54,260 nt of DNA from a virus. The notes beneath the pieces are model-generated. The model had not been told where the DNA came from. It was given only the letters and a program-made list of their open reading frames with translations, and searched no databases. Position 1 is the stretch's first letter; the number at the start of each line of letters is the position of its first letter. The translations under genes and the position numbers were made by a program. The stretch spans positions 1 through 54,260 of IMG/VR virus record IMGVR_UViG_3300036861_000225; one strand, written 5' to 3'. Positions 1 through 54,260 of this stretch are shown here, piece after piece.

Positions 1-56
1 CGCGTCGCCGGACACCTGCGCGCCGCCGAACACCCGCGCGTCGCCGGACACCCACG
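1..56. other. Terminal direct overlap, left copy (matches 54205-54260)
   Basis: The first 56 bases are identical to the last 56. The overlap covers three repeat units plus two bases. Joining the ends without removing it puts the repeat-protein gene out of frame (686 nt); removing one copy gives 630 nt, exactly 210 codons. The overlap is most simply an assembly overlap of a circular or circularly permuted genome. Because it lies in a tandem array, the true unit number is uncertain. Confidence 0.85.
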
Positions 57-162
57 CGCCGCCGAACACCCGCGCGTCGCCGGACACCTGCGCGCCGCCG
101 AACACCCGCGCGTCGCCGGACACCTGCGCGCCGCCGAACACCCGCGCGTCGCCGGACACCCA
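1..162. repeat. 18-bp tandem repeat array (left part)
   Basis: Nine contiguous 18-bp units with no spacers, each starting CGCG(T/C)CGCCG(G/A)ACACC followed by TG, CG or CA. A tenth, degenerate copy ends near 180. Each unit encodes one hexapeptide on the minus strand. The same array occupies 54115-54260; about 14 units exist once the terminal overlap is removed. Confidence 0.95.
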
Positions 163-330
163 CGCGCCGCCAGAAGCTGAGAGGTTGATTTCCGCTTCGA
201 TGTACCCGCCAGCGTCACCAGGGACCACGCCCAGCGCAGCGATGGTGGTGAGCGCGCGGATGCGCTTTATGGTGCGGCCATTGGCGAGGGTGATCTCGTC
301 ACCAGGGATGAATTCGTATTTCGTGTTCAT
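1..330 (-). CDS. Hexapeptide-repeat beta-helix protein, N-terminal part (continues at 54260)
   Basis: The start is ATG at 330-328 with AAGGA about 7 nt upstream. The product begins MNTKYEFIPGDEITLANG, has a unique region of about 52 residues, then enters tandem hexapeptides of the form x-V-S/F-G-D/G-A (QVSGDA, RVFGGA, WVSGDA). The reading frame runs off the left end of the window. After removal of the 56-nt terminal overlap it continues in frame at 54260 and stops at 53905, giving 209 aa in all (630 nt). Six-residue repeats of this kind are typical of left-handed beta-helices, so an elongated trimeric structural or binding protein is likely; its function is unknown. The gene belongs to the leftward operon starting near 1780, downstream of the DUF932 gene. 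Confidence 0.8.
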   Translation of the reverse strand, partial: MNTKYEFIPGDEITLANGRTIKRIRALTTIAALGVVPGDAGGYIEAEINLSASGGAWVSGDARVFGGAQVSGDARVFGGAQVSGDARVFGGAWVSGDARVFGGAQVSGDA

Positions 331-345
331 TGCTTTTCCTTGGTT

Positions 346-367
346 GCCCCGGGCCGAAGCCCGGGGC
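346..367 (-). terminator. UUCG-capped hairpin between DUF932 gene and repeat-protein gene
   Basis: Read on the minus strand this is a 9-bp GC stem (GCCCCGGGC) closed by a UUCG tetraloop. It lies between the stop of the DUF932 gene and the start of the repeat-protein gene. No U-tract follows, so it may act as an attenuator or an mRNA-processing or stabilising hairpin rather than a full terminator. Confidence 0.45.
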
Positions 368-378
368 GGTTGCAGTTG

Positions 379-1389
379 TCAGACAGTGGCGAGCAACTTC
401 TCGAAAGCTGCGGTCTTGAGGTCGTCGCCACCGTTGAACCACGCCGAGTTCAGGCGATGCGAATCGGTCTTCGCGGTGGCGTGGTGGTCAACGTATTCGG
501 TGACCGCATTGAGTAGGCCCCACGCGGTGCCATGCACCCCGGGCAGGCTGTCGCCCTTCGCGGCACCGGAGAACAGGCGCAGGATCTCGGCTTCGCCGCG
601 CGGGGCGCGTTCTTCCTTGGACTCCAGCACCTTGCCCATGAAATCGAACGAGGCAGGCGCCGCGGCTTCGGTGGGGCGCAGCAGTTGGCGCACGAACTGC
701 TCGGCACCGGCGCGGCTGATGCGGATCTGAGTCAGCGTGCGCGCTGCGTCGACCATCGAGGCGAAGGACTCTTGAGCGATGCCCAGAGATTGCTTGATCG
801 CGGCCGGGTTGAACACATTGCGGTGCGAGACCTTCACGGCCTTGCCCTTCTCGGCCATCGCCATCGTGAGCGTGTTGTTGCACACCACGCGCTCCATGAC
901 GAACTTGGCAGTCGTAGCGCTGGAGCCGTCGCAGCTCGTGGCGAGCAGCAGATAGCCGCCCACGAGGTCGCCGGTCACGATCTCGGCGCCTTCGCCGATC
1001 TTGGCGAGGGCCCAAAACTTCTTGCCACCGAACAGCGTGCCGGCCGTGGAGAGCTCGAACCCGGCGCCCTCGGTCAGGTCACGGAAAAACTCCAGCACCT
1101 GCGCGGGCTGCACGGTCTTGTACTTGGCGCTCACGAGGCCCAAGGCTTCCTTCGTGTCGCTGCGGAACAGGACGTGTTGATCGGGCATTTCGATCTGCGT
1201 CGCGCCTTCGCGGTCAGCGAAGTAGCGCACCTTGCTGCGCTGGATCTTCCAATCCATGCCAGCAGCGGCCTGCCACGCTTCGATGGGCGAACCAGCGTTG
1301 AGTTGCTGGCCGAGTCCGTGCCAGGGCTTGTCGCCCGTGTAGGCCATTTCGGCGGTTTGATTGGCGCGGATGGTGAGTTCGTGAGCCAT
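379..1389 (-). CDS. DUF932 (TIGR03299-type) phage/plasmid protein
   Basis: 336 aa, from ATG at 1389 with AAAGG upstream. The N-terminus (MAHELTIRANQTAEMAYTGD, then KPWHGLG) and the central FVMERVVCNNTLTMA block are signatures of the DUF932 family. That family is widespread in phages and plasmids; its biochemical role is not established, though it is usually early-expressed and often lies near replication or recombination genes. Full length for the family. Third gene of the leftward early operon; a GC hairpin separates it from the next gene. Identification is confident at family level only. Confidence 0.9.
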   Translation of the reverse strand: MAHELTIRANQTAEMAYTGDKPWHGLGQQLNAGSPIEAWQAAAGMDWKIQRSKVRYFADREGATQIEMPDQHVLFRSDTKEALGLVSAKYKTVQPAQVLEFFRDLTEGAGFELSTAGTLFGGKKFWALAKIGEGAEIVTGDLVGGYLLLATSCDGSSATTAKFVMERVVCNNTLTMAMAEKGKAVKVSHRNVFNPAAIKQSLGIAQESFASMVDAARTLTQIRISRAGAEQFVRQLLRPTEAAAPASFDFMGKVLESKEERAPRGEAEILRLFSGAAKGDSLPGVHGTAWGLLNAVTEYVDHHATAKTDSHRLNSAWFNGGDDLKTAAFEKLLATV

Positions 1390-1474
1390 GATGTGCTGCC
1401 TTTCGAGGTAGGGTTAATGGCGATCGGTGCGGGATTGCACCCACGAGCCCCGCACGCGGGGCAGGTGGCTGGAA

Positions 1475-1576
1475 TCAGGGGCGCAGTGCGCGGGTAGTTG
1501 TCCAGTTGCGGGCGATACCGTACAGCCAAAGCGCGAGCTCGATGTTTACGGTGGCGAGGATGATCAGTGCGTCCAT
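1475..1576 (-). CDS. Small membrane protein, 33 aa
   Basis: ATG at 1576 is preceded by a strong AAGGAG 8 nt upstream. The product, beginning MDALIILATVNIELALWLYG, is mostly one hydrophobic segment followed by a short basic tail, so a single-pass inner-membrane microprotein is likely. It lies between the 63-aa gene and the DUF932 gene in the leftward early operon. Function unknown; the case for it being a gene rests on the ribosome binding site and the operon position. Confidence 0.6.
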   Translation of the reverse strand: MDALIILATVNIELALWLYGIARNWTTTRALRP

Positions 1577-1588
1577 GTCGTTTGCTCC

Positions 1589-1780
1589 TTAGGCTTGCGC
1601 GCCAGACAGGACGCTAACCAGCGTCAAAGGATCGTACGAAGCCACGATGCGGCCCTGCTCGTCATACAACACAACGAACGTGTCGCCGCTGTCGTAGTAC
1701 TTGGCGCCGTAGTCGACAGCATCGGCGAAGGACTCGCGGACCAGTTGCCCATGAGTGTCGATGTAGGTTACGCGGATCAT
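1589..1780 (-). CDS. Hypothetical protein, 63 aa; first gene of leftward early operon
   Basis: ATG at 1780 with AGGAG about 8 nt upstream. The product starts MIRVTYIDTHGQLVRESFAD and is a small soluble protein of alternating hydrophobic and charged residues, with no motif I recognise. Its position directly downstream of the promoter at 1832-1827 makes it the first leftward early product, a slot often used by phages for host-takeover proteins (inference). Confidence 0.7.
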   Translation of the reverse strand: MIRVTYIDTHGQLVRESFADAVDYGAKYYDSGDTFVVLYDEQGRIVASYDPLTLVSVLSGAQA

Positions 1781-1826
1781 GTCGTTTGCTCCTGTCTGCG
1801 TTTGAACGTGCTTAACTCTTGGATGA

Positions 1827-1855
1827 ACTATAGCAAGTGATACTTGTTAGTGCTC
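1827..1855 (-). promoter_or_regulatory. Predicted leftward early promoter with extended -10 and operator-like palindrome
   Basis: On the minus strand TGCTATAGT supplies an extended -10 (TATAGT at 1832-1827); the hexamer at 17 bp spacing (GAGCAC) is a poor -35. Immediately upstream of the -10 lies CAAGT-GAT-ACTTG (1834-1846, plus strand), an inverted repeat sharing AGCAAGTG with the palindromes in the rightward promoters. It would drive the genes from 1780 leftward. Confidence 0.5.
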
Positions 1856-1950
1856 ATTCACATGCGAGAATTTTCAGACAGAAAGGCTATGAAAGGTTGC
1901 AGCTTTATGCATCTGAAAACTTCTGATCTGACCCTTTTATCCAGGGGAAG

Positions 1951-1980
1951 TTGGCGTTCGCTCTCCCAAACTGCTACATT
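1951..1980 (+). promoter_or_regulatory. Predicted sigma-70-like promoter, near-leaderless
   Basis: TTGGCG (1951-1956), an 18-bp spacer, and TACATT (1975-1980) lie 7 nt before the ATG at 1988. A transcript would begin at or next to the start codon, and no Shine-Dalgarno sequence precedes it. It probably starts the rightward packaging operon. Unlike the other promoters of this type, its spacer has no clear palindrome. The rest of 1781-1987 shows no gene. Confidence 0.5.
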
Positions 1981-1987
1981 TCCCGCC

Positions 1988-2293
1988 ATGTCCACGAACC
2001 TAATCCGACTCGAAAGTGACGACCCGCACACTGCGGGCGTGCTCATTCGCTTCGATTCGGGCGCTGCAAAGACAGTCTCATGGCGCGCGGATCAGGTGAT
2101 CTCGCCCGCGCTCGACGCCGCGAAGGAGTACACCGCAGCAGTCATCGATGCCCTGGTGAAAGAGAACCGCGAGGCCGACGTGCGCAACACGAATTGGGTG
2201 AGCGTGACGGCCGCAATGCACAAGTGCATCCGCGATTTCAACGGCAAGCTGCACGCACTGGAGAACGAGCGTCATGCCGCGACTCTCCAATGA
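1988..2293 (+). CDS. Hypothetical protein, 101 aa, upstream of small terminase
   Basis: ATG at 1988 is chosen because the promoter -10 ends 7 nt before it, although the frame is open from 1844. The product begins MSTNLIRLESDDPHTAGVLI and looks like a small mixed alpha/beta soluble protein. It overlaps the small terminase gene by 20 nt, so the two are translated as a unit. No family recognised. Confidence 0.65.
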   Translation: MSTNLIRLESDDPHTAGVLIRFDSGAAKTVSWRADQVISPALDAAKEYTAAVIDALVKENREADVRNTNWVSVTAAMHKCIRDFNGKLHALENERHAATLQ

Positions 2294-2834
2294 GGCGCAC
2301 GAGACCTTCGCCCAGCACTTCGTGCAGTGGCGCCACTTCGGCAAGGCAGCCGAAGCGGCAGGCAGCACCGCGGAGAACCTGTCGAGCGCGGGGATCTCGC
2401 TGTACGAGCGCCCCGACGTTTACGCACGTGTCCAAGAGCTGACGGAGCAAAAGCTCAAGCCTTTGAAGATGGACAGCGCGCGGTTGATGACCGAGATCGG
2501 CCGTATGTCCACGGTCGACTATGCGAGTTTCTATCACCCGGATGGCAGTCAGAAGGCACCGCACGAGTTGACGCCAGCGCAGAGCGCGTGCGTGCGTGGC
2601 ACTGACCGCAGTGGCCGCTATCAGTTCTGGGACAAGATCGCGCCAGTCACGATCCTCGCGAAGCACTTCAAGATCATTGGCGAGGAAGGCGACGGCGTGA
2701 ACGCTCTCGCGTCCGCGCTCGCGAATCGTCTGGACAGCGCGCGGCGCCGCATCGAGCCGGGAGAGCCCGAGCCCGTGCGCGTGGTCGACTCGTCTGAGCC
2801 CGAACCACAACCCGAAGAGGAACAGCTGTGGTGA
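2274..2834 (+). CDS. terS: Small terminase subunit (DNA recognition)
   Basis: 186 aa. The N-terminus (MPRLSNEAHETFAQHFVQWR, then FGKAAEAAGST) is a helix-turn-helix of the terminase small-subunit type, followed by YERPDVYARVQEL and a central helical region; the C-terminus is acidic and proline-rich (EPEPQPEEEQ), a typical portal/large-subunit interaction tail. The small subunit binds viral DNA at the packaging site and regulates the large-subunit motor. It lies five genes upstream of the large subunit in the same operon. Confidence 0.8.
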   Translation: MPRLSNEAHETFAQHFVQWRHFGKAAEAAGSTAENLSSAGISLYERPDVYARVQELTEQKLKPLKMDSARLMTEIGRMSTVDYASFYHPDGSQKAPHELTPAQSACVRGTDRSGRYQFWDKIAPVTILAKHFKIIGEEGDGVNALASALANRLDSARRRIEPGEPEPVRVVDSSEPEPQPEEEQLW

Positions 2835-2983
2835 CCAAAGCGCAATTCGAGCGCTCGCGCTTCGATGTCGAGCCCTTGGGCTCGAAGGAAGGCGACAAGC
2901 GCGACACGGCCGCGGACAAGCGCCAGCTTGCCGCGATGAAGAAGGCAACCGGCCGCACGCCGCGGCGAAAGGCAAAGCGATGA
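2831..2983 (+). CDS. Small basic protein, 50 aa
   Basis: GTG at 2831 overlaps the stop of the small terminase gene (GTGA), a standard coupling arrangement; the stop at 2981-2983 overlaps the next ATG. The product begins MTKAQFERSRFDVEPLGSKE and ends in a Lys/Arg-rich tail (RTPRRKAKR), so nucleic-acid contact is possible. No family recognised. Confidence comes from the tight overlaps on both sides. Confidence 0.6.
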   Translation: MTKAQFERSRFDVEPLGSKEGDKRDTAADKRQLAAMKKATGRTPRRKAKR

Positions 2984-3255
2984 ACAACGCAGGCAACAGC
3001 ACGCACAAGGCGCGCGCCATCGATCCCAAGCAGTTCCGCAACCTCGCGACGGGCATCGGCCAATGCTCGGCCGAGAGCGAGCTCACGGGCGCGCGCCGCG
3101 CCCAGCGAGCCGCGGATTGCGCACCGGCCGCGCAGCGCGCGGTGCTCGACCCGAGCTACCCGAGCCCGGGCGAGCAGGCGAAGCGCTGGACCCCGGCGCC
3201 GGCGCAGGAGATCGCCACTCCGGTCGTGATCGTGCCGGCAAAGGGTCGCGGGTGA
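2980..3255 (+). CDS. Hypothetical protein, 91 aa
   Basis: ATG at 2980 overlaps the preceding stop (ATGA). The product begins MNNAGNSTHKARAIDPKQFR, is rich in Ala, Arg and Pro, and has no recognisable domain. It lies in the packaging operon between the 50-aa gene and the sigma-like gene. Confidence 0.6.
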   Translation: MNNAGNSTHKARAIDPKQFRNLATGIGQCSAESELTGARRAQRAADCAPAAQRAVLDPSYPSPGEQAKRWTPAPAQEIATPVVIVPAKGRG

Positions 3256-3259
3256 GCGT

Positions 3260-3778
3260 ATGACCGAAGCCGAAGCGCTCACCGCGATCGACAAGGCGGC
3301 CGAGCACGCAGCTTCGGCTTTCCGGCGCGCGGGAGGCTTCGCGCCCGTGCACTTGAGCTGGCAGGATCTGCGACAGGCCGCGCGCCTTGCCGCGATCATG
3401 GCTATGCAGCGCGCGGACACGAGCTACACCCCGAACGAGCGCGAAGCCTACCTTGCGCGCTGCGCGCTCGGCGGCATCCAGGATGCGTGCTGGCGCACGC
3501 GGGCCGCGGGCCGCGCGCTCAACGCAGCGGGGCCAGCAACTGAGCTGACCGAGCCGGCGCACTGGGACACGCCCGAGAGCTGGGCCATCGTGGCGCAAGC
3601 CTGCGAAGCAATCGCCGCGATGCCGCATCCATTCCCGCTGATCGTCCGGCTGACCCTGACCGGCGCCACGTCCAGCGAGATCGCGAAGGCGCTCAACCTG
3701 ACCACGGGCCGCATCGCGCAGCTGCGCGGCGAACTCGCGGGCAAGCTCAACAAGTACCTGAAAGGGATTCCGACATGA
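3260..3778 (+). CDS. Sigma-70 region-4-like HTH protein
   Basis: 172 aa. The C-terminal part (about residues 128-165) contains SSEIAKALNLTTGRIAQL, a helix-turn-helix like sigma factor region 4. The N-terminal half is helical and could be a degenerate sigma region 2, but I do not see a convincing core-binding motif. Proteins of this type occur next to phage terminases and are often annotated as sigma factor-like. It may direct late transcription or bind packaging DNA (inference). The gene overlaps the next by 4 nt. Confidence 0.6.
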   Translation: MTEAEALTAIDKAAEHAASAFRRAGGFAPVHLSWQDLRQAARLAAIMAMQRADTSYTPNEREAYLARCALGGIQDACWRTRAAGRALNAAGPATELTEPAHWDTPESWAIVAQACEAIAAMPHPFPLIVRLTLTGATSSEIAKALNLTTGRIAQLRGELAGKLNKYLKGIPT

Positions 3779-4194
3779 AGACCGCTGCCAGACTGGCGCT
3801 CTCGTGCATCCTCGCGCTGCTTGCGCTGAGCCTGCTGGTGCTGGGTCTTCAGGTGCGGGCCGCGCTCGCTGCCACGAACACCGACGCGCCGCCGCTGTGT
3901 CTGCCGGCGCCAATCGGTGCGGGCGGCGTGGCGCGCGTGGGCGTGTCGGCCAACGGGCAATGGATCTGGTGGGCGTGCCGACGAGCTGACAACTCGGTAC
4001 AGATGGTCCGCTACCTTGGCACGCGAGCCGTGACACTGCGCGCGGTCGGCGACAGGTTCGACACGATCTTGCGCAGCAGCGACCCGCTCGCCGCGGCACA
4101 GACCGCGCACCGGCGCTACGCCACTGTGTCGGCCACCGACCCCTCGCTCGCAGCTGTGTACGCCGACTACATCGCGAGCCTGAGCCTGCCCTGA
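3775..4194 (+). CDS. Membrane-anchored or secreted hypothetical protein, 139 aa
   Basis: ATG at 3775 overlaps the preceding stop (ATGA). Residues 1-30 form a positively charged then strongly hydrophobic stretch (CILALLALSLLVLGLQV), a signal peptide or membrane anchor, followed by a short soluble domain with WIWWAC. Export to the periplasm or inner-membrane anchoring is predicted. It lies directly upstream of terL and overlaps it (TGATG). No family recognised; superinfection exclusion is one possibility for such proteins but nothing here shows it. Confidence 0.65.
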   Translation: MKTAARLALSCILALLALSLLVLGLQVRAALAATNTDAPPLCLPAPIGAGGVARVGVSANGQWIWWACRRADNSVQMVRYLGTRAVTLRAVGDRFDTILRSSDPLAAAQTAHRRYATVSATDPSLAAVYADYIASLSLP

Positions 4195-5837
4195 TGGCCT
4201 ACGGTCCCCGCAAGGCAGCCAAGGCGAAAGCCTTTCCGGTGCTGCACGATCTGTCGGCCTACGCGAATCCTCCCCGCAAGCCCGGCACGAACCTGCGGCC
4301 GCTGCCCGAGTCCGCGCGCATCCCGGTGCGCATGGTCGACGCTGGTAACACGTTCGCGAAGCTGACACCGCTGGATGAGCTTTTTGACAAGCTCGCCAGC
4401 TACACGTACGACCCGCTCGGTTTCGTGCTGTGGGCGTTCCCGTGGGGCGAAGAGGGCACGTCGCTTGCCGACATGGTGGGCCCCGAGCCGTGGCAACGTG
4501 ACCAGCTCACGCGCATCGGCCAGCGGCTGCGCGAGGGCGGCGCCGACATCAGTGACGTCATCGAGGAAGACATCAGCAGCGGCCACGGCATCGGCAAGTC
4601 AGCCGAAGTCGCGTGGCTCATCCTCTGGGCGATCAGCACGCACGCCGACACCCGCGGCGTGGTAACCGCGAACACTGACACGCAGCTACGCACGAAGACG
4701 TGGGCCGAGTTGGGCAAGTGGTACCAGCTGTTCATCGGCAAGTCCATGTTCAAGTTCTCGGCCACGAGCATCACCATCGCGAACGACCCCGTGCGAGAGA
4801 AGTCGTGGCGGATCGATGCGATCCCCTGGAGCGCGGAGAACACCGAAGGCTTCGCCGGCTTGCACAACCAGGGCCGGCGCATCCTCGTGGTCTTCGACGA
4901 GGCAAGCTCGATCGATGACGCGATCTGGGAAGTGACCGAGGGCGCGCTCACCGACGCCAAGACGCAGATCATCTGGTGCCGATTCGGCAACCCCACCCGG
5001 ACCTCGGGGCAGTTCTTTCGGCGCTGCACGCAGCCCAAGCGCAACCACTACACCCGCGTGGACAGCCGCACCGTCAGCTTCACCAACAAGGGCCAGATCG
5101 CGGCGTGGGTGGACGACTACGGCGAGGACAGTGACTTCGTGCGCGTGCGCGTCAAGGGCCAGTTCCCCCGCGCCGGCTATGCGAACTTCATCAGCCCGGA
5201 ACAGGTCTTCAGCGCGCGCCGGCGCCGCGTGCCGCTCGTGACGTATCAGGCCTATCAGAAGGTGATCGCCGTGGACCCGGCGCGCTTCGGCGATGACTTC
5301 AGCGTCGTCACGTGCCGGCAAGGGCTCAAGGTGCATTGGCAAGTCGCGATTGGCGGGTTCGACGGCGTGGACCTTGCCGGCCGCGTGGCCGAGTTCGCGC
5401 GCAGCGAGACCGGGCGCATCAACTGCATCGTGTACGACGCGATCGGCAACGGCGCAGACTTCGACAGCGCGATCAAGCGCGTACCGAACCTGAACATCCC
5501 CTTGATCCCGGTCATGTGGGGCCAGCCCGCGAAGGACGACAAGCAGTACTTCAACCAGCGCAGCGAGTGTTGGGGGCGAATGCGCGACTGGCTCGACGAG
5601 GGCGAGATCCCGGACGAGGACACGCTCGCCGACGAGCTCGTGTCCCTGGACTACGGCTATGACGGCAAGTTCCGGATTCAACTTCAGAGCAAGAAGGACA
5701 TCAAGAAGAACGGCGGCAAGTCGCCCGACCGAGCCGATAGCCTCGCGCTCTCGTTCGTGCCAGACCTGATCGACCGCAGGGTCACGACAGCGCGCGCCCG
5801 GCCCGTCACCCGGCGCACCGTGGTCTGGAGCCGGTAG
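4194..5837 (+). CDS. terL: Terminase large subunit (packaging ATPase-nuclease)
   Basis: 547 aa. The N-terminal ATPase has Walker A SGHGIGKS (129-136) and Walker B ILVVFDEA (230-237, catalytic E after D). The C-terminal RNase H-like nuclease has AVDPARFGDD (D361), VYDAIGNG (D415) and PDRADSLALSF (D512/D515). The enzyme pumps DNA through the portal and cuts concatemers. Full length, with all catalytic motifs intact. The start overlaps the upstream stop. Confidence 0.95.
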   Translation: MAYGPRKAAKAKAFPVLHDLSAYANPPRKPGTNLRPLPESARIPVRMVDAGNTFAKLTPLDELFDKLASYTYDPLGFVLWAFPWGEEGTSLADMVGPEPWQRDQLTRIGQRLREGGADISDVIEEDISSGHGIGKSAEVAWLILWAISTHADTRGVVTANTDTQLRTKTWAELGKWYQLFIGKSMFKFSATSITIANDPVREKSWRIDAIPWSAENTEGFAGLHNQGRRILVVFDEASSIDDAIWEVTEGALTDAKTQIIWCRFGNPTRTSGQFFRRCTQPKRNHYTRVDSRTVSFTNKGQIAAWVDDYGEDSDFVRVRVKGQFPRAGYANFISPEQVFSARRRRVPLVTYQAYQKVIAVDPARFGDDFSVVTCRQGLKVHWQVAIGGFDGVDLAGRVAEFARSETGRINCIVYDAIGNGADFDSAIKRVPNLNIPLIPVMWGQPAKDDKQYFNQRSECWGRMRDWLDEGEIPDEDTLADELVSLDYGYDGKFRIQLQSKKDIKKNGGKSPDRADSLALSFVPDLIDRRVTTARARPVTRRTVVWSR

Positions 5838-5847
5838 CGGAGCGCAC

Positions 5848-6027
5848 ATGGACCTGCCCACGGCTCAACAGTGGTGGCGCGGGCTCTTCGATTCGCAGCG
5901 CGCGTTTGTGCTCGCGGTCCTGACCGGCGACCCGGCGCCCGCGCCCAAAGGCCCGTCCGACGCCTTCGTGTTCTACGCCTACCGGGCGCGCCACTGGCCG
6001 GCGCAAGAGGGCTGGCCGAAGAGGTGA
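5848..6027 (+). CDS. Hypothetical protein, 59 aa
   Basis: ATG at 5848 with GGAG 7 nt upstream. The product (MDLPTAQQWWRGLFDSQR at the N-terminus) is small and aromatic-rich. It sits between terL and the promoter that serves the portal gene. No family recognised. Confidence 0.6.
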   Translation: MDLPTAQQWWRGLFDSQRAFVLAVLTGDPAPAPKGPSDAFVFYAYRARHWPAQEGWPKR

Positions 6028-6039
6028 GGGCGGGCTTTC

Positions 6040-6068
6040 TTGTGCCTGAGCGAGTGCTCGCTTACACT
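6040..6068 (+). promoter_or_regulatory. Leaderless-type promoter with palindromic spacer, upstream of portal gene
   Basis: TTGTGC (6040-6045), a 17-bp spacer, and TACACT (6063-6068) lie 8 nt before the ATG at 6077. The spacer contains a perfect palindrome AGCGAG-TG-CTCGCT (6049-6062) abutting the -10. No Shine-Dalgarno sequence precedes the ATG. Confidence 0.6.
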
Positions 6069-6076
6069 CCCGCTTC

Positions 6077-8278
6077 ATGGCTAACCCGCTCGTCCGCCAG
6101 CTTGGGCTACAGGCAATCCTTCACCGCGACGCCGCGGCTGCGCCCGAGCCGCAGGCGATCGACGAGACAAGCAGCATGTCGGCGCTCGCGAGCCACGTGC
6201 GCGCGGCGTGGGGCCGGAACAAGCTCAGCAAGGAGCGCGTCAGCCTGAAGTTGCTCGACTGCCTGCGCGCGCGCCGCGGCGTCTACAGCCCGGCGCAGCT
6301 CCAGCAGATGATGAGCAACGGCGGGGGCATGAACATCGTTTGGGCCGACCTGACCGAGACCAAGTGCCGCGCCGCGTCGGCGTGGATTCGGGAGATCGTG
6401 CTGCCCGTGGGCGAACAGCCGTGGGGCATCGACCCGACTCCGCTGCCTGACCTGCCGATGCAGCTCAAGAAGTCCATCGTCACCAAGGCGCTGGAGCAGG
6501 CCAAGCAGACCATGATCCAGGCGGCGCAGGCCAGTGCCCCGCAGGAGCCGGACCCGAACGCGCCGCCCGGCGCCCCGCCGCCTCCGAGCCCAACCACGAT
6601 GACGCCGGGCGAGTTCCGTGATCTCGTGCTCCAGCTCGGCGAGAAGCTGCGCGACGAGGCCGAGCGCACCGTGAAGAAGATCGCGGCCACGCGCGCCAAG
6701 CGCATGGAAAAGCAGATCGCGGATCGGCTCGCGCAGGGCGGCTACGCGCAGGCGATGGATGCGTTCGTGGAGGACTTCTGCACCTACCCCGCAGCCATCC
6801 TCAAGGGGCCGATCTACACGCGCCACAAGGCGCTGAAGTGGGCGGACGGGTGGAACCCCGAGGTGTCGAACAACCCGGCGCAGACGTGGAGTCACGTCAG
6901 CCCGTTCGACGCCTATCCGGCCGCCGCGAGCCGCAGCCCACAGGAAGGCGACTTCATCGAGCGCATTCGCTTCCGCCGCGACGAACTGTTCGACCTCAAG
7001 GGCTTGCCCGACTACAAGGACGAGCAGATCGACGAGGCGCTGCGCGACTACTCGGGCGGCCACCTCGAGGGCTGGCTGTGGACCGAGGCCGAACGGCAGC
7101 GGCTGGAGCAGGAGACCATGTACATGTGGCTCTCCCCGCCGGGCGTGATCGACGCGCTCAACTACTGGGGCGGCGTGCCCGGCTGGAAGCTCAAGAGCTG
7201 GGGCGTGCAAGGCAACGCGAAGACGGGCGAGCTCGAAGACACCCGCGACTACGAGTGCAATGTGCTCATCTGCGGCAAGTACATCCTGTACGCGGCGCTG
7301 AACCCGGATCCGCTCGACCAGCGCCCGTACCGCAAGGCGTGCTACGACGAGATCCCCGGCGCCTTCTGGGGCCGCAGCATCCCCGATCTCGCGGGCACGC
7401 ACCAGAAAATGTGCAATGGCATCGCCTGCGCGCTGGCCGACAACCTCGCGATGGCGAGCGGGCCGATGGTGTGGGTGCACGCCGATCGCTTCGCCGATGG
7501 TGAGAGCACGATCGACATTTTCCCGTGGAAGACGTGGCAACTGAAGAGCGATCCGACGCAGGGCGCGAATCCCGGCATCGGCTTCTTCCAGGCGGACGAC
7601 CGCAGCGGCCCCCTGATGGCGACCTACGAGCAGTGGGAGCGCCGCGCGGACGACGCGACGGGCATCCCGCGCTACACCTACGGCAACGAGCAGGCCGGCG
7701 GCAGTGCCGACACGGCCACCGGCCTGAGCATGCTGATGAACAACGCAGCGAAAGGGCTGCGCCGCGCGATCTCGAACATCGACATCAACGTGATCGCGCC
7801 GACGATCGAGCAGACGTTCACCAACGAGATGCTCTACAACCCAGACGACTCGATCAAGGGCGACTGCATCACCGTGCCGCGCGGCGCCGCGGCGATCCTG
7901 ATCAAGGAATCGGCGCAGCAGCGGCGCACGCAGTTCCTCGGGATGACGGGCAACCCGATCGACATGCAGATCATCGGGCTCAAGGGCCGCGCGGCGTTGC
8001 TGCGCGAGACCGCAAGCGCGATGGAGCTGCCGGTCGACGAGATCGTGCCGTCCGAAGAGGAAATGGAAAAGAAGGAAGCCGAGCAGGCTCAGCAGGCTCA
8101 GCAAGCCCAGCAGGCCCAAGCGCAGGGCATGCAGGCGAACGAGCAGGCCATCGCGCAGCGCGAGTCGCAGGGCCGGCAAGAGGCGCTGATCGCCGACATC
8201 GTGAAGCAGGTGATCGCCGCGCAAGCGAAGCCGCAGCCGGCCGCTGCTGCGCCGCAGCGCCAACTCGCCGCTGCTTGA
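6077..8278 (+). CDS. Portal protein
   Basis: 733 aa, in the size range of podovirus portals. Order: N-terminal helical region, a Pro-rich linker near residues 155-175, a long central body, GNEQAGGSADTATGLSMLMN and AAKGLRRAISNIDINVIAP (the long portal helix region), and a Gln/Ala-rich coiled C-terminus (repeated AQQAQ, about residues 670-700). Portals form the dodecameric DNA channel at one capsid vertex. It follows terL and precedes scaffold and coat genes, the standard head order. The start at 6077 fits the promoter directly upstream; there is no ribosome binding site. Confidence 0.88.
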   Translation: MANPLVRQLGLQAILHRDAAAAPEPQAIDETSSMSALASHVRAAWGRNKLSKERVSLKLLDCLRARRGVYSPAQLQQMMSNGGGMNIVWADLTETKCRAASAWIREIVLPVGEQPWGIDPTPLPDLPMQLKKSIVTKALEQAKQTMIQAAQASAPQEPDPNAPPGAPPPPSPTTMTPGEFRDLVLQLGEKLRDEAERTVKKIAATRAKRMEKQIADRLAQGGYAQAMDAFVEDFCTYPAAILKGPIYTRHKALKWADGWNPEVSNNPAQTWSHVSPFDAYPAAASRSPQEGDFIERIRFRRDELFDLKGLPDYKDEQIDEALRDYSGGHLEGWLWTEAERQRLEQETMYMWLSPPGVIDALNYWGGVPGWKLKSWGVQGNAKTGELEDTRDYECNVLICGKYILYAALNPDPLDQRPYRKACYDEIPGAFWGRSIPDLAGTHQKMCNGIACALADNLAMASGPMVWVHADRFADGESTIDIFPWKTWQLKSDPTQGANPGIGFFQADDRSGPLMATYEQWERRADDATGIPRYTYGNEQAGGSADTATGLSMLMNNAAKGLRRAISNIDINVIAPTIEQTFTNEMLYNPDDSIKGDCITVPRGAAAILIKESAQQRRTQFLGMTGNPIDMQIIGLKGRAALLRETASAMELPVDEIVPSEEEMEKKEAEQAQQAQQAQQAQAQGMQANEQAIAQRESQGRQEALIADIVKQVIAAQAKPQPAAAAPQRQLAAA

Positions 8279-8304
8279 CGGTGAGCGTGCGCTCACGTTA
8301 CAGT
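8275..8304 (+). promoter_or_regulatory. Leaderless-type promoter with palindromic spacer, downstream of portal gene
   Basis: TTGACG (8275-8280), an 18-bp spacer, and TACAGT (8299-8304) lie 7 nt before the ATG at 8312. The spacer begins with a perfect 7-bp-arm palindrome GTGAGCG-TG-CGCTCAC (8281-8296). The -35 overlaps the portal stop codon. This is the best of the five promoters of this class. Confidence 0.65.
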
Positions 8305-8311
8305 CGCCCGC

Positions 8312-8584
8312 ATGCGGTTGAGTGAGCCCCAACTCCTGTTCTTGGCGCGATTCGCGAAGTCGCCCGAAGGGAAGGAATTCACCGATCTGCTGCGAGCCGA
8401 GCTCGCCGAAGTGGAGAAGGCATTGCGCACCCAGACCGGGGAAGAGCTGTACCGGCAACAAGGGCACGCGCAGCGGCTGGACAAGCTGATTGCCGACATC
8501 ACCGACGCGAGCGCCAAGCTCACCCGCAACCAGTCAGCGATGACGCCTCGACGGTTTGCGTTCACTGACGGACCCGCCCTGTAG
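8312..8584 (+). CDS. Hypothetical protein, 90 aa, between portal and scaffold
   Basis: ATG at 8312, 7 nt after the predicted -10, with no Shine-Dalgarno sequence. The product begins MRLSEPQLLFLARFAKSPEG and is largely alpha-helical (TDLLRAELAEVEKALR). Small proteins at this position in podoviruses are sometimes head-assembly accessories; I recognise no family. Confidence 0.7.
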   Translation: MRLSEPQLLFLARFAKSPEGKEFTDLLRAELAEVEKALRTQTGEELYRQQGHAQRLDKLIADITDASAKLTRNQSAMTPRRFAFTDGPAL

Positions 8585-8637
8585 GCATCCGCGAAAACCC
8601 GATTCCCAGACAAGAACCCTGGATCGCGGAGACCCAA

Positions 8638-9621
8638 ATGCAGGCTTCCCAAGCCCGAGATTCCAACGTGAACCTTCCTCGCGCCATCGTGCGCCGCTCC
8701 GCAGCCATCCAGGCCCGGATCGACGCCCAGCGCGAACCGAAGTCCGATCCCGCGGACCCGAATGCGCCCCCGGTCAACCCGAGCGCCGCGTCTGCGACCC
8801 CCGCTGACCCGCAGCCTACCCCGGCTCAACCTGTCGACCCCGCTCCTGCGGCATCCGACCCTCGCGAGAACGATCCCGCCTACTGGCGGCAACGTTTCAA
8901 CGTGACGGCCGGCGTGCTCAAGGCAGAGCGCACAGCGCGGCAGACCGAGACCGCAGGGCTGAATCAGCGGATGACCGAGTTGCAGGAGCAGATTCGTACT
9001 CTGCAAACCAGCGCAACGCCGAGCGAATCGAAGCTGGACGCGAAGCAATTCTTCACGCCCGAGCAGATCGAGCAGTTCGGCGAAGAGCAGTGCGAGGCCA
9101 TGGCGACAGCCGCGATGAAAAGCGCGCAAACCGCAGTGCAGCAAGCGATCGAGGCCGAAGTCAAGCCTCTGCGCGAGCAGCGCGAGCGGGAGAAGGCGCA
9201 GACCATCGAAGAACGGAAGCAAGTGTTCACTGACAAGCTCGGTGAACTGGTTCCGGACTACGCGGAGATCGACACGGACCCGGCATGGCTCGCGTGGCTT
9301 GCGCAGGAGGACGAAGCCTCGGGGCTCGAACGTCAGGGCATCCTGAACACGCACATTTCGTCGCTGAACGCGGCGAAGGTGGCGAAAATGTTCAGTGACT
9401 TCCTGAAGACGAAAGCCCCGCGGCCGGCGCCGCCGGTGGTAGGCAAAGGCAATGGCGCGGGGCCTTCGGGCGACGCGCCGCCAGAACCCCCCGCGTCGTC
9501 GCTCAAGGCTCCCACGGACGTCGAAGTCAAGGAGTACTTCAAGCGCGCCGCCCTCGGTCGGGTGAAGGATGCGGAACGTACGGAATTCGAGGCAAGGATG
9601 AAGCTGAGATCCGCGCGCTGA
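8638..9621 (+). CDS. Scaffolding protein (predicted)
   Basis: 327 aa from ATG 8638 with GGAG upstream. Composition is that of a phage scaffold: a disordered Pro/Ala-rich N-terminal segment (about 38-85), then long charged helices with coiled-coil character (QMTELQEQIRTLQ region and REQREREKAQTIEERKQ), and a short C-terminal helix. It lies immediately upstream of the coat gene. Scaffolds direct coat assembly and leave the procapsid. Assignment rests on composition and position rather than a sequence motif. Confidence 0.75.
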   Translation: MQASQARDSNVNLPRAIVRRSAAIQARIDAQREPKSDPADPNAPPVNPSAASATPADPQPTPAQPVDPAPAASDPRENDPAYWRQRFNVTAGVLKAERTARQTETAGLNQRMTELQEQIRTLQTSATPSESKLDAKQFFTPEQIEQFGEEQCEAMATAAMKSAQTAVQQAIEAEVKPLREQREREKAQTIEERKQVFTDKLGELVPDYAEIDTDPAWLAWLAQEDEASGLERQGILNTHISSLNAAKVAKMFSDFLKTKAPRPAPPVVGKGNGAGPSGDAPPEPPASSLKAPTDVEVKEYFKRAALGRVKDAERTEFEARMKLRSAR

Positions 9622-9659
9622 GCGCGGCCCCTGGCTCTACCCCCTTCAGGAGTTCCATC

Positions 9660-10697
9660 ATGCTCAAGAAGTTCACGCGCGCCATCGGCGCGTTCCTGGC
9701 CGGCGTCGCCCTCAAGGCGAACGACGCACTGTTCAGCTACATGGGCCGCACCGGCCTGATCGCCTTCGCGGGCGTGCCGCGCGCCTCGGGCGTGCCGGAC
9801 TACGGCCCGAGCGGTACGATCAACTTCGACCCGGAGATCTACTCGGGCAAGCTCGTCGAGAAGTTCTACAAGACGACCGTGTTCGGCGAGATCGCCTCGA
9901 CCGACTACGAGGGCGAGATCGCGGGCTTCGGCGCGCAGGTCAAGATCCGCACCATCCCGACCGTGGTCGTCAGCGACTACGTGATCGGCGCGGGCCTCAC
10001 CCCGCAGTACCCGGCGAACAACAGCGTCACGCTGGCGATCGACCAAGCCAAGAGCTTCGCCGTTGCGCTGTCGACCGTGGACAGCCGCCAGTCCGATCTG
10101 GATCTGGCCGACGTCTTCGCGAACGATGGCAGCATTCAGCTGCGCATCGCCGCGGATGCCGACCTGCTGGAGACCATCCCGGCCGACGTGAGCGCCGACA
10201 ACAGCGGTTCGACCGCCGGCGCCGACTCGAACGACATCAACCTCGGCACGGCCGCCGCTCCGCTCTCCGTGACGAAAGACACGGTGGTGCAGCTGATCAC
10301 GAACATGGGTCAGGTGCTCGACGAGCAGAACGTGTCGGACGAAGGTCGCTGGCTGGTGGTGCCGCCCTGGTTCATCAACCTGATCAAGAACTCGGACCTG
10401 AAGATCGCTTCGCTGGCCGGTGACGGGGTTTCGATCCTGCGCAACGGCAAGGTGGGCGAGATCGACCGGTTCACGATCTACCAAAGCCGCAACGTGCTCA
10501 CGCAGGCCACTCCCGGCCCGGCGTCACACATCGTCTTCGGCCACAGCGCCGGCCTGACGTTCGCGGCCCAGATCGTCGAGTGCCAGATGATCGACAACCC
10601 GTCGGACTTCGGCTACATCATCCGCGGCCTGATGGTCTTCGGTTTCGAGGTGATCGAGCCGAAGTACCTGGGCACGGCCATCGTCAAGCGCGGCTGA
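9660..10697 (+). CDS. Major capsid protein
   Basis: 345 aa from ATG 9660 with AGGAG. Position after scaffold, length, and features such as EIYSGKLVEKFYKTTVFGEI (N-arm/E-loop region), WLVVPPWFINLIKNSDLK and the closing PSDFGYIIRGLMVFGFEVIE identify a HK97-fold coat protein of the type common in podoviruses. No protease gene is adjacent, so maturation without a delta-domain cleavage is likely (inference). Confidence 0.88.
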   Translation: MLKKFTRAIGAFLAGVALKANDALFSYMGRTGLIAFAGVPRASGVPDYGPSGTINFDPEIYSGKLVEKFYKTTVFGEIASTDYEGEIAGFGAQVKIRTIPTVVVSDYVIGAGLTPQYPANNSVTLAIDQAKSFAVALSTVDSRQSDLDLADVFANDGSIQLRIAADADLLETIPADVSADNSGSTAGADSNDINLGTAAAPLSVTKDTVVQLITNMGQVLDEQNVSDEGRWLVVPPWFINLIKNSDLKIASLAGDGVSILRNGKVGEIDRFTIYQSRNVLTQATPGPASHIVFGHSAGLTFAAQIVECQMIDNPSDFGYIIRGLMVFGFEVIEPKYLGTAIVKRG

Positions 10698-10713
10698 TCG
10701 CAGTAGGATACGG

Positions 10714-10740
10714 CTTGCGCAAGTGAGCCCTTCCACTCAC
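10714..10740 (+). repeat. Paired palindromes between coat gene and next gene
   Basis: CTTGCGCAAG (10714-10723) is a perfect 10-bp palindrome, followed by GTGAG (10723-10727) pairing with CTCAC (10736-10740). The sequence GCAAGTGAG resembles the promoter-spacer operators elsewhere in the genome. It may be an mRNA hairpin or an additional regulator site. Confidence 0.35.
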
Positions 10741-10757
10741 CCCACGAAGGAGTTTTC

Positions 10758-10958
10758 ATGAAGACGAGCAACCCCTACGGCGCGAACTACCAAGTCAAGG
10801 TTCCGCCCGAGACCATCCAGGCCGAGCAATCGCAAGCCAAGGGCAAGGCGACCGCGCGCTACCCCCACAAGCCGCTGATGCCGGACCAGACCAACTCGAC
10901 CACTGGCAAGATGAAGGTTCGGGCCTACACCCCGGGCACTTCGCCCGCAGGTTCCTGA
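10758..10958 (+). CDS. Small protein following coat gene, 66 aa
   Basis: ATG at 10758 with a strong AAGGAG. The product begins MKTSNPYGANYQVKVPPETI, is polar and Lys/Pro-rich and probably extended. It is followed directly by a terminator, so it shares a transcript with the coat gene. A minor capsid or cement role fits the position, but no family is recognised. Confidence 0.7.
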   Translation: MKTSNPYGANYQVKVPPETIQAEQSQAKGKATARYPHKPLMPDQTNSTTGKMKVRAYTPGTSPAGS

Positions 10959-10970
10959 TCGAGCAGAAGA

Positions 10971-10992
10971 GAACCCCGCTTCGGCGGGGTTC
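10971..10992 (+). terminator. Rho-independent terminator after the capsid genes
   Basis: Nine-bp stem GAACCCCGC/GCGGGGTTC closed by a UUCG tetraloop, followed by TTCGTTG. The U-tract is short, so termination may be partial. It separates the highly expressed coat unit from the first HNH gene and its own promoter. Confidence 0.75.
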
Positions 10993-10999
10993 TTCGTTG

Positions 11000-11028
11000 T
11001 GGACGGTGAGCAAGTGCGCACATACAAT
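11000..11028 (+). promoter_or_regulatory. Leaderless-type promoter with palindromic spacer, upstream of HNH gene
   Basis: TGGACG (11000-11005), a 17-bp spacer, and TACAAT (11023-11028) lie 6 nt before the ATG at 11035. The spacer holds GTGAGCA-AG-TGCGCAC (11006-11021), a near-perfect copy of the palindrome at 8281-8296. The sequence ACGGTGAGC is shared exactly with the 8275 promoter. Confidence 0.6.
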
Positions 11029-11034
11029 CGTGCG

Positions 11035-11526
11035 ATGTTGACCGCTGAGCGTCTTCGCGAGCTGCTGACCTACGATCCCGAAACTGGGATCTTCACGTGG
11101 CGCTGCGATCGAGGCGGAAAAGCACGCAAAGGAACCCGCGCCGGATCGGTCAGTGACGACGGATACGCAAGGATCGGGGTTGACGGAAAGAGCTATCTTG
11201 CGCACCGACTCGCTTGGCTATACACCCACGGCAGCTGGCCGGCGGCCGAGATCGATCATCGCCTAGGCGCGAAAGCCGACAACAGAATCCATGAGCTGCG
11301 TGAAGCGACGCACGCGCAGAATCTGCAAAACCAGCGCCGCGCGCGTTCAGATAGTCGCAGCGGATTGCTGGGAGTTTCCCGACGTGGCAATCGGTGGCGG
11401 GCCACGATAAAGCACCAGGGCCGATACCGGCACCTCGGGAGCTTTGACGCGAAAGAAGCCGCTCACGAGTTCTATCTCCTCGCAAAAGAGATGGTTCACC
11501 CTTTCGGCGCAAGCCAAGGAGACTGA
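11035..11526 (+). CDS. HNH-AP2 homing endonuclease, copy 1
   Basis: 163 aa. N-terminal YDPETGIFTWR block, HNH region DGYARIGVDGKSYLAHRLAW through EIDHRLGAKADNR and LREATHAQN (about 44-100), then an AP2-type DNA-binding domain SGLLGVSRRGNRWRATI (about 110-150). Such genes are self-mobile and cut intron- or intergene-less alleles in related phages. It has its own promoter; the start at 11035 is chosen from the promoter position and alignment with the other copies. It is inserted between the coat unit and the head-tail genes. Confidence 0.88.
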   Translation: MLTAERLRELLTYDPETGIFTWRCDRGGKARKGTRAGSVSDDGYARIGVDGKSYLAHRLAWLYTHGSWPAAEIDHRLGAKADNRIHELREATHAQNLQNQRRARSDSRSGLLGVSRRGNRWRATIKHQGRYRHLGSFDAKEAAHEFYLLAKEMVHPFGASQGD

Positions 11527-11527
11527 A

Positions 11528-11935
11528 ATGATTTCGGAATCGATGGAGCAGATGGCGTCTGAAGCCCGCGGCAAGAACCGCCAAGACAAGCGCGTTCCGC
11601 TGCTGATCAACCGCGACAACCTGCGCCTGATGCCCAACACGCCGTTGATCCGCAAGCGACCCGCTTATATGCCCTACGACGGGAAGGCCACGGACGACGA
11701 GGCCACGCGCCGCCGCTACGTCGAAGGCACCGGCAGCCACCGGCCGCGTGTCGTCAACAGTCAGGCCGAAGCCGACGTGTTCGACATCGGCAAGGCCACG
11801 AAGGACGAACTCGTTGCGTTCGCCCTGTCCGAGTACGGCCGCATGCTCAATCCTGAGACCGACATCCGCACGCTGCGCAAGGAGTTCATGGCCTACGTGA
11901 ACACGCTGCCGGGCGGCGGTGAAACCCTGAGCTGA
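11528..11935 (+). CDS. Hypothetical structural protein, 135 aa
   Basis: ATG at 11528 with AAGGAG 6 nt upstream; the HNH gene ends just before. The product begins MISESMEQMASEARGKNRQD. The C-terminal part (KATKDELVAFALSEYGRML, then DIRTLRKEFMAYV) resembles small helical SAP/HeH-like modules often seen in phage head-completion proteins. Function unassigned; position suggests a capsid or connector accessory. Confidence 0.7.
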   Translation: MISESMEQMASEARGKNRQDKRVPLLINRDNLRLMPNTPLIRKRPAYMPYDGKATDDEATRRRYVEGTGSHRPRVVNSQAEADVFDIGKATKDELVAFALSEYGRMLNPETDIRTLRKEFMAYVNTLPGGGETLS

Positions 11936-11936
11936 C

Positions 11937-12584
11937 ATGACCATCCAGGCGGCCACGATCATCGACGAAGCGGCGACGCTCCTGCTCGACGCGCTGAACA
12001 ACCGCACGTGGCCGCTCCCCGAACTCTTGGGCTACTTCAACGAGGCGTTGCGCGCGACGGCCTTCGTGAAGCCCGACATGTACACCGTGCAGACGAGCTT
12101 CACGCCCGTCGCTGGAGTGCTCCAGAACCTGCCCAGTGACGGCATCGCGCTGCTCGACATCACTCGCAACCTCACCGGCCGCAACCGCGTCGTGACGCAG
12201 GTCGACGAGGGCCTGCTCGAAGAAGCGAACCGCTTCTGGCCGGCGGCGACCCAACAGGCCGAAGTCGAGCACTTCACCGCGGACCCGCGCAACCCGCGCC
12301 GGTTCCGGGTCTTCCCGCCGGCAAACGGCGCGGGCAGCATCGAGATCCTGTACGGCGCCGTGCCGCCGCAGGTCAACTACGACGACGAAGACCTGTCGGT
12401 GCCGGACAGCTTCCAGACGATCTTGCTCAACTTCGTGCTGAGCCGTGCGTATTCGAAGAACAGCAAGAAGCAGGATCTCGCGAAGTCCAGCTACTACATG
12501 CAGCAGTGGGCCGCGGCGCTCGGGCTCAAGTCCCAAGCGCAGGTTGCCGTCGCGCCGCACGTGGCGCAGAGCCCGGGGGTCTGA
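11937..12584 (+). CDS. Head-tail connector/adaptor protein (DUF6682-like)
   Basis: 215 aa. Begins MTIQAATIIDEAATLLLDAL, with WPLPELLGYFNEALRA near residues 24-40 and a C-terminal helical region with SYYMQQWAAALG. This pattern matches podovirus adaptor proteins, which attach below the portal and dock the tail. The gene is separated from its partner at 13120 by an inserted HNH gene. Confidence 0.75.
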   Translation: MTIQAATIIDEAATLLLDALNNRTWPLPELLGYFNEALRATAFVKPDMYTVQTSFTPVAGVLQNLPSDGIALLDITRNLTGRNRVVTQVDEGLLEEANRFWPAATQQAEVEHFTADPRNPRRFRVFPPANGAGSIEILYGAVPPQVNYDDEDLSVPDSFQTILLNFVLSRAYSKNSKKQDLAKSSYYMQQWAAALGLKSQAQVAVAPHVAQSPGV

Positions 12585-12586
12585 TC

Positions 12587-13096
12587 ATGCTCACGCAAGC
12601 CCGGCTCAAAGAACTGCTGCACTACGACCCCGAAACTGGGGGGTTCACGTGGCGCGCAGATCGGCGCGGGCACCGCAACATCCGCGCCGGTGACGTAGCG
12701 GGTCACAAGACGCCCAAAGGGTACGTGGTCATCGGCATCGACGGAAAGGTGTACAAGGCGCACCGGCTCGCGTGGCTATATCTCTACGGCGCATGGCCGG
12801 CAGAAGGCATCGATCACCGTTTCGGAGTTTCCGCCGGCGATGGCGTCGGCAATCTTCGTGAAGCTACGCATGCACAGAACGCGCACAATCAGCACCGTGC
12901 GCAGCGCAACAACCGTTCGGGGCTTTTGGGCGCGAGTTGGTATGGGCGCGACGGTACTTGGCGGGCCAAGATCGTAGTTGGCGGCAAGCAGAAACACCTA
13001 GGCTGCTTCGCGACGCCTGAAGCGGCGCACGAGTTCTACCTATTGGCGAAGGCCATGTTGCATCCCTTCAGTTCACTAGCAGGGAGCGCGTCATAA
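12587..13096 (+). CDS. HNH-AP2 homing endonuclease, copy 2
   Basis: 169 aa from ATG 12587. Paralogous to copy 1 across its length: MLTQARLKELLHYDPETG, GIDHRFGVSAGDG, LREATHAQNAHNQ, then an AP2-like domain SGLLGASWYGRDGTWRAKI and AAHEFYLLAKAM. It is inserted between two tail genes, and its stop (TAA 13094-13096) overlaps the region where the downstream gene must begin. Confidence 0.88.
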   Translation: MLTQARLKELLHYDPETGGFTWRADRRGHRNIRAGDVAGHKTPKGYVVIGIDGKVYKAHRLAWLYLYGAWPAEGIDHRFGVSAGDGVGNLREATHAQNAHNQHRAQRNNRSGLLGASWYGRDGTWRAKIVVGGKQKHLGCFATPEAAHEFYLLAKAMLHPFSSLAGSAS

Positions 13097-13119
13097 ATAC
13101 CGTAGACGTCAACGACCAG

Positions 13120-13743
13120 TTGACCAACGTCGCGCAGATCGCGCGCAAGTGCCCGACGATCACGCTCAAGCGCGCGTACAACCGCGCGTACCGCGACTTC
13201 TGCTCGCAGACGCAGTGGCTCACGGTGCAGATCGCAGGCCAGTCCACGCCCAACGTGCCCGAGTACAACCTCGGGACCGATCCCTACGTCGACATCATCG
13301 GCATCAAGGGCATGAGCGCCAGCATCACGAACGGGGACGGCTCGATCCAGCATTGGACGATCACCCCCGCCGATCCGGCGGGCTTCGATCCGAACTATCA
13401 GCCCACGCTCTCGGGCCAGTACGCCTACGTGCCACAGGCGCAGTTCGTGCTGTTCCCGACCCCTGGCACGCAGGTCTTTCAGCTGCTCGTGAGCGCGATC
13501 ATCACGCCCAAGGAAGGCGCGACGCAGATCCCCTCGGCGCCGCTGGTGACGTACAGCAACGAGATCGAGGCCGGCGCGCTGGCGTACCTGTTCGATATCC
13601 CCGGCATGCCGTGGTCGAATCCAGCGATGGCGATGAAGTATCTGCGCATCTTCCAGGCCGGCGTGGCGAACGCCAAGAGCGAGGTGCAACGCAACTTCAA
13701 CACAGGCCCGCAGCGTGCACGTCCGCGTGCGTTCGTGAGGTAA
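13120..13743 (+). CDS. Tail/connector protein (gp of tail tube A type), atypical start
   Basis: About 207 aa from TTG 13120. The frame is open further upstream without any ATG or GTG nearby; ATA at 13093 has an AGGGAG 6 nt before it and overlaps the HNH stop, so the true start may be that AUA, adding nine residues (reading I-N-T-V-D-V-N-D-Q). The body contains LKRAYNRAYRDFCSQTQWLT and PEYNLGTDPYVDIIGIKG. Length and position after the adaptor suit a podovirus tail tubular A-type or connector protein; assignment is by context. Confidence 0.7.
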   Translation: MTNVAQIARKCPTITLKRAYNRAYRDFCSQTQWLTVQIAGQSTPNVPEYNLGTDPYVDIIGIKGMSASITNGDGSIQHWTITPADPAGFDPNYQPTLSGQYAYVPQAQFVLFPTPGTQVFQLLVSAIITPKEGATQIPSAPLVTYSNEIEAGALAYLFDIPGMPWSNPAMAMKYLRIFQAGVANAKSEVQRNFNTGPQRARPRAFVR

Positions 13744-13747
13744 CTCG

Positions 13748-14797
13748 ATGGCGACTTTCGGCATCACCCCCGTCACCGGCTACCCGCTTCCGCCGTCGGA
13801 CGACTTCCCGCAGTTCATCCAGTTCCAAGAGAACGGCGTCGATCTCGGTGGCCCTGACGCCGATACGGTGAACTTCGCCAACGGCGTCACGGCCACACGC
13901 GGCACGGGCGAGAGCGCGAACGTGATCACGGTCACCGCCGAAGGTGGCGGGGGCGGTGGCCCGATCACGTGGCGCAGCGCGACCGCGAGCACCCCACTCC
14001 TACTTGAGGACGCAGAGAACGGCATCGCGATGGATGGTGGCTCGACCGCCGTCATCACGGTGCCCACGCACGCAGCTGTGGCCTTCGACACTGGCGTATC
14101 GATCCTGCTCTACTGGGAATCGGGAGTGAAGCCGACAATCGTCGGCGACGTCGGCGTCGAGATCTTGATCGACTCCAACCTCGAAGCCAGCATCGCGCGG
14201 CAGTTCGGCATCGTGTCGCTGGTCAACCGTGACGTGGATCAGTGGGTGTTGGCCGGCGATCTGACTTCGGTCGGCGGCGTCGGCGAAGGCACCGTCACCG
14301 CGGTCGCGCTCGACATGCCCGCCGAGTTCGCGGTGCAGCCCTACGAGATCACCGAGTCGGGCACGTTCACCGTCACCAAGGCGCCGCAGTCAGCAAATCG
14401 ATTCTGGGGCGGCCCTGTCAGTGGCGGCGCGGCCGCGCCCGCATTCCGCCCGTTGGTGGATGCGGACTTGCCGGTAGCGAGTCGCGAGTTCACGTGGCGC
14501 ACGCCGCCCGCAGGCAGCTACACACTCGTGCTCGGCGATGCGTGGAATGGCGTAGTGCTGCAAGGTGGGGTGTTGACGATCCCGCCTAACAGCAGTGTCG
14601 ACTTCGACGACGGTACGAGTGTCGTGCTGCACGACATCAAGTACATGGACCCCTTCACGATTGCGGGAGGAGCCGGTGTCACGCTGAGATACCGCGACGT
14701 ATTTTCGCCTGCGTCGGCGGGGCAGTGGGCAACAATCACGCTCATTCAGCAAGGGGTCGACAACTGGCTCTTGGCTGGCGACTTGGAGACTGCCTGA
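13748..14797 (+). CDS. Tail protein with internally duplicated domain
   Basis: 349 aa. After a short N-terminal anchor and a Gly-rich linker (EGGGGGGP), two homologous blocks of about 100 residues occur: residues 73-175 (ITWRSATAS ... QWVLAGDLTS) and 248-349 (FTWRTPPAG ... NWLLAGDLETA). Each ends in W-V/L-LAGDL. A beta-rich fibre or adhesin is likely. The stop overlaps the ATG of the lectin-like gene. Confidence 0.7.
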   Translation: MATFGITPVTGYPLPPSDDFPQFIQFQENGVDLGGPDADTVNFANGVTATRGTGESANVITVTAEGGGGGGPITWRSATASTPLLLEDAENGIAMDGGSTAVITVPTHAAVAFDTGVSILLYWESGVKPTIVGDVGVEILIDSNLEASIARQFGIVSLVNRDVDQWVLAGDLTSVGGVGEGTVTAVALDMPAEFAVQPYEITESGTFTVTKAPQSANRFWGGPVSGGAAAPAFRPLVDADLPVASREFTWRTPPAGSYTLVLGDAWNGVVLQGGVLTIPPNSSVDFDDGTSVVLHDIKYMDPFTIAGGAGVTLRYRDVFSPASAGQWATITLIQQGVDNWLLAGDLETA

Positions 14798-15528
14798 TGC
14801 GCGCGTCACTCGCGGGGTGCCTGATACCGCACCGGGTTCCGGCTACGCTTGATCTCATTCACCTGATGTTCAACGGCGCGGACGGCGGGGCGTCGTTTCC
14901 CGATACCGGAAGCGCGGGGTCAGTGTGGACACGATCGAGCTCCAACGTCACCACGAGCACTGGGACCGTGAAAGAAGGAGACGCAAGTCTTCTCATTACG
15001 AATTCGGCAGATTTTCTTTCCACTCCCTATACGTCGGCGAACCGAATCGGGAATACCGGAGAAGATTTTTTCATCGGGGGTTGGTTCAGACCGAATACGA
15101 ACAACATCAATCAAGAGATCGTAGGGGTCGAGGGCTCGCCGGGGACCGCAGCGAATACCGCCTTCTTGATCTTCTTGCCGTCCACGAACGGTGTCCAGTT
15201 CTATTACTCTGACGGTTCGACCCTGCCACATATCACTGACTTCGCGGTGGGGTGGGATGCCGGGGTCTGGCATTACATTTCGGTATACCTGCAACGCTCG
15301 ACCGACGAGGTATTTCTGCAAGTAGACGGAACGGCATCGACTGGCAATGCCTTCATCGGGAATCTGAATCTGCCCGTCGGCCAAAACCTGAAATTCGGTG
15401 CCTCGCCTGCCGACCCCGGACCGGCTACCGGAAACTGGGATATGTGGCAGTTTCGGCGATCTATTCCTTCCGGCATCCCTGGTGGCGGCGCCTCGTTCAC
15501 TCCACCCACTACTCCGTGGGGCGCTTGA
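14797..15528 (+). CDS. Concanavalin A-like lectin/LamG-fold adhesin, copy 1
   Basis: 243 aa from ATG 14797 (TGATG overlap). The pattern LIHLMFNGADGGASFPDTG ... TPYTSANRIGNTGEDFFIGGW ... VGWDAGVWHYISVYLQRSTD ... WDMWQFRRSIPSGIPGG is that of LamG/ConA-like jelly-roll modules used by phages to bind glycans. It is a clear paralogue of the protein at 20557-21360, including the C-terminal GIPGGGASFTPPTTP. The N-terminal 20 residues include a hydrophobic stretch. The DNA is visibly less GC-rich than neighbouring genes. Confidence 0.78.
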   Translation: MRASLAGCLIPHRVPATLDLIHLMFNGADGGASFPDTGSAGSVWTRSSSNVTTSTGTVKEGDASLLITNSADFLSTPYTSANRIGNTGEDFFIGGWFRPNTNNINQEIVGVEGSPGTAANTAFLIFLPSTNGVQFYYSDGSTLPHITDFAVGWDAGVWHYISVYLQRSTDEVFLQVDGTASTGNAFIGNLNLPVGQNLKFGASPADPGPATGNWDMWQFRRSIPSGIPGGGASFTPPTTPWGA

Positions 15529-17877
15529 GTGCAGCGCACCGTCAACTCCTTCCGCGGTGAAGCGCCCCGCGTCACGCCGCGAGCGCTGCCTGACAACGCC
15601 GCCGTTGACGCGACGAATGCGCGCCTGCTCACGGGCGACTTGACTGCGTGGAAGCAGTTCAGCTTCACAACTGCGCTTGCCAATTACCCGGGCCCCGTTC
15701 AGACGATCTACAAGCTCAACGGCGCGTGGCTGTCGTGGACGCAGGACGTGGACGTGGCGCGCGGCATCATCCCGGGCGACACGACGTTTCGCACGTACCT
15801 GACCGGGCTCGATGTGCCGCGGTTCACGACCTACGCGCTCGCAACCTCGGGCGCGCAGCCGTACCCGACGCAGACGCGGATTCTCGGTGTGCCGGCGCCG
15901 GATGCCGTACCGACACTGGTGCTCGGCGTCGACCCGAACGCGAGTACGTTTTCGGTGGACATCACGGACCCCTGCGATGATCTCGCGACAAACTGGGTGC
16001 TGTCCCCAAATCAGGCAAACCAATCGAACTACTCTTCGGAGGTCACGCAAGACGGCACTTTCGGGAACCCGCTGCCGAGTTTCAGATTGGATGCGCAGAA
16101 CAATGAAGGCAATCCTGCGTACGCTACGCGCGATTTCGGAACGGCGAATTCCACCGTAGTCACGATGGACTTTGACGCCTACGTCGACGATGTGGGGGGC
16201 AATTCTGGCGGCAGCATCAATGCGCTGTTTGCGTGCGACGCCTCAGGTGGAGGAGCGCGCCTTCACGTCAACGCCGATCTGGGGCAACCCCCCAATATCC
16301 AGATTCGGCTCGGCGCCGATTTCGCTTCGGGTTGGGGCGGCGTTCTGGTGAGTACCGTAGGGACTGGGACGTTCAACACCGGTGTCTGGTACACGTTCAA
16401 AGCCAAGAAAACTCTCAACAGCAACGGCACATCAACGATCACGTTCGACCTCTACCAGGGCGCGACGAAGCTGGGCACCGTCACTGCAACGAACACGTTC
16501 TCGAACGGGGGATTGAGCGGGCCGATGTGCGCGAAGGGCGACGATCGGCTCGTCATTCACTACGACAATTTTCACGTCACTGCGAGCGGCTCGACGGGCT
16601 ACACGCCCGTGAACCTCGCTACGAGCTACGTCTTCACTTTCGTCAACGACTTGGGCGAAGAGAGCGCGCCGAGCCTGCCGAGCGCGACGGTCGTGCGACC
16701 GGACGGCGTATCGGCCACCGTGACGACGGCGACGTCGTTGCCGACTGGCGTGAGCACGGACTACGGCATCGCGGCGAAGCGGATCTACCGCGCGGCCACC
16801 GGCAACACGGGGACCGAGTTCCTGTTCGTCGCCGAGATCCCGCTCGCGCAGGCCGACTACGTGGACACGCTCACCGATGCCGAGCTCGGCGAAGTGCTGC
16901 CCTCGGACATTTGGGCGCTGCCGCCTGACGATCTGCGCGGGATCATGGCGCTGCCGAACGGCATCATGGTCGGGTTCCGCCGCAACCAACTGTGCTTCAG
17001 CGCGATCAACCAGCCGCATGCTTGGCCCGTCGAGTACCGGCTGAACACCGATACCGACATCGTGGGCATCGGCAACATCGACAACACGGTGGTGATCGGC
17101 ACGCAGAGCTTTGTGTACGTGGCGACGGGCAACGACCCCGCTGCATACAGCATGAGCAAGTTCGAGGTGCCGTACGCGGCGATGAGCAAGCTCTCGTTCA
17201 CGTACCTCACGGGTATCGGCGTGGTGTTCGCCGGCACGAACGGACTCATGGCATGCGCGGGTATCGGTCAGGTGCGCAACATCACCGATGGTGTGTTCAC
17301 GGATATCCAGTGGAAAGCGCTGGACCCGAGCAGCATACGCTGTGTCGCGCACAACGACATTTGCTTCCTCTTCTGGGAGACCGATAGCGCGCGGGGTTGC
17401 TACGCGGTCGATATGAAGGCGACGGGGTTCGGCATCGTGCCGATGTCCTTCCACGCGAGCGCCGCCTATGTCGACCCGGTGGGTGACACGATGTACCTCG
17501 TGCTCGACTACGACAGTGAGCCCGACGATCCTTCGCTGCCGTTCCCGCCGACGACGCCGACCTACATCGAAGGTACGCACATTTTCGAGTTCGAGGGTTC
17601 CGACACGGACCTGATGACTTACCGTTGGCGCTCGAAGCTGTGGCTTCTGGAGCGCCCCGCGACGATGCTCATCGCTCAAGTGCGCGCCGAAGACTACGAC
17701 AACATTCTCTTCCGCGTCTACGCCGATGGCGTGCAGGTCGACGAAATGGTGATCGCGGAAGAGACCGAGTTCACCCTTACCGCGGTCGACGAGTACACGA
17801 CGCTTCAACTCGAAGTGCTGGGCACGTCGACAGTGCGGGTGCTGGAGATCGCGGAAGACGTTTCGGAGCTCGGCTGA
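15529..17877 (+). CDS. Tail nozzle (tail tubular B-type) protein with inserted lectin-like domain
   Basis: 782 aa from GTG 15529, abutting the previous stop. The flanking portions (VNSFRGEAPRVTPRALPDNA at the N-terminus; LPNGIMVGFRRNQLCFSAI and TDTDIVGIGNIDNTVVIGT in the second half) are those of the podovirus nozzle family that forms the tail tip. Residues about 140-360 (DPCDDLATNW through DDRLVIHYDNFHVTA) read as a separate ConA-like module with lower GC, apparently inserted into the nozzle. Confidence 0.75.
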   Translation: MQRTVNSFRGEAPRVTPRALPDNAAVDATNARLLTGDLTAWKQFSFTTALANYPGPVQTIYKLNGAWLSWTQDVDVARGIIPGDTTFRTYLTGLDVPRFTTYALATSGAQPYPTQTRILGVPAPDAVPTLVLGVDPNASTFSVDITDPCDDLATNWVLSPNQANQSNYSSEVTQDGTFGNPLPSFRLDAQNNEGNPAYATRDFGTANSTVVTMDFDAYVDDVGGNSGGSINALFACDASGGGARLHVNADLGQPPNIQIRLGADFASGWGGVLVSTVGTGTFNTGVWYTFKAKKTLNSNGTSTITFDLYQGATKLGTVTATNTFSNGGLSGPMCAKGDDRLVIHYDNFHVTASGSTGYTPVNLATSYVFTFVNDLGEESAPSLPSATVVRPDGVSATVTTATSLPTGVSTDYGIAAKRIYRAATGNTGTEFLFVAEIPLAQADYVDTLTDAELGEVLPSDIWALPPDDLRGIMALPNGIMVGFRRNQLCFSAINQPHAWPVEYRLNTDTDIVGIGNIDNTVVIGTQSFVYVATGNDPAAYSMSKFEVPYAAMSKLSFTYLTGIGVVFAGTNGLMACAGIGQVRNITDGVFTDIQWKALDPSSIRCVAHNDICFLFWETDSARGCYAVDMKATGFGIVPMSFHASAAYVDPVGDTMYLVLDYDSEPDDPSLPFPPTTPTYIEGTHIFEFEGSDTDLMTYRWRSKLWLLERPATMLIAQVRAEDYDNILFRVYADGVQVDEMVIAEETEFTLTAVDEYTTLQLEVLGTSTVRVLEIAEDVSELG

Positions 17878-18236
17878 TGGCGCTCGGCAAGCCCGCCATC
17901 GCCACTCCGACGCGGCTGGAGCAGCGCCCCGTCGCGGATGCGGTGAGCAACATCCGCCAGCGCATCGAGGCGATCGAGGCGGCGCTGAACACGACGACCG
18001 CGATAGCGGGCACGACTGTCAACACGACCGGAACCCAGATTGCCGCGTTGCAGCAACAACTGACTGCGTTGACGGCTATCGTAAACTCGATCAGCAACAC
18101 GGGAGGATCGGCCACCGCAGCGGATGACGCGAACCTCACGATCGCACAAGCGGCGCTCCACCGGCATGCTCCGGCGCCCCCGCCTCCGCCTGCGGATGCA
18201 CTGAACATCCTGGCGACTCAGATTTTCGGAGCCTGA
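17877..18236 (+). CDS. Short helical tail protein, 119 aa
   Basis: ATG at 17877 overlaps the previous stop. A heptad-like helix (VSNIRQRIEAIEAALN ... QIAALQQQLTALTAIV) is followed by a short Pro-rich stretch and a terminal helix. It is probably a trimeric coiled-coil tail component or fibre adaptor; no family recognised. Confidence 0.65.
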   Translation: MALGKPAIATPTRLEQRPVADAVSNIRQRIEAIEAALNTTTAIAGTTVNTTGTQIAALQQQLTALTAIVNSISNTGGSATAADDANLTIAQAALHRHAPAPPPPPADALNILATQIFGA

Positions 18237-18239
18237 ATC

Positions 18240-18596
18240 ATGTCCAGCTATTCACGCCAACTTCTCTCAGGCAGCACCAGCGGGCGCAACATCCCGGTTG
18301 CCGCCGTCGCGACACCGGGCACGCCACTGCACACCGCGATAGCAGGCGCCGTCGCCTTCGACGAGGTGTACTTGTGGGCGGCGAACGTGACCGCTGCCGC
18401 AGCCTCGATCACGATCGAGTGGGGCGGCGTCACGAACCCGGGCGATCACATGGTCAAGACCTACGTCATCCCCGCGAACTCGCCGCCGATCCCCATTGCC
18501 ACGGGGCAAGTACTCAACGGCGGGCTCGCGGTGCGCGCGTTCTCCGACACCGCGAACGCGATCAACGTCACGGGGTACGTGAACCGCATCCAGTAA
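18240..18596 (+). CDS. Beta-rich structural protein, 118 aa
   Basis: ATG at 18240, 3 nt after the previous stop. The product begins MSSYSRQLLSGSTSGRNIPV and is beta-rich (FDEVYLWAANVTAAAASITI), in the style of small tail or head decoration proteins. No family recognised; its position in the adhesin cluster suggests a tail component. Confidence 0.65.
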   Translation: MSSYSRQLLSGSTSGRNIPVAAVATPGTPLHTAIAGAVAFDEVYLWAANVTAAAASITIEWGGVTNPGDHMVKTYVIPANSPPIPIATGQVLNGGLAVRAFSDTANAINVTGYVNRIQ

Positions 18597-18599
18597 GCC

Positions 18600-19760
18600 A
18601 TGTCGCACACGAACCCGTTCCGGCCGACGAACCCCGCTGACGCGCACGAGCAGCTTGCGACGCAAGCGTTCGCGCAGCGGGCCACGCGGCCGGCGCACGC
18701 GCCGGTACAGGCCGAAGAAGTAAGCGTGCACCGCGCGTCGAGCGCCACGTACCGGGACTTGCAGAAGTTCATCGACGTGATGCACTCACCGGGGCGCATC
18801 ACGGGCGGCGAGATCAGTGCTGGCACTGGCAACTCTGTCGTCGTGATGGCCGGCACCGGTATGGTTCGCTTGGCCGACGACAACGTGTCGGAGCTGCGGT
18901 TCGTCGATTGGGACGATCAGACTTTCGAGATCCCGAACGACGGCAATCTTCGGTTCTTCGGGTACGTCTACGCGCCGAGCAACCCGCTCGGCGCAGTAAC
19001 GGAAATGCGGACGACGTTCGACTGGGACAAGGACACCGAGATTCCGCTCGGAAGCGCGGTCAATATCAGCGGCACGCTCTTCACGTTCAGCAACCCGTAT
19101 TGGATGGGCGACCCGATCACCAACATCATCCAGCGGTTCGATGCCTTGGCGCCCGCGCAGCGCGACAACTCGGTGGGCGGTCTGATTCTCGGCGAGACCG
19201 GCACACGCAACATCACGCTGAGTGCGGGTGTCATTTGGTCGCGCCTCACTGACTTCGCAGTCGCAGCAGTCAACACGAGCGTGAGCGGGGGTGTCGGCAG
19301 TGCGTACTACAACGGCACGAACTGGGTCTTTGGCCTGCCGACGATCACACAGTGGCCGAACACGCAGTACAACGACGTGGCGAGCGGGCTCGTCACGATG
19401 AACAACAACTACTACGCGAACCTCTGGTTCTACGTGGCAATCGACTCGGGGACGTTGTTCTTCCTCTACGGGCAAGCGCAGCACAACCAGCTCGCGGACG
19501 CAGTGACGGAGGGGCCGCCCAGCGTCGTGCCGACGAATCTTCCGACGCACGCACTGTTGATTGCGCGGCTCACGTTCCAGAAGAGCGCAGCTGCTGCGTC
19601 GCAGATTTCGCAGGCTTCCGATACGGTGTTCCAAGTGACGCCGGTCACGAACCACAACAACCTGTCGGGGCTCCAAGGGGGCGCGACCGGAGAGTACTAC
19701 CATCTGACTGCGAACTACCGCAGGCAGATCATGCGCTACGTGGCGTTGAGGATGTTCTGA
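18600..19760 (+). CDS. Tail fibre/spike protein
   Basis: 386 aa. The C-terminus (NHNNLSGLQGGATGEYYHLT followed by a basic helix) is a common phage tail-fibre ending. The middle part is beta-rich with aromatic clusters (YANLWFYVAIDSGTLFFLYG). It is expected to contact the host surface. The stop overlaps the next ATG (TGATG). Confidence 0.72.
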   Translation: MSHTNPFRPTNPADAHEQLATQAFAQRATRPAHAPVQAEEVSVHRASSATYRDLQKFIDVMHSPGRITGGEISAGTGNSVVVMAGTGMVRLADDNVSELRFVDWDDQTFEIPNDGNLRFFGYVYAPSNPLGAVTEMRTTFDWDKDTEIPLGSAVNISGTLFTFSNPYWMGDPITNIIQRFDALAPAQRDNSVGGLILGETGTRNITLSAGVIWSRLTDFAVAAVNTSVSGGVGSAYYNGTNWVFGLPTITQWPNTQYNDVASGLVTMNNNYYANLWFYVAIDSGTLFFLYGQAQHNQLADAVTEGPPSVVPTNLPTHALLIARLTFQKSAAAASQISQASDTVFQVTPVTNHNNLSGLQGGATGEYYHLTANYRRQIMRYVALRMF

Positions 19761-20560
19761 TGATCTTCTTGACGGCTACCAGTGAAACGCTGACATCCAC
19801 CACTTCAGGCGCCCGATCGGTTGATTGGGCTGTCGCGTGGATCGACGGTAACGACAGTGGCGCGACGCCAGGGACCGCCCAAGGCAACACCACGACTGCG
19901 GTGACGACAACGATCGTCAGCGCGCCAGCGGCGTCGACTCAGCGGCAGATCAAGTACATGTCGTTCGTCAACCGCGAAGCAGTGAACTCACAAGGGATCT
20001 ACGTCAACAAGGTGGACGGCTCCGGTTCGCGCCAGCTGATCGGTCAAGTGACGCTTCTCGCAGGGGAAACGCTTCTCTATCTCGACTCGGTGGGGTGGTT
20101 GCACCTCGATGTCAACGGCCGATCCACGAACGTATCCCTGCCTGACGGCGACTACGGCGACGTCATCGTTTCCAGCGCAGGCACGGTGATGACAGTGGAC
20201 AACGGAACCGGACTCGTGAGCGGTTCCCCCGGCTTTCGCAACATCCCCCAAAACAGCCAAAGCGCAAACTACACGACTGTTGCCGCAGACTCGGGCAAGC
20301 ACATTCTTCACCCCGCGGCGGATGCCAATGCGCGCACGTTCACCATTGACTCGAACGCGAATGTGGCGTACCCGGTCGGGACCGCGATTACGTTCATCAA
20401 TGAAACCTCACAGGTTCTGTCGATCGCAATCACAAGTGACACATTGACTCTGGGCGGCAGCACGACTACCGGCACGCGATCACTCGCGCAAAACGGCGTG
20501 GCAACGGCGGTCAAAGTGACGTCTACCAAGTGGATCATCAGTGGCACGGGACTGACATGA
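19760..20560 (+). CDS. Tail-associated hypothetical protein, 266 aa
   Basis: ATG at 19760 overlaps the previous stop, which fixes the start although the frame is open upstream. The product begins MIFLTATSETLTSTTSGARS and is Ser/Thr/Gly-rich and beta-strand-like throughout, ending TSTKWIISGTGLT. The last third resembles the C-terminal regions of phage tail proteins that carry adhesins. No firm family. Confidence 0.65.
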   Translation: MIFLTATSETLTSTTSGARSVDWAVAWIDGNDSGATPGTAQGNTTTAVTTTIVSAPAASTQRQIKYMSFVNREAVNSQGIYVNKVDGSGSRQLIGQVTLLAGETLLYLDSVGWLHLDVNGRSTNVSLPDGDYGDVIVSSAGTVMTVDNGTGLVSGSPGFRNIPQNSQSANYTTVAADSGKHILHPAADANARTFTIDSNANVAYPVGTAITFINETSQVLSIAITSDTLTLGGSTTTGTRSLAQNGVATAVKVTSTKWIISGTGLT

Positions 20561-21360
20561 GATTCGTGCAAGATGCTTCAGGCTTGCTCGTTCCGCGCGA
20601 GCGACGCCCGATTCTCCCCCGCAATGTCCGCGGCCCCTTGTCGGCGGCATCGCAGCAAGCGTTGCTTATGGGGGGCGGCACCTCCATATCCGACATCGTT
20701 CACTTGATGTTCAACGGCGCCAATGGCGGTTCGGTCTTCACGGATGATGGTACTGCTGCGAGTACGTGGACCCGCTCGGACGCCAACGTTACGACGAGCA
20801 CGACGAACCCGAAAGAAGGCTCTGCTGCGTTGGACATCAACGCCGCGACGAGTTACCTGAGCACCAACTACACGGGAAGCAACACAATCACGACCGGGGA
20901 CTACTTCTGCGGCCTGTGGTTCTACCCGACTGCGGTTGGCATCAATCAGGCGGTTTTCGGAGTAACCGACGCGACGAATACGGCGGCCGGCACAGCGTTC
21001 ATCATGTATGTGCTGACGGACAACCGGTTCCGTCTGTACTACTCCAACGGCACGACGCTAAGCAACGTCGTCGTCAATAGCGTCGCGATCACGGCGAACA
21101 CTTGGTTCTATTTCTCCTTCTACCACCAGTCGAGTGACAACGTCGTTTACGTGCAAACGAACGGGGGTTCGTCGACGACCATCAGCGGACTGACGACGCT
21201 CAATGTGCCCTCGGGCAAGGAACTTCGCTTCGGTAAGGTTCCAAGCGACAACGGTCCGAGTCACGGTCAGTGGGATATGTGCCAAATGCGCCGCTCAATT
21301 CCCGCCGGTATCCCTGGTGGCGGCGCATCATTCACGCCACCGACGACACCTTTTTCGTGA
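20557..21360 (+). CDS. Concanavalin A-like lectin/LamG-fold adhesin, copy 2
   Basis: 267 aa from ATG 20557 (ATGA overlap). Paralogous to 14797-15528: IVHLMFNGANGGSVFTDDG ... TWTRSDANVTTSTTNPKEGS ... WDMCQMRRSIPAGIPGG, then GASFTPPTTP. It carries a different N-terminus (MRFVQDASGLLVPRERRPIL), probably the attachment peptide to the fibre. Predicted glycan-binding receptor protein. Confidence 0.78.
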   Translation: MRFVQDASGLLVPRERRPILPRNVRGPLSAASQQALLMGGGTSISDIVHLMFNGANGGSVFTDDGTAASTWTRSDANVTTSTTNPKEGSAALDINAATSYLSTNYTGSNTITTGDYFCGLWFYPTAVGINQAVFGVTDATNTAAGTAFIMYVLTDNRFRLYYSNGTTLSNVVVNSVAITANTWFYFSFYHQSSDNVVYVQTNGGSSTTISGLTTLNVPSGKELRFGKVPSDNGPSHGQWDMCQMRRSIPAGIPGGGASFTPPTTPFS

Positions 21361-21397
21361 CACTTCGCAGAATTTTTCAACGCCCAGAAAGGGAATC

Positions 21398-21727
21398 ATG
21401 TCGATCACCATCAACGTCAACTTCACTGCCGCTCCGCCGCCGAGCAACACCAACTTCAAACTGCTTCGCGTCAAGCTCACCGACGCCGGCGGCGCCCTGT
21501 TCCAACAGGAGATTCTGAAGGCGGACGTCGAAGCGAATTCGGTGCTGCAACCCGATGGCAGCTATTCGCTGCCGGTCACCTTCTCGGGCGTCGGCGTCGG
21601 CCCGTACACCATCACCGCGCAGGCGGCCAGCGATATCGGCCCGTTCGGCCCGATTGCCTCGGGCAGCGGCACCGTCTCGCTCGCCGATGGCGTGTGGTAC
21701 GCATCGCCGATCGGTTTCGGGGTGTGA
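21398..21727 (+). CDS. Hypothetical Ig-like structural protein, 109 aa
   Basis: ATG at 21398 with AAAGGGA upstream. The product begins MSITINVNFTAAPPPSNTNF and has the strand pattern of a small Ig/Fn3-like beta sandwich (SYSLPVTFSGVGVGPYTITA). It closes the adhesin cluster. The stop overlaps the GTG of the next gene. Function unassigned. Confidence 0.68.
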   Translation: MSITINVNFTAAPPPSNTNFKLLRVKLTDAGGALFQQEILKADVEANSVLQPDGSYSLPVTFSGVGVGPYTITAQAASDIGPFGPIASGSGTVSLADGVWYASPIGFGV

Positions 21728-22116
21728 TCTCTGGGACGGCTTTCACCATCGAAGACCCACGGATGGTGGAAGCCGCCTGCCGTGGGTTGGCGCCCACTAT
21801 CGCCAGTGCTTCCGAGATCCGTGAAATTCAGTCACAATGCGCGTCAGAAAGGGCCATGTGCCTAGCGTGCGAAGACGGCATGATCGTCGTTGACCTGCGC
21901 CCGCACGGGGATGCCCTCGAAATGTTCGTGTGGATCGCTATTGCCTTCAGGCATGGCGCGTTCGAGCGACAAGACGCCGCAGTGCGAGCCATCGCACGCG
22001 ATCTCGGAGCACAGACGATTGCCTTCCAAACCCGAAGGCGCGGATGGGCAAGGCGGCTCGGGCCCGAGTGGCACCGACGCGGTTCAAACGAGTTCGTGAG
22101 GCAAGTCGATGAGTAA
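21724..22116 (+). CDS. Hypothetical protein in the first internal-virion slot, 130 aa
   Basis: GTG at 21724 overlaps the previous stop (GTGA). The product begins MISGTAFTIEDPRMVEAACR and ends with a basic region (FQTRRRGWARRLG) before a short tail. Size and place, just before the Gly/Ala-rich ejection proteins, match the T7-like gp13 position. A small acetyltransferase-like fold is possible but no motif proves it. It overlaps the next gene by 8 nt. Confidence 0.6.
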   Translation: MISGTAFTIEDPRMVEAACRGLAPTIASASEIREIQSQCASERAMCLACEDGMIVVDLRPHGDALEMFVWIAIAFRHGAFERQDAAVRAIARDLGAQTIAFQTRRRGWARRLGPEWHRRGSNEFVRQVDE

Positions 22117-22759
22117 AGGTGGCGGCGAAGTTCAGGAGACCGCGCAACAGCGTGCGATGGCCGAGCACGCCGTCAACCTGATGAACGACTACAAGGCGCG
22201 GTGGTTGCCCGTTCAGCAGAAGCTCGCCAAGCAGGTCGAAGCGATGGGCGCCGAAGGCTCGGCGCAACGCCGCGAAGCCGCTGGCAAGGCCGCCACCGAC
22301 ACCCAGATCCAGTTTGCGCAGGCGCGGGGGGCCTTGGAAAAGGGGCTCACGGGCGCGGGCGCAGCACCGGGATCTTCGCGGGCGAACCTTGCGATCACGG
22401 GCATCGGGTCCGATCTCGCCAAGTCGAAGGGCTTGAGCACGATGATCGCCGACCAGCAGATCGAGGACGCCTACACACAAGGGTTGGGCGCGCTCATGCA
22501 GATCGGGCAGGGCAAGTCGGCCAGTGTGGCGAACTCGATGGCACTCCAGGCGCAGCAGAGCGGGTACCAATCCGCAGCCGACGCACAGGCAGCCCTCGCC
22601 GAAAAGCAGGGATATGCCCAACTCGCCGGGCAGACCGCGGGCTACGGGCTCCAGAGCGCGATGGCGCCGAACAGGTTCGGAACGGAATACAACAAGTTCA
22701 CTGGGGCGTACACCGGCCCAACGGGCCCGGGCATCAACACGCCGCAGGCGGGAACCTGA
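22109..22759 (+). CDS. Internal virion (ejection) protein, Ala/Gly-rich, 216 aa
   Basis: Begins MSKGGGEVQETAQQRAMAEH. Long Ala/Gln-rich helices with small-residue faces (AQARGALEKGLTGAG, SMALQAQQSGYQSAADAQAA) are typical of podovirus ejection proteins such as T7 gp14. These leave the capsid during infection and help form a trans-envelope channel. Function is inferred from composition and position. Confidence 0.7.
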   Translation: MSKGGGEVQETAQQRAMAEHAVNLMNDYKARWLPVQQKLAKQVEAMGAEGSAQRREAAGKAATDTQIQFAQARGALEKGLTGAGAAPGSSRANLAITGIGSDLAKSKGLSTMIADQQIEDAYTQGLGALMQIGQGKSASVANSMALQAQQSGYQSAADAQAALAEKQGYAQLAGQTAGYGLQSAMAPNRFGTEYNKFTGAYTGPTGPGINTPQAGT

Positions 22760-22760
22760 C

Positions 22761-23207
22761 ATGGCTTTCCTCGGCAACGTTCTTGGGTTTGGCGCAGCCG
22801 CAGGCGGCCGAGCGCTGCTCGGCAGCATGGGCGGCAAAGACTCGACGCAAGGCACCAGCGCCAGCGATCTGTACGCGCAACTCACGCGCGAGCAGTGGGC
22901 GAACTACGTGAACACGTTCGTGCCGATTGAAAATGCACTGATAAAATACGCCACGGATACGACACTGCCGGGGCAGGAAATGGCGAAGGCAAGCGCAGAC
23001 GTGAACGCTGCATATACGCAGCAGGCCGGCGCCACGGCACGCCGACTGCGGGGGCTCGGCGTCACGCTCTCTCCTGAGGAACAGGCAGCGCAGCAAAAGC
23101 AGTACGGATTGAGCAAGAGTCTTGCCGACGTTCAATCGCAAAACGTTGCCGGTGACCTGACTCGTCAGAGGCAGCAAAGCATCCTCGGGAACCCTGCACC
23201 AACATGA
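22761..23207 (+). CDS. Internal virion protein, 148 aa
   Basis: ATG at 22761 directly after the previous stop. A Gly-rich membrane-active-like N-terminus (GNVLGFGAAAGGRALLGSMGG) precedes helical regions (WANYVNTFVPIENALIKYAT; AYTQQAGATARRLRGLG). It is the second ejection-protein candidate. The stop overlaps the HNH start (ATGA). Confidence 0.68.
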   Translation: MAFLGNVLGFGAAAGGRALLGSMGGKDSTQGTSASDLYAQLTREQWANYVNTFVPIENALIKYATDTTLPGQEMAKASADVNAAYTQQAGATARRLRGLGVTLSPEEQAAQQKQYGLSKSLADVQSQNVAGDLTRQRQQSILGNPAPT

Positions 23208-23728
23208 AGCCCAGTGAACGTCGAATGCTTCTCCAGCATGCTCGCTTGCTTGAGCTGCTTCACTATGACCCGGAAACAGGGCAGTTCACGTGGCGCGTTG
23301 ATCCCAACCCGATCAAGAAGGGGCGGACGCAGGCCGGTGACGTCGCGGGCACGCTGACTTCTTGCGGCTACGTGTCGATCAACATCCAGGGTACGCACTA
23401 CTACGCGCACCGGCTGGCGGTCTTCTACGTGACCGGGGAGTGGCCTTCACATGAGATCGACCACAAGAACGGGAAACGTGCGGATAACTGCTGGCTGAAT
23501 CTGCGCCACGCGACAGAAAAGCAGCAGCGTGAGAACGCAACGCCCCAACGACGGTCCCAGAGCGGGGTCCGCGGTGTCTACTGGTTCAAGCGAACGCAGC
23601 AATGGCGAGCAGTCATCAACCACGATAAGCGGGCGTTCTCGCTCGGCTACCATGACTCTCTTCTCGACGCCGTAGCGGCGCGGCTGCGTGCTGAACGCGC
23701 GCTGTTCACCCACCATCGGGAGCACTGA
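23204..23728 (+). CDS. HNH-AP2 homing endonuclease, copy 3
   Basis: 174 aa from ATG 23204 (an internal ATG at 23225 is the alternative start). YDPETGQFTWRV, YAHRLAVFYVTGEWPSHEID, HKNGKRADNCWLNLR and an AP2-like SGVRGVYWFKRTQQWRAVI identify the same family as the other copies. It is inserted among the internal-virion protein genes, 2 nt before the next one. Confidence 0.88.
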   Translation: MKPSERRMLLQHARLLELLHYDPETGQFTWRVDPNPIKKGRTQAGDVAGTLTSCGYVSINIQGTHYYAHRLAVFYVTGEWPSHEIDHKNGKRADNCWLNLRHATEKQQRENATPQRRSQSGVRGVYWFKRTQQWRAVINHDKRAFSLGYHDSLLDAVAARLRAERALFTHHREH

Positions 23729-23730
23729 GC

Positions 23731-24021
23731 ATGGCAGGCGGATACGGAGTAGGCGCTTCTCTCGCGAGTGTCGGCCGCGCAGGCGGCGGGCTGGCCGGCG
23801 CGGCCGAGAGCCGCGAGCAGCAGGCCATGCAGATGCTCGGCGACGTCGCGGCGCAGGAAACGCAGCGCAACGTCACGAACAAACAGATCGCGGCGCAGGA
23901 GAAGGCCGGCAACATGCAGCTCGGTTCGACCTTGGGCGCCGCAGTTGGAACTGCGGTCATGCCCGGCGTCGGAACGCTGATCGGCGGCGTTTTGGGCGGT
24001 CTTGCGGGCGGCCTTTTCTAG
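23731..24021 (+). CDS. Glycine-zipper internal virion protein, 96 aa
   Basis: Starts MAGGYGVGASLASVGRAGGG and ends in a classic glycine zipper (GAAVGTAVMPGVGTLIGGV, then LGGLAGGLF). Such segments insert into membranes, consistent with a small ejection or pore protein. Placed between the HNH insertion and the large ejection proteins. Confidence 0.7.
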   Translation: MAGGYGVGASLASVGRAGGGLAGAAESREQQAMQMLGDVAAQETQRNVTNKQIAAQEKAGNMQLGSTLGAAVGTAVMPGVGTLIGGVLGGLAGGLF

Positions 24022-24030
24022 GAACAAGAC

Positions 24031-26085
24031 ATGGCTTACGGCCTCGGTGGAGCAATCGCGCAAGGGCTGGAATCCGGCTTCCAAATGGGCCGGCAGGTCG
24101 ACATCGATCGCGCGGCCGCGCAAGAGCGCGAGCGACAGATCGCGCGGCAAACCGTCATCGACGAGCGCGCGGCCAAGGCTGCGGAGCTCGCGGAGACCCA
24201 CAACGCGCTCGCGGCCAGCCGCGAACGGCTCGGCATGCTCGCGACCGAGGGCGCCGGGCTCGCGCAGCAGTACGGCGGGGATGTGACGAAGATCCCGATC
24301 GACGTGCAGACCGAATACGCCACGCGCGCCGCCACGGCGCGCCGCGGGCACGAGGATCTGCTCAACAAGGTCGCGCCCATGGCGCAGGAGTGGCGGCAGG
24401 CTGCGCAGGACGACGCCTCGAAAATGTCGGCGGGGCAACTCGATCCGATGGACCCGAAGTACCCGCCTGCGCGGCTGGTGCACACGCTCACTGCCACCGC
24501 GCGCCGGCCGCTGCAAGACTTCATGCCGCAAGGCGACCAACCGGCGCCTGTCACGCAGATGGTCAACGACTTCCGCACCGGTCTCCAGACCGGGAACGAG
24601 GGCATGACGCTGAAGGCCCTGAACGGTCTCTTTGCGCCCGAGCTGAAAACCGGGGTCGGCCAGCCCAGCCCGCACGGTGGCGTCATCGTCGGCAAGCAGG
24701 TCGTGAAGCTGCTGCCGGCGCCGTCCGATCCGAACAACCCCAACGACCCGAACGCCGGCAAGGTCACGCCGGTGCTGCGCGTGTTCGTGCGTGAAGGCCC
24801 GGACTCGCAGGCCGGCGTCGCCGAAACGCGGCAGATGGCCTCGATCGAGCAACAGCGCTACGGCGCGCCGCCGGGCGCAACCGGGCACTACGACGCCCCG
24901 GTGACGCAGAACCGCTCGACGGACCCGAATGACCCGATCGCGCACATCAGCATGGAAGATGCGATGAACCGCATCGGCCAGATGGAAACGCTCGTGTCGG
25001 GGCTGCAAGATCCTGCACTGCGCGCAAAGGTCGACCAGGGCATGAAGGAAGCCGGCGCCACACCGGATGCGTTCTTGGGCGCGCTGTATTCGGTCGGCGG
25101 CAAGATGCCGGCGAAGCAGGAGACCTACGAGAACGTGCCGATCGGCAAGTACGGCACCGTGCGGATCACGAAAGGCCCCACCGGCAAGGAAACCAGCCGC
25201 GAGCTACTGGCGCCACCAGCCGCCGCGGCGCAGACCGGCGGCCCGCTGGCGAAGAAACTCGCCGACATCGAGGCATCGGATCTGTCCGACACCGAGAAGG
25301 AGAAGGCCAAGCGCGTCGCGGCTGGGATCGAGAAGGTCAAGGCTGGTGGCGGCATGGGTGGTGGGGCAGGCGCGGGTGGCGCGGCGAAAGGGATCGACCC
25401 GAAGGTCGTCGACTTCTATGCTCAACTTGCGTGGTCTGGGGACCGGGATTGGCAGGCGGGTCTCGCCCGTGGCAAGGAGGGGCAGAAACTCATTTCCATC
25501 GTGAAGGACCGCATTCCGTCGTGGGGCGAAGAACACGGGCTGACACCACAAGATTACGGTACGACCCGGGCGCAACAGGTCGCGCTGTCGAAGACCTTGA
25601 CCGATCGCCAGAAGTACGTGACTGCAGTTGAGCAACTGAACGGTACGCTGACGCGGCAAGGCGATCTCGTGAAGTCGCTGCTCGCCAAGGGCGGCGCCAC
25701 GGAGGGCGGACCGCTATTCAACAAGCCATTGAACGCGCTCAAGACCGTGCTTGGGGATTCCGACTTCGCGCAACTGCAAGCCGCGCTGCTCGGGCTGTCG
25801 CGCGAGCATCAGCGGGTGCTCACTTCGCCACTGTCCAACGCACAGCTTCACGTTTCGGCGCAAGAGACCGGCGACAAGCTGATCAACGCCAACATGCCGC
25901 CGAGAACGATCGTCGACATCATCGACAACGTGATGAAGAAGGAAGCCCGGAACGGTCTGGAGCAAGGGAAGGCCACGCTTGAAGACACCCGCGCGCAGAT
26001 GCGCGGACTCGGCAAGGCGCCCGGTGGTGCGCCCAAGGTCTCGGCAGAAGATGACGCGCTCATCAACAAGTACCTGAAGAAGTGA
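24031..26085 (+). CDS. Large internal virion/ejection protein, 684 aa
   Basis: ATG at 24031 with AGGA upstream. Begins MAYGLGGAIAQGLESGFQMG, then long charged helices (RAAAQERERQIARQTVIDER), a Gly-rich hinge near 440-460 (GGGMGGGAGAGGAAKG) and further helices. No enzymatic motif seen. Size, composition and place fit the middle ejection protein of a podovirus. Confidence 0.7.
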   Translation: MAYGLGGAIAQGLESGFQMGRQVDIDRAAAQERERQIARQTVIDERAAKAAELAETHNALAASRERLGMLATEGAGLAQQYGGDVTKIPIDVQTEYATRAATARRGHEDLLNKVAPMAQEWRQAAQDDASKMSAGQLDPMDPKYPPARLVHTLTATARRPLQDFMPQGDQPAPVTQMVNDFRTGLQTGNEGMTLKALNGLFAPELKTGVGQPSPHGGVIVGKQVVKLLPAPSDPNNPNDPNAGKVTPVLRVFVREGPDSQAGVAETRQMASIEQQRYGAPPGATGHYDAPVTQNRSTDPNDPIAHISMEDAMNRIGQMETLVSGLQDPALRAKVDQGMKEAGATPDAFLGALYSVGGKMPAKQETYENVPIGKYGTVRITKGPTGKETSRELLAPPAAAAQTGGPLAKKLADIEASDLSDTEKEKAKRVAAGIEKVKAGGGMGGGAGAGGAAKGIDPKVVDFYAQLAWSGDRDWQAGLARGKEGQKLISIVKDRIPSWGEEHGLTPQDYGTTRAQQVALSKTLTDRQKYVTAVEQLNGTLTRQGDLVKSLLAKGGATEGGPLFNKPLNALKTVLGDSDFAQLQAALLGLSREHQRVLTSPLSNAQLHVSAQETGDKLINANMPPRTIVDIIDNVMKKEARNGLEQGKATLEDTRAQMRGLGKAPGGAPKVSAEDDALINKYLKK

Positions 26086-26088
26086 CGC

Positions 26089-29000
26089 ATGCCCTCCTAC
26101 GATGACGTGATGACCGCGCTCCGCAACGCGGACGCTTCCGGCAACGTCGAGGACGCGAAGCGCCTCGCGCAGATCGCGTCGCGGCTGCGCAGCCAGCAGA
26201 CCGAGGCGCCCGTGGCCCCGCCACCCGCAGTCGGGGCGCCGGGAACGGTGCTCGACATCACCGGCGCGCCGACGAACATTTCTCGTGAGGCCACCCTCGC
26301 GATGATCCCGGGCAGCGCGCCGCCTGCGCCGCCTGCGCCGGAGCCGTCGTTTCTGGAGAAGGCCCGTGGCGCGGTCGAAGCGGGGCTAAGTCTAGCGACC
26401 GGGCTCGTCAATGCGCTTCCAGGCGCGGTAGGTGGGTACGTGGGGGGCGCCGTCGGCGCTGCCGAAACTGCGTTGCGCGGTGGCGTGCAGCCCGGCGTGA
26501 TCAACGCGCCGGGCATGCCCGCGGGGGCGCGGATCGGCACGCCGCGGGGCAGCGAGGCCAGTACCCCCATGCTCTCAGCGCTCAACGAGGCGATGGGCCA
26601 AGGCGCGCAGGCCGCAACCTATCAGCCGTCGACCGAGACCGGACAGGAGTACGCCGAGAAGGCCGGCGAAGCGCTGGGCCCGCTGATGGCGACGCTGGGC
26701 GGCCACGCCGGCACGCTGGCGCCCGCGGTTCCTGGCGCGCGGCCCGCGCTTGAGGCAACGGGCACCGCGGCGAAGCGCGTGGGTGCGGCAGCGGTCGAGG
26801 CGGCAGTGCCGACGATCACGCCGCAGCGCGCGGCGAACGTCAGGGCCGGCATGGAGCAAGGACTCACTTTCGCGCCACACCAGCTCGCCGAAAACAAGTT
26901 CGTCAAGATGGCCGGCGAAACGGCCGAGAGCGTGCCGGGATCGTTCGGCGAAATGCGGCGCGCCGATCGGCAGCAGGCTTTCAATCAGGCGCTGATCAAA
27001 CACGTGAACCCTGAAGAGACGGCCACGCGGCTCACGGGCGACGTGCTGGGCGCTGCGATGAACCGCTCGGGCGGCAAGATCGGCGAGATCACGGCGAAGA
27101 CCGAGCTTCCGCTTGAAGACGTGCAGGGTGGCTTCGCGGCGCAGCGCCGCGCGCTGTCGCGCACGACCGAGGACGCGCAGCGCGTGGTCGGCGGCTACAT
27201 CGACGAGTTCGAGAGGCTGGCCGCGGAGAACGGCGGCAGCATCCCCGGGACCGCGTTCAAGGACTTGAACAGCGAGCTCGGCCGCGAGATCCGCGCGAAC
27301 GCCGGCAACCCGCTCGGCAACAAACTGAGCGATCTGCAAGACGTGGTGCTTGATGCCTTCCGCGACAAGCTCAGTGCAGAGGACCGCGCGGCGTACGACA
27401 CGTCACGCAGGGAGTACGCCAAGGCCAAGACGATCCTTCCCCTTGTGGCGAAGTCCGTCGAAGGCGACATCGCGCCTGGAGCGCTGATGAACGCAGTCAC
27501 GGCATCGAAGGCCGGCAAGGAAGCGATGGGCCGCGGCCGCGGAGGCGAGCTGGGCGAGCTGGCGCGCGCTGGCAAGTACCTCGTTGACCAGAAGTCATCG
27601 GGCACTGCCGAACGCAGCCTCGTGTACAAGTTCATCCTCGATCCGATCAAGGAAACGGCCAAGGCCGCGACGATGTACCCGGCCGCAGTGGCGTACAACC
27701 TCGCGGGCCCTGCCGTCGCGCGCGCGATGGTGCGCAAGGGGTTGAAGAAAGGTGGCGCCGAGCTCCCGCCCGAGGAACTGCCGCCCGGCGCTGGCGGGGC
27801 TGCGGAACCGCCTCCCGGTGGCGCTGGCCCGGCTGGCGGGCCGCCCGCGCCGATCGACCCGCGGCTCGCCGAAGTCGAGAAGTTGCGCGCCCAGTCCACG
27901 GACCCGGCGGTGCAGGCCGCGCTCGACGAGCACGCGAAGACCGTGCAGAAGACCATCGCCGCCGAGACCGCGGCGAAAAAGCAGGCGGCCAGTGTCGAGG
28001 CGCTGGAAGCCGCGGCCAAGGCCACGGAAGACCCGGCGTTGCGTAAGACGCTCCAGGCGCGCGCCGACAAGCTGCGCGCCGAGAAGATCCCGGTCGGCGA
28101 GGTGATCGAGGGCCAGCCCGTGATCCCGGTCGAGAAGCCCGGCAAGATCCCCGCAGGCAAGGCGACCGAAGGTCAGCCCGAGATCCCGGTCGGCAAGACC
28201 GAGAAGGTGCCGGCTGGCGAGGCGACCGAGATCGCGCCCGAGGTGGCGCCGGAAGTGACCGCGCCGGAAGTGACCGCGCCGCCCGAACCGCTGCCCGTGG
28301 GCGAGGCGACCGAGCTCAAGCCCACGGTGCCGGTGGGCGAGGCAACCGAGCTCAAGCCCACGGTGCCGGTGGGCGAGGCAACCGAGATCGCGCCCGAGGT
28401 CGTTGCACCCGAGGCGCCGATCCCGGTCGGCGAGGCGACGGAGTTCCCGCCGATCCCGACCGGCGAGGCCACCGAGGTGACGATCGGAGGCGGCAAGGGC
28501 GACTATGCGCACACTGCGCTATTCGACGCGGCTCAGAAGCGCGGGATCGAGACCCGCGGCCGGCGCCCGAGCGAGGTACGCGCCGCGGTCGAGAATGCGG
28601 TGATCAAGGAGCACAAGCTCGGCCCGCAAGATGCGGAACGCGCGAAGGCTGTAGCAAAAGCTCTCGACATCGACGAGAAGGCCGTCGAGAATGCGGCCGT
28701 TCAACACGAACGGAGTCCCCGCATGTTTGATCGCGAGATCGACCGAATCATTGAGCAAGGAACCGCGCAGCCCGAGGCTGCACCCGCTGCCGCCGCGCCG
28801 ACGTACCAGAAAGGCAACTCATGGGTGTTGCGCGAGAAGGCAACGGGCAAGGTGATCATGGAGACCTACGACCCCAAGAAGGTCGCGGCGCTGAACACCG
28901 AGAAGTACGAAGCCGTACCGATCGGCGAGTACCTTGCCGGCGTCAACCGGAAGATCAAGGAAGGAGCGCCCAATGCGCCTGAAACCAAGCAAGCTATTGG

Positions 29001-29760
29001 CAGCAGCGAAAGCGCTGCCGCGAAGCCCGAAGCCACCCAGCGCCCCGCTGGCACAGCTCCAGCCGCAGCCGGGCAACCCGGGGCCAACCGCCCTGCAACG
29101 CCCGGAGCCGAACGTGCGGGGAGTCAGCCCGGCGGATCGAGCGAAAAACGTGGTGTAGATAAGCAAGGCGCCGAGTACACGCTCTCGGTGAAGCCCGAAG
29201 AGTTCGGCGCCGGCCGCGAGAAGACCAAGGCGATCATGGTTGAGGCGCGCGATCCGCAGACCGGCGAGCGCCGCGGCTTCATCGACTTCGCGATCCGGCC
29301 CGATGGCGTGCTCACCGCAGAGAATGCGAGGGTAGCGCCCAACTTCCAGAAGCGCGGCATCGCCGAAATGATGTACAAGGCCGCGCGTGACGCGGGCCAT
29401 GACATCGCGCCGGGGCGCGTGCAGACGGATGCCGGGCAGGCGATGGTTGAAGCGCTCCAGAAGAAGGGGCTCATCAACAAGGAAGCCGAAGGCCCGCGCG
29501 CCAAGGCGAGCGAGCTCGTGAAGGAGCCCAAGGGTTTTGAGAAGGGCGCGCAGAAGAAAGCCGCCCCGCCGATCGCGCACAAGGACCCGGGCGAGCCGGC
29601 CGAAGCCGTGACCCCGAGCGTTGTCGCGCAGTCGCTGGGCAAGAACGCGAAGCCGGCCGAAATGCGCGACACGCTGCTCAAGCAGATCGATGATGCGATT
29701 GCGAAGGCCAAGGCGCGGTTCGCGTCCTGGCTCAAGGAAAACGCCGAACCGCTCGACTGA
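26089..29760 (+). CDS. Giant internal virion protein with PVGEATE repeats and GNAT-like segment, 1223 aa
   Basis: Begins MPSYDDVMTALRNADASGNV, an N-terminus common to large phage virion proteins. Gly-rich segments around 105-135 (GLVNALPGAVGGYVGGAVG) could be membrane-active. Residues about 664-797 are degenerate repeats of the type PVGEATE-(I/L)-x-P. Around 1020-1135 a GNAT-like segment appears (FIDFAIRPDGVLTAENARVA, then QKRGIAEMMYKAARDAG, with the QxxGxA acetyl-CoA loop near 1087-1092). It is probably the largest ejection protein; the enzymatic role is inference. No transglycosylase motif found. Confidence 0.7.
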   Translation: MPSYDDVMTALRNADASGNVEDAKRLAQIASRLRSQQTEAPVAPPPAVGAPGTVLDITGAPTNISREATLAMIPGSAPPAPPAPEPSFLEKARGAVEAGLSLATGLVNALPGAVGGYVGGAVGAAETALRGGVQPGVINAPGMPAGARIGTPRGSEASTPMLSALNEAMGQGAQAATYQPSTETGQEYAEKAGEALGPLMATLGGHAGTLAPAVPGARPALEATGTAAKRVGAAAVEAAVPTITPQRAANVRAGMEQGLTFAPHQLAENKFVKMAGETAESVPGSFGEMRRADRQQAFNQALIKHVNPEETATRLTGDVLGAAMNRSGGKIGEITAKTELPLEDVQGGFAAQRRALSRTTEDAQRVVGGYIDEFERLAAENGGSIPGTAFKDLNSELGREIRANAGNPLGNKLSDLQDVVLDAFRDKLSAEDRAAYDTSRREYAKAKTILPLVAKSVEGDIAPGALMNAVTASKAGKEAMGRGRGGELGELARAGKYLVDQKSSGTAERSLVYKFILDPIKETAKAATMYPAAVAYNLAGPAVARAMVRKGLKKGGAELPPEELPPGAGGAAEPPPGGAGPAGGPPAPIDPRLAEVEKLRAQSTDPAVQAALDEHAKTVQKTIAAETAAKKQAASVEALEAAAKATEDPALRKTLQARADKLRAEKIPVGEVIEGQPVIPVEKPGKIPAGKATEGQPEIPVGKTEKVPAGEATEIAPEVAPEVTAPEVTAPPEPLPVGEATELKPTVPVGEATELKPTVPVGEATEIAPEVVAPEAPIPVGEATEFPPIPTGEATEVTIGGGKGDYAHTALFDAAQKRGIETRGRRPSEVRAAVENAVIKEHKLGPQDAERAKAVAKALDIDEKAVENAAVQHERSPRMFDREIDRIIEQGTAQPEAAPAAAAPTYQKGNSWVLREKATGKVIMETYDPKKVAALNTEKYEAVPIGEYLAGVNRKIKEGAPNAPETKQAIGSSESAAAKPEATQRPAGTAPAAAGQPGANRPATPGAERAGSQPGGSSEKRGVDKQGAEYTLSVKPEEFGAGREKTKAIMVEARDPQTGERRGFIDFAIRPDGVLTAENARVAPNFQKRGIAEMMYKAARDAGHDIAPGRVQTDAGQAMVEALQKKGLINKEAEGPRAKASELVKEPKGFEKGAQKKAAPPIAHKDPGEPAEAVTPSVVAQSLGKNAKPAEMRDTLLKQIDDAIAKAKARFASWLKENAEPLD
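28081..28485 (+). repeat. Degenerate in-frame repeats encoding P(V/I)GEATE modules
   Basis: Repeats of about 39-42 bp with core CCGGTGGGCGAGGC(G/A)ACCGAG lie inside the giant virion protein gene; the two copies at about 28297-28390 are nearly identical. They would encode an extended, acidic, proline-rich linker. Copy number is likely variable between relatives. Confidence 0.7.
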
Positions 29761-29771
29761 AAAGGACGATC

Positions 29772-29933
29772 ATGCCTCTCATCAAGTCCCCCTCCAAGAA
29801 AGCCGTTGGCCCGAACATCAAGGCCGAGCTCATGGCCGGCAAGCCCAAGAAACAGGCTATCGCCATCGCCCTTAGCGTGCAGCGGCGCGCCGGTGGCGGC
29901 AAGCCTGCCCCGAAACCCAAGAAAGGAAAGTGA
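29772..29933 (+). CDS. Small basic phage protein, 53 aa
   Basis: ATG at 29772 with AAAGGA upstream. The product MPLIKSPSKKAVGPNIKAEL... with AGKPKKQAIAIALSVQRRA belongs to a small basic family common in phage genomes near lysis or virion genes (DUF6496-like). DNA or RNA binding is plausible from its charge; function unknown. Confidence 0.75.
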   Translation: MPLIKSPSKKAVGPNIKAELMAGKPKKQAIAIALSVQRRAGGGKPAPKPKKGK

Positions 29934-29936
29934 CCC

Positions 29937-30068
29937 ATGACTATGATTTTCGGCATCCTCATCGGCCTCGCGCTGGGCTGGTTCGGCCACACGTACTGGC
30001 TCAAGCGTCAATCGTCGGCCGGCGGAATCGAGAAGCCTCAAGGCACTGGCGGTCACGGGGAAGAGTGA
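29937..30068 (+). CDS. Single-pass membrane microprotein, 43 aa
   Basis: ATG at 29937 with AAAGGAAAG upstream. MTMIFGILIGLALGWFGHTY forms one transmembrane helix, followed by a short polar tail. The stop overlaps the next ATG. It starts a run of four membrane proteins that precedes the endolysin. Confidence 0.6.
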   Translation: MTMIFGILIGLALGWFGHTYWLKRQSSAGGIEKPQGTGGHGEE

Positions 30069-30478
30069 TGCGCAAGGCGTTCCTGCCGTCGCTGTTGCTG
30101 GTGCTCGTGGTAATCACGCACTACAGCTACGACCTGATCGCCAGTTTCTACGCGAACCAACTGGCCGCAGCGAAGGCGTGGCACTCCGTGCTGCGCGCGG
30201 TGGAGTCGACGGTGCTCTACCTCGCTGTCTGGTCGCTCGTGCCGCTCAAGCCCGCAGCGATCCGCTACGCTGCGGCGCTCGCGTGCACGTGGGGTGCGGC
30301 CGAGTCCGCGCAGATCGCTGCGTGCCGCGTGCTGTACCCGATGGACAGACCCCCGCCTGACACTCCGCTCTATTCAGGGCTGTGCGACAAGGCCACGGGG
30401 CTACCTCTCTACATGATGGTGATCACTGCCATCCTTCTCGTTGCCGTCTTGAGGAAGACAAATGGATCTGCCACCTGA
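30068..30478 (+). CDS. Multi-pass membrane protein, 136 aa
   Basis: ATG at 30068 overlaps the preceding stop. Hydrophobic segments at about 3-22 (AFLPSLLLVLVVITHYSY), 42-58, 62-80 and 112-130 (LYMMVITAILLVAVL) predict three to four membrane spans. Position in the lysis region suggests a role there, but no family is recognised. It overlaps the next gene by 17 nt. Confidence 0.65.
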   Translation: MRKAFLPSLLLVLVVITHYSYDLIASFYANQLAAAKAWHSVLRAVESTVLYLAVWSLVPLKPAAIRYAAALACTWGAAESAQIAACRVLYPMDRPPPDTPLYSGLCDKATGLPLYMMVITAILLVAVLRKTNGSAT

Positions 30479-30767
30479 GGTAAAGGAAGCCGTCCCGGGG
30501 GTCGCAGGCAGCATCACGGCGCTCCTGTTCTTCCGCGACGGCTGGCGGCGCGCCGCGGGTACGCTCGTCGCCGGCGCCGCGATCGCGAAGTTCGTTGGCC
30601 CGTTCATCGCCGTGACGATTGGCAGCAGTTCAGAGGTCGCGGGTTACATCACTGGCCTCTTCGGCATCGCAATCGTGGCGAAAATTTTCGACATGATCAC
30701 GAACTTCGACGCCAAGCAGGCCGCCGCCGACCTGTGGAACGCGATCGTCGAACGGGTGAAGAGGTGA
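30462..30767 (+). CDS. Holin candidate 1, 101 aa
   Basis: ATG at 30462 with GAGGAAG upstream. Three hydrophobic segments (AVPGVAGSITALLFF; AAGTLVAGAAIAKFVGPFIA; VAGYITGLFGIAIVAKIF) and a charged C-terminus (NAIVERVKR) give a class I holin-like layout. Holins form the inner-membrane lesions that release the endolysin. Assigned from topology and position. Confidence 0.65.
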   Translation: MDLPPEVKEAVPGVAGSITALLFFRDGWRRAAGTLVAGAAIAKFVGPFIAVTIGSSSEVAGYITGLFGIAIVAKIFDMITNFDAKQAAADLWNAIVERVKR

Positions 30768-30771
30768 ACCA

Positions 30772-31134
30772 ATGTGGCTCGTTTCCGCTGTCTCTCTGGC
30801 CGTCACGATGCTTCTGTGCATCGTCGGCGTGTTCATCCCGCCTCGCTTCTACGATGACAATCTAGCCCAGCGCGCCGGCATGGCCGGCGTGTTCATCGTG
30901 TGCTGGCCGCGGCTCGTGCACCTGATCGACAACCAAGGCTTCGTCGGCAACTGCTTGCCGGTGGCGGCACAAGTCCTCGGGCACGTCGGACTTGCGCTGT
31001 TCGCGATCGGGACCGCCTACAAGGCGTGGAAGTACCGGCCGCCCAGACTCAGCGATACGCCGCCCCCACCGAAACCGTTGCGAGATCTGCCGCATGCCGA
31101 TGCGCTGCGCGTGGCCGGAAGGGGCAAGCCGTGA
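30772..31134 (+). CDS. Membrane protein / holin candidate 2, 120 aa
   Basis: ATG at 30772 with AGGTG. It has spans at about 3-22 (LVSAVSLAVTMLLCIVGVFI), 38-48 and 68-85 (QVLGHVGLALFAIGTAYKAW) and a Pro-rich cytoplasmic tail. The stop overlaps the GTG of the endolysin gene, so it is translated with it. It could be a holin, antiholin or other lysis regulator. Confidence 0.6.
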   Translation: MWLVSAVSLAVTMLLCIVGVFIPPRFYDDNLAQRAGMAGVFIVCWPRLVHLIDNQGFVGNCLPVAAQVLGHVGLALFAIGTAYKAWKYRPPRLSDTPPPPKPLRDLPHADALRVAGRGKP

Positions 31135-31658
31135 ACGTCGAGCAGCTCGCCGCTGCCTGCGGCTGTTCTCTACCACTTGCGCAGACGTGGCTCGATCCGG
31201 TCAACGAGGCGATGGCCACCTACGACATCAACACGCCAGCGCGGCAAGCTGCCTTCCTGGCCCAGATCGGGCACGAGAGTGGCGGACTGCGCTGGGTGCG
31301 CGAGATCTGGGGCCCGACGCTTGCGCAAGCGGGATACGAGGGGCGCGAGGACTTGGGCAACACCGAGCCCGGCGACGGCCGGCGTTATATGGGCCGCGGG
31401 CTCATCCAAGTCACCGGCCGCGCCAACTACGCACGCATGAGCAACGCGCTGGGACACGACTTCGTGGGCGAACCCGAGGCGCTGGAGCAACCGCACTGGG
31501 CTGCGCTCAGCGCCGGCTGGTACTGGCATGCACGCGGGCTGAACTCGCTTGCCGATGCCGGCGACTTCGAGCGGATCACCCGGCGCATCAACGGCGGGCT
31601 CAACGGGCAAGCGGACCGCGTGGCGCGGTTTGAGAAGGCGCAGCAGGCTCTCGCATGA
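31131..31658 (+). CDS. GH19-type endolysin (peptidoglycan glycosidase)
   Basis: 175 aa from GTG 31131 (GTGA overlap). AAFLAQIGHESGGLRWVRE carries the catalytic glutamate (E49), and RYMGRGLIQVTGRANYARM is the GH19/chitinase-like substrate-groove signature. The enzyme cleaves glycan strands of peptidoglycan. No signal peptide, so release depends on a holin. Full length for single-domain phage GH19 lysins. Confidence 0.92.
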   Translation: MNVEQLAAACGCSLPLAQTWLDPVNEAMATYDINTPARQAAFLAQIGHESGGLRWVREIWGPTLAQAGYEGREDLGNTEPGDGRRYMGRGLIQVTGRANYARMSNALGHDFVGEPEALEQPHWAALSAGWYWHARGLNSLADAGDFERITRRINGGLNGQADRVARFEKAQQALA

Positions 31659-32356
31659 CTCTTCGTTGCTTCATCGGCTGGGACGCGCGCGAGGCGCGCG
31701 CCGCGCGCGTGGCGGCCCGTACGCTCAACGCGCGCAGCACGCTACACGCCGAGTTCTTGCAGCTCGGGCGCTTGCGCGAGACCGGACTGCTGACCCGGCT
31801 CGCGGACCGGCGCAGCCCGGACGGCGGCTACGCGCACCACGACATCATCAGCAACGCGAAAGCGTCGACCGACTTCGCGTTCAGTCGCTTCCTGACGCCG
31901 ATCCTGTGCCAGAGCGGGTGGGCGCTCTTCACAGATTGCGACGTCGTGTTCCTGCGCAACCCGGTGCAGATGCTGCGCGAGGTCGAACCGGGCAAGGCGG
32001 TGTACGTCGTCAAGCACGAGTACGCGCCTGCGGAGTCGACCAAGATGGACGGGCAACCGCAAACGGCCTACGCGCGCAAGAACTGGAGTTCGGTGATCCT
32101 CTGGAACACGGACCATCCCGCGAATCGCCGACTCACGCTGCACGACGTCAACACGCGGCCCGGGCTCTGGCTGCATCAATTCGGATGGCTTGCCGACGAA
32201 GAGATCGGTGCGCTCGATCCCGCGTGGAACTGGCTCGTCAACGTGCAGCCGCGTCCGATGGAAATCGGCATCGCGCACTTCACCCTCGGGGGCCCGTTCA
32301 ACGATGGCTGGAAGGGCGCCGAGCATGACGAGATCTGGCACGAGGCGGCGCGGTGA
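31655..32356 (+). CDS. Glycosyltransferase (GT-A fold, DxD)
   Basis: 233 aa. MTLRCFIGWDAREARAARVA at the start, then STDFAFSRFLTPILCQ and LFTDCDVVFLRNP with the D94-x-D96 metal/nucleotide-sugar motif; HFTLGGPFNDGW near the C-terminus. This is the pattern of family 8-like glycosyltransferases. It overlaps the endolysin stop by 4 nt and the next gene by 4 nt. The acceptor is unknown: virion protein, DNA or host surface glycan. Confidence 0.8.
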   Translation: MTLRCFIGWDAREARAARVAARTLNARSTLHAEFLQLGRLRETGLLTRLADRRSPDGGYAHHDIISNAKASTDFAFSRFLTPILCQSGWALFTDCDVVFLRNPVQMLREVEPGKAVYVVKHEYAPAESTKMDGQPQTAYARKNWSSVILWNTDHPANRRLTLHDVNTRPGLWLHQFGWLADEEIGALDPAWNWLVNVQPRPMEIGIAHFTLGGPFNDGWKGAEHDEIWHEAAR

Positions 32357-32844
32357 GGATTCGGCGCAGCGGTACGCCTCTGCCGCGCGACTTCATCAAT
32401 CACCCTGCCGGCGAGGGCATCCTCGCGGAGTGCGACGTCGGCGTGCGTGGCAGGCGCGGGCTGCACGCGAAGCTCTTGGTGTTCAAGAACCGTACCGCGT
32501 TGCGGCAATTCTGGGTCGAAGCCCTTGGAAAGCATCACGACCTCGGACGAGGATGCTTCGGGGCCGTGAACGGCCTGTCACGCGAGATCGTGGACGCTCG
32601 CGGGCGTAGCATCATGCAAGTCGACCCGCGGTACTTCTGCCTCATCGGTCTCGTGCACGGGTTCCTGAGTATGGAGATCATCTGCCATGAAGCCGGGCAC
32701 GCGGGCTTCGCGTACGCAAAACGCCGACGCGGCAACCACTGGGTTGACGCTCTCACGCTCGACGAGGAAAATGTGTGCTACCCCGCCGGCAGGATCGCCG
32801 CGGCGATCAACCGATTCGTACACCGCAAAGGGCTGTACGAGTGA
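32353..32844 (+). CDS. HExxH-containing putative metallopeptidase-like protein, 163 aa
   Basis: GTG at 32353 overlaps the glycosyltransferase stop. IICHEAGHAGFAYAKR contains HEAGH (112-116), a canonical zincin HExxH, with a downstream acidic pair DEEN (138-140) and CYPAGRIAAAIN. The N-terminal part is basic. If active it would be a small zinc metalloprotease; it could also be a non-catalytic zincin-fold protein. No known family recognised with confidence. Confidence 0.65.
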   Translation: MRIRRSGTPLPRDFINHPAGEGILAECDVGVRGRRGLHAKLLVFKNRTALRQFWVEALGKHHDLGRGCFGAVNGLSREIVDARGRSIMQVDPRYFCLIGLVHGFLSMEIICHEAGHAGFAYAKRRRGNHWVDALTLDEENVCYPAGRIAAAINRFVHRKGLYE

Positions 32845-32858
32845 GCGGAGACCCGACC

Positions 32859-33053
32859 ATGAAGATGATGAAAAAGCCCCTGACCGCGATCGCGAAGAAG
32901 ATGCACGAGGGCGGCCTTCACGAGTCGCTGGGCGTGCCCAAGGGCAAGAAGATCCCGGCGGCCAAGGTTGCGGCCGCGGCCAAGAAGCCGGGCAAGGTGG
33001 GCAAACAGGCGCGGCTCGCCGAGACCTTCGCCAAGTACCGCAAGGGCGGCTAA
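32859..33053 (+). CDS. Lys-rich small protein, 64 aa; last gene of rightward block
   Basis: ATG at 32859 with GGAG. The product begins MKMMKKPLTAIAKKMHEGGL, followed by AKVAAAAKKPGKVGKQARLA; it is highly basic and resembles nucleic-acid condensing or virion-packaged peptides. Its stop (TAA 33051-33053) overlaps the stop of the convergent Rz gene, with no terminator hairpin between them. Confidence 0.65.
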   Translation: MKMMKKPLTAIAKKMHEGGLHESLGVPKGKKIPAAKVAAAAKKPGKVGKQARLAETFAKYRKGG

Positions 33054-33553
33054 GGCGCCGGCTCTCGTTCGGCCTTCACGAACTCCTGAAGGCCCGTCAC
33101 TTGGACTGAAGCCGCGTCAGCTCGGCTTGCCATCTCTTGAAGTTGGCCGCTGCACTCGCCGAGTTGTCGGCTGAGGGTGGCGATCGCATCAGCTGCTCGG
33201 GAGGCGTCGGCAGCCGTGGCGGCGGCACTGGATTGCACAGCGGCAAGCTGTGACCGCAGGCTGTCACCGTCAGCACGAGCACGCACAGCAACAACGCGAG
33301 CATGGTCCATTTGAACGGCGGTGTCATGGGCGATCTCTCCTGCGCGTACGGCGCTTCGTTGCTCAAGTCGTCGGTTCTCTTGCGACTGCTCCAGCGCCTG
33401 CGCGTTGAGCTCGGCGGTCTGTTTGTCCCACTTGGCCTGCACCTCGCTGCGGCCTTCCTTTACGCCGTGGTGGTGCACGCCGCCGATCGCTGCCGCAAGT
33501 AGACCAAGCATCGCCGTGATCGCGAGAAGCCGCAGGCCGAGTGCGCTGATCAT
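33050..33553 (-). CDS. Rz: Rz-like i-spanin
   Basis: 167 aa from ATG 33553. An N-terminal signal anchor (LLAITAMLGLLAAAIGG) is followed by a long periplasmic coiled coil rich in Ala, Arg, Gln and Glu (QTAELNAQALEQSQENRRLE). A second reading frame within it encodes the partner lipoprotein. The i-spanin spans the periplasm and fuses inner and outer membranes at the end of lysis. It is on the strand opposite to the endolysin and convergent with it. Confidence 0.85.
   Translation of the reverse strand: MISALGLRLLAITAMLGLLAAAIGGVHHHGVKEGRSEVQAKWDKQTAELNAQALEQSQENRRLEQRSAVRAGEIAHDTAVQMDHARVVAVRARADGDSLRSQLAAVQSSAAATAADASRAADAIATLSRQLGECSGQLQEMASRADAASVQVTGLQEFVKAEREPAP
33097..33327 (-). CDS. Rz1: Rz1-like o-spanin lipoprotein, nested in Rz
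   Basis: 76 aa from ATG 33327, preceded by AGGAG; a longer start at 33366 is possible. MTPPFKWTMLALLLCVLVLT then VTAC-G is a lipoprotein signal with Cys at the lipobox; the mature part is proline-rich (NPVPPPRLPTPPE), as in Rz1. It is fully embedded in the Rz frame. The outer-membrane lipoprotein pairs with the i-spanin for outer-membrane disruption. Confidence 0.85.
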   Translation of the reverse strand: MTPPFKWTMLALLLCVLVLTVTACGHSLPLCNPVPPPRLPTPPEQLMRSPPSADNSASAAANFKRWQAELTRLQSK

Positions 33554-34068
33554 GCCCGCCGAGCCTCGATACGAAAGTCACGGTGCTTCTTGCCGATGGC
33601 GTGCCACTGGGTTTCGGCTTCGCGGATCTCGGTGAAGCCGTTCGCCTTGAGCAGCGGCCGAAGGGTCTTCGGAGTCCAGCCCCAACGATGACACATGAAC
33701 GGGTCTTGGTAGCCCGGGTCACCGTACAGGCCGAACATCGCGAGACTATCAAGATTCTTTACGTCTTCGGTCTCAATGAAGCGCACGAGGTTCTTCGCGC
33801 ATTTCTTCACGTCGGGCATTTCGAGCACGAGCAGGCCGCCGGGCTTGAGCAGTCGACGCCACTCGGTAAGAGCTTGCGGAGCTTCCCACTTGTAGAAGTG
33901 CTCGAACAGGTGAATCGCCATCACCTCGTCGGCGCAGCCGTCCGGTAAGGGGATTTCGGTCGCCTTGGCAAAGATCTCGGGATCGCGGGGCGCCTTCGGC
34001 GAGCGCACCACATCGACGTTCGTCCACCCGTCGAGGACGTGGCGGCCGCATCCAACATTGATCTTCAC
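33550..34068 (-). CDS. SAM-dependent methyltransferase (class I, methyltransf_11-like)
   Basis: 172 aa from GTG 34068, which overlaps the upstream stop. INVGCGRHVLDGWTNVDV is the SAM-binding motif I/II region; PLPDGCADEVMAIHLFEHF and WRRLLKPGGLLVLEMPDV are motifs IV-VI. The substrate cannot be read from sequence. Grouped with glycosyltransferases, it may methylate a sugar or glycan (inference). Confidence 0.82.
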   Translation of the reverse strand: MKINVGCGRHVLDGWTNVDVVRSPKAPRDPEIFAKATEIPLPDGCADEVMAIHLFEHFYKWEAPQALTEWRRLLKPGGLLVLEMPDVKKCAKNLVRFIETEDVKNLDSLAMFGLYGDPGYQDPFMCHRWGWTPKTLRPLLKANGFTEIREAETQWHAIGKKHRDFRIEARRA

Positions 34069-34190
34069 AGTTTGCCTCTCCCTGCACGAATGCCACCGAC
34101 GACGCATGCGGCAAACCCCACCAGCACCATCGCAACGACCAGCCATAGGAGCGTGGCAAGCCCCCAACCCATTGCGGCTTTGACGCCCAT
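34065..34190 (-). CDS. Single-pass membrane microprotein, 41 aa
   Basis: ATG at 34190 overlaps the stop of the glycosyltransferase (TGATG) and its own stop overlaps the methyltransferase GTG. WGLATLLWLVVAMVLVGFAA forms one transmembrane helix with a basic C-terminus. Tight coupling on both sides supports it. Confidence 0.6.
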   Translation of the reverse strand: MGVKAAMGWGLATLLWLVVAMVLVGFAACVVGGIRAGRGKL

Positions 34191-34969
34191 CAACTCACAC
34201 ATTTGAGCACCATCTTCCATGCTTCGGCGGCCTCGTTCGGCCGCCAGTTGAAGAACATGCACCGCCACAGCAGCTCAAGCCGATTTTGCGGGGTGTAGGG
34301 CTTGCCGTCCAGCCATGTTGCCGCGCCGTCGCTCGACTCGAACGGAACCCCAGCTACGCAAGCATCGAGCGCCACGTTCGAGTGCCGGCACACGACAAGC
34401 GACGCACCCTTGAGCACATGCTCGATCGGCGAGCTCGCGTCGATCAGCGAGCACGGGATCGTAGGGTACGAGCGCCCGGGCTTCGGCCGAAAGATGATCT
34501 GATGCTTCGGGAACCGCCGCTTGAGCTTGCCGAGCGCCACGAGTTCCCAATGCGGGTTGTCGGTGATGGCGCGCGTCTTCGGGCCCATACCCGCGAGGAT
34601 GATCGGCCCCTTGGGGTCGTAGTCGTTGCGCAGCGGCAAGTGGAGCTTGTCCCATCGCGAGCTGTCGCGCGGTGCGCGATCAAGCAACTTCTGGGGGTGC
34701 CAGTCGTTGACCGAGAACCGCATGCCGCCGATGAAATCCTTCGTCGCAAAGTAGCCCATATCCCAGAGCACCGACGTGCCGCCGCGCGCCCGGTGCGCTT
34801 CGACTATCTTCATGCGCTCGGGGTCGCCGACACCATAGGTCATCAGCACCGCGGCGCGGCCGGTTGGCTTGTCGACAGCAGCGTGCGGCACTGGCGCCGC
34901 GGCGGCGAGCGCGCGGAGCATGCGCTCGCCCTTGTGGTGCATGTTGGACTGGATCAGGATCTCGATCAC
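34190..34969 (-). CDS. Glycosyltransferase-like protein (capsule/LPS type), 259 aa
   Basis: GTG at 34969 overlaps the stop of the upstream gene (GTGA). Begins MIEILIQSNMHHKGERMLRA; GPIILAGMGPKTRAITDN, KHQIIFRPKPGRSYPTIP and SLVVCRHSNVALDACVAGVP are like the nucleotide-sugar binding half of GT-B capsular polysaccharide transferases. One of four related proteins in this cluster. Confidence 0.68.
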   Translation of the reverse strand: MIEILIQSNMHHKGERMLRALAAAAPVPHAAVDKPTGRAAVLMTYGVGDPERMKIVEAHRARGGTSVLWDMGYFATKDFIGGMRFSVNDWHPQKLLDRAPRDSSRWDKLHLPLRNDYDPKGPIILAGMGPKTRAITDNPHWELVALGKLKRRFPKHQIIFRPKPGRSYPTIPCSLIDASSPIEHVLKGASLVVCRHSNVALDACVAGVPFESSDGAATWLDGKPYTPQNRLELLWRCMFFNWRPNEAAEAWKMVLKCVS

Positions 34970-35808
34970 AGCCCCTCCAACCATTCGCGGTAGTTCGCCG
35001 CCACGCTCGCCAACGTGAATGGCGCGGCGCGCATCTCGGTCGACACGTGATGCCGCACCGAGGCGTCGGCGAGCGTATCGAACGCATCGTGGAGTTCGGC
35101 CTTCGTGTCGGCCCAGGTCGCGGCCGAGTTGTCGGTCTCCAGATACCCGGCCTCGCGGTTGCAGACGATCGGCGTGCCTGAGCCCTGCGCATTCGCCAAC
35201 TTGACGTTGGACTTCCAATGCTTCGGGGCGTAGCCGTCCGCCTCGCGAAGAGCAACCACGATGTCGAGATCGGCGAGCGTCGCCGGCTTCGTGACGAAGC
35301 GCCAGCCGCGGCGCGTGCACTCAGCTTCAAGGATCTCCTGCCACTTGCCCAGGTACTGCACGCCACCCTCATAGCCCACGGTCTCGACGACGCGGCGCAC
35401 GGGGTTGATTGGCTGACCCGGGCGCGCGTGGTGCGGCAGCGTGAGCACCGGGGCCTTGAACCCGGTCTCACGGATGTCTTCGACCATTGCGCGCGTCGCG
35501 GCGACGAGCGCATGCGGCTTCAGCAGCTCGATCTGGCTCTTGAGCCAGCGCAGGCACGCGCCACGGTCCCACAGATTGCCGTGAGGCTGCGGCCACGCAT
35601 CCACGATGTCCCACACGATCGGGATGCGCTGCGCGCGCATGGCCTCAACGGTGCGGGAATCGATGCGCTTGACGATGACCCCAAGGTCCATGTGCTTCGC
35701 GGGGCGTGCGTGCGGGATGGTGGTCGCGCCGATCGCGGTGCCAAGTTGCTCGCCGCGGATCTTCCAACTGCCGGACTTGCCGTTGCCGGTGATGAGGATG
35801 CGTTTCAA
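34966..35808 (-). CDS. Glycosyltransferase, GT4-like, 280 aa
   Basis: Begins MKRILITGNGKSGSWKIRGE. IPIVWDIVDAWPQPHGN and HALVAATRAMVEDIRETGFK resemble the N-terminal GT-B domain; KSNVKLANAQGSGTPIVCNR matches the donor-binding loop preceding the conserved glycine/proline turn of GT4 enzymes. Overlaps its neighbours by 4 nt on both sides. Predicted to transfer a sugar from a nucleotide donor; acceptor unknown. Confidence 0.72.
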   Translation of the reverse strand: MKRILITGNGKSGSWKIRGEQLGTAIGATTIPHARPAKHMDLGVIVKRIDSRTVEAMRAQRIPIVWDIVDAWPQPHGNLWDRGACLRWLKSQIELLKPHALVAATRAMVEDIRETGFKAPVLTLPHHARPGQPINPVRRVVETVGYEGGVQYLGKWQEILEAECTRRGWRFVTKPATLADLDIVVALREADGYAPKHWKSNVKLANAQGSGTPIVCNREAGYLETDNSAATWADTKAELHDAFDTLADASVRHHVSTEMRAAPFTLASVAANYREWLEGL

Positions 35809-36035
35809 TCGATCACCTTCATCTCAGTGATGAAATAGGCTTTGCCGTCCTTTGAGCCGAAGGCTTCCAGCAGGGCGCCGGAACGATACATCGGCGCCTC
35901 CCACTTCATCGCACCGCCGGAGGCTTCGCACGCAGCCCTCGCCGACTCCAGTCGGGCGAACAGACCGAGAGCCGCGTACCCGTTCGAGCAAATTTGCCCG
36001 TCGTCCCATGTCGCTTCTGCTCGGTAGATGATCAT
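35805..36035 (-). CDS. Hypothetical protein, 76 aa
   Basis: ATG at 36035 has GGGAG 8 nt upstream, preferred over the upstream ATG at 36050. MIIYRAEATWDDGQICSNGY begins a small alpha/beta protein ending in YFITEMKVID. No family recognised. Coupled to the GT4-like gene by ATGA. Confidence 0.65.
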   Translation of the reverse strand: MIIYRAEATWDDGQICSNGYAALGLFARLESARAACEASGGAMKWEAPMYRSGALLEAFGSKDGKAYFITEMKVID

Positions 36036-36039
36036 CGCT

Positions 36040-36135
36040 TCACTCCCCATCCAAGTACCTCACTGCGCGCGAGGAACACTTGCCCGTCGATTGCGGCCGA
36101 CGGAACTTGCGCTCGAATTGCTCGTGAGGGGTCAT
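36040..36135 (-). CDS. Microprotein, 31 aa
   Basis: ATG at 36135 overlaps the stop of the upstream gene (ATGA). MTPHEQFERKFRRPQSTGKC is basic and hydrophilic. It lies 4 nt before the ATG of the 76-aa gene and could serve mainly for translational coupling. Weak case; too short for confident assignment. Confidence 0.4.
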   Translation of the reverse strand: MTPHEQFERKFRRPQSTGKCSSRAVRYLDGE

Positions 36136-36893
36136 GCCAGTAGCCTCCTAAATGCTTCGCCGCTCTCGACTTCGGACATGCTCCACTGAGCCCACGCCAA
36201 GCGCCGGAACATCGCGAGCCGCATGTCGTCGCGGCGGAGCGGCCCCTTCTTGAACTCACCTAGCGAATGGCACGCCAGCGCGCCGATCCACGATTGCATG
36301 CCGTAGAACACAGGCACGCCCATCATCAAAGCCTTGATCGCGGCGCCCGAGCTCCACGTCGCAACGCTCGATGCGCGCGCCAAGTCCTCTTCCAGCGTCG
36401 GGCCGTCCTTGTTCGTGCCGGGGTGCCGACGGATGCGCCCCTTGGTCGTGCTCACCGCGAGATTGAGCCAGCCGTCCGGTGCGCGCAGGCCGGGCTCGCC
36501 GATGCCGCGCTGCGCGAGGATGACGCATTCGCCGCCGGGCTTGCGCCACGGCGCGAGATTCACGCCCCACGAGTCCCAGCGCTCGGGGCCGCCATTCGGC
36601 CAACGGCCGGCGCCGTTGTGGTGGTTGTGCGCGATCGCGAACGACTGCTCGCCACGCCACTCCTTGCCCAGATAGCCGTTCTCCACGACGAGCACCTTCG
36701 CCTTCGCGGCCTCGAACTCGCGAGCGCGGGAGTGGCCTTCGCCCATGCGGTTCCACGTAACTATGAGGTCTTTAGAACTGGGATTCGCTACCATCCGGTC
36801 TGTGGGCGTGTAGCCAACGGCGCGCAGCCCCGCCATGAAGGCCTCGCGGCGGTAATGCAGGCCCGACCGGAACAGGACGACAGCGCGGCTCAC
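36132..36893 (-). CDS. Glycosyltransferase-like protein, 253 aa
   Basis: Begins MSRAVVLFRSGLHYRREAFM. AKVLVVENGYLGKEWRGEQS, GGECVILAQRGIGEPGLRAP and SVATWSSGAAIKALMMGVPV are shared in style with capsular polysaccharide or Kdo-type GT-B transferases. It sits between the HNH gene and the smaller proteins of the cluster. Assignment at fold level only. Confidence 0.6.
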   Translation of the reverse strand: MSRAVVLFRSGLHYRREAFMAGLRAVGYTPTDRMVANPSSKDLIVTWNRMGEGHSRAREFEAAKAKVLVVENGYLGKEWRGEQSFAIAHNHHNGAGRWPNGGPERWDSWGVNLAPWRKPGGECVILAQRGIGEPGLRAPDGWLNLAVSTTKGRIRRHPGTNKDGPTLEEDLARASSVATWSSGAAIKALMMGVPVFYGMQSWIGALACHSLGEFKKGPLRRDDMRLAMFRRLAWAQWSMSEVESGEAFRRLLA

Positions 36894-37396
36894 AAAAGCC
36901 CCAAGGATTTGTTTGTGCGTGCGAAGGGGCCGTAAAGCCGACGTGCCGCAGAGTCATAAGCCCGTGCGGCTTTCTTGGGGTCGGCAAACACGCCCAGATG
37001 CACGGAGCTGCCCACTTGAGCGCGCCACCCATTGCGAAACTTGCTCACGCCTTTGAAGCCGCTCGTGTTCCGCGACAGGAGCCCGCGGTTCGTTAGATTT
37101 TGGGATTGGTTGGCTTCTCGGAGATTCGCGCGGTGATTTGCCTCACTGCTACCGTTTTTGTGATCGGTGTTGGTCGGCCACGTACCATGCAAATAGAATA
37201 GTGCGAGCCGGTGTGCGTAGTAGAGAACCCCATCGATGCGGATTCGAGCGTACGTCTTGCCACTGTGCCGCTTGCTCATGCACCCAGCGGTCGATCCCGC
37301 GGGGCGTTGGGGGCTTGCCGAAACGCGCCATGTGAAAACGCCGGTCTTGGGGTCATATCGGAGTACTTCACGCAAACGTGCAAACGTCAGTTTCAC
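36890..37396 (-). CDS. HNH-AP2 homing endonuclease, copy 4
   Basis: 168 aa from GTG 37396 (GTGA overlap with the upstream gene). LREVLRYDPKTGVFTWRV, YYAHRLALFYLHGTWPTNTD, HKNGSSEANHRANLR and SGFKGVSKFRNGWRAQVGSS identify the family. It is the only copy on the minus strand and is fused into the operon by 4-nt overlaps on both sides, unlike copy 1, which has its own promoter. The DNA is less GC-rich than its neighbours. Confidence 0.87.
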   Translation of the reverse strand: MKLTFARLREVLRYDPKTGVFTWRVSASPQRPAGSTAGCMSKRHSGKTYARIRIDGVLYYAHRLALFYLHGTWPTNTDHKNGSSEANHRANLREANQSQNLTNRGLLSRNTSGFKGVSKFRNGWRAQVGSSVHLGVFADPKKAARAYDSAARRLYGPFARTNKSLGLL

Positions 37397-38001
37397 CCGA
37401 GTTCCTTCTCGATCGTCGACATCGGGAACCACTCCAGCGCGGACCCTGGCGTGCAGTTGAGTACTTCGCATTTGTGCTCTACGAGATCTTCCGCGAGTTT
37501 CTTGCCTTTGTGCCGCCACTCTTCAAACAATTGCGCCTGTACCAGCGGCTTCTCGTGGTCGCCGTGCCGGTGCTTCTCGCCGTTCGGCCCGAGCTTCATG
37601 TCCATGCCCAGCAGCAGGATACGCCGCGCGCTCCACAGAAACGCGAGATTGATCGCCTGAAAGCCTGAATTTCCATTGAGGTGCACCACGTTCAGGCCCA
37701 GCCCTTCGCGATTGCCGCCGCGCTGGCGGTTGAGCTGGAATCGCTCGGCCGCGCTGCCGTCTTGGGTCCACCGTTGCGACTTCGGGCACTGTGCCCTGAT
37801 GCGCGCGTGATGCACCTTCCAGAAGAGGTAGTCTCCCGCGTACACCACGTCCGCCCACGGCGCATACACGTACGCGGTGTTGACCGCGATCGTCTTGATC
37901 GGCCTATGGCACGACACCACAGCGTCGAGCTGCGCGTCGCTCAAGCTCGGGCCGGCGCAGATGACGACTGCGGTATGCGCGGACCAGTCAGGTGTTTTCA
38001 T
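37393..38001 (-). CDS. Glycan-related protein, MAF/DUF115-like Rossmann fold, 202 aa
   Basis: ATG at 38001 overlaps the stop of the membrane microprotein (ATGA). HTAVVICAGPSLSDAQLDAV, KTIAVNTAYVYAPWADVVYA and RRILLLGMDMKLGPNGE are typical of the MAF/DUF115 family of sialyl- or pseudaminic-acid transferases and relatives. Predicted to act in glycan modification with its neighbours. Confidence 0.65.
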   Translation of the reverse strand: MKTPDWSAHTAVVICAGPSLSDAQLDAVVSCHRPIKTIAVNTAYVYAPWADVVYAGDYLFWKVHHARIRAQCPKSQRWTQDGSAAERFQLNRQRGGNREGLGLNVVHLNGNSGFQAINLAFLWSARRILLLGMDMKLGPNGEKHRHGDHEKPLVQAQLFEEWRHKGKKLAEDLVEHKCEVLNCTPGSALEWFPMSTIEKELG

Positions 38002-38135
38002 CGGAGAGACAAGAGAGACAAGAGAGCGCACAGGATGGCGATGATCCCGCCGACGCGCGTGCGGGCAGTGAGAAGCCCGACGAACGAAAGCATGAACGCC
38101 ACGAATCCCAAGGCTTCGCGAAACGGTCCGTTCAT
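37998..38135 (-). CDS. Membrane microprotein, 45 aa
   Basis: ATG at 38135 overlaps the upstream stop. Two hydrophobic stretches (ALGFVAFMLSFVGLLTA; VGGIIAILCALLSLLSL) predict a small two-span inner-membrane protein. The stop overlaps the next ATG. Confidence 0.6.
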   Translation of the reverse strand: MNGPFREALGFVAFMLSFVGLLTARTRVGGIIAILCALLSLLSLR

Positions 38136-38425
38136 AACATTTCCGGGTCGCGTTCGCCGATGACTTTCAGCAGATGCGCGTTTTCGGTGCCAGTCACTCG
38201 GTAGAGTGTCAGCCCGCGGTATTGCCCATGCTGCAACACTTCAAACGTGGTGCCCTGGCTACAGCCGGCCATCAGCTCCAAGAACTTCGCATGGCCGATG
38301 AGCAGCCCCGTTGCGCGCAGCGGTTGAAGCCGCCGATCCGTGAAATCGCGCGGGTGAGGCGCGAGCGCACCGTAGCTTTCCAGCACCGCGCGCTGTTGCT
38401 CGATCTCAAGGTCGATGACGTTCAC
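38132..38425 (-). CDS. Hypothetical protein, 97 aa
   Basis: Begins MNVIDLEIEQQRAVLESYGA; contains LEIEQQRAVLESYG and a C-terminal YRGLTLYRVTGTENAHLLKV. No family recognised. Overlaps its neighbours by 4 nt on both sides within the long leftward operon. Confidence 0.65.
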   Translation of the reverse strand: MNVIDLEIEQQRAVLESYGALAPHPRDFTDRRLQPLRATGLLIGHAKFLELMAGCSQGTTFEVLQHGQYRGLTLYRVTGTENAHLLKVIGERDPEML

Positions 38426-38643
38426 GCCAAGTCCTCCAACACTTCACCATCCCATTCATACACGATCGCGTCAGGGCCATCGCCCATGCGCGCGCTCAAC
38501 GTCCCTTCACTCACGCCCGTCGGCCAGAGCGCGCCGAGAGCCGGAATCCCGTGGTCGCGTAGACACTTGAGAACGAAGATGCCGCGGTGCACGTCCTGGC
38601 CGAGATCCGCGAGCCGCGTCTTGCTGATGGTGACGGTGATCAT
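38422..38643 (-). CDS. Hypothetical protein, 73 aa
   Basis: Begins MITVTISKTRLADLGQDVHR; the C-terminus is acidic (YEWDGEVLEDLA). No family recognised. Coupled by ATGA overlaps to the MazZ-like gene upstream and the 97-aa gene downstream. Confidence 0.65.
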   Translation of the reverse strand: MITVTISKTRLADLGQDVHRGIFVLKCLRDHGIPALGALWPTGVSEGTLSARMGDGPDAIVYEWDGEVLEDLA

Positions 38644-39119
38644 TCGGGGACTGTAGCATTTGCTTCGCGCTCGCGCAACTCAAGTTCGAGTGCCGCGAGC
38701 AGGTTCCAGATCATTTGCGCACGGTGAAGGCAACCGGTCTGGGCGTCGACCCGTTCGCCTGTGCCGAACGAAAGCGCGTGTCGGCCGAAAGCATCCATGT
38801 ACCTCTCTTCGCCGTTCGGCACGGATGCCCACCCGTTAGGTGTGTACTTGGCCGCACCGACGGTCGTGACCTTGGCCACCTCGTCGATCGCGCGCGCGAA
38901 CCCGGCAATGCACAACCATACCCGGGTCTTTCCTGCGTCGAGTTTCGCGCCGGGCGTGTGCGCGTCGACTCCGTTAGGGTCGGCTTCGGCGAGCAGCGTG
39001 CGCGCCGGTCGGCAGGCCCGCTCATACCCATCTTTGTTCAGGCTCGGCGACCAGACAACCTCCACGTCGCCCACGACCGGGCACGGTTCGCCATCAGGCC
39101 AAGGAACCCAATCACTCAT
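38640..39119 (-). CDS. dATP/dGTP diphosphohydrolase-like protein (DUF5664/MazZ type)
   Basis: 159 aa. PGAKLDAGKTRVWLCIAGFA, VTTVGAAKYTPNGWASV, RYMDAFGRHALSFGTGERVD and TGCLHRAQMIWNLLAALEL form the DUF5664 domain (residues about 55-150), an all-alpha MazG-like fold. Members related to MazZ hydrolyse dATP/dGTP and supply nucleotides for 2-aminoadenine DNA. No PurZ gene is visible in this window, so a general dNTP-pool role is the safer reading. Confidence 0.75.
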   Translation of the reverse strand: MSDWVPWPDGEPCPVVGDVEVVWSPSLNKDGYERACRPARTLLAEADPNGVDAHTPGAKLDAGKTRVWLCIAGFARAIDEVAKVTTVGAAKYTPNGWASVPNGEERYMDAFGRHALSFGTGERVDAQTGCLHRAQMIWNLLAALELELREREANATVPE

Positions 39120-40663
39120 GCCAGTACCTCTTCCGGTTTGTGCGCAAGCGAGTCCATAGTCTCGTCTTGCAAGTATCGTTTCTCGATGAGCCGCGCGGCC
39201 ACGGCTTCGTCGATCGTGCCGCGGGCGAGGATCTGATAGACCATCACTTCGCGGTCAAAGCCCGCTTGTACCTGCCGCATCGGGCCGATGCGCTCGATGA
39301 TCTGATCGTGTGACTCAAGATCGTAGTTCAGTGCAAAGAACACGATGATGTGACACACGTTCTGAAAGCCGTCGACCCCGTGGCCGATGCTCTGGGGGTG
39401 GACGAAGGCGACCGGCACGCGGCCCGCCTTGAACTCGTCCTCGTCGCGCTTCGTGTCGATGTGCCGTCCTTGCGGGAAGCGCTTCTTGAGCCGCGCGAGA
39501 TCGGGCTTGAAGTGATAGGCCACGAGCACCGGCTCGCCCTGCGCTTCCTCGATGATCGACTCAAGAGCTTGCAGTTTCTCGTCGTGCGCTTCGACCCAGT
39601 GCGAGATATCGCTCTCGATCTCAGCCTCGGTGCCGGTGTAGACCGCGCCGTTTGCCAGCTGCAAGCACTTGATCAGTTTGGCCGACGCGGCGAAGGCCTC
39701 GATGTCGTGGCCGTCCAGTCGCGTGAACAGATCGCGCTCCATTTCGCGGTAGCGCTTGCGCGCGTCCGGCGGGAGGTCGACGTATACCGGCTGCACGATC
39801 GGCGCCTTAATGTTGAACCAGTCCTTCGGGTTGAACGCGAGCGCCACATCCTTGATACGGCCGATGATCTCGTCGAAGGCATGCGGAAACACGACGCGCT
39901 TGACGTAGGTCTTGTGCGCGGTCACCGCGTCCTTGGCGCGCTGGAAACCAAACCAGCGGCTCTCGAAGTCGTCGTAGCTGCGGCCCAGTCGCGCGCCGCG
40001 GTCGATGAACCACATCGGCCCCCACAGGTCCGTCAGCCCGTTCGGCGCAAAGGTGCCGGTGAGGTTGATCCAGAAGCGCGTGTGCTCGTGCGCGATCCTG
40101 GCGAGCGCCTGAGCTCGCTTGCCGCCTTGGCGCAGCCGGAAGGACTTCACGCGCGTCGCCTCGTCGGCCACGGCCAGCTGGAACGGCCACGCCTCGCCCA
40201 GGATCTCGACAAGTTGGGGCACGATGTCATAGTTCACGCACAGCACGTCGAGCTGCGCGATCACGGCGAGTCGCGAGCGGCGCGCGGCCGGGCGAAACTC
40301 TTCGACGCGCGCCCATAGTGCCTTGGTCTCTGCGCTCTTGGGGTCGCGCAGGTCTGCGGCGTCGGCCTTGCGCAGCACACGCAGGAACTCGCGCTCTGCG
40401 GGAGTCCACTCGATGAACTTGACGCGCAGGCCCGCGAACTGGGTCCACTTGTGCATTTCCTCGGGCCACGTGGAGCGGGCCACGCGCAGCGGCGCGAGAA
40501 CGATCGTCTTGCGCACCGTGCCCGCGAACATGCGGGCTTCGATGATGGACAAGACTGCGGGGGTTTTGCCCATCCCCATGCGCGCGAGCAATGCGCATCG
40601 ATCATGCGCAAGGCCGAAGTCGACCATCGGCGGTTGCCACGGACGCGGGGTGAAGTCACGCAT
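39116..40663 (-). CDS. SNF2/DEAD-like superfamily 2 helicase
   Basis: 515 aa. Walker A ARMGMGKT (27-34), DEAT (167-170) as motif II, LTGTFAPNG as motif III, and a C-terminal helicase half with QIIERIGPMRQVQ (from 454) in the motif VI position, where SNF2-like enzymes usually have QxxGRxxRxGQ. Phage SNF2-like helicases of this size act in DNA replication or recombination, or displace bound proteins. It overlaps the MazZ-like gene by 4 nt. Confidence 0.88.
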   Translation of the reverse strand: MRDFTPRPWQPPMVDFGLAHDRCALLARMGMGKTPAVLSIIEARMFAGTVRKTIVLAPLRVARSTWPEEMHKWTQFAGLRVKFIEWTPAEREFLRVLRKADAADLRDPKSAETKALWARVEEFRPAARRSRLAVIAQLDVLCVNYDIVPQLVEILGEAWPFQLAVADEATRVKSFRLRQGGKRAQALARIAHEHTRFWINLTGTFAPNGLTDLWGPMWFIDRGARLGRSYDDFESRWFGFQRAKDAVTAHKTYVKRVVFPHAFDEIIGRIKDVALAFNPKDWFNIKAPIVQPVYVDLPPDARKRYREMERDLFTRLDGHDIEAFAASAKLIKCLQLANGAVYTGTEAEIESDISHWVEAHDEKLQALESIIEEAQGEPVLVAYHFKPDLARLKKRFPQGRHIDTKRDEDEFKAGRVPVAFVHPQSIGHGVDGFQNVCHIIVFFALNYDLESHDQIIERIGPMRQVQAGFDREVMVYQILARGTIDEAVAARLIEKRYLQDETMDSLAHKPEEVLA

Positions 40664-41546
40664 CTAGATACGCCCGGATGAAGGCCGCTGCTGCTTCCGC
40701 GTTGATCGCGTTGCCATAGGCGCGCAGGCGTCCCACTCTGGCGGGAGCCCCATGAGCCAGCGGGAATGTGCCGGGTTCAACTGGCCTCCACTCGGGGCCG
40801 TCTCTGTCGTCACACAGAAGCCACTCCACCGAACCCCAATGACTCCCCACGCCTGCCGCCCTAGGAGGGCAGTGATCGGCACGTTCGGCGTGAAGCTCCC
40901 GTCTTTCCAATCCCGGGTTGTCGGCGTCGCCCACAAGGACAGGCGGGCCACTGCGGCCAAATCCGGGCCGCGCGATCGCATCGCTTCCGCGATGCCGCCC
41001 TCCCTCGACCGCACACCTTTGTGAGCGAGCGCGCTTGTAGGTGTCGGCCACGAAGAACAACCGTTGTCGGATGTGCGGCGCACCGACGCCCGCAGCGCAC
41101 AGATCAACCGCCCCGAGGGCGTGCTTCGCTCTTTCCATGTCAGCGTGAACAAGGTCGAGCCAAGCAAGTCCGTCTTGGCTCGCAACCTGCTCGCCAAAGA
41201 TAGGGACAGCGCGCGGCTTCGCTCGCTCAATGAGGTGGAACCACGCAGGCCACAGGTGCCGCTCGTCAGCAAACCCAGCTCCTTTGCCTGCCGCGCTGAA
41301 AGGTTGGCAAGGACATGATCCCGTCCAGCAAACTCGATCATCACTCCAACCTGCTCGACGAAGTGCGTAGGACCACACGCCGATGCCAGCGAAGAAATGA
41401 CATTGTGTGAAGCCTTCCAAGTCGGAAGGGATGACATCCTCGATGCTTCGCTCGTCAACGACTCCGGGGGCGATGTGCCCTGCGTCAATGAGGTTTCGGA
41501 GCCACTGAGCAGCATAGGGATCGATCTCGTTGTAGTAGGCGGTCAT
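40656..41546 (-). CDS. DNA (cytosine-5) methyltransferase
   Basis: 296 aa from ATG 41546 (ATGA overlap). Motif [19 protein letters not shown] (50-66), motif [17 protein letters not shown] with the catalytic Cys at 80, motif VI region IFGEQV (ENV replaced by EQV, 119-121), motif [14 protein letters not shown] and motif [16 protein letters not shown]. All catalytic elements are present. The spacer before motif X is short, so target recognition may be minimal. It probably protects phage DNA from host restriction. Confidence 0.88.
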
Positions 41547-41851
41547 GTCGGCGGCAACCACGCATCCAACTGCGCGAGTGTGGAGATCACGAGGACCGTG
41601 CAGCCCGCCGAGTGCATGCGCTCGTGCTCGCGCGCCTGCGCGGCCGTGGGCTTGCCGTCCGGGGCCTTGGTTTCGATGAAGGGGTGTGTCCCCGCGAGGC
41701 GTGTCAACTGCGTTTCGTGCCAACCCTCGGGGAACAAGCACAGCACGTCCGGCGCGTTCCGCCGGCCCAGCCAGCTCACAGCCCGGATCTCGCCCCCATA
41801 GGCTTCGACGCGCTCTTTCAGCGCTTTTCGGATCTTGCCTTCGGCGGCCAT
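41543..41851 (-). CDS. VRR-NUC domain nuclease
   Basis: 102 aa from ATG 41851, overlapping the HNH gene by 34 nt. RKALKERVEAYGGEIRAVSW, NAPDVLCLF (D35), FIETKAPDG (E60, K62) and AQAREHERMHSAGCTVLVI reproduce the VRR-NUC PD-(D/E)XK fold. Phage members are small resolvase-like endonucleases that process branched DNA during replication or packaging. Confidence 0.85.
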   Translation of the reverse strand: MAAEGKIRKALKERVEAYGGEIRAVSWLGRRNAPDVLCLFPEGWHETQLTRLAGTHPFIETKAPDGKPTAAQAREHERMHSAGCTVLVISTLAQLDAWLPPT

Positions 41852-42180
41852 CTCGGGTTCCTCTGCTGACTCAGTTTCGAATTCTCGCTGCGGGTTTCCA
41901 GGGTCCAGTGATCGGGGTTGATGCAGAGCGTGTTGCCGCACCGGTGCTCGGTGGTCTGGGTCTCTGGATCGAGCGGTACATCATGGAACTGCTGTTCCAT
42001 TTCGCGGTGCGCGGCGACGGTCACGAGCTCGCCGTCGACGCGCTTGTTCAGGCGGCCGTAAGGCCAGCGCTTGCCGCACGTGCGGCCGGTCCATACCCAG
42101 CACCCGTTCTCGTTCTGGTCCTCGGGCTTTTCGCTGTTCGCAACGAGCCTCTGGAACATCGTCACGTACTTCTGCGCCAT
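41818..42180 (-). CDS. HNH endonuclease (non-AP2 type)
   Basis: 120 aa from ATG 42180, which overlaps the regulator stop (TGATG). NGCWVWTGRTCGKRWPYGRL, VAAHREMEQQF, TEHRCGNTLCINPDHWTLET and ENSKLSQQRNP form a complete HNH homing-nuclease domain of a family distinct from the four AP2-type copies. It overlaps the VRR-NUC gene, so it is built into the operon. Confidence 0.85.
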   Translation of the reverse strand: MAQKYVTMFQRLVANSEKPEDQNENGCWVWTGRTCGKRWPYGRLNKRVDGELVTVAAHREMEQQFHDVPLDPETQTTEHRCGNTLCINPDHWTLETRSENSKLSQQRNPRWPPKARSEKR

Positions 42181-42503
42181 CAGGCCGCTCGCATACGCCA
42201 CACGCTCGATCGGTGCACGCCCGTGCTCGCAGCGATCTCCCGCACGCTGCCGGCTGCGGCGCGCACTGCCTCGATCGGTCGCCCAGGTGGCAGTGCCACG
42301 GCGGGCGCATCGAGGATGCCCGCGCCCACGCCGAGCAGCACAGCATGCGGCAGCGTGGACGCGCCAAGGTTGCGCTTGATCTTCACGATCGCGTCCTCAA
42401 CGGCCGACTCGGTAATGCCCAGCAGCGGCGCGACTTGCTTGAGCCGGTTCCCTTGCGCGATGAGTGTCAGCACTTCGCGCTGGCGTTCGGTGAGCTGCCT
42501 CAT
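42180..42503 (-). CDS. LuxR-type HTH regulator, 107 aa
   Basis: ATG at 42503 overlaps the preceding stop (ATGA). Residues 1-48 (TERQREVLTLIAQGNRLKQV, then LLGITESAVEDAIVKIKRN) are a GerE/LuxR helix-turn-helix; the C-terminal VREIAASTGVHRSSVWRM reads as a second short HTH. It has no receiver domain. Its location in the replication operon suggests control of the early-to-late switch (inference). Confidence 0.72.
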   Translation of the reverse strand: MRQLTERQREVLTLIAQGNRLKQVAPLLGITESAVEDAIVKIKRNLGASTLPHAVLLGVGAGILDAPAVALPPGRPIEAVRAAAGSVREIAASTGVHRSSVWRMRAA

Positions 42504-42769
42504 GCTTGCACCTCGCTGAATGCATCCGCGCCGATCTCGCACTTGTGCTGACGCTTGCTGCGCGCGTCGAAGAGCACGGACCGCTCGCCGCGGCCATCGG
42601 CTTGCGTGACACGCTGCCAGTACAGCCCCGCGGCGCCGCAGCGCTTGCACACGATGTCGTCCTCTTCGCCGAGTTCGGCGTAGTCGGGATCGTAGTCTTC
42701 GGAGAGCACGCCGTCTTCGTACGTGTGCCCCGCGTGCTCTCGGAGGTCTCTTGATCTGCCCACGTTCAC
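42500..42769 (-). CDS. Zinc-ribbon-like protein, 89 aa
   Basis: GTG at 42769 overlaps the polymerase stop (GTGA). An acidic N-terminal half (SEDYDPDYAELGEEDDIV) precedes CKRCGAAGLYW and, near the end, HKC, a likely zinc-binding set. Small phage proteins of this kind are common next to polymerase genes; function unknown. Confidence 0.68.
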   Translation of the reverse strand: MNVGRSRDLREHAGHTYEDGVLSEDYDPDYAELGEEDDIVCKRCGAAGLYWQRVTQADGRGERSVLFDARSKRQHKCEIGADAFSEVQA

Positions 42770-44943
42770 CCCTTCTCGTAGCGCTTGGTTGTGAACCCTG
42801 CCGCTGCGAGCGGCAAGCCCTGATTCCATCCTAAATCACTGCACATGAGTGTAGCAAGTGCTTCGTGCGAAAAAGCGTCCGTGTCGGGGGTTTCCGTGAC
42901 GAGCTCGTCGTGCACGCCGAAGATCACTTCGTAGCCGGCCGCTTCCGCAAGAGGTATGCCGCCTGCCAGTTGATCGCGAGCCACGGCTTGCGTGACGTTC
43001 TCGAATAGCTTGCCCCCGTAGGTCTTCGTCGGGCCCCATTGCTTCGTGTACGGGTTGAGCCCGATGAAACTGATCTTGTCGCTCTTGTCGATCGTCGGCG
43101 AGAAGTAGCACAGCGCCCGGCCGCTGGGCAGACCGATGCGCAGCCAAGAGCCATCGCGGCGTACCTTGAGCTTGCGCACTTGGAGAGTGACACTGGGCGT
43201 CGCGATCGCGGTACGCACGGCGTTCTCCAGTTCCTTCCAGAGCGAAGAGATAGCGGGATGCGCCTTGCGCCACAAGCGTTTGATCGCGTCGCACGCGATG
43301 AAGGTCTTTTCGGAGAGACCGTAGCGCGCCTTGAACTTCGCGGCCTCCGGGTCTTTCGATCCCTCGGGAACCGTGTCATACAACCACCGCAGGAAGCCCT
43401 CTGCCTCTTCCTTCTCGGTCTCGGGCAACACATCCCACACGGCTTCCGTCATGGCCGCGAGATCGATGCCGTAGGTCGCAGCCCCGGTGATCCACGCGCC
43501 AACGCCGCCTTGGTACTGAAACATCAGTTCTTCGACTTTGCCGATCTGGCGCTGCTCCTTGTTCACGTCATCAGGGCTGACATTAAACGACTTCGCGTAG
43601 GCGAGCTTGTAGAGGTCGGGCCCCTCGCCCGTGTCGTAGTCGCGGAACGCTTGCAGCTTCCAGTCCTCACCGGCGAGCCAAGCTGCGACCCGGCCCTCGA
43701 TGTTCGCCAAGTCGGCGATGACCAGCTTGCGGCCCGGCGGCGCGATGATGGCGCCACGCACGGCCGCACCGGCGAGCGCGCGCACGTTGCTGTGGGTCAG
43801 GTCTTCCGCGCCCGCGAGCATCGCCTCGATGCCCGTGGTGACGTACTCGTGGATGTGGTGATCCTTGATCGCGGTCTTGTCGATGCCGTGCCACTGCGCG
43901 ATGACGTCGACCGGCGGGCGCATCAGATTGCCCGGCTGGAACATGCGGTGAGCCCAGCGGCCCGTGCGGCTCGCGCCGCAAAACTGCTGGAGACCGCGCA
44001 GCCGGCCGTCGCTGCTCACGCCGTTGAGCAACGCCGTGTACTTCGATGCGCTGTTCATGGACGCTTGCAGCCGGATCGCGAGCAGGTCGCGCACGCTCTG
44101 AGGCAGGTCCGGGTCGTTCATGCGCCGCTCAAGCGTGTCGGCCTTCATGTCGGGCAGCGTCACGCCATGCGCGTCGAGCACGTAGGCCAACAGCGCATCG
44201 CGCTGCGTGGTGCTCGCGACTGCACCCTCGGTGATCTCCGAGGTCTGGTCCGCGAGCTTGTCGAGTGAGGATTTGGCCGCGCGCACCGCGGCGCGAGCGA
44301 GATCCTGGTCGACGAACGCCCCGCGGGCGTTGATCTTCAGGTCAAGGTGCCACAGCGCGAGCTCGGCGCCCTTGTAGTTCCACATTGGCACGCGCCGGTG
44401 CACCTCGCGCATCGCCTCGATGTCCTGGCCAGCGTAGGCGACGAACTCGGCCCACTCCGCGGGGTGCGTCTTCGCGGTCGCGCGCCGCGTGCCGTGCTTC
44501 TTGAAGAACGCATCGTTCTGCGGTTTGCAGAAGAGGTGGATCAGGTTGCGACCGCCGGCTGACTTGCGCTTGCCCTGGTCGAGGCGCAGCACCTCGCCGA
44601 GCGTGCCCAGCGCGCCGGGCAACCCGTGGCAGTAGGCTTGCACCATCGTGTCGCGGCGCCGGTGCATCGGGATGCGCGCCGCCACCTCGGGCATCGCGTG
44701 TTCCAACACAACGAAGTCGAAGGCGCCGCCATTGTGGAACCAGATCAGGCACTCAGGATCGTCGATCGACTCGTCGAGCGCCGTGGGCATGCGTTTGCCG
44801 CTGGTGATGTCCCACACGTCAGTCGCGCCGTCGTCGATCGCGTAGGCCCAGATCATCACCTCGGCATCTTCGGCGTATCGGTGCGTGCCGTGGGTGATCG
44901 GGACCGGAGAGAAGGTCTCCAGATCGGAGAAGTTGTCACGCAC
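42766..44943 (-). CDS. DNA polymerase, family A, with 3'-5' exonuclease domain
   Basis: 725 aa. Exonuclease: SDLETFS (D7, E9), NGGAFDF (D76), YAGQDIEAM (D174). Polymerase: motif A VIADLANIEGRVAAW (D at about 411; the usual SQIELR is replaced by ANIEGR), motif B region QIGKVEELMFQYQGGVG, motif C GVHDELV (H678, D679, E680). Full length and catalytically intact; replicates the phage genome. The ANIEGR variant occurs in a phage subfamily. Confidence 0.93.
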   Translation of the reverse strand: MRDNFSDLETFSPVPITHGTHRYAEDAEVMIWAYAIDDGATDVWDITSGKRMPTALDESIDDPECLIWFHNGGAFDFVVLEHAMPEVAARIPMHRRRDTMVQAYCHGLPGALGTLGEVLRLDQGKRKSAGGRNLIHLFCKPQNDAFFKKHGTRRATAKTHPAEWAEFVAYAGQDIEAMREVHRRVPMWNYKGAELALWHLDLKINARGAFVDQDLARAAVRAAKSSLDKLADQTSEITEGAVASTTQRDALLAYVLDAHGVTLPDMKADTLERRMNDPDLPQSVRDLLAIRLQASMNSASKYTALLNGVSSDGRLRGLQQFCGASRTGRWAHRMFQPGNLMRPPVDVIAQWHGIDKTAIKDHHIHEYVTTGIEAMLAGAEDLTHSNVRALAGAAVRGAIIAPPGRKLVIADLANIEGRVAAWLAGEDWKLQAFRDYDTGEGPDLYKLAYAKSFNVSPDDVNKEQRQIGKVEELMFQYQGGVGAWITGAATYGIDLAAMTEAVWDVLPETEKEEAEGFLRWLYDTVPEGSKDPEAAKFKARYGLSEKTFIACDAIKRLWRKAHPAISSLWKELENAVRTAIATPSVTLQVRKLKVRRDGSWLRIGLPSGRALCYFSPTIDKSDKISFIGLNPYTKQWGPTKTYGGKLFENVTQAVARDQLAGGIPLAEAAGYEVIFGVHDELVTETPDTDAFSHEALATLMCSDLGWNQGLPLAAAGFTTKRYEKG

Positions 44944-45262
44944 CGCGCAGCTCCAGTTCCACGATCTCCATGTCGCCGCGGATGCGCGGCGCTGGCGGCG
45001 CGGTGACGATCATTTCGTCGTAGTCCTCGGGGCCGTCGAAGTAACTGTGGCTCACGCCCTGGTTGCGTTCCCACTTGCCTTGCAGCCACATCGTCAGTGC
45101 ATTGCGCGCCGATTGCAGCGTGAAGAACAGACGCGGATTCTTGTCGTGCGGCTTGTCTAGTTCGTCGCCCGGGATCCAGTGGGACCGCCCGCCAGGGGTG
45201 CGGTTCAGCCTATGCGGCATCCATTCACCGGTCGGCTTGTGCCTGATCGCGAAGACCTTCAT
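44936..45262 (-). CDS. Hypothetical phage protein, 108 aa, downstream of the structured RNA
   Basis: ATG at 45262 with a strong AGGAGGT 8 nt upstream. MKVFAIRHKPTGEWMPHR begins a family of small phage proteins I know only as hypothetical; PRLFFTLQSARNALTMWLQG follows. Overlaps the polymerase gene by 8 nt, so its translation and that of the polymerase may depend on the structured leader at 45263-45455. Confidence 0.75.
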   Translation of the reverse strand: MKVFAIRHKPTGEWMPHRLNRTPGGRSHWIPGDELDKPHDKNPRLFFTLQSARNALTMWLQGKWERNQGVSHSYFDGPEDYDEMIVTAPPAPRIRGDMEIVELELRGA

Positions 45263-45455
45263 TGCATGACCTCCTGCATTTTGGTGGGGGACCGCGCAGA
45301 CGGTTCTTACTGCGGCGATGCACCGGGGCCCAGCAAGCCGAGCCATCCCTCACCAAAATGCTGCCCCTTACGGGGGCAAGTCGCCAGTGCTGTAACTCAC
45401 TGGGGACCGGCCGCAGCCGGTGGCTTCAGGCCTGCGGGTAGCAGGCCGTTGGAAG
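45263..45455 (-). ncRNA. Structured RNA candidate / riboswitch-like leader between ssDNA-binding and polymerase-side genes
   Basis: No gene is seen in this 193-nt gap. In transcript order (minus strand) it holds GGCCTGC/GCAGGCC (7 bp, 45447-45429), ACCGGC/GCCGGT with a tetraloop (45421-45406), CCAGTG/CACTGG (45403-45384), TGCCCC/GGGGCA (45378-45362), and a closing 11-bp helix GCATTTTGGTG/CACCAAAATGC (45361-45351 with 45286-45276). That helix encloses 64 nt with at least two further hairpins (GGCTC/GGGCC and CGCAG/CTGCG). It ends directly against the AGGAGG ribosome binding site. Confidence 0.6.
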
Positions 45456-46097
45456 TCAGCTCAAGTCGTCGGCGTCGCTGCCGTCCGCCACTTCGCCGAA
45501 CGCCTCGGTCACCGGCGCCGTGGCGCCGCTGAACGCATCGCCGTCGCGCAGGCGCTGGATGACCATGAGCGTTGCGCGCAGGCCCTTGCCGGCCTTGTTG
45601 TCCTGCGCCCAGAGCTCGACTTGCGCGTTGACGTACATGCCCGAGTAGATGCGGCCGGCCTTGCCCGACAGCAGCGCGCCGCTGGCGCGGTCGTAGACCG
45701 GCGACAGGTCCGTGTCGATCACGATCGGGCGCTGCTGGTCCTCGGTGCGGTGCGAGGCCAAGATCCAGACGCCTTCCACGTCCTTGCGCGCACCGTCTTG
45801 CCAGCAGCAGCCCTTGGGGTCGGGCAGGATGTTGGCGAGGTGCATCTTGGCCTTGTCGTTCCACTTCTCGGTGGCGACCTTGACCATCGCGTCATCGATG
45901 AACTTCTTGGCGGCCACCGGCGAGCCGACGACCTTCTTGTCGATCACGAACTGCGCGAGGCTTTGCGGGCCGATGTGGAACGAGGCGGACCAACGCCGCT
46001 TGTCGTTCTCGCGCTGCTTCTGACCCTGGAAATACTCCGGGGCGTCGAGCTTGGGATAGGAGAGGCGAACGTCTTTCAGGAGAACAACGAGACCCAT
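45456..46097 (-). CDS. DUF2815-type single-stranded DNA-binding protein
   Basis: 213 aa from ATG 46097 with AAAGGAAAG upstream. VVLLKDVRLSYPKLDAPEYF, RRWSASFHIGP, GKAGRIYSGMYVNAQVELWA and an acidic tail (GSDADDLS) match the DUF2815 family, phage proteins with an SSB-like OB fold. Expected to coat ssDNA during replication and to partner with the RecB-like nuclease and polymerase in the same operon. Confidence 0.82.
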   Translation of the reverse strand: MGLVVLLKDVRLSYPKLDAPEYFQGQKQRENDKRRWSASFHIGPQSLAQFVIDKKVVGSPVAAKKFIDDAMVKVATEKWNDKAKMHLANILPDPKGCCWQDGARKDVEGVWILASHRTEDQQRPIVIDTDLSPVYDRASGALLSGKAGRIYSGMYVNAQVELWAQDNKAGKGLRATLMVIQRLRDGDAFSGATAPVTEAFGEVADGSDADDLS

Positions 46098-46152
46098 GAT
46101 GGGCTTTCCTTTCGGGTTTGTGCAAACGGCTTACGGCTTGCGGGTTGGGGAA

Positions 46153-46503
46153 CTAGAAACCGGACGGCTGGGCGACGGCGCGCGTGAGCGCCATCAACCC
46201 CTCTTGAAAGTGCGTGCGCGCGATCGCGGCCCAGCGCTCGGGCTCGGCGCGGTTCAGGCGTGCTTTCTCGGCGTGTGCGCGCTGAAACGCTGTCGGCGGG
46301 TCGCCTTCCGCAACAGTTTCAGTTTCGCCTCGATCGATGATTTCTTTCTGCGCGTACAGGTTCATGCCGGTCCGGTGCCGGACCTTCGCGATCAGTGCCT
46401 CGATCTCGTGACCCTTGGCCTTGATCTCGTTCATCAGCGCTGCCTCGGCTTCATTCAGCTGGCGATAGCCCGTGATCTTGGGTTGGGTGAAGGTTTCCAT
46501 CAT
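46153..46503 (-). CDS. Acb2/Tad1-type cyclic-nucleotide sponge (anti-CBASS/anti-Thoeris)
   Basis: 116 aa from ATG 46503 (AGGAG upstream; ATGA overlap). ITGYRQLNEAEAALMNEIKA with KGHEIEALIAKVRHRTG, and the closing RWAAIARTHFQEGLMALTRA, then VAQPSGF, reproduce the Acb2 hairpin signature. Acb2 proteins form hexamers that sequester CBASS and Thoeris signal nucleotides. A 30-residue polar insertion (from NLYAQKEII to NRAEPE) separates the two helices. Early expression before the ssDNA-binding gene would suit a counter-defence role. Confidence 0.85.
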   Translation of the reverse strand: MMETFTQPKITGYRQLNEAEAALMNEIKAKGHEIEALIAKVRHRTGMNLYAQKEIIDRGETETVAEGDPPTAFQRAHAEKARLNRAEPERWAAIARTHFQEGLMALTRAVAQPSGF

Positions 46504-47804
46504 GCAAGGTTCTCCTGTTCAGGTTCAACTGCGAACCCGTCCGCTGACAGCTCGGGCGGGGTGTAGGGCTTCTTGATCTGGGCCGTGGGCTTCACGCTGG
46601 GCTTTGCCGGCGAGCGACTGATCAGCGGTTGGAGCTTCGCCCACTGCTTGCCGCCAAGCGCGGCCTTGCCTTCGGGCGTGTCCTTCGTCATCTTCTCGAC
46701 GCTGGTCGGACTCTTGAGGCTCAGATCGAACGCATCCTCGATCTTGAGACGGAAGGTCTTGCGCAGGAGATCCTCCACCGCGCCCTCATCATTCCATTTG
46801 CGCGCGCCCTCGCGACCCAGCTCCAGACCGAAGCCTTCGACGGCTTGGCCGGCGAGCAGACGTCGCTCAACTTCGGCGCGCACGGCTTTGATCCAATCCT
46901 CGATCATGCCGGTGGCGGCCATCGATTCCGCGAGTTCATCCGCCGCAGCGGGGATGCGCACGGTAGCCTCTTCGTTGATGACGGTGAAACTGCCCGCAAA
47001 GCTCTGCACCTTGCGCGTCATCGCGGGGCACGTCGCCATCGCGCGGCAGAAGCGGCAGTCTTCCTCGTTCGGGTCTGGGTGCAGGTAAGTCTGCGCCCAA
47101 GCGTCGAGACCGTCGCCGCTCAGGCCGGGCAGCGTGATCGTGGCCTCTTCGACCTTCGCGGCGCGCGCCTTCGCGTAGTCCGCGAACACGAGCAGGCCGT
47201 CGACGCTGATCGTCCACTCGGACAAGCCGCCGTGCTTCGGCTGGTAGATGCCGATGCGCACGCTGCGGATGTCGTAGGCCATTTCCAGCTCGGCGTACGC
47301 GCCCAGCGCGTAGAGCATGCCCTGGCTGTTGTTCTCGGGGTCGACCTTGACCCATCCGGTCTTGAGATCGATCACGAACAGTTCGTATCCGCCCTCGTCG
47401 AGCGGAATCAGGACGATGCAGTCCGCAGTGCCGAACTGCCCGGGCACGCCGACGTACTCGCTGAAGTCGACGCGGTGCTCGATCAGCATCAGGTTGCCGA
47501 TACCGAGCGCGCGCACGGTGTCGACGTAGCCCTGCGTCAGCTCGGCCATTTCCTCGGTGAACTTCACGGTGCGCGTGAGCTCGCCCGGGGCGTGCACCGG
47601 CACCAGCGTACCGATGGCCTTGGTCGCGCGCCAGTGCTCGGTGAGGCACATTTTCGCGACCGTGTGCATCGCGGTGCCGTCGTCGCTGGCACCGTTCGCG
47701 GTGTTCGGGTAGGCAGACTCCAGCGCGATGCGGCCGGCGCACTTGAGCCAGCCCTTGCTGGCGCTGGGGGACAGACGCGCGTGCTGTTCTTGGTGTTCGG
47801 TCAT
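46500..47804 (-). CDS. RecB-like PD-(D/E)XK nuclease (DUF2800)
   Basis: 434 aa from ATG 47804 (ATGA overlap). HARLSPSASKGWLKCAG with Cys22, GTADCIVL (D128), LFVIDLKTG (D146, K148), SQGMLYALGAY (Q161) and C-x2-C-x5-C (CRFCRAMATC, about 252-261) give a RecB/AddB-type nuclease with a probable four-Cys Fe-S staple. It probably produces ssDNA for the neighbouring ssDNA-binding protein. The C-terminus is Lys/Pro-rich and disordered. Confidence 0.88.
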   Translation of the reverse strand: MTEHQEQHARLSPSASKGWLKCAGRIALESAYPNTANGASDDGTAMHTVAKMCLTEHWRATKAIGTLVPVHAPGELTRTVKFTEEMAELTQGYVDTVRALGIGNLMLIEHRVDFSEYVGVPGQFGTADCIVLIPLDEGGYELFVIDLKTGWVKVDPENNSQGMLYALGAYAELEMAYDIRSVRIGIYQPKHGGLSEWTISVDGLLVFADYAKARAAKVEEATITLPGLSGDGLDAWAQTYLHPDPNEEDCRFCRAMATCPAMTRKVQSFAGSFTVINEEATVRIPAAADELAESMAATGMIEDWIKAVRAEVERRLLAGQAVEGFGLELGREGARKWNDEGAVEDLLRKTFRLKIEDAFDLSLKSPTSVEKMTKDTPEGKAALGGKQWAKLQPLISRSPAKPSVKPTAQIKKPYTPPELSADGFAVEPEQENLA

Positions 47805-48019
47805 TGCGGTTCCCACATTCCCTCAACGGAGATCGTCGAGCCGTGCATGTATTGGATGGCTTCGCAGCCCTTGATTGCGCCGGCCTTGCGCTTGTACGCC
47901 TCGCCGCTCTCCGCGATCACGCGGCCATTGCGCGCGAAGAGGCGCCAGCGCCAGCCATCCTTGGCGCGGTACACGTCGAAGACGTACGGGAACTGCGACT
48001 TGGGGCGGGGCGGCTTCAT
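47801..48019 (-). CDS. DUF1508-like protein, 72 aa
   Basis: FDVYRAKDGWRWRLFARNGR followed by VIAESGEAYKRKAGAIKGCE is one DUF1508/YegP-type repeat. The family is found in bacteria and phages without a settled function. Overlaps neighbouring genes by 4 nt. Confidence 0.78.
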   Translation of the reverse strand: MKPPRPKSQFPYVFDVYRAKDGWRWRLFARNGRVIAESGEAYKRKAGAIKGCEAIQYMHGSTISVEGMWEPQ

Positions 48020-48168
48020 TTCTTCACCTCCGCGAGCAGCAGATCGGTGAGCCGCACTGCTTCCTTCACGAGATCCGCCTCCGAAGGACCGAGCGGCTTG
48101 TTCGTGAGCCGTGCGGCGAGCAGGATCGTCGCGACGATCTGCCGCTCGTGTTGCTGGTCTTCGTTCAT
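48016..48168 (-). CDS. Small helical protein, 50 aa
   Basis: ATG at 48168 with GGAGGG 9 nt upstream; preferred over the longer upstream start. The product begins MNEDQQHERQIVATILLAAR and is all-helical, ending in LLAEVKK. No family recognised. Coupled to its neighbours by overlaps. Confidence 0.62.
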   Translation of the reverse strand: MNEDQQHERQIVATILLAARLTNKPLGPSEADLVKEAVRLTDLLLAEVKK

Positions 48169-48311
48169 CGGGATATGCCCTCCAATGGGTGCAAATGCGA
48201 GCGCAGGCTCAGGTGCAGCGCGAAGAGGCCGCAGCACACGCGCCGGTGGTGCTCGGCCGGACTACGCAGCCCGGCACTCATCAGCGCGGATGCGAGCGGC
48301 GTCAGGTTCAC
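48165..48311 (-). CDS. Small protein, 48 aa
   Basis: GTG at 48311 overlaps the upstream stop (GTGA) and its stop overlaps the next ATG. The product begins MNLTPLASALMSAGLRSPAE and includes CCGLFALHLSLRSHLHP. Supported by overlaps and by filling an otherwise empty stretch of a tightly packed operon; no family. Confidence 0.5.
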   Translation of the reverse strand: MNLTPLASALMSAGLRSPAEHHRRVCCGLFALHLSLRSHLHPLEGISR

Positions 48312-48760
48312 GCCATCGACTCGTTGGCGTCAGCGGCGAGCTTGTCGAGCACGAGCACGAGCTCGGGGCGATCGGCCGCCTTCACGTCCTGGCCGGTCTT
48401 CACCAGTGTGCCGTACTTCTCGGCGAGCGTGGCGAAGAACGCCTTGATGCCGGTGCGGTTCGCAGCGCTGTTCGGGTTGCTCACGGCCACCATTTCGGCG
48501 ATGCGCTGACCGATCGGAGCGTAGGGCAGCTCAGCGGATTCGGTGGGCGGGGTCTCGGGCGCAGCGGGAGCCGGGGCCGGCACCGGGGCGGCAGAAGGCG
48601 GCGAAGCCGCAGGCTTGTCCGCCTTGGCAGGCTTTGGGGCCTTGGTCTCCGCGGGAGCCGGCGCGGTAGCGGCCGCCGCGGCCGCCGCGGTCTTGTCCCG
48701 GGTCAGGTACGCGATGGCTTCGTCCATGTTGGCGAAGGTGAGCTTGATCTCGACGGTCAT
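48308..48760 (-). CDS. Hypothetical protein with Ala/Pro linker, 150 aa
   Basis: Begins MTVEIKLTFANMDEAIAYLT. A small N-terminal domain is joined by an Ala/Pro/Lys-rich linker (about 25-75) to a C-terminal helical part (ANRTGIKAFFATLAEKYGTL). The architecture suggests a modular DNA- or protein-binding early protein; no family recognised. Confidence 0.68.
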   Translation of the reverse strand: MTVEIKLTFANMDEAIAYLTRDKTAAAAAAATAPAPAETKAPKPAKADKPAASPPSAAPVPAPAPAAPETPPTESAELPYAPIGQRIAEMVAVSNPNSAANRTGIKAFFATLAEKYGTLVKTGQDVKAADRPELVLVLDKLAADANESMA

Positions 48761-48975
48761 GTGTTGCCTTTCTGTTTGGCGGTGAGGAATTGGATGCGGC
48801 TGGTGAGGCTCGCGCGTTCCGAGCGCAGCCCGCCGATGTACCAGCGCAAGCAGCGCGCGTCTTCATGGCGAAGCTCAAGCATCGCGTCGGCGTAGTCGGT
48901 TTCGGTGTCCACGATTTCGTGGTCGACAAGGCGCAGCTTGAAGCGCGCGGCCCAGAGGCGCAGGGAGGTGATCAT
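48757..48975 (-). CDS. Hypothetical protein, 72 aa
   Basis: ATG at 48975, 7 nt after the preceding stop. The product begins MITSLRLWAARFKLRLVDHE; the C-terminus is basic and helical (SERASLTSRIQFLTAKQK). No family recognised. Overlaps the next gene by 4 nt. Confidence 0.62.
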   Translation of the reverse strand: MITSLRLWAARFKLRLVDHEIVDTETDYADAMLELRHEDARCLRWYIGGLRSERASLTSRIQFLTAKQKGNT

Positions 48976-48982
48976 TGCGAAC

Positions 48983-49204
48983 TCAGCGAGCCAGCCGCAG
49001 CAGAGCATTGGCTGTAGCTGTCATTTCCATGTCTGTCCCACCCGATTCGCTGATCTCTTGCAGCGCGTCGGCCAAGCTGCGCAGCGTGTCAACGCGATTT
49101 CGCAGTAAGACGATCTTCGCGTCCGCAGCCGCTTTTGCCTTCACGGAATCGGACGATTGCCGGGCGTGACACGGCAGGGGATCGAGCAGGCTCATATCGG
49201 TCAT
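48983..49204 (-). CDS. Hypothetical protein, 73 aa; first gene of leftward replication operon
   Basis: ATG at 49204, about 27-30 nt downstream of the expected start of the promoter at 49267-49239. The product begins MTDMSLLDPLPCHARQSSDS and has a helical centre (AKIVLLRNRVDTLRSLADAL). No family recognised; first product of the operon. Confidence 0.62.
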   Translation of the reverse strand: MTDMSLLDPLPCHARQSSDSVKAKAAADAKIVLLRNRVDTLRSLADALQEISESGGTDMEMTATANALLRLAR

Positions 49205-49238
49205 ACGGTTCCCGGCTTTCGGCGTGTTGTGGGTCGGC

Positions 49239-49267
49239 AGACTAACTGCCGTATCAAATGCTGTCAA
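49239..49267 (-). promoter_or_regulatory. Canonical leftward sigma-70 promoter of the replication operon, with operator palindrome
   Basis: On the minus strand TTGACA (49267-49262), a 17-bp spacer, and TAGTCT (49244-49239). A 6-bp-arm palindrome CGGCAG-ACTAA-CTGCCG (49235-49251) covers the -10, a likely repressor site. It would drive the operon from 49204 down to 33050. Confidence 0.75.
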
Positions 49268-49272
49268 GCGTT

Positions 49273-49361
49273 TTGGTTGGGCGCGCGGTTCGTGGTGCAC
49301 TAACCGGGAATCGACCACAGCATTAGCGAGGATCCATCACCGGAGCCACGCGCCCAACCAA
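49273..49361. repeat. 13-bp inverted repeat in the divergent control region
   Basis: TTGGTTGGGCGCG (49273-49285) and CGCGCCCAACCAA (49349-49361) are perfect inverted repeats 63 nt apart, just upstream of the leftward promoter. The gap of 49205-49517 contains no gene; it holds this repeat, the leftward promoter, a terminator-like hairpin, a purine run (AGG)n at 49443-49465 and the rightward promoter. Confidence 0.7.
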
Positions 49362-49376
49362 AGACTCGAAAAAGAA

Positions 49377-49398
49377 GCCCGGGACCGAAGCCCCGGGC
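49377..49398 (-). terminator. UUCG-capped terminator between the divergent promoters
   Basis: In minus-strand sense a 9-bp stem (GCCCGGGGC/GUCCCGGGC, one G-U pair) closed by UUCG is followed by a U-rich run (TTCTTTTTC). It would stop antisense leftward transcription arriving from the 49518-53097 block before it reaches the leftward promoter region. Confidence 0.65.
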
Positions 49399-49479
49399 CT
49401 TTGCGCTGGCAACTGCTTACCTGCGGCGTCGGGAACAAGGACAGGAGGAGGAGGAGGAGGGAGGGTTCACCCGACGCGC

Positions 49480-49509
49480 TTGCAGTATGCACGGAGCAAG
49501 TGCTACAGT
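49480..49509 (+). promoter_or_regulatory. Leaderless-type promoter with palindromic spacer, upstream of Cro-like gene
   Basis: TTGCAG (49480-49485), an 18-bp spacer, and TACAGT (49504-49509) lie 8 nt before the ATG at 49518. AGCA-AG-TGCT (49495-49504) abuts the -10. It is the same class as the promoters at 6040, 8275 and 11000, which suggests autoregulation by the gene it drives. Confidence 0.6.
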
Positions 49510-49517
49510 CAACGCCC

Positions 49518-49781
49518 ATGAACATGAAACTAAAGCGATTCATGCACGCCCTCACGGGCGAGCAACAGGAGCGGTTTGCGCGGCTTGCAAATACCTCGGT
49601 GGGCACGATCCGCCACTACGTGACCGGGCGCCGCGTGCCGTCGAGCTCGGCCGCGATCGCGATGGAGAAAGCTGCGGTTCGCATGAACGTGGACGGCGCG
49701 CCGGTTCTCGGGCGCCGCGACTTGTCGCCCGCGTGCAAGGGCTGCGAGTACGCCAAAGCATGCACGGAAAGGCTGGATTGA
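49518..49781 (+). CDS. Cro/XRE-like HTH regulator, 87 aa
   Basis: ATG at 49518, set by the promoter 8 nt upstream. LTGEQQERFARLANTSVGTI followed by RHYVTGRRVPSSSAAIAMEK is a Cro-type HTH (about 10-50); the C-terminus CKGCEYAKAC could bind zinc or form a disulphide. It is placed divergently from the replication promoter, the classic position of a phage switch regulator. Confidence 0.8.
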   Translation: MNMKLKRFMHALTGEQQERFARLANTSVGTIRHYVTGRRVPSSSAAIAMEKAAVRMNVDGAPVLGRRDLSPACKGCEYAKACTERLD

Positions 49782-49785
49782 AGCG

Positions 49786-50163
49786 ATGACAATGTACGAC
49801 TTGGCCCCCATGACCAACCCCCTCCTGAAGCCGTGCCCATTCTGCGGAGATGCAAACCCGCGTCTAGGCAAGATAATAGAAGGCGACATGCTTCTTCGCG
49901 GCTTCATCATCGAATGTAGCGATTGCACCGCCAACATGGACCGCTGCGAAACAGAGGAAGAAGCCGTCGAATACTGGAACTGCCGCGCCGTTGGTGGCAG
50001 TTCTGGCGCTGAAGGAGCACGCATGGCCAACCCCCTCCGAGAAGCCCTGGCCGAGGCACGCGACGCACTCTGCGAGCTTGCCACTGACAGCCGCCCATAC
50101 GTCGGGCTGTTAATTGACAGGATCGACTCTCTTCTCGCTTCTCCGGCGCCCCGCAGCACTTGA
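49786..50163 (+). CDS. Lar-like restriction alleviation protein with C-terminal extension
   Basis: 125 aa. LKPCPFCGDANPRLGKII, ECSDCTAN and ETEEEAVEYWNCRA give the Lar/zinc-ribbon signature with C17, C20, C44 and C47. Lar proteins modulate type I restriction. About 50 extra residues at the C-terminus (from GSSGAEGARMANPL) form a second helical part. Start at 49786 or internal ATG at 49810; no strong ribosome binding site. Confidence 0.78.
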   Translation: MTMYDLAPMTNPLLKPCPFCGDANPRLGKIIEGDMLLRGFIIECSDCTANMDRCETEEEAVEYWNCRAVGGSSGAEGARMANPLREALAEARDALCELATDSRPYVGLLIDRIDSLLASPAPRST

Positions 50164-50196
50164 TACGCGGGTCCGCTCTGGTGTAACCTGACGTTC

Positions 50197-50266
50197 CCGC
50201 CAACCCCAAGGATACCCCCTTTGATCTAGGCCGCCCCCGTCTTTCGGTTCGGGGCTCGGTTGGCGG
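50197..50266. repeat. 9-bp inverted repeat upstream of the nuclease gene
   Basis: CCGCCAACC (50197-50205) pairs with GGTTGGCGG (50258-50266). The right arm overlaps the -35 of the promoter at 50260. Between them is a smaller GC hairpin (about 50233-50256). The gap 50164-50311 has no gene. Confidence 0.55.
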
Positions 50267-50288
50267 CGATGCGCGCCTGTGACACACT
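50260..50288 (+). promoter_or_regulatory. Predicted promoter of the nuclease-primase pair
   Basis: TTGGCG (50260-50265), a 17-bp spacer, and CACACT (50283-50288), followed by a normal leader with GGAG (50303-50306) before the ATG at 50312. Unlike the other rightward promoters it has a standard leader. Confidence 0.45.
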
Positions 50289-50311
50289 GACACTCCTTCT
50301 CTGGAGACTGA

Positions 50312-50770
50312 ATGAGAGCCATCGAAACGCGCTACAAAGGGCGCCTGTTTCGCAGCCGACTGGAAGCCCGCTACGCGGTGCTTTTCGACGAGCTCGCGAT
50401 CGCGTGGGATTACGAGCCGGAAGGCTATGTTTTCGAGGATGGAACCCGGTATTTGCCGGACTTCTGGCTCAAGATCCCCGGCAAGCCAGGGCAGGGCTAT
50501 TGGGTCGAGGTCAAAGCCAGCGATCCCACGCCGGCGGAAGTGCACAAGCTTTCGCTGCTCGTGAGCAAGTCAGGGCATCAGGGCTGGTTCTTCACCGGCT
50601 CGCCGGGTGAAGGAAGCACACACTCACACGACGGCAAAGCCTGCGGGCCGCTGCGCTGGGCTGCGCCTATCGTGGCGTGCGCTACGCGGGATCTCAATGG
50701 CCGCTGGCGACAGGCCGCACACGAAGCGCTCGGCGCGCGGTTCGAGTTCGCAAAGAGGCGGCGTGCATGA
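50312..50770 (+). CDS. PD-(D/E)XK endonuclease
   Basis: 152 aa. FRSRLEARYAVLFDEL (E18), RYLPDFWL (D50) and YWVEVKASD (E66, K68) are the catalytic elements of a small PD-(D/E)XK nuclease, similar to phage recombination or T7 endonuclease I-like nucleases. The basic C-terminus (FEFAKRRRA) may contact DNA. It overlaps the primase-helicase by 4 nt. Confidence 0.8.
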   Translation: MRAIETRYKGRLFRSRLEARYAVLFDELAIAWDYEPEGYVFEDGTRYLPDFWLKIPGKPGQGYWVEVKASDPTPAEVHKLSLLVSKSGHQGWFFTGSPGEGSTHSHDGKACGPLRWAAPIVACATRDLNGRWRQAAHEALGARFEFAKRRRA

Positions 50771-53097
50771 CAGTCGACATCCGGGATATCCGCGCGCTTG
50801 ACCCGTTGGTGCGCCGCGTACGCACCGACATCACCGCAGCGAAGACCAAGGTAAACGGCAAGACCGCAAGCTACTGGACAACGGACCCGCTGACCGACGA
50901 ACTGCTGAGCCAGCACCTCAACGGCGGGCCGGCGCGGGGCGTGTGCCCATTGCCGGCTGGCGGCAGTCACGTACTGGTGGCGCTGTTCGACCTTGACGAC
51001 CATCAAGGCGATGCCTCGTGGTCTGAAATGGCGCTGCTGGGTGCGAACCTGTGCGACGTGCTGGAGCTGGCGCACGGCTGTTCGCCGATTGCTTGGCGAT
51101 CCAGCGGCGGGCGGGGCATCCACGTCATGCTTGTGTGGGACGAGCCGCAAGACGCCTACAGCGTGCGCCAGTTCATGTTCCGCGTGCTCGACTCGATCGG
51201 ATTCGAGGCGGGCACCAAGGGCATCAAGGCCAAGCAGATCGAAGTGTTCCCAAAGCAGGACCGCGTGAACCTGAGCGGCCCGGGTAGCAACGGGAACATG
51301 TTCATCCTGCCGATGGCCGGGGCGAGCGAACTGCTGGTGCCGGACGAGTTCTCCGGGACGCTCGTGCCGTCGCCTGGGGGGCGCGAGGACGTGCGCTGGC
51401 TCGTGTGGGACGGCCGATGCCCACCGGTGCCGGTGCTTGAGCGGCCGGTGCGCGTGGCGCGCGCGGCGCGCGCGGCGGGCGACGTCGGCGCGGTGGATGA
51501 GGCCGAGCTACTGAGCGCCCTGGACGCGATCCCGAACACAGGCGACAAGACGTTGGACTATGACACTTGGTTCAAGGTCATGGCCGGCATCAACCACGCC
51601 TATGGTGGGGGCGGCGAAGAGTTAGCGATCACTTTCAGCAGGAAGGCCGGCGGCAAGCACGTCGAAGCGTTCTTGTTGGAGCGGGTATGGCCGTACCTGC
51701 GCTGCGATCGCGAGGACGGGATCACTGCGAAGACGATCTACCACTTGGCCGGCTCGTACGGCTGGGTGCGCCCGATCGACGCAGGCGCGTTCTCGGCTGT
51801 CGTGGTGGCTGGGGGTTCAGGGGGGCCGGGAGCGGCGCCCGCGCCGCTGCCTGCGTTCACCAGGGATCGGGCCGGCGCGGTGCTGCCCACGGCGACGAAC
51901 GCAGTGATGGCGCTGCGCCGGCCCGACGTGTGCGGCTGGCGGATCGGGCATGACGAGTTCCGCGACGAGATCACGGTGGCCGCGGCCGGCGCGCCCGAGG
52001 GCGACGGCTGGCGGCCGATGACGGATGCCGATCTTGTGCGCATCCGCGTCGCGCTGGAGGCCGTGCCGTTCAAGACCGCACCGAAGGAACTAGCACGCGA
52101 TGCCGCGGTGCTCGTCGCCGAAGAGAACCGCTACGACTCTGCGCAGCTGTGGCTCACAGGGCTGGAGCGCGCGCCCGGCTGGGATGGCGTGGCGCGATGT
52201 GAACGGTTCTTCGTCGAGTTCTTCGGCTGCGAGGACACGGCGTATACGCGGGCCTGCGGCGCGTACCTGTGGACCGCGCTCGCTGGGCGCGTGCTCGATC
52301 CGGGGTGCCAAGTCGACATGGCCGTGACGCTGGCCGGCGATCAGGGGCTGCGGAAGTCATCGGCCATCGCCGCACTCGTGCCTGACCCCCAGTTCTTCAT
52401 CGAAGTGGACTTCGCCGACAAGGAAGAGGACACGGCACGCCGCATGCGCGGGGCTTTGGTGGGCGAGATCGCCGAGCTGCGCGGCTTGCACACCAAGGAC
52501 CAAGACGGCATCAAGAAGTTCATGACCCGGCGCTACGAGAAGTGGATCCCCAAGTACAAGGAGTTCTCAACGACATTCCCGCGGCGCATCGTGTTTGTGG
52601 GCACCGTTAACCCGTCCGAGCTCGGGTTCCTGGCCGACTCGACGGGCAACCGGCGATGGCTCCCGCTGGACGTGTCCAGGGCGGACGTCGAGGGCATCGC
52701 GGCGGCCCGGGAGCAGCTGTGGGCGGAAGGCGCGGCGATGTGGCGCGCGGGCGGCGTGGCATGGCAGGCGGCCGAGCGCTTGGCGGGCCCTGCGCACGAG
52801 CGGCACACCATGCAAGACATGTGGCACGAGGCCATTGCCGAGTGGCTGGAGGGCGTGGAATCGATGCCTGCGGATGCCGGCGAGGAGGTCGTGGTGCAGC
52901 CGCGGGGGCGGTTCCCGGTGAGCGTTGCGGATGTCGCGAGCGGGGCGCTAGGGCTAGCAATCCGGGACTCAGGCCAACTTGCGCAAAAACGCATAGGGGC
53001 GGTGCTGCGCAAGCTTGGCTACGAAAAAAGGAACCTGCGCATCAACGGGGAGCAGAGAACCCGGTGGTGCTTGCCGTTGCTAGCTGGCAAAAAGTGA
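50767..53097 (+). CDS. Primase-helicase (AEP primase + VirE-like SF3 P-loop)
   Basis: 776 aa from ATG 50767. N-terminal AEP primase core: ALFDLDDHQGD (D75, D77) and HVMLVWDE (H119 onward). A PriCT-2-like segment is at about 230-320 (DALDAIPNTG ... ITAKTIYHLAGSYGW). C-terminal VirE-like ATPase: LAGDQGLRKSSAI (Walker A at 524-531), VDFADKEEDTARRM and FVGTVNPSEL. It is the likely replicative primase-helicase, paired with the family A polymerase. The two-domain layout fits the size. Confidence 0.88.
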   Translation: MTVDIRDIRALDPLVRRVRTDITAAKTKVNGKTASYWTTDPLTDELLSQHLNGGPARGVCPLPAGGSHVLVALFDLDDHQGDASWSEMALLGANLCDVLELAHGCSPIAWRSSGGRGIHVMLVWDEPQDAYSVRQFMFRVLDSIGFEAGTKGIKAKQIEVFPKQDRVNLSGPGSNGNMFILPMAGASELLVPDEFSGTLVPSPGGREDVRWLVWDGRCPPVPVLERPVRVARAARAAGDVGAVDEAELLSALDAIPNTGDKTLDYDTWFKVMAGINHAYGGGGEELAITFSRKAGGKHVEAFLLERVWPYLRCDREDGITAKTIYHLAGSYGWVRPIDAGAFSAVVVAGGSGGPGAAPAPLPAFTRDRAGAVLPTATNAVMALRRPDVCGWRIGHDEFRDEITVAAAGAPEGDGWRPMTDADLVRIRVALEAVPFKTAPKELARDAAVLVAEENRYDSAQLWLTGLERAPGWDGVARCERFFVEFFGCEDTAYTRACGAYLWTALAGRVLDPGCQVDMAVTLAGDQGLRKSSAIAALVPDPQFFIEVDFADKEEDTARRMRGALVGEIAELRGLHTKDQDGIKKFMTRRYEKWIPKYKEFSTTFPRRIVFVGTVNPSELGFLADSTGNRRWLPLDVSRADVEGIAAAREQLWAEGAAMWRAGGVAWQAAERLAGPAHERHTMQDMWHEAIAEWLEGVESMPADAGEEVVVQPRGRFPVSVADVASGALGLAIRDSGQLAQKRIGAVLRKLGYEKRNLRINGEQRTRWCLPLLAGKK

Positions 53098-53290
53098 CGG
53101 CTAGCGGGGTACGACTAGCACGCCGACGCCCGGTAAATCGTGAGGTGCTAACCGTGCTAGCCGTCTTCTCTAACTTAAGGTATATATAATACCTGTGTGT
53201 AGTGTAGGGGCATTCTGGGGAAAGGTTGGGGGATAGGGCTAACAGGGCTATCAGGGCTATCAGGGCTAGCAAAGGAGCTTGCAGAAAACG
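53098..53290. other. Candidate replication origin: AT-rich palindrome and 9-bp iterons
   Basis: Between the primase-helicase and the terminator. AGGTAT-ATATA-ATACCT (53178-53194) is an AT-rich palindrome, strongly contrasting with the GC-rich genome. Four exact tandem 9-bp units AGGGCTA(A/T/G)C run from 53235 to 53270. Several CTAGC motifs occur at 53102-53163. No convincing gene is present; this composition is typical of phage origins. Confidence 0.6.
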
Positions 53291-53292
53291 AC

Positions 53293-53315
53293 AAGGGGCG
53301 CACAAGGCGCCCCTT
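53293..53315. terminator. Bidirectional terminator
   Basis: A perfect 9-bp stem AAGGGGCGC/GCGCCCCTT with a 5-nt loop. T residues follow on the plus strand and TTGTCGTTTT on the minus strand. It ends both the rightward primase transcript and the leftward micro-gene transcript. Confidence 0.75.
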
Positions 53316-53332
53316 TGACCAAGCCGTAAAAT

Positions 53333-53425
53333 TTAGCGCGAAAGCTGGTCGACCAAAAGCCAAGCCCCGAGCAACCCAATCGTGACCGCGAGAGCCACCC
53401 CAGCGATACGGTCGGCCCAGCTCAT
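53333..53425 (-). CDS. Membrane microprotein, 30 aa
   Basis: ATG at 53425 with GAGGGG upstream and an overlap with the preceding stop. MSWADRIAGVALAVTIGLLG forms one transmembrane helix. It is the last gene of the leftward early operon before the terminator. Confidence 0.55.
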   Translation of the reverse strand: MSWADRIAGVALAVTIGLLGAWLLVDQLSR

Positions 53426-53598
53426 CGCTTGCCCCTCAACGCGGCGTGCGTGTCGACCGGGCCATAGTGGCCACCCAGCCGATCGGTCCACGTGGTGCGC
53501 GGGATGTCGGCCCAGCTCGGGGTGTACCTGTGGCCGCGCAGAAGGCCTACAGAGGGCATCACGGCGCCCGGCAAGGGGGAGAGAGGGGTACGGGTCAT
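53422..53598 (-). CDS. Small protein, 58 aa
   Basis: ATG at 53598 with a strong AAGGAG. The product begins MTRTPLSPLPGAVMPSVGLL and contains PSWADIPRTTWTDRLGGHYG; it is Pro-, Trp- and Arg-rich and probably an unstructured early protein. Overlaps both neighbours. Confidence 0.55.
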   Translation of the reverse strand: MTRTPLSPLPGAVMPSVGLLRGHRYTPSWADIPRTTWTDRLGGHYGPVDTHAALRGKR

Positions 53599-53780
53599 GT
53601 CGATCTCCTTTCGGGGGTTGCGGCGGGCTTCTGGGGCCCTTGGAGCGTGTCCACGAACAGGGATTCGTGGTCACGGCAGAAGTAGATGCGCATCACGGTC
53701 GCAGGCGCGAAGTCCACAGCGAGGTAACGCTCGCAACGGTGATGGCGCGGACACATCACGCCCAGACAGACCGGGCTCAC
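53595..53780 (-). CDS. Cys/His-rich small protein, 61 aa
   Basis: GTG at 53780 overlaps the preceding stop (GTGA). CLGVMCPRHHRC near the N-terminus and a later YFCRDHESL suggest a small zinc-binding protein. No family recognised. Confidence 0.55.
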   Translation of the reverse strand: MSPVCLGVMCPRHHRCERYLAVDFAPATVMRIYFCRDHESLFVDTLQGPQKPAATPERRST

Positions 53781-53878
53781 GCGCGACCCCCTTGCATGGC
53801 GAGGTACCACGCATCGGCGGGGGACATGCGCGGTAACGCGCGGCGCACCATGAAATAACGGCGGATTGTGGCTTGCAT
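53777..53878 (-). CDS. Microprotein, 33 aa
   Basis: ATG at 53878 with GGGAG 8 nt upstream. The product begins MQATIRRYFMVRRALPRMSP; the first half is basic, the second contains WYLAMQGG. Follows the repeat-protein gene in the leftward operon. Confidence 0.5.
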   Translation of the reverse strand: MQATIRRYFMVRRALPRMSPADAWYLAMQGGRA

Positions 53879-53904
53879 GTTGGTTTCTCCCTTGGCGGTT
53901 AAGT

Positions 53905-54260
53905 TCAAAGCCGACCTTCGGTGCGCGCGGTCCCGAGAATGAACTCGCGATACGCGCGCCAGAAGCGCAGCGCTTGGCGGTCCATCTTCACGATTCGGGC
54001 ATCGTCGAACGTGGCCCAGTCAGCAAGCGAGTGGAACTCGCAGCCTATTTGCATGTGGGTGTCAAGGATCGTTACTTGCCACGCGAGCCCGCCGATCTGG
54101 ATCGGGGTTTTCTGCGCGTCGCCGGACACCTGCGCGTCGCCGGACACCTGCGCGCCGCCGAACACCCGCGCGTCGCCGGACACCTGCGCGCCGCCGGACA
54201 CCTGCGCGTCGCCGGACACCTGCGCGCCGCCGAACACCCGCGCGTCGCCGGACACCCACG
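53905..54260 (-). CDS. Hexapeptide-repeat beta-helix protein, C-terminal part (starts at 330)
   Basis: Continuation of the gene beginning at 330, reading across the contig junction once the 56-nt overlap is removed. Eight repeat units (xVSGDA/xVFGGA) are followed by a unique C-terminal domain of about 68 residues beginning KTPIQIGGLAWQVTILD and ending LGTARTEGRL, with an aromatic helix (RFWRAYREF). Stop TGA at 53907-53905. The C-terminal domain is probably the functional head or trimer cap; no family recognised. Confidence 0.8.
   Translation of the reverse strand, partial: WVSGDARVFGGAQVSGDAQVSGGAQVSGDARVFGGAQVSGDAQVSGDAQKTPIQIGGLAWQVTILDTHMQIGCEFHSLADWATFDDARIVKMDRQALRFWRAYREFILGTARTEGRL
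54115..54260. repeat. 18-bp tandem repeat array (right part)
   Basis: Eight 18-bp units plus 2 nt, continuous with the array at 1-162 after circularisation. Units alternate between a GCGTCGCCGG and a GCGCCGCCG(A/G) variant, and recent duplications are visible (near-identical neighbours at 54115-54150). Confidence 0.95.
54205..54260. other. Terminal direct overlap, right copy (identical to 1-56)
   Basis: Exactly the same 56 bases as the left end. The match cannot be extended further back, because the unit at 54187 differs from the array end. See the left copy for the frame argument. Confidence 0.85.

What the first reader, a model, noticed from the sequence alone, without database searches (positions are those of the whole stretch)
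6040..6076. A class of promoters with -10 boxes 6-8 nt from the start codon: predicted leaderless mRNAs
At 1951-1980, 6040-6068, 8275-8304, 11000-11028 and 49480-49509 a -35-like hexamer and a TACAnT/TACACT -10 box are separated by 17-18 bp, and the ATG follows 6-8 nt later. None of these starts has a Shine-Dalgarno sequence, whereas the other genes do. Transcription should begin at or next to the AUG, for portal, regulator, a homing endonuclease and two small proteins.
Basis: partly seen in the sequence, partly recalled or inferred. Interest (0 to 1): 0.75.

Follow-up and report, generated by a model that had tools for sequence, protein, structure and literature searches.

The report
Phage genes without mRNA leaders
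Several genes of this uncultivated bacterial virus, including its portal gene and the first gene of its capsid operon, appear to be transcribed starting right at the start codon, so their messages lack the usual ribosome-binding leader, and this layout recurs in many related viruses.

Summary
Observation confirmed; interpretation well supported by comparison, but no 5' end is measured. All five promoter/ATG pairs lie as stated; a sixth (ATG 38643, minus) was missed. TTGNNN-N16-19-TACANT-N6-8-ATG occurs 5 times against 0.05 expected. The window is an HMO-2011-like podophage. In 943 distinct gene starts from it and relatives, TANANT lies 6-8 nt before the start 36 times, against 1 at each of two control spacings and at most 6 for permuted letters. 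The 90-aa gene after the portal gene, before scaffold and capsid genes, has a -10 box 5-9 nt before ATG in 38 of 41 phages (29 of 32 dereplicated); portal genes in 36 of 81, the first packaging gene in 18 of 41, HNH genes in 7 of 15. Major capsid genes are SD-led in 16 of 16 called starts. Against: over half of portal homologues fail, and a strict promoter scan finds only two sites. Near relatives carry a dyad between -35 and -10, a possible operator. Leaderless phage genes are known; a clade-wide set at structural genes is the new part.

The parts
1951..1980 (+). Promoter 1: -35 TTGGCG (1951-1956), 18 bp, -10 TACATT (1975-1980, TGC before it); 7 nt to ATG 1988
   Evidence: 18 of 41 homologues with -10 at 5-9 nt
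1988..2293 (+). 101-aa protein of unknown function, first of the rightward genes that lead to the terminase genes; predicted leaderless
6040..6068 (+). Promoter 2: TTGTGC (6040-6045), 17 bp, TACACT (6063-6068); 8 nt to ATG 6077
   Evidence: 36 of 81 portal genes
6047..6062 (+). Dyad TGAGCGAGTGCTCGCT between -35 and -10, possible operator (inferred)
   Evidence: varied copies in L002, L004, L035
6077..8278 (+). Portal protein, 733 aa; predicted leaderless mRNA
8275..8304 (+). Promoter 3: TTGACG (8275-8280, contains the portal stop codon TGA 8276-8278), 18 bp, TACAGT (8299-8304); 7 nt to ATG 8312
   Evidence: conserved in 38 of 41
8281..8296 (+). Perfect dyad GTGAGCG-TG-CGCTCAC between -35 and -10, possible operator (inferred)
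   Evidence: half-site in 11 of 26 spacers of this gene family, expected 4.0
8312..8584 (+). 90-aa protein of unknown function, followed by scaffold-like and major capsid genes; the most consistently leaderless-type gene of the clade
10969..10994 (+). Hairpin followed by a short T-rich stretch just upstream of promoter 4, terminator-like by eye
   Evidence: 10960-11002 folds at -23.4 kcal/mol, z -3.96; not listed by the stricter terminator scan
11000..11028 (+). Promoter 4: TGGACG (11000-11005), 17 bp containing GTGAGCAAGTGCGCAC, TACAAT (11023-11028); 6 nt to ATG 11035
11035..11526 (+). HNH endonuclease (HNH_3, weak AP2 match), predicted leaderless
   Evidence: 7 of 15 HNH genes of the set with the same layout
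38650..38678 (-).
   Evidence: TACGAT in the closest relative
38422..38643 (-). 73-aa protein of unknown function (phrog_31589), possibly leaderless
49480..49509 (+). Promoter 5: TTGCAG (49480-49485), 18 bp with AGCAAGTGCT, TACAGT (49504-49509); 8 nt to ATG 49518
   Evidence: same layout in the closest relative L037
49518..49781 (+). 87-aa helix-turn-helix protein, likely regulator (PF01381 below its curated cut-off, phrog_35 E 2e-5), predicted leaderless

Best explanation
These are sigma-70-type promoters (TTGACA-like, 17-18 bp, TAcAnT or cATAAT) placed so that RNA polymerase starts at, or within about 3 nt of, the A of the ATG. The gene next to the promoter is then read from an mRNA without leader or Shine-Dalgarno site, presumably by ribosomes that bind the 5'-terminal AUG; genes further downstream, such as the major capsid gene, use SD sites. 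Shown: the sites, their conserved spacing in the clade, the missing SD. Inferred: the start point, host sigma-70 as the factor, AUG-first initiation. In near relatives a dyad between -35 and -10 may be the operator of a phage regulator, perhaps the HTH protein at 49518, that co-regulates these promoters (suggestive only).
For: Peak of TANANT at 6-8 nt from gene starts in two separately fetched sets; 36 of 943 starts, against 1 at 16-18 and 1 at 36-38 nt and 1-6 for the same letters permuted. Gene 8312 family 38 of 41, portal 36 of 81, 1988 family 18 of 41, window included; control windows of equal width reach at most 4 of 41, 7 of 81 and 7 of 41; dereplicated 29 of 32, 25 of 66, 17 of 36. A -35 with at least 4 of 6 matches at 16-18 bp in 44 of 80 against 7.4 expected. 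A of ATG as first purine 43 of 80 against 24.6; C at -1 in 63 of 80. Few or no SD-like motifs at these starts, while called major capsid starts have SD 16 of 16 and the 10758 gene 12 of 12. Two cultured pelagiphages of the wider group have TTGACA-N17-TATAAT-N7-ATG and TTGTCA-N17-TATAAT-N6-ATG at the terminase small subunit. That TA-like signals about 10-12 bp before the start codon mark leaderless genes is a published rule (PMC3160421, passages).
Against: No transcript 5' end is available. 45 of 81 portal genes and 23 of 41 homologues of 1988 fail the criterion, and two of the 36 portal positives (L108, L109) look like chance in coding DNA. Some portal genes have the -10 box further upstream with a leader. 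A strict promoter scan lists only sites 3 and 4 (2 against 0.9 in shuffles). Lack of SD alone says little: terminase large subunit starts lack it in 23 of 24 called cases without the -10 layout in 23. Distant phages differ: portal of HMO-2011 and RHph_TM3_14A, 8312 homologue of Salinicola. Seven starts of the second set have a -10-like box at 59 nt. Site 6 is weak in the nearest relative. HTVC115P has an SD-like GAGG as well. The operator enrichment is not significant for portal promoters.
Confidence: 0.82

Rival explanations
1. The promoters are real, but these genes are translated mainly from longer read-through transcripts (coupling to the upstream stop codon); the start-adjacent promoters serve mainly the downstream genes.
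For: The 8312 ATG is only 33 nt after the portal stop, and genes of phage operons are often co-transcribed (general knowledge).
Against: The layout persists where 8312 homologues lie more than 300 nt after the portal stop (21 of 41 loci). SD-like motifs are rare at these starts. Hairpins of terminator type stand before the promoter at site 4 and at the portal of L002 and L004, though a strict count finds them in only 6 of 29 portal promoters.
Confidence: 0.1
2. Operator-first reading: the conserved elements are binding sites of a phage regulator, and the closeness to the ATG follows from compaction, with transcription starting elsewhere.
For: Dyads in the spacer at sites 2, 3 and 4; half-site in 11 of 26 spacers of the 8312 family, expected 4.0, maximum 10 in 500 shuffles.
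Against: 15 of 26 spacers of the 8312 family and 17 of 25 of the portal family lack a half-site at 5 of 6, while -10 box and distance to ATG remain.
Confidence: 0.04
3. Chance or an A/T-rich, unstructured start region that helps SD-less initiation on ordinary mRNAs.
For: A/T-rich, weakly folded start regions are common without SD (general knowledge).
Against: TAnAnT is enriched (36), not the same letters permuted (1-6), and at 6-8 nt only; the 6 nt before ATG are C-rich (40-63 of 80 C at each position), not A/T-rich; -35 boxes co-occur at 16-18 bp.
Confidence: 0.02
4. A phage-encoded sigma factor recognises this promoter class.
For: 42183-42503 (minus) matches LuxR / sigma region 4 HTH profiles; 3260-3778 has a very weak sigma region 4 match (E 0.048).
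Against: The hexamers resemble those of sigma-70. No homologue of either protein was found by phmmer (E 1e-3) in the 83 relative loci searched, but these are partial contigs, so absence is weak evidence.
Confidence: 0.04

Closest known systems
Leaderless phage repressor genes: lambda cI, telomere phage PY54 cI and cro
   Same: Promoter next to the start codon; mRNA begins at AUG (PY54 by RACE: PMC4488713, passages; lambda cI: PMC9031893 and PMC3160421, passages).
   Different: There, lysis/lysogeny regulators; here, structural and packaging genes and HNH endonuclease genes across a clade. Here start points are predicted, not measured. A paper on phage AR9 says in passing that phage transcripts are 'often leaderless' (PMC5312081, passage), so the general idea is not new.
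TA-led (leaderless) genes of bacteria; '-10 region adjacent to ORF' in Deinococcus-Thermus
   Same: TAnnnT about 10-12 bp before the start codon, no SD (PMC3160421; PMC12340547, passages).
   Different: Those are cellular genes. Here it marks a few genes per phage, often with a -35 at 16-18 bp (44 of 80). In that survey 9 of 71 beta-proteobacterial genomes had such genes.
HMO-2011-type podophages (HMO-2011, CRP and HTVC phages)
   Same: Homologous portal protein, similar genome size, family A DNA polymerase in the window.
   Different: 22-31% portal identity in the 20 rows shown of 36; portal of HMO-2011 and RHph_TM3_14A lacks the layout. HTVC115P and HTVC103P show it at the terminase small subunit, HTVC033P does not.

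Membership tests
Leaderless (TA-led) gene | -10 box about 6-9 nt before the start codon | tested here: met
Leaderless (TA-led) gene | No Shine-Dalgarno sequence | tested here: met
   SD-like 4-mer in 0 of 6 window starts, 1 of 25 and 0 of 22 in the two sets
Leaderless (TA-led) gene | AUG rather than GUG or UUG start codon | tested here: met
   25 of 25 in the first set, 21 of 22 in the second; all six in the window. The family counts allowed ATG only.
Leaderless (TA-led) gene | Mapped primary 5' end at the start codon | not testable with these tools
   No transcript data for this virus
Sigma-70 promoter | TTGACA-like and TATAAT-like hexamers 16-18 bp apart | tested here: met
   44 of 80 with at least 4 of 6 in the -35 against 7.4 expected. 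In the window sites 1, 3 and 4 reach 4 or 5 of 6, sites 2, 5 and 6 reach 3; a 9-of-12 scan of 1500-12000 lists sites 3 and 4 only
Sigma-70 promoter | Transcription by host holoenzyme | not testable with these tools
   No RNA polymerase subunit among the 40 window proteins scanned with PHROGs; two sigma region 4-like proteins
HMO-2011-type phage group | Homologous portal protein | tested here: met
   Hits to HMO-2011, CRP and HTVC phages, E 4e-75 to 1e-32 in the 20 rows shown
HMO-2011-type phage group | Full set of core genes | not tested
   Core list not compared; the terminase large subunit hits listed first are Pseudomonas, Klebsiella and epsilon15-type phages
Regulon with shared operator | Common operator in the promoters beyond chance | tested here: inconclusive
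   11 of 26 against 4.0 for the 8312 family; 8 of 25 against 4.0, maximum 9 in shuffles, for portal

The most novel reading that the evidence does not exclude
Leaderlessness is a working part of this clade's late-gene programme: a shared, operator-controlled set of leaderless promoters makes portal, capsid-operon and endonuclease expression depend on AUG-first 70S initiation, so that these genes are favoured when infection changes initiation-factor balance, and mobile HNH genes spread by using or capturing such promoters (as in L003).
Probability: 0.15. Interest if true: 0.8.

Novelty: new variant of a known kind. Interest (0 to 1): 0.55.

Why it matters
The measured leaderless phage mRNAs that I saw described here are repressor genes. 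A conserved set at structural genes would mean that gene callers which score SD sites misjudge such starts, gives a large natural alignment for asking how leaderless initiation is kept in evolution, and makes a single-base prediction for 5' end mapping. Cultured pelagiphages HTVC115P and HTVC103P carry near-consensus cases, so a first test does not need this uncultivated virus.

Tried and rejected
Phage DNA similarity (blastn, 5.8 kb around the sites): no match. The regulator found one relative only, on the contig of the close relative L002; a weaker one (45%) lies in L010. The alignment of the 8312 family was too diverged for a collection scan, so the portal alignment was used. Rfam: nothing in the window; at the leadered portal genes no match at the portal leader (8 loci). 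A phage sigma factor as cause was considered and set aside. A terminator before every portal promoter was tested with a strict detector: 6 of 29, against 1 in a single shuffle, so it is not general; the window's own site 2 fails it. A universal operator was tested and is not general. The overlap of the portal stop codon with the -35 TTGA of the next promoter holds in 9 of 9 loci at 33-36 nt, several of them close relatives; it is compact layout, not a mechanism. Papers: 20 of 35 hits listed; 25 of 108; 6 of 6; 4 of 4; 20 of 79; 2 of 2. Among the listed titles and abstracts none is about leaderless portal or capsid-operon genes or promoters of HMO-2011-type phages; of the papers opened only passages were seen; subscription papers are not covered.

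Rows dropped: L009, L011 and L024 (near duplicates) and L037-L043 were left out of the first set (33 sources); of the 80 loci kept (162 were found) 13 were already held and 16 repeat earlier contigs, leaving 51. Starts were merged only if their last 40 nt were identical, so close relatives remain; the dereplicated counts should be preferred. Portal rows L108 and L109, positive, were dropped.

Full report
What the window is. The window is an IMG/VR virus record of 54,260 bases. It has a large terminase (4194-5837), portal (6077-8278), a gene in scaffold position (8638-9621), major capsid gene (9660-10697), family A DNA polymerase (42769-44943, minus) and a VapE/primase-type protein (50767-53097). 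The portal protein resembles those of Rhizobium phage RHph_TM3_14A, Roseobacter CRP, Pelagibacter HTVC phages and HMO-2011 (22-31% identity in the 20 rows shown of 36). Closer relatives came from viral contigs, 35 loci and 80 kept of 162, and six from bacterial assemblies, among them Rubrivivax, Burkholderiales and Salinicola. The host is not known.

Check of the observation. TACANT-N6-8-ATG occurs six times in both strands against 0.65 expected; with TTGNNN at 16-19 bp five times against 0.05. The sixth case is TTGCGC-N17-TACAGT-N6-ATG38643 on the minus strand. None of the six starts has an SD-like 4-mer; of the 70 other starts 38 have one, random 17-nt stretches 10%. So these starts lack SD, but many other starts do too. 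A strict consensus scan of 1500-12000 lists sites 3 and 4 only, 2 against 0.9 (sd 0.9) in shuffles: the hexamers alone would not convince.

Position test. I called genes with a coding score that does not look upstream (33 sources, 518 genes). Among 492 distinct starts TANANT lay 6, 7 or 8 nt before the start 4, 10 and 10 times, once each at 9, 10 and 12, never at 13-27, and at most 3 times at any spacing from 28 to 59. In 51 loci fetched afterwards (451 starts) TANANT gave 3, 4 and 5 at 6-8 nt, three cases in all at 13-27 nt, and at most 3 at any spacing from 28 to 59; the pattern (T/C)ATAAT or TA(C/T)ANT gave 2, 4 and 12 at 6-8 nt, and also 7 at 59 nt, which I did not pursue. Over all 943 starts TAnAnT is found 36 times at 6-8 nt, once at 16-18 and once at 36-38; the same letters permuted give 1-6 at 6-8 nt, the reverse complement 0; the looser TANNNT gives 49 against 5-12 at control spacings. 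This speaks against simple A/T richness.

Family test. Homologues were found with profiles that do not depend on the start codon, and any in-frame ATG near the beginning was allowed, for test and control windows alike (window included in all counts). A -10 box (at least 4 of 6, A2 and T6) ended 5-9 nt before an ATG in 38 of 41 homologues of the 90-aa gene 8312, 36 of 81 portal genes and 18 of 41 homologues of 1988. Control windows of equal width reached at most 4 of 41, 7 of 81 and 7 of 41. The three misses of the 8312 family have the box 10 nt away. Counting only upstream regions less than 80% identical: 29 of 32, 25 of 66, 17 of 36. Among five genome-assembly loci with an 8312 homologue, L115 (Burkholderiales) and L111 meet the criterion; L113 and L114 show weaker variants and Salinicola has an SD-like AGGAG. 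HNH genes have the layout in 7 of 15 distinct cases, none of the seven with an SD-like motif. Controls with called starts: major capsid SD 16 of 16, layout 1; scaffold position SD 13 of 18, layout 0; 10758 SD 12 of 12, layout 0; terminase large subunit SD 1 of 24, layout 1. The last shows that lack of SD alone is not a sign of leaderlessness.

Start-point evidence. In 80 dereplicated promoters (spacing 5-11 nt) a -35 with at least 4 of 6 matches at 16-18 bp is present in 44 against 7.4 expected from shuffled upstream DNA. The base before ATG is C in 63 of 80. Searching from 6 nt after the -10 box, the first purine is the A of ATG in 43 of 80, against 24.6 on average and 36 at most in 1000 shuffles of the same letters. 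Since RNA polymerase prefers a purine after a pyrimidine (recalled), initiation at the A is favoured.

Mechanism. The best reading is a set of sigma-70-type promoters placed so that mRNA begins at the AUG. The 8312 promoter stands before the capsid genes, the 1988 promoter before the packaging genes; the genes further down rely on SD sites or coupling. In 9 of 9 loci where 8312 follows the portal at 33-36 nt the portal stop TGA is part of the -35 TTGA, so one promoter length separates the two genes; in 21 of 41 loci the two genes are more than 300 nt apart and the layout is still there. At site 4, and at the portal of L002 and L004, a hairpin of terminator type stands directly before the promoter; the terminator scan did not list the one at site 4, and a stricter count finds it in only 6 of 29 portal promoters.

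Operator. Sites 2, 3 and 4 hold a dyad of GTGAGC and GCTCAC type between -35 and -10, and site 5, before the HTH gene, holds AGCAAGTGCT. The half-site is enriched in 8312 spacers (11 of 26, expected 4.0, maximum 10 of 500 shuffles) but not significantly in portal spacers (8 of 25, expected 4.0, maximum 9). A regulator acting on these promoters is plausible in the near relatives, not shown.

Results against. 45 of 81 portal genes and 23 of 41 homologues of 1988 do not meet the criterion. In one portal subgroup (L006, L010, L012, L016, L019, L021) a CATAAT box lies further upstream and is followed by a leader with a short open frame. The portal of HMO-2011 has an SD-like AAGGAA and that of RHph_TM3_14A no adjacent -10 box. 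In six annotated phage records 8 of 66 starts meet the criterion, four of them in the most A/T-rich genome. Two cases deserve a test: terminase small subunit of HTVC115P (TTGACA-N17-TATAAT-N7-ATG, with an SD-like GAGG also present) and of HTVC103P (TTGTCA-N17-TATAAT-N6-ATG); HTVC033P lacks it, HTVC104P was not read. Site 6 is TACGAT in the closest relative.

Known context. TA-like signals about 10-12 bp before start codons were proposed to mark leaderless genes, found in 9 of 71 beta-proteobacterial genomes (PMC3160421, passages). Deinococcus uses such -10 regions widely (PMC12340547, passages). PY54 cI and cro mRNAs begin at AUG by RACE (PMC4488713, passages). S. meliloti has 171 leaderless starts (PMC3616915, passages). 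In L. cremoris leaders are either under 5 nt or about 40 nt (PMC10986495, passages). The AR9 paper calls phage transcripts 'often leaderless' in passing (PMC5312081, passage). The HMO-2011-type genome paper does not contain the words promoter or leaderless in its main text (PMC9038755, term search). Six full-text searches (capped lists) showed nothing on leaderless portal or capsid-operon genes.

Verdict. The kind of system is known; its conserved use at structural genes and HNH genes in one phage clade is new as far as these searches show.

Noticed in passing
L006, L010, L012, L016, L019, L021 upstream of portal (200 nt read); similar leader ends in L048, L056, L062, L075, L077 (50 nt read): Leadered portal variant: CATAAT further upstream, then GCAACCGGC..GCCATGC or similar, a short open frame, and often CACC..GGTGATCCACGCATG; in L021 the short frame's stop overlaps the portal ATG. 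No Rfam match at that place in the loci scanned (L010 was left out). Possible leader peptide or RNA element.
   Followed up: partly
L003:3757-4246: An HNH gene sits between the portal promoter and the portal gene and begins with codons for MANPL like the portal itself, so it seems to have captured the leaderless promoter; the portal gene of L003 has no -10 box next to its ATG.
   Followed up: partly
window 8275-8280: The -35 box of promoter 3 contains the portal stop codon; the same in 9 of 9 loci with 33-36 nt between the two genes.
   Followed up: partly
second set of loci, 59 nt before the start: Seven starts have a (T/C)ATAAT or TA(C/T)ANT box at exactly 59 nt, perhaps one family of close relatives.
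   Followed up: no
window 1-180 and 54110-54260: An array of 18-nt repeats at both ends; the protein 53908-54255 (minus) matches the YdcK beta-solenoid repeat. The record may be circularly permuted or circular.
   Followed up: no
window 3260-3778 and 42183-42503 (minus): Two small proteins with sigma region 4 / LuxR-type HTH matches (E 0.048 and about 2e-8); candidate regulators, no homologue in the 83 loci searched.
   Followed up: partly
window 38643-39119 (minus): Protein of the family annotated 'endolysin; inhibits RNA polymerase' (phrog_5033, E 1e-38), within the leftward gene block, away from the other endolysin at 31131-31658.
   Followed up: no
window 49792-50163: Lar-like restriction alleviation protein right after the HTH gene (PF14354, E 5e-7).
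   Followed up: no
L114, L115, L116: Portal relatives on long contigs of bacterial assemblies (Rubrivivax, Burkholderiales, and the isolate Salinicola peritrichatus JCM 18795), hinting at hosts and perhaps at integrated relatives.
   Followed up: no

Follow-up and report, generated by a model that had tools for sequence, protein, structure and literature searches.

The palindromes that lie in several promoters of this virus are probably operators of an 87-aa Cro-like (YdaS/HTH_3-type) protein encoded from position 49518, which would block the promoters that bear them. The analysis covered a virus record of 54,260 bases with a GC content of 64.8%, referred to here as the window. The portal, capsid and terminase genes are on the forward strand, as is the primase/helicase near the right end, and the polA, exonuclease, helicase and ssDNA-binding genes are on the reverse strand. 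The nearest named relatives of the portal protein were HMO-2011-like phages of Rhizobium, Roseobacter, Pelagibacter and Puniceispirillum, with identities of 22-31% among the best 20 matches, and many uncultured relatives were closer than these named phages. A near-identity phage search gave no match for positions 1-25000 and short matches for 25001-50000, those listed lying at methyltransferase genes. The four genome-contig matches obtained were contigs of metagenome-assembled genomes from different phyla or families, and no host was assigned. The integrase family PF00589 had no match in the window and was over cut-off in one of 13 records (G004), while no CI-type repressor was found among the 50 window proteins, a subset of the ORFs, that were scanned against PHROGs. 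The HMO-2011-like phage CRP-3 is described as able to integrate in the available part of PMC6918029.

The initial annotation listed four palindromes, and all four sequences were found at their positions (Table 1). Downstream of each comes TACA[CGA]T, with the ATG of an ORF 6-8 nt further on; these ORFs are the portal gene at 6077, the 90-aa gene at 8312, the HNH gene at 11035 and the HTH gene at 49518. The common layout proposed for them, with AGC around a two-base centre, held for three sites, but the portal dyad had been given in another register (AGC-N8-GCT); the register common to the other three sites and to relatives is AGCG-AG-TGCT at 6049-6058. The portal, 8281 and 11006 palindromes lie in the spacer next to the -10, as had been described, but that at 49495 overlaps the -10 itself. 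Three further sites, absent from the initial annotation, were found on the minus strand, at 38652 and 42850 with the same core and at 1829 with ATC-N4-GCT. As bare palindromes the sites are statistically modest. Shuffling of the 45 bases upstream of each ATG gave palindrome p values of 0.026 for the portal site, 0.004 for 8281, 0.037 for 11006 and 0.385 for 49495. The 8281 dyad has only 4-5 of 6 pairs in the orthologous promoters of the closest relatives, as read from their sequences. Since the 11006 and 8281 sites both have GACGGTGAGC, they may stem from one promoter by duplication and are not fully independent.

The sites form two classes, class E lying over the -10 and class L in the spacer. 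In class E the -10 begins within the right half, GCTAYA, which takes in its first four bases. The dyad of class L occupies the spacer, with its AGC standing 14-15 bases ahead of the -10, as at 6046, 8281 and 11006. The core AGC-N4-GCT is common to both classes in the window, and the outer bases are GTG..CAC in class L as against CGR/TGT..ACA in class E. The class E site at 42850, which is conserved in G001, lies inside polA at its 3' end and precedes both 42500 (minus strand) and the GerE-like gene. The class E-like site at 1829 leads to leadered minus-strand genes at 1589-1780 and 379-1389, and in its place G001 has TGTAGC-GTTT-GCTATA. The class L-like site at 1950 is doubtful given its palindrome p of 0.914; its counterpart in G011 is clearer (CGAAGC-AGGC-GCTCAC) and is a hybrid of the two classes.

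Table 1. Palindromes, candidate operators and genes of the window, and dyads in the HTH promoters of related genomes
Feature	Sequence	Position	Strand	Remarks
Portal palindrome	AGCGAGTGCTCGCT	6049-6062	+	
Palindrome	GTGAGCGTGCGCTCAC	8281-8296	+	Perfect 7-2-7 dyad
HNH palindrome	GTGAGCAAGTGCGCAC	11006-11021	+	6/7 pairs
Cro-like gene palindrome	AGCAAGTGCT	49495-49504	+	4-2-4
Class E candidate operator	CGGAGC-AAGT-GCTACA	49492..49507	+	-10 TACAGT 49504-49509; HTH gene ATG 49518; same geometry in family members
Class E candidate operator	CGAAGC-AAAT-GCTACA	38652..38667	-	-10 TACAGT 38655-38650; 6 nt to ATG 38643 (73-aa gene)
Class E candidate operator	CGAAGC-ACTT-GCTACA	42850..42865	-	-10 TACACT 42853-42848
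Class E-like candidate operator	AGTATC-ACTT-GCTATA	1829..1844	-	-10 TATAGT
Class L candidate operator	GTGAGC-GTGC-GCTCAC	8281..8296	+	Between TTGACG 8275-8280 and TACAGT 8299-8304; ATG 8312
Class L candidate operator	CTGAGC-GAGT-GCTCGC	6046..6061	+	Upstream of -10 TACACT 6063-6068; portal ATG 6077
Class L candidate operator	GTGAGC-AAGT-GCGCAC	11006..11021	+	Between TGGACG 11000-11005 and TACAAT 11023-11028; HNH ATG 11035
Weak class L-like site	GTTGGC-GTTC-GCTCTC	1950..1965	+	Upstream of -10 TACATT 1975-1980; gene 1988
Portal protein		6077..8278	+	phrog_332 E 2.5e-55; PF23899 over cut-off
90-aa protein, function unassigned		8312..8584	+	Between portal and scaffold-like gene; no PHROG; weak Pfam coiled-coil match below cut-off; orthologs in most relatives
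HNH endonuclease		11035..11526	+	phrog_99 E 2.4e-57; PF13392
GerE/sigma-region-4-like protein, 107 aa, plus second HTH		42180..42503	-	PF00196, PF13384, PF08281 over cut-off
Cro-like HTH protein, 87 aa		49518..49781	+	C-terminal CKGCEYAKAC tail; proposed repressor
HTH own-promoter dyad, G001	TAGAGC-GAAT-GCTACA			
HTH own-promoter dyad, G050	CGGAGC-ACAT-GCTACA			
HTH own-promoter dyad, G010	TGCAGC-AAAT-GCTACA			
HTH own-promoter dyad, G040	TGCAGC-ACCT-GCTACA			
HTH own-promoter dyad, G017	CGGAAC-AAAT-GCTACG			Imperfect
HTH own-promoter dyad, G013	TGTATC-AGAT-GATACA			
HTH own-promoter dyad, G006	TGTATC-AAGT-GCTAAA			
HTH own-promoter dyad, G007 and G009	GTTATC-AAGT-GGTACA			Imperfect
HTH own-promoter dyad, G008	CTTATC-AATT-GGTACA			
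HTH own-promoter dyad, G005	CTGGTC-AACT-GGTACA			Imperfect
HTH promoter dyad, G014	TGTATC-GTTT-GATACA			Farther upstream than in other members

A search for TACANT together with a start codon showed 6-8 nt between the end of the -10 and the ATG at 1988, 6077, 8312, 11035 and 49518 on the plus strand and at 38643 on the minus strand. A transcript begun at the usual distance from such a -10 would have no space for a ribosome-binding site, and the mRNAs from these promoters are thus probably leaderless. Both boxes of the 8312 promoter, -35 and -10, come close to consensus, and the spacing is 17-18 bp at 8275-8304 and 11000-11028. The layout was followed in 60 distinct upstream regions from 8312-type orthologs with a usable start codon, contig duplicates and G-labelled copies being removed. 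A -10 with at least 4 of 6 matching bases at 4-10 nt was present in 54 of them, compared to 7.4 for shuffled sequences, and both boxes were present in 42, compared to 1.1. Most relatives keep the 90-aa 8312-type gene, and its promoter looks leaderless in nearly all cases.

The protein encoded at 49518 matched PF01381 (HTH_3) with an E value of 1.5e-4 and 22.1 bits, just under the cut-off of 23, and its ortholog in G001, which is 93% identical, scored 26 bits and was over the cut-off. It also matched PHROG 35, transcriptional repressor, with an E value of 1.9e-5. Comparison of the family profile with solved structures gave as closest relatives 8co2 (E 8.5e-6 over 58 positions) and 8c7k (E 1.1e-5) of YdaS from the CP-933P prophage, also a small Cro-type regulator. 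The AF2 model was all-helical with a pLDDT of 81. Foldseek with this single model returned a weak list, with a best E value of 0.18, that included YdaS, lambda and P22 repressor chains; the similarity to the YdaS fold had a TM score of 0.68-0.69 and, within this weak list, an E value of about 0.3. The profile of the family, termed HTH-Cys for its C-terminal CxxC tail, found a match in 14 of the 47 relative contigs searched, that in G023 reaching only E 2e-4. With the window counted, the family was present in 10 of the 12 genomes longer than 50 kb. Scans of all viral contigs for an operator followed by an ATG gave mostly chance matches. Among the matches listed, the TGTATC pattern had no HTH-Cys protein in 90 distinct downstream ORFs, and the GAGC-N4-GCTACAST pattern had two in 89, the known G001 and the new L360/G050; a third ORF of the latter scan, at E 0.92, was left out of this count. 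A Lar-like restriction alleviation protein is encoded at 49786-50163 in the window, directly after the Cro-like gene.

The proposal that the Cro-like gene would be autoregulated is well supported by its homologs, whose own promoters show a dyad of the same geometry in the same place that recurs in their non-coding DNA. The right half of this dyad is at or beside the -10 in 12 of the 14 HTH promoters read, with a family consensus of TGYAGC-N4-GCTRCA or TGTATC-N4-GATACA; the HTH promoter of G004 was unreadable. The left and right halves change jointly between clades, AGC/GCT in some and ATC/GAT in others. An extra family member in a metagenome-assembled genome, reached via L426, has TGGAAC-ACAT-GCTACAGT immediately before the ATG. 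The bare dyad reached p < 0.05 only in G010, G013, G014, G040 and, at a different place, G008. With this conservation the protein very probably has its own operator in the class E site of the HTH gene that encodes it.

The recurrence of the dyad was measured in the non-coding DNA of 14 genomes by a protein-blind enumeration that took in each of the 4096 six-base half-sites at gaps of 0-8. The dyad of the HTH promoter was top-ranked in three, G014 (4 copies, 0.006 expected), G010 (4, 0.021 expected) and G040 (3, 0.012 expected), and G007 and G008 had a shifted form (GTATCA, gap 2) within their seven highest ranks. In the other nine genomes, the window included, the enumeration was topped by other sequences. 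When up to two mismatches were allowed, the non-coding DNA of 13 genomes contained 29 further operator sites compared to 7.0 +/- 2.75 for permuted half-sites (maximum 15 in 300); G004 was omitted from this count as its HTH start was unreadable, and G013 contributed 0 as an erroneous gene call hid its site, which lowers the total. In the window alone, 2 other sites resembling the HTH operator were found compared to 1.07 for the permuted half-sites, which is not significant. Copies of the operator were located at the divergent operon beside the HTH gene in G006, G007, G008, G010, G014 and G040, and upstream of the 1988-type gene, at the start of the packaging block, in G014, G020 and G006. A leaderless-looking HNH promoter in G010 carries the exact HTH operator, TGCAGC-AAAT-GCTACAGT-agaccg-ATG, the HNH assignment being made from the sequence as read, without a family search. 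Other copies were away from the -10, for example covering the -35 in G014/G020, or differed in spacing.

Further repeats were also noted. G004 contains 32 copies of CGGCCCGGGCC at 45365-49908, all in predicted coding sequence and mostly in one repetitive stretch, G017 has CGGAGAC repeats at multiples of 18 bases at its contig end (44329-44642), and G013 has 7 exact copies of TCCGTC-N5-GACGGA dyads at 34689-36567, all within predicted coding sequence.

A genome-wide search for the motif, which the initial annotation had placed in promoters, gave no overall excess and some genic matches, but the motif was concentrated at promoters. With up to three mismatches the whole genome contained 20 matches compared to 18.9 expected, and the strict core AGCRNNYGCT was found 9 times compared to 7.4 +/- 3.2, four of these nine being intragenic without a nearby -10. 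Genic sites with this core include those at 17332 and 25811. A looser pattern gave 100 matches compared to 76 +/- 9, and in 12 relatives the 2-mismatch pattern was about as frequent as a reversed control. Counts of all dyads on whole genomes were swamped by GC-rich dyads, for which restriction to non-coding DNA helped. The motif is not frequent overall, and a genome-wide excess would be the wrong claim. The two strands of the window contain only 13 TAYANT hexamers, and AGC-N4-GC[TG] was present within -22 to +1 of six of them (6063, 8299, 11023 and 49504 on the plus strand, 42853 and 38655 on the minus strand) compared to 0.31 +/- 0.54 at random positions (maximum 3 in 2000 draws), the pattern having been picked after the sites were seen and the two minus-strand hexamers being outside the initial annotation. 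The longer string GCTAYANT occurred six times, and in four of these the left half, N4 away, read [AG][GT]C.

The initial annotation also proposed that one repressor controls structural and homing genes together. The HNH promoter of G010, with that genome's own Cro-like operator, is consistent with the part of this proposal that concerns homing genes. A symmetric class L matrix was trained on 14 spacer sites selected visually among the 8312-type promoters with the motif (L041, for example, was excluded). In the window its top score fell on 8281, a training site, and the next on a genic site at 50612; ranks three and four went to the portal and HNH sites, which had been held out. An earlier one-way matrix at a score of at least 10 gave, across all the loci then covered, 29 promoter-associated matches compared to 1.8 for column-permuted matrices, at most 14 of the 29 being training sites. 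The pattern AGYRNNYRCT was present in 13 of the 60 8312-type upstream regions, compared to 0.37 for shuffled sequences, so that the motif extends beyond the clade of the window. Palindromicity was not raised across the whole group of 8312-type promoters (5/60 at p < 0.05), and no recognisable class L dyad was found at the 8312 and portal-position promoters of the close relative L041/L006. A different dyad, GTTGCR..GCAAC, was observed in the same spacer in L082, L074, L076 and L081, and GTTGTGCACAAC in G010.

These observations bear on a rival explanation with two regulators, in which the Cro-like protein reads class E only and the spacer sites (GTRAGYR-NN-YRCTYAC) are read by another, more conserved phage or host factor. 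Such a factor would suit two genomes with the spacer motif: G013, which has GCAAGTGCTCACTTAC at the 8312 promoter but TGTATC-N4-GATACA as its HTH operator, and G002, in which the HTH-Cys protein was not found. It would also suit the difference in outer bases between the classes and the GTTGCR..GCAAC and GTTGTGCACAAC dyads at the 8312 promoters of G014/G020 and G010, which are unlike the HTH operator of those genomes. However, besides the Cro-like protein a single regulator-like protein was noticed in the window, the GerE-like one, and this was over cut-off in two of 21 records, with G013 and G002 not among them. The GerE-like protein was accordingly rejected as a family-wide late regulator, PF00196 being over cut-off only in the window and G001; the label late, as applied to these genes, is inferred from gene content. 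The AGC-N4-GCT core common to both window classes, the hybrid site of G011 and the HTH operator on the HNH promoter of G010 favour a single regulator, for which G013 and G002 are the difficulty. On this comparison the class L sites are likely to be bound by the Cro-like protein as well, and the existence of a second regulator appears rather unlikely.

The sequence conservation might instead reflect no operator at all, the shared bases being promoter elements (an extended -10 TGC and the -35) and the symmetry fortuitous. Class E sites do have TGC right before the -10, and the bare palindromes are weak, but an extended -10 needs no AGC or ATC four bases ahead of GCTA, and neither the covariation of the two halves between clades nor the copies off the -10, such as those over the -35 in G014/G020, would be expected from it; this explanation is considered very improbable. 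Less probable still is that the dyads serve a MerR-like or GerE-like activator of the late genes. MerR activators bind dyads in promoter spacers of 19-20 bp, a poor native spacing. A GerE-like gene is indeed downstream of a class E site, but the spacers here are 17-18 bp, on which MerR-type activation was rejected, the -35 hardly departs from consensus, the -10 is covered at class E sites, and GerE has the restricted occurrence given above. Promoters with near-consensus boxes at 17-18 bp should fire unaided, so that repression rather than activation is inferred as the simplest mode of action.

In the proposed mechanism the Cro-like protein, presumably as a dimer, would recognise two AGC half-sites that flank a 4-bp centre (AGC-N4-GCT). 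Where the right half coincides with the -10, as in class E, the bound protein would directly occlude RNA polymerase, and at the class L sites of the portal, 8312 and HNH promoters it would fill the spacer between the -35 and the -10. The blocked promoters, apart from 42850 and 1829, have the -10 6-8 nt before the start codon and would be transcribed by host RNA polymerase into leaderless mRNAs. As its own promoter carries a site, the repressor would limit its own level while holding down the genes it controls. At a guess, release may occur as operator copies rise with replication or as the protein is depleted.

Two arrangements of homing genes were observed. At 3741-4260 of L004 an HNH gene opens with the first codons of the portal gene (MANPL...), directly on the leaderless-looking, operator-bearing portal promoter, and downstream of this HNH gene the portal gene starts again with identical residues, so that the homing gene is on the promoter. 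At 10965-11545 of the window a hairpin, the class L promoter and the HNH gene form one unit in place of 88 bp of G001.

Several known systems resemble the one proposed. The P22 c2 protein, a lysogeny repressor with a cleavage domain, binds AAG-N4-CTT operators that have a 3-bp core on each side of N4. The N4-centred 3-bp cores are alike, and 2r1j is in the Foldseek list; the window protein is small and Cro-sized. The stoperators of mycobacteriophages are likewise many repressor sites across one phage genome, but in the accounts available they are asymmetric and also stop elongation, whereas the window sites are symmetric and in promoters. YdaS is the Cro equivalent in a lambdoid immunity region with YdaT (PMC9986795); no Cys tail was noted for YdaS, and no YdaT counterpart was seen in the window. 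In phage PY54, according to the accessible text of PMC4488713, Cro reads a 16-bp palindrome, the cI and cro mRNAs are leaderless, and from a single operator Cro suppresses cI and not its own synthesis, whereas the window has several sites, known here from sequence, one of them on the Cro-like gene itself. The phiCbK protein TgrL is an early phage XRE-type regulator, with 92 of 99 direct host targets repressed; as far as PMC10688885 was available, it was studied on host targets and not on the phage's own late promoters.

No published account of such transcription control in HMO-2011-like phages was recognised in the literature searched. The words repressor and promoter are absent from the available part of PMC6918029, which deals with these phages, and the literature found on this widespread group, as far as it was accessible, concerns genes and ecology rather than transcription control. 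The system would be a variant of Cro-type regulation not met in the literature searched for HMO-2011-like phages. A defined protein, its operator and promoters separable as 60-bp pieces would make phage timing directly testable. The family would provide natural pairs of recognition helix and operator (AGC-N4-GCT and ATC-N4-GAT) useful for the study of how Cro-type specificity evolves, as well as a case of homing endonucleases under the phage's own promoters that bear candidate operators. More tentatively, the Cys-tailed Cro-like protein may be the core timer of an uncultured HMO-2011-like lineage, a single autoregulated repressor with operators in leaderless early, packaging, capsid and homing-endonuclease promoters, whose specificity would switch by lineage from AGC to ATC cores while its place over the -10 stays fixed, and whose regulon homing genes may join by landing on promoters.

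Follow-up and report, generated by a model that had tools for sequence, protein, structure and literature searches.

The viral DNA analysed here (54,260 nucleotides, the window) raises the question of what is contained in a gap of 193 bases on its minus strand, which has the gene for a single-stranded DNA-binding protein (SSB) on one side and the ATG of the next gene, at 45262, on the other. The features concerned are given below from high to low coordinates; H1, H2, the ribosome-binding site and the six-codon frame are read from the sequence itself.

45456-46097, minus strand: gene for an Enc34/Gp2.5-like ssDNA-binding protein (SSB, DUF2815; Pfam, 70.8 bits)
45429-45447, minus strand: hairpin H1, 7 bp, GGCCUGC UACCC GCAGGCC, 8 nt past the SSB stop
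45406-45421, minus strand: hairpin H2, 6 bp, ACCGGC UGCG GCCGGU
45384-45403, minus strand: hairpin H3, 6 bp, CCAGUG AGUUACAG CACUGG
45361-45379, minus strand: hairpin H4, 7 bp with one U-G, loop CGUAA, then CAUUUUG; terminator-like
45276-45361, minus strand: long helix, perfect over 11 bp, arms 45361-45351 and 45286-45276
45306-45337, minus strand: inner core hairpin of the minimum-energy structure, carrying GCAGUAA (45313-45307)
45267-45458, minus strand: closing helix predicted in the minimum-energy structures of 231 and 266 nt, UGACUUCC (45458-45451) with GGAGGUCA (45274-45267)
45270-45275, minus strand: AGGAGG ribosome-binding site, directly adjoining the long helix
45259-45279, minus strand: putative six-codon open reading frame, ATGCAGGAGGTCATGCAATGA
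44936-45262, minus strand: next gene, 108 amino acids, ATG at 45262, overlapping the polymerase reading frame
42766-44943, minus strand: family A DNA polymerase (Pfam DNA_pol_A, 39.6 bits)

The next gene, scanned in the longer 136-residue form of its reading frame, has no Pfam match, and a query without its first codon found, in viral contigs, a single close relative. When this reading frame is extended upstream in frame, the added part shows no relation to the sequence of the close relative L018, and coding within the gap is therefore unlikely. The six-codon frame starts inside the 3' arm of the long helix and its TGA overlaps the ATG of the next gene. Elsewhere in the same operon, a small reading frame (46153-46503, minus strand) matches the Pfam Acb2/Tad1 hairpin domain at 57.2 bits and is a possible candidate for an anti-defence sponge protein encoded among the replication genes.

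A sequence-only reading of this DNA had described four serial hairpins of 6-7 bp followed by a perfect 11-bp helix, placed directly beside the AGGAGG of a gene that overlaps the polymerase frame, and all of these elements are indeed found on the minus strand. The long helix continues inward of the 11 bp, past one A.C mismatch, with five more pairs (one of them G-U). Its 5' arm includes the U-tract that follows H4. In the predicted closing helix, UGACUUCC begins with the SSB stop codon UGA, and its pairing with GGAGGUCA would make the ribosome-binding site inaccessible. For the 231-nt region the folding energy is -115.2 kcal/mol, with a z score of -5.07 and none of 200 shuffles as good, and the opposite strand gives -2.63, with one shuffle in 200 as good. 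Taken singly, H1, H3 and H4 reach z scores of -3.53, -2.63 and -2.56; the helix domain reaches -3.31 over 91 nt and -2.46 over 103 nt (5 of 200 shuffles as good). H2 alone is unremarkable (z -0.94, 28 of 200 shuffles as good), and the long helix by itself is not extreme, its score being attained by one of 40 shuffles of its region; the case for structure thus rests on the region as a whole. On this basis the presence of a structured RNA between the SSB gene and the next gene is confirmed.

This RNA belongs to no class that we could recognise, as the sequence-only reading had also stated. The 4227 Rfam models gave no match at gathering thresholds in the window, and at E ≤ 10 the element attracted just mir-138 and CRISPR-DR36, both far under their thresholds. 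ARAGORN found no tRNA gene in the window; the core within the long helix is not tRNA-like, with no RF00005 match at E ≤ 10 and no call by ARAGORN relaxed down to 70%. A nucleotide search of the gap against phages and plasmids returned one match of 24 bases and one of 23, which were taken as chance, and the pattern CGTAAGN{2,8}GCATTTTGRTGAG occurred in two contigs, in L019 itself and in a chance match inside a coding region of L030. A hammerhead, the known riboswitches and an attachment site were set aside from general knowledge. The RNA motifs named after DUF2800 and DUF2815 come from earlier surveys.

Comparison with close relatives separates a retained frame from a changing interior. The nearest relative, L018 (on the same contig as L001, L002 and L035), was aligned by blastn with positions 44900-46100 of the window; it matches the SSB gene at 93.9% identity and, at 88.9%, a second stretch that begins with the 3' arm of the helix, covers the next gene and enters the polymerase; between the two nothing aligns. 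L018 nevertheless has at this place a mismatch-free helix, with 19 Watson-Crick and two G-U pairs, which keeps the outer UUUUGGUG/CACCAAAA of the window and differs inwards on both arms. Helices ending in UUUUG/CAAAA stand at the equivalent place in L018, L019, L021 and L039. In the case of L019, whose polymerase is 62% identical over the alignment (57% in the best segment), the gap can be aligned with that of the window. Over 40 pairs in the MAFFT alignment, 25 are the same, six are changed on both sides (one in H2, one in H3, three in H4 and one in the long helix), one is changed on one side, seven are broken (three in H1, two in H2, two in the helix) and one falls on a gap; with two sequences, this is a count of compensatory changes and not a statistical test of covariation.

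The sequence-only reading had looked to relatives for unbroken stems and for compensatory changes in the long helix, and L019 bears it out in part. H3 keeps all six pairs, and H4 has three of its six counted pairs changed on both sides and none broken, one further pair, which has a base in common with the helix, being left out for that reason. Most of the outer helix survives, with two of 15 pairs broken, one of which is the window's own mismatch. H2 fares worse, since two of its six pairs are broken and one is gapped, and so does H1, with three of seven broken in the MAFFT register; L019 has a 7-bp hairpin of its own there, with a loop one base shorter.

The arrangement is not confined to these relatives. 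Some other phages with the same polymerase family show the same order: SSB stop codon, GC-rich hairpin, a U-tract that is the 5' arm of a long helix, and then a ribosome-binding site or start codon. For counting, we defined the layout strictly as a GC hairpin past the SSB stop, with UUU a few bases on and a helix of at least nine Watson-Crick pairs in which the U-tract pairs with AAA; this definition was made post hoc. From 95 regions downstream of SSB genes, of up to 330 bases each, 79 remained after reduction by shared 12-mers, still including related pairs (the window and L001, L085 and L089). Twelve of the 79 show the strict layout, the window among them with 12 pairs counted, and 67 do not; shuffling gives 0.03 per set (100 shuffles). 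In 24 of the 79 regions, where about two are expected, the best helix exceeds all 40 shuffles, and 16 of these 24 helices have UUU/AAA ends; the window is not one of the 24. The strands also differ. In the 1.06 Mb of loci, a helix that has UUU/AAA ends and follows a GC hairpin accounts for 21 of 51 cases where the strand is that of the SSB and polymerase genes, compared with three of 59 for the opposite one; among the 21, two (L083 8172-8260 and L086 1801-1865) seem due to chance. In all, 28 helices of 13-22 Watson-Crick pairs were listed, some of them of another layout; 16 loci were omitted as redundant from this listing and from the strand count. A count of G-U against A-C combinations on the long helices (22 against 6, with two of 24 helices giving nothing) was not used, being biased by a search that allowed G-U.

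Prophages and cultured phages lay outside the sequences from which the pattern was defined and were judged by eye. Among six prophage SSB loci, hairpin and helix are present in L175, L176 and L180 (the last without a UUU run in its U-tract) and absent in L173 and L177; L174, which reads like L064, does not count as independent. Folding the gaps of ten cultured phages revealed the layout in two of the same species, BPP-1 and vB_BbrP_003, so that the group includes a model phage. In BPP-1, where the element occupies 36134-36205 of NC_005357.1, the arms CGCUUUGGCUGGGGCG/CGCCCCAGCCAAAGCG follow a GC hairpin and precede bbp41. By the same inspection it was not seen in APSE-1, BcepC6B, 606R2, YeP5, Acinetobacter 4316, PCA1, BL94 or Phobos; BL94 has an 8-bp helix adjoining a start codon.

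The link of the layout to the 3' side of the SSB gene is no weaker than that to the polymerase. It also follows the SSB gene in L045, L052 and L064, in which the polymerase does not come until 1.1-1.9 kb later, and it occurs at another junction in L085 (2573-2669). The outer letters UUUGGUG/CACCAAA recur in distant phages.

Several observations were made alongside these. The window has a second arrangement of hairpin and helix on its minus strand (49272-49400), composed of a terminator-like hairpin of 11 pairs (49400-49375) and a helix of 16 Watson-Crick pairs, TTTGGTTGGGCGCGTGG/CCGCGCGCCCAACCAAA (49362-49272); it lies upstream of a TTGACA spotted by eye, and a promoter scan reported none. In L041 (1321-1503) the arms contain GGUGAUC/GAUCACC, the letters of the 16S rRNA 3' end, which raises the idea of a contact with the ribosome. 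L078 has a further inverted repeat (4569-4620), followed by ACCCGCAGTAACCCC, upstream of its SSB gene.

What the helices enclose varies widely. Their interiors measure 3 to 139 bases and contain short loops, tRNA-like domains or a structured element that we call R1. Some cores are as short as 3-13 nt (L015, L052, L033, L175). The prophages L175 and L176, whose SSBs are 93% identical, have the hairpin and the outer 8 bp in common and enclose 13 and 57 bases, respectively. The cores of L078 and L095 match the tRNA family RF00005 at 45.6 and 33.1 bits (threshold 29), and that of L056 resembles tRNA-Sec below threshold (25.7 against 47 bits). With introns allowed and at full threshold, ARAGORN called three of 28 helices (L078, L095 and L100), both window helices being among those tested; at 70% it called 13 of the 28, several on the wrong strand. 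Infernal did not report the L100 core, and plain ARAGORN called none in 17 loci that included L095 and L056 and excluded L078 and L100. In the tRNA-like domains of L078 (5350-5482) and L095 (5896-6007) the acceptor stem continues into the long helix, and the anticodon arm of L078 has a much longer insert. Finding tRNA-like cores next to the start site of a polymerase was unexpected.

R1 was recognised in the cores of L019, L021 and L085 (2573-2669), where in all three a closing helix surrounds CCAGCGG, a hairpin and GUCGCAGUAAC. With the further matches from scanning viral contigs for the pattern, it is present in 15 contigs as ten distinct sequences, nine of which were used to build a covariance model. 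Members score 56.9-81.2 bits, all being in the model or identical to a sequence in it, and the next best score in 82 loci is 17.9. Pairing of the inner hairpin is found in 45 of 49 cells, where shuffling gives 28.6 (none of 5000 reaches the observed value), and six of its seven positions have changed on both sides. For the closing helix the count is 80 of 81, where shuffling gives 76.2 (nine of 5000 reach it), with two of nine positions so changed; L085 was excluded from both counts. For L129, the one member compared with Rfam, nothing matched at E ≤ 10; that search, run on the window, L056, L078, L095 and L129, named no family for the window either. In the open-access literature, judged on titles and abstract openings, we recognised no account of R1 or of the layout. 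From the comparison of its members, R1 is well supported as a new covarying structured RNA family of uncultured phages.

In 12 of the 15 contigs the closing helix of R1 starts 6-10 bases past a stop codon. No clear Shine-Dalgarno sequence precedes the first long reading frame past R1 in L019, L129, L131, L136 and L137; one is present in L126, L158 and L085, and in L125, L132, L133 and L134 the first reading frame of more than 80 codons, 88 bases on, has GGAG. An identical core of 71 nt stands in different flanks in L125 (7758-7828) and L129 (2984-3054), which indicates that the R1 core travels or is swapped as a whole. The window core has in common with R1 just its position and GCAGUAA, which is also found in the cores of L019, L021 and L085; against the model the window element gave no hit at E ≤ 10 and at best 4.3 bits with filters off, including three non-standard pairs, and so we do not call it a member. 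L018 scores 6.7 bits. Outside the viral contigs, the R1 pattern gave three matches in 369 genomes of one class, taken as chance because a reversed-pattern control also gave one; the model found none in one Achromobacter genome (150 of 5732 candidates scored), and 50,697 phage records held no match covering 80%. L159, a 19-base pattern match inside a coding frame, was dropped.

The position of the helix relative to start codons bears on function. In L019, L039 and L095 an ATG at the place matching the start of ATGCAGGAGGTCATGCAATGA is, by homology, the inferred start of the polymerase, and there the CAAAAUG of the 3' arm pairs with CAUUUUG or similar. In the window and L018 the AUG is still in the arm, and a small gene with its own AGGAGG stands between helix and polymerase. 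By reading, the arm and a Shine-Dalgarno sequence overlap or adjoin each other in L053, L085, L089, L018 and the window, and weakly so in L056. The minimum-energy structure of the window pairs AGGAGG with UGACUUCC, at a mean probability of 0.53 over the start region (5 of 60 shuffles as high), a predicted pairing that would couple the next gene to translation of the SSB. Among 12 cases examined for pairing between stop and start regions, BPP-1 reaches 0.28 (3 of 60 shuffles) and L176 a faint 0.11 (5 of 60); values are near zero in most relatives, L085 (0.12) is no higher than its shuffles, and L053 was dropped since the wrong stop had been located. This pairing is thus not conserved.

Considering the arrangement of these parts, the element of the window probably helps to set the amounts of SSB and polymerase protein. 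We tentatively propose, with a confidence that stays a little below even, that it acts as an intercistronic RNA gate which favours SSB over the replication genes downstream and is opened by cleavage or translation. The proposal builds on the anatomy, the recurrence and the pairing potential observed in these loci. H4 would serve as a weak terminator and, above all, as a protector of the 3' end of the SSB mRNA, so that much SSB would be made. On RNA that reads through, the helix would keep ribosomes off the gene on the polymerase side until the start site is freed by a double-strand-specific cut (by RNase III, or by RNase P in the case of tRNA-like cores) or until ribosomes arriving at the SSB stop open the helix. 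The core would be an exchangeable insert. A protein needed in bulk would thereby lie upstream of a protective, weakly terminating hairpin, with the polymerase side hindered until the cut or opening; the layout bears on how temperate phages set abundant SSB and scarce polymerase from one operon.

The replacement of the interior with retention of the outer helix, between the window and L018 and again between L175 and L176, counts in favour of such a gate, as do the polymerase AUGs placed by homology within the 3' arm of L019, L039 and L095 and the Shine-Dalgarno sequences at the arm elsewhere. The excess of the layout and of long helices over shuffles, the strand bias, the pair counts against L019 and the presence of the layout in BPP-1 speak for it too. 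Against it, 67 of the 79 regions and eight of the ten cultured phages do not show the layout, whose strict definition was post hoc. The AGGAGG of the window lies outside the long helix, the pairing predicted to hide it is not conserved, and the L019 polymerase frame is open upstream through the helix to a GTG at 3896, so that its start in the arm rests on homology. Termination, cleavage and the effect on translation are the steps that we infer, and the first of them is doubtful, given U-tracts of three to five U and the missing UUU run of L180; terminator-like sites such as H4 number five in 4.7 kb, against 4.3 expected as background. The recurring UUUGGUG/CACCAAA also suggests recognition of a particular sequence, something that RNase III would not require.

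Other explanations share part of this evidence. A leaky terminator with mRNA-stabilising hairpins alone, reducing transcription past the SSB gene and protecting the 3' end while the helix has no role in translation, would agree with the flagging of H4 and with the association of hairpin before helix; base pairing around the start of the next gene, together with the same short U-tracts and L180, makes it an unlikely account. Recognition of the outer letters would be at home in a translational operator on which the phage SSB or polymerase acts, and binding of a protein to the window RNA is possible. For this there is the position ahead of replication genes and the precedent of T4, where gp43 binds a hairpin near its own start codon and gp32 binds a pseudoknot (PMC3014915). 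We give the operator a low probability, since the layout stands at other junctions as well (L085 2573-2669, L053 2260-2369) and cores are replaced between close relatives. A broader reading, in which a new class of intercistronic RNA has a fixed frame of hairpin, U-tract helix and start site, and carries exchangeable functional cores, tRNA mimics and R1 included, that bring the stop codon beside the next start codon and recruit or hand over ribosomes, in keeping with the five R1 contigs where no clear Shine-Dalgarno sequence is seen, seems to us improbable, if slightly less so than the operator.

The tRNA cores of L078 (45.6 bits) and L095 (33.1 bits) and the high conservation of R1 would suit an embedded small RNA, the helix being a leader-trailer stem from which a tRNA-like, R1 or other core is released as a stable trans-acting RNA; cores of 3-13 nt speak against this, and we rate it marginally lower than an operator. 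A DNA-level element, either a small mobile or recombination-linker repeat or a structured single-strand origin, could explain the 71-nt R1 core in different flanks and the core replacement between the window and L018, and is nonetheless very improbable, because the compensatory and G-U changes in R1 favour an RNA of the gene strand, whose direction the order of hairpin and helix follows. The sequence-only reading had likened the element to a riboswitch or protein-binding leader controlling the polymerase. A structured leader adjoining a ribosome-binding site does invite the first idea, which we now find scarcely credible: the core is replaced in the nearest relative, which is not expected of a ligand-binding domain, the layout is tied to the 3' side of the SSB gene, and Rfam has no match. 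That interpretation as a whole is therefore partly supported.

All together, the gate that we propose can be placed among known RNA elements. The RNase III processing stems of phage mRNAs, as in the early RNA of T7 and the N leader of lambda, are likewise long intercistronic or leader helices beside a ribosome-binding site; exchangeable tRNA-like or R1 cores and a GC hairpin fused through its U-tract are features of the present layout and are not known from those stems, and cleavage here is putative. The leader-trailer helices of rRNA operons also enclose an RNA between two arms, whereas a mature RNA from the window element is putative. H4 resembles an intrinsic terminator in its GC hairpin and U-tract, and differs in that the tract runs for three to five U before a G and is itself an arm of a second helix. 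The cores of L078 and L095 exceed the threshold of the tRNA family, unlike the window core, and their acceptor stem, unlike that of a tRNA, runs into the long helix. As in the operators of T4 genes 43 and 32, an RNA structure stands at the start site of a phage polymerase or SSB; those operators are described as leaders of single genes (PMC3014915), whereas the layout described here is found at several junctions and with different cores.

Follow-up and report, generated by a model that had tools for sequence, protein, structure and literature searches.

The window, that is, the whole stretch of DNA analysed here, is a 54,260-base IMG/VR virus record that encodes a terminase, a portal-like protein, a major head protein, and internal virion and DNA ejection proteins. 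The terminase, portal, and major head genes place its acb2-type gene in a tailed phage, as befits Acb2. This gene is an intact open reading frame for a 116-aa protein (Table 1), in which both helices quoted in the earlier note, YRQLNEAEAALMNEIKAKG and RWAAIARTHFQEGLMALTRA, are present exactly as given there. Homologues start at the position of the second ATG (METFTQ...). The overlap of the acb2 start with the stop codon of the exonuclease gene suggests that both genes are translationally coupled.

The order orf150, DUF1508, exonuclease, acb2, SSB, orf136, polA is common to the window and one close relative, the L012 contig, the only one retrieved in a search for further phages with this arrangement. 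In L012, about 280 additional nucleotides, apparently an open reading frame, lie between acb2 and the SSB gene (L012:6324-6608), and are missing from the window. At the exonuclease-SSB junction of other phages, such as L111 and L123, no acb2 was detected, and in L061 and L062 the junction holds a divergent hairpin protein, so that acb2 behaves as optional cargo. Among the other genes of the window are a cytosine methyltransferase and, at the start of the rightward cluster, a Lar-like restriction-alleviation protein (49786-50163, plus strand), both consistent with a counter-defence repertoire. The leftward cluster includes two HNH/homing-endonuclease-like genes (36890-37519 and 41818-42201, minus strand). 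A dATP/dGTP diphosphohydrolase N-terminal domain (PF18909) is encoded at 38640-39119 (minus strand); its family is known from phages whose purine pools are modified.

Early expression of acb2 from a leftward promoter had been expected, but a sigma-70-type promoter scan gave no evidence above chance, with 2 sites against 2.0 +/- 1.7 expected. The only leftward promoter-like site is found at 49512-49484. Just downstream of it, and upstream of the leftward genes, there is a strong terminator-like hairpin (49375-49400, minus strand; 11 pairs, 8 GC, and a T-run), a possible attenuator given here with promoter-site counts at chance level. Rfam returned no match within the window.

Table 1. Coordinates of the acb2-type gene, its parts, and its neighbours in the window
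Feature	Position	Strand	Remarks
acb2-type CDS, 116 aa	46153..46503	-	uninterrupted ORF; Pfam, phmmer, and PHROG matches
Alternative start, second ATG	46498-46500	-	would give 115 aa
Shine-Dalgarno AGGAG	46512..46516	-	8 nt 5' of first ATG; kept in close relative L012
ATGA overlap, exonuclease stop/acb2 start	46500..46503	-	read from sequence
Tyr codon in GYR, Tyr12 (METF numbering)	46465..46467	-	aligns with T4 Acb2 Y8
Thr codon in ARTHF, Thr96 (METF numbering)	46213..46215	-	aligns with T4 Acb2 T68
Predicted helix 1, residues 17-57 (from METF)	46330..46452	-	AlphaFold2
Predicted hairpin turn, residues 58-70 (from METF)	46291..46329	-	AlphaFold2
Predicted helix 2a, residues 71-85, second-arm extension	46246..46290	-	AlphaFold2; compact homologue L048 without helix 2a
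Predicted helix 2b, residues 87-110, conserved RW..I..THFQEGLMAL.RAV..P	46171..46242	-	AlphaFold2 and alignment
Hypervariable hairpin tip	46252..46380	-	no blastn similarity to L012 within otherwise similar DNA
Upstream neighbour, DUF2800/PD-(D/E)XK exonuclease	46500..47816	-	Pfam, PHROG
Downstream neighbour, Enc34-type single-strand DNA-binding protein (SSB)	45456..46097	-	Pfam, PHROG

A profile match, a match in the PDB, the predicted fold, and the conservation of binding residues all bear out the assignment of the gene to the Acb2-type sponge family. The protein matches the Pfam family PF24729 (Acb2_Tad1_hairpin) with 57.2 bits (E 1.9e-15), over a cut-off of 27 bits, as well as PHROG 717 (E 2.6e-21) and, in a phmmer search of the PDB, the crystallised Acb2 chains 8h2j/8ixz (E 1.3e-12), and the strength of these matches indicates that they are not due to chance. 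A profile built from 50 relatives finds 8h2j at 2.7e-36 (PaMx33 itself being part of the profile) and reaches T4 Vs.4 (7uq2) at 2.5e-6. The PADLOC defence-gene library holds no match to the protein. AlphaFold2 predicts, for a single chain and with 43 aligned sequences, an antiparallel two-helix fold (pLDDT 92.9) resembling solved Acb2. Searched with Foldseek, this model has Acb2 chains as its six best PDB matches; E is 2.6e-4 at best, the probability 1.00, and TM by target length 0.78-0.82, at a modest identity to solved Acb2 of 34% across the alignment. The window gene is an ordinary member of the Acb2 family, rather than a new device.

One of the closest known relatives is the Acb2 of the Pseudomonas phages PaP2 and PaMx33 (gp24/p26; PDB 8H2J, 8H2X, 8IXZ), which shares the hairpin domain, the fold, and the motifs GYR...N..K..G and RW..I.KT..Q.G.MA..RA.AQP with the window protein. 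It is about 34% identical, its hairpin is 21 residues shorter, and its gene ends a different operon. The homologue of phage JBD67, which related Beetrevirus phages also carry, has the shared motifs and a similarly long hairpin (85 against 91), but it is 39.8% identical, carries an unrelated tip sequence, and is encoded among structural genes. Deletion of acb2 from JBD67 reportedly has a titre phenotype (PMC13083879, citing Huiting 2023). Similarly, p26 from Vibrio phage VP882 shares the motifs and a long hairpin (94 against 91), with 40.9% identity and an unrelated tip. T4 Vs.4 (Acb2; PDB 7UQ2) is remote in sequence and shorter, with 89 residues in the crystal, although it has the key Tyr and Thr positions in common with the window protein.

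The earlier note described the stretch between the two helices as an inserted loop of about 30 polar residues, possibly a lineage variant with altered specificity or oligomerisation. In the window protein, 58 residues separate G31 from R90. Hairpin length was here measured between two landmarks, the Tyr of GYR and the Met of M-x3-R, in 84 distinct sequences, taken from viral contigs, genomes, and named phages. It varies continuously from 51 to 95, with a median of 65; the window protein, with 91, stands near the top, and four others, including VP882, are equal or longer. The corresponding values are 70 for PaMx33, 85 for JBD67, 94 for VP882, and 95 for HJ05. The additional length is thus real, amounting to 21 residues over crystallised Acb2 (91 against 70) and 40 over the most compact relatives (51), so that the proposed size falls in between, and about half of the residues are polar (fraction 0.49-0.54). 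Its description as a loop does not hold in the predicted structure. In the model of the compact homologue L048 the helices span residues 17-42 and 48-70, shorter than those of the window protein, whose additional residues therefore lengthen both arms and the turn. According to the models, the segment is mostly helical, forming an elongated hairpin whose turn is short, and its length is one value in a continuous range. Neither is it a unique or lineage-specific insert, since the METFTQPK lineage, to which the window protein belongs, itself covers 51 to 91 (24 sequences).

Within this hairpin, the ligand-binding frame is conserved, and the tip that it carries behaves as a hypervariable segment. 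The DNA of the window and L012 is 79-94% identical over the region (flanks 86 and 94%, arms 90%), and the blastn alignment stops at window position 46381 and restarts at 46251, within acb2. The two tips (49 and 37 aa) are 24% identical as proteins, a score reached by 255 of 1000 shuffles and so no better than shuffled sequence, and their DNA keeps a faint residual similarity (18 of 500 shuffles score as high). The Pseudomonas phages JBD67 and SS2019XII, with tips of 43 and 30 aa, resemble this pair in the replacement of the tip, with flanks that are 91 and 97% identical, arms 86%, and tips 30%. L033 and L058 possibly show a replacement resembling that between the window and L012. In both of these latter pairs, the arms are also less alike than the flanks, so that exchange of the whole gene is possible there. 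The tip is unchanged in the close pairs L014/L016, L022/L025, and L032/L036; as some close pairs swap the tip and others keep it, its turnover looks stepwise, by replacement or by indels. Third-position GC is 0.63 in the tip versus 0.84-0.90 in the arms. This variability is the only point that a specialist might not expect.

The simplest account of it is exchange in a segment without function. An alternative, considered unlikely, is that the gene encodes the same sponge with a functional long tip, which would alter specificity or hexamer packing or bind a partner, and which selection would have diversified. Replacement of the tip between close phages whose arms and flanking genes stay similar, as in window/L012 and JBD67/SS2019XII, would fit this reading, as would the finding that tip lengths differ in 63 of the 118 pairs whose arms are 80-99% identical in DNA (the pairs not being independent). 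Against it, compact members of 75 aa, nearly without a tip and with the same arms, are common, several close pairs have unchanged tips, no recurring motif was seen in the tips, and ligands are reported to bind at the two termini and in the trimer channel (PMC12043709). There is a small chance that the hypervariable tip of Acb2-type sponges is exchanged under diversifying selection over a fixed ligand-binding frame, for example to evade recognition of the sponge itself by a host factor or to gain a partner.

The ligand contacts were taken from two reviews (PMC12043709, PMC10419184) and from PMC12657230. In T4 Acb2, Y8A is binding-deficient and T68M reduces affinity (PMC12657230); the numbering of the 7uq2 chain was read from the alignment as one above the residue numbers in that paper. 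The window protein keeps every one of the GYR, N, IK, W, and T positions, and Y12, L15, G30, W90, M103, R107, and P112 are invariant in the alignment. Compared with L012, the arms show a dN of 0.11 and a dS of 0.33, and are under purifying selection. The unchanged known pocket residues argue weakly against an altered specificity.

The same intact positions and the selection on the arms speak against a protein that shares the hairpin domain but has ceased to act as a sponge or fulfils another role, a reading which is considered very improbable even though the family includes members that could suggest it. Thus, the divergent protein at the exonuclease-SSB junction of L061 and L062 (5821-6114 in both) is without GYR and IK, has a Phe at the Tyr position, and keeps the RW..I..THFQEGLM helix; its dinucleotide pocket might be lost. 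Other members have N-terminal extensions: in the Pseudomonas phages KPP23 (L080:3377-4279) and RSP (L081:3416-4117) the hairpin domain is C-terminal in proteins of 300 and 233 aa, whose N-terminal parts matched no Pfam family.

The least credible reading, a Tad1-type sponge that also sequesters the gcADPR of Thoeris, as the earlier note had partly proposed, draws on a Pfam family name spanning both Acb2 and Tad1 hairpins and is ruled out as the main reading by the fold: Tad1 shares the C-terminal hairpin domain family with the window protein, but begins with a beta-sheet at its N-terminus and builds its pocket partly from loops (PMC12043709), whereas the AlphaFold2 model of the window protein has no beta strand, with residues 1-16 as coil, the credible sequence and structure matches are to Acb2/Vs.4 only, and it is Tad1 and Tad2 that have been published as gcADPR sponges, with Acb2 not reported as such (PMC12043709, PMC10419184), so that neither the sheet nor gcADPR binding is indicated here.

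The window protein is thus regarded, with considerable confidence and by analogy with characterised relatives, as an Acb2-type sponge that would soak up the cyclic-nucleotide signal of CBASS, its variable hairpin tip probably lying off the ligand. In the Acb2 hexamer, three cyclic dinucleotides occupy pockets to which paired protomers contribute their N- and C-terminal regions, and the ends of the trimer channel accommodate two cyclic trinucleotides; with these signals bound, the CBASS effector is not activated (PMC12043709, PMC10419184). Since the window protein retains the ligand-binding parts, the same anti-CBASS action is what can best be inferred. Family membership, predicted fold, key residues, gene context, and tip variability are computed properties of the gene; from the family, the protein would be expected to assemble into a hexamer with pockets for tight binding of the cyclic di- and trinucleotides that host CBASS enzymes make, 3'3'-cGAMP and cA3 among them; this binding would keep the suicide effector off and let the phage replicate. 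Expression would probably involve co-transcription and translational coupling with the surrounding replication and recombination genes. In this proposed sponge, the ligand-binding residues belong to the conserved part, made up of both helical arms and the two termini, and the extra segment is the tip of the hairpin, a predicted lengthening of the two-helix arm with a short turn, which varies freely in length and sequence across the family and probably makes no ligand contact.

With this gene, a well-studied counter-defence family gains a natural allele with a long hairpin, and shows that the length and sequence of the tip are no reason to assume a new specificity. Should the replacement of the tip between close phages prove to be selected, hosts able to sense the sponge itself would be indicated.
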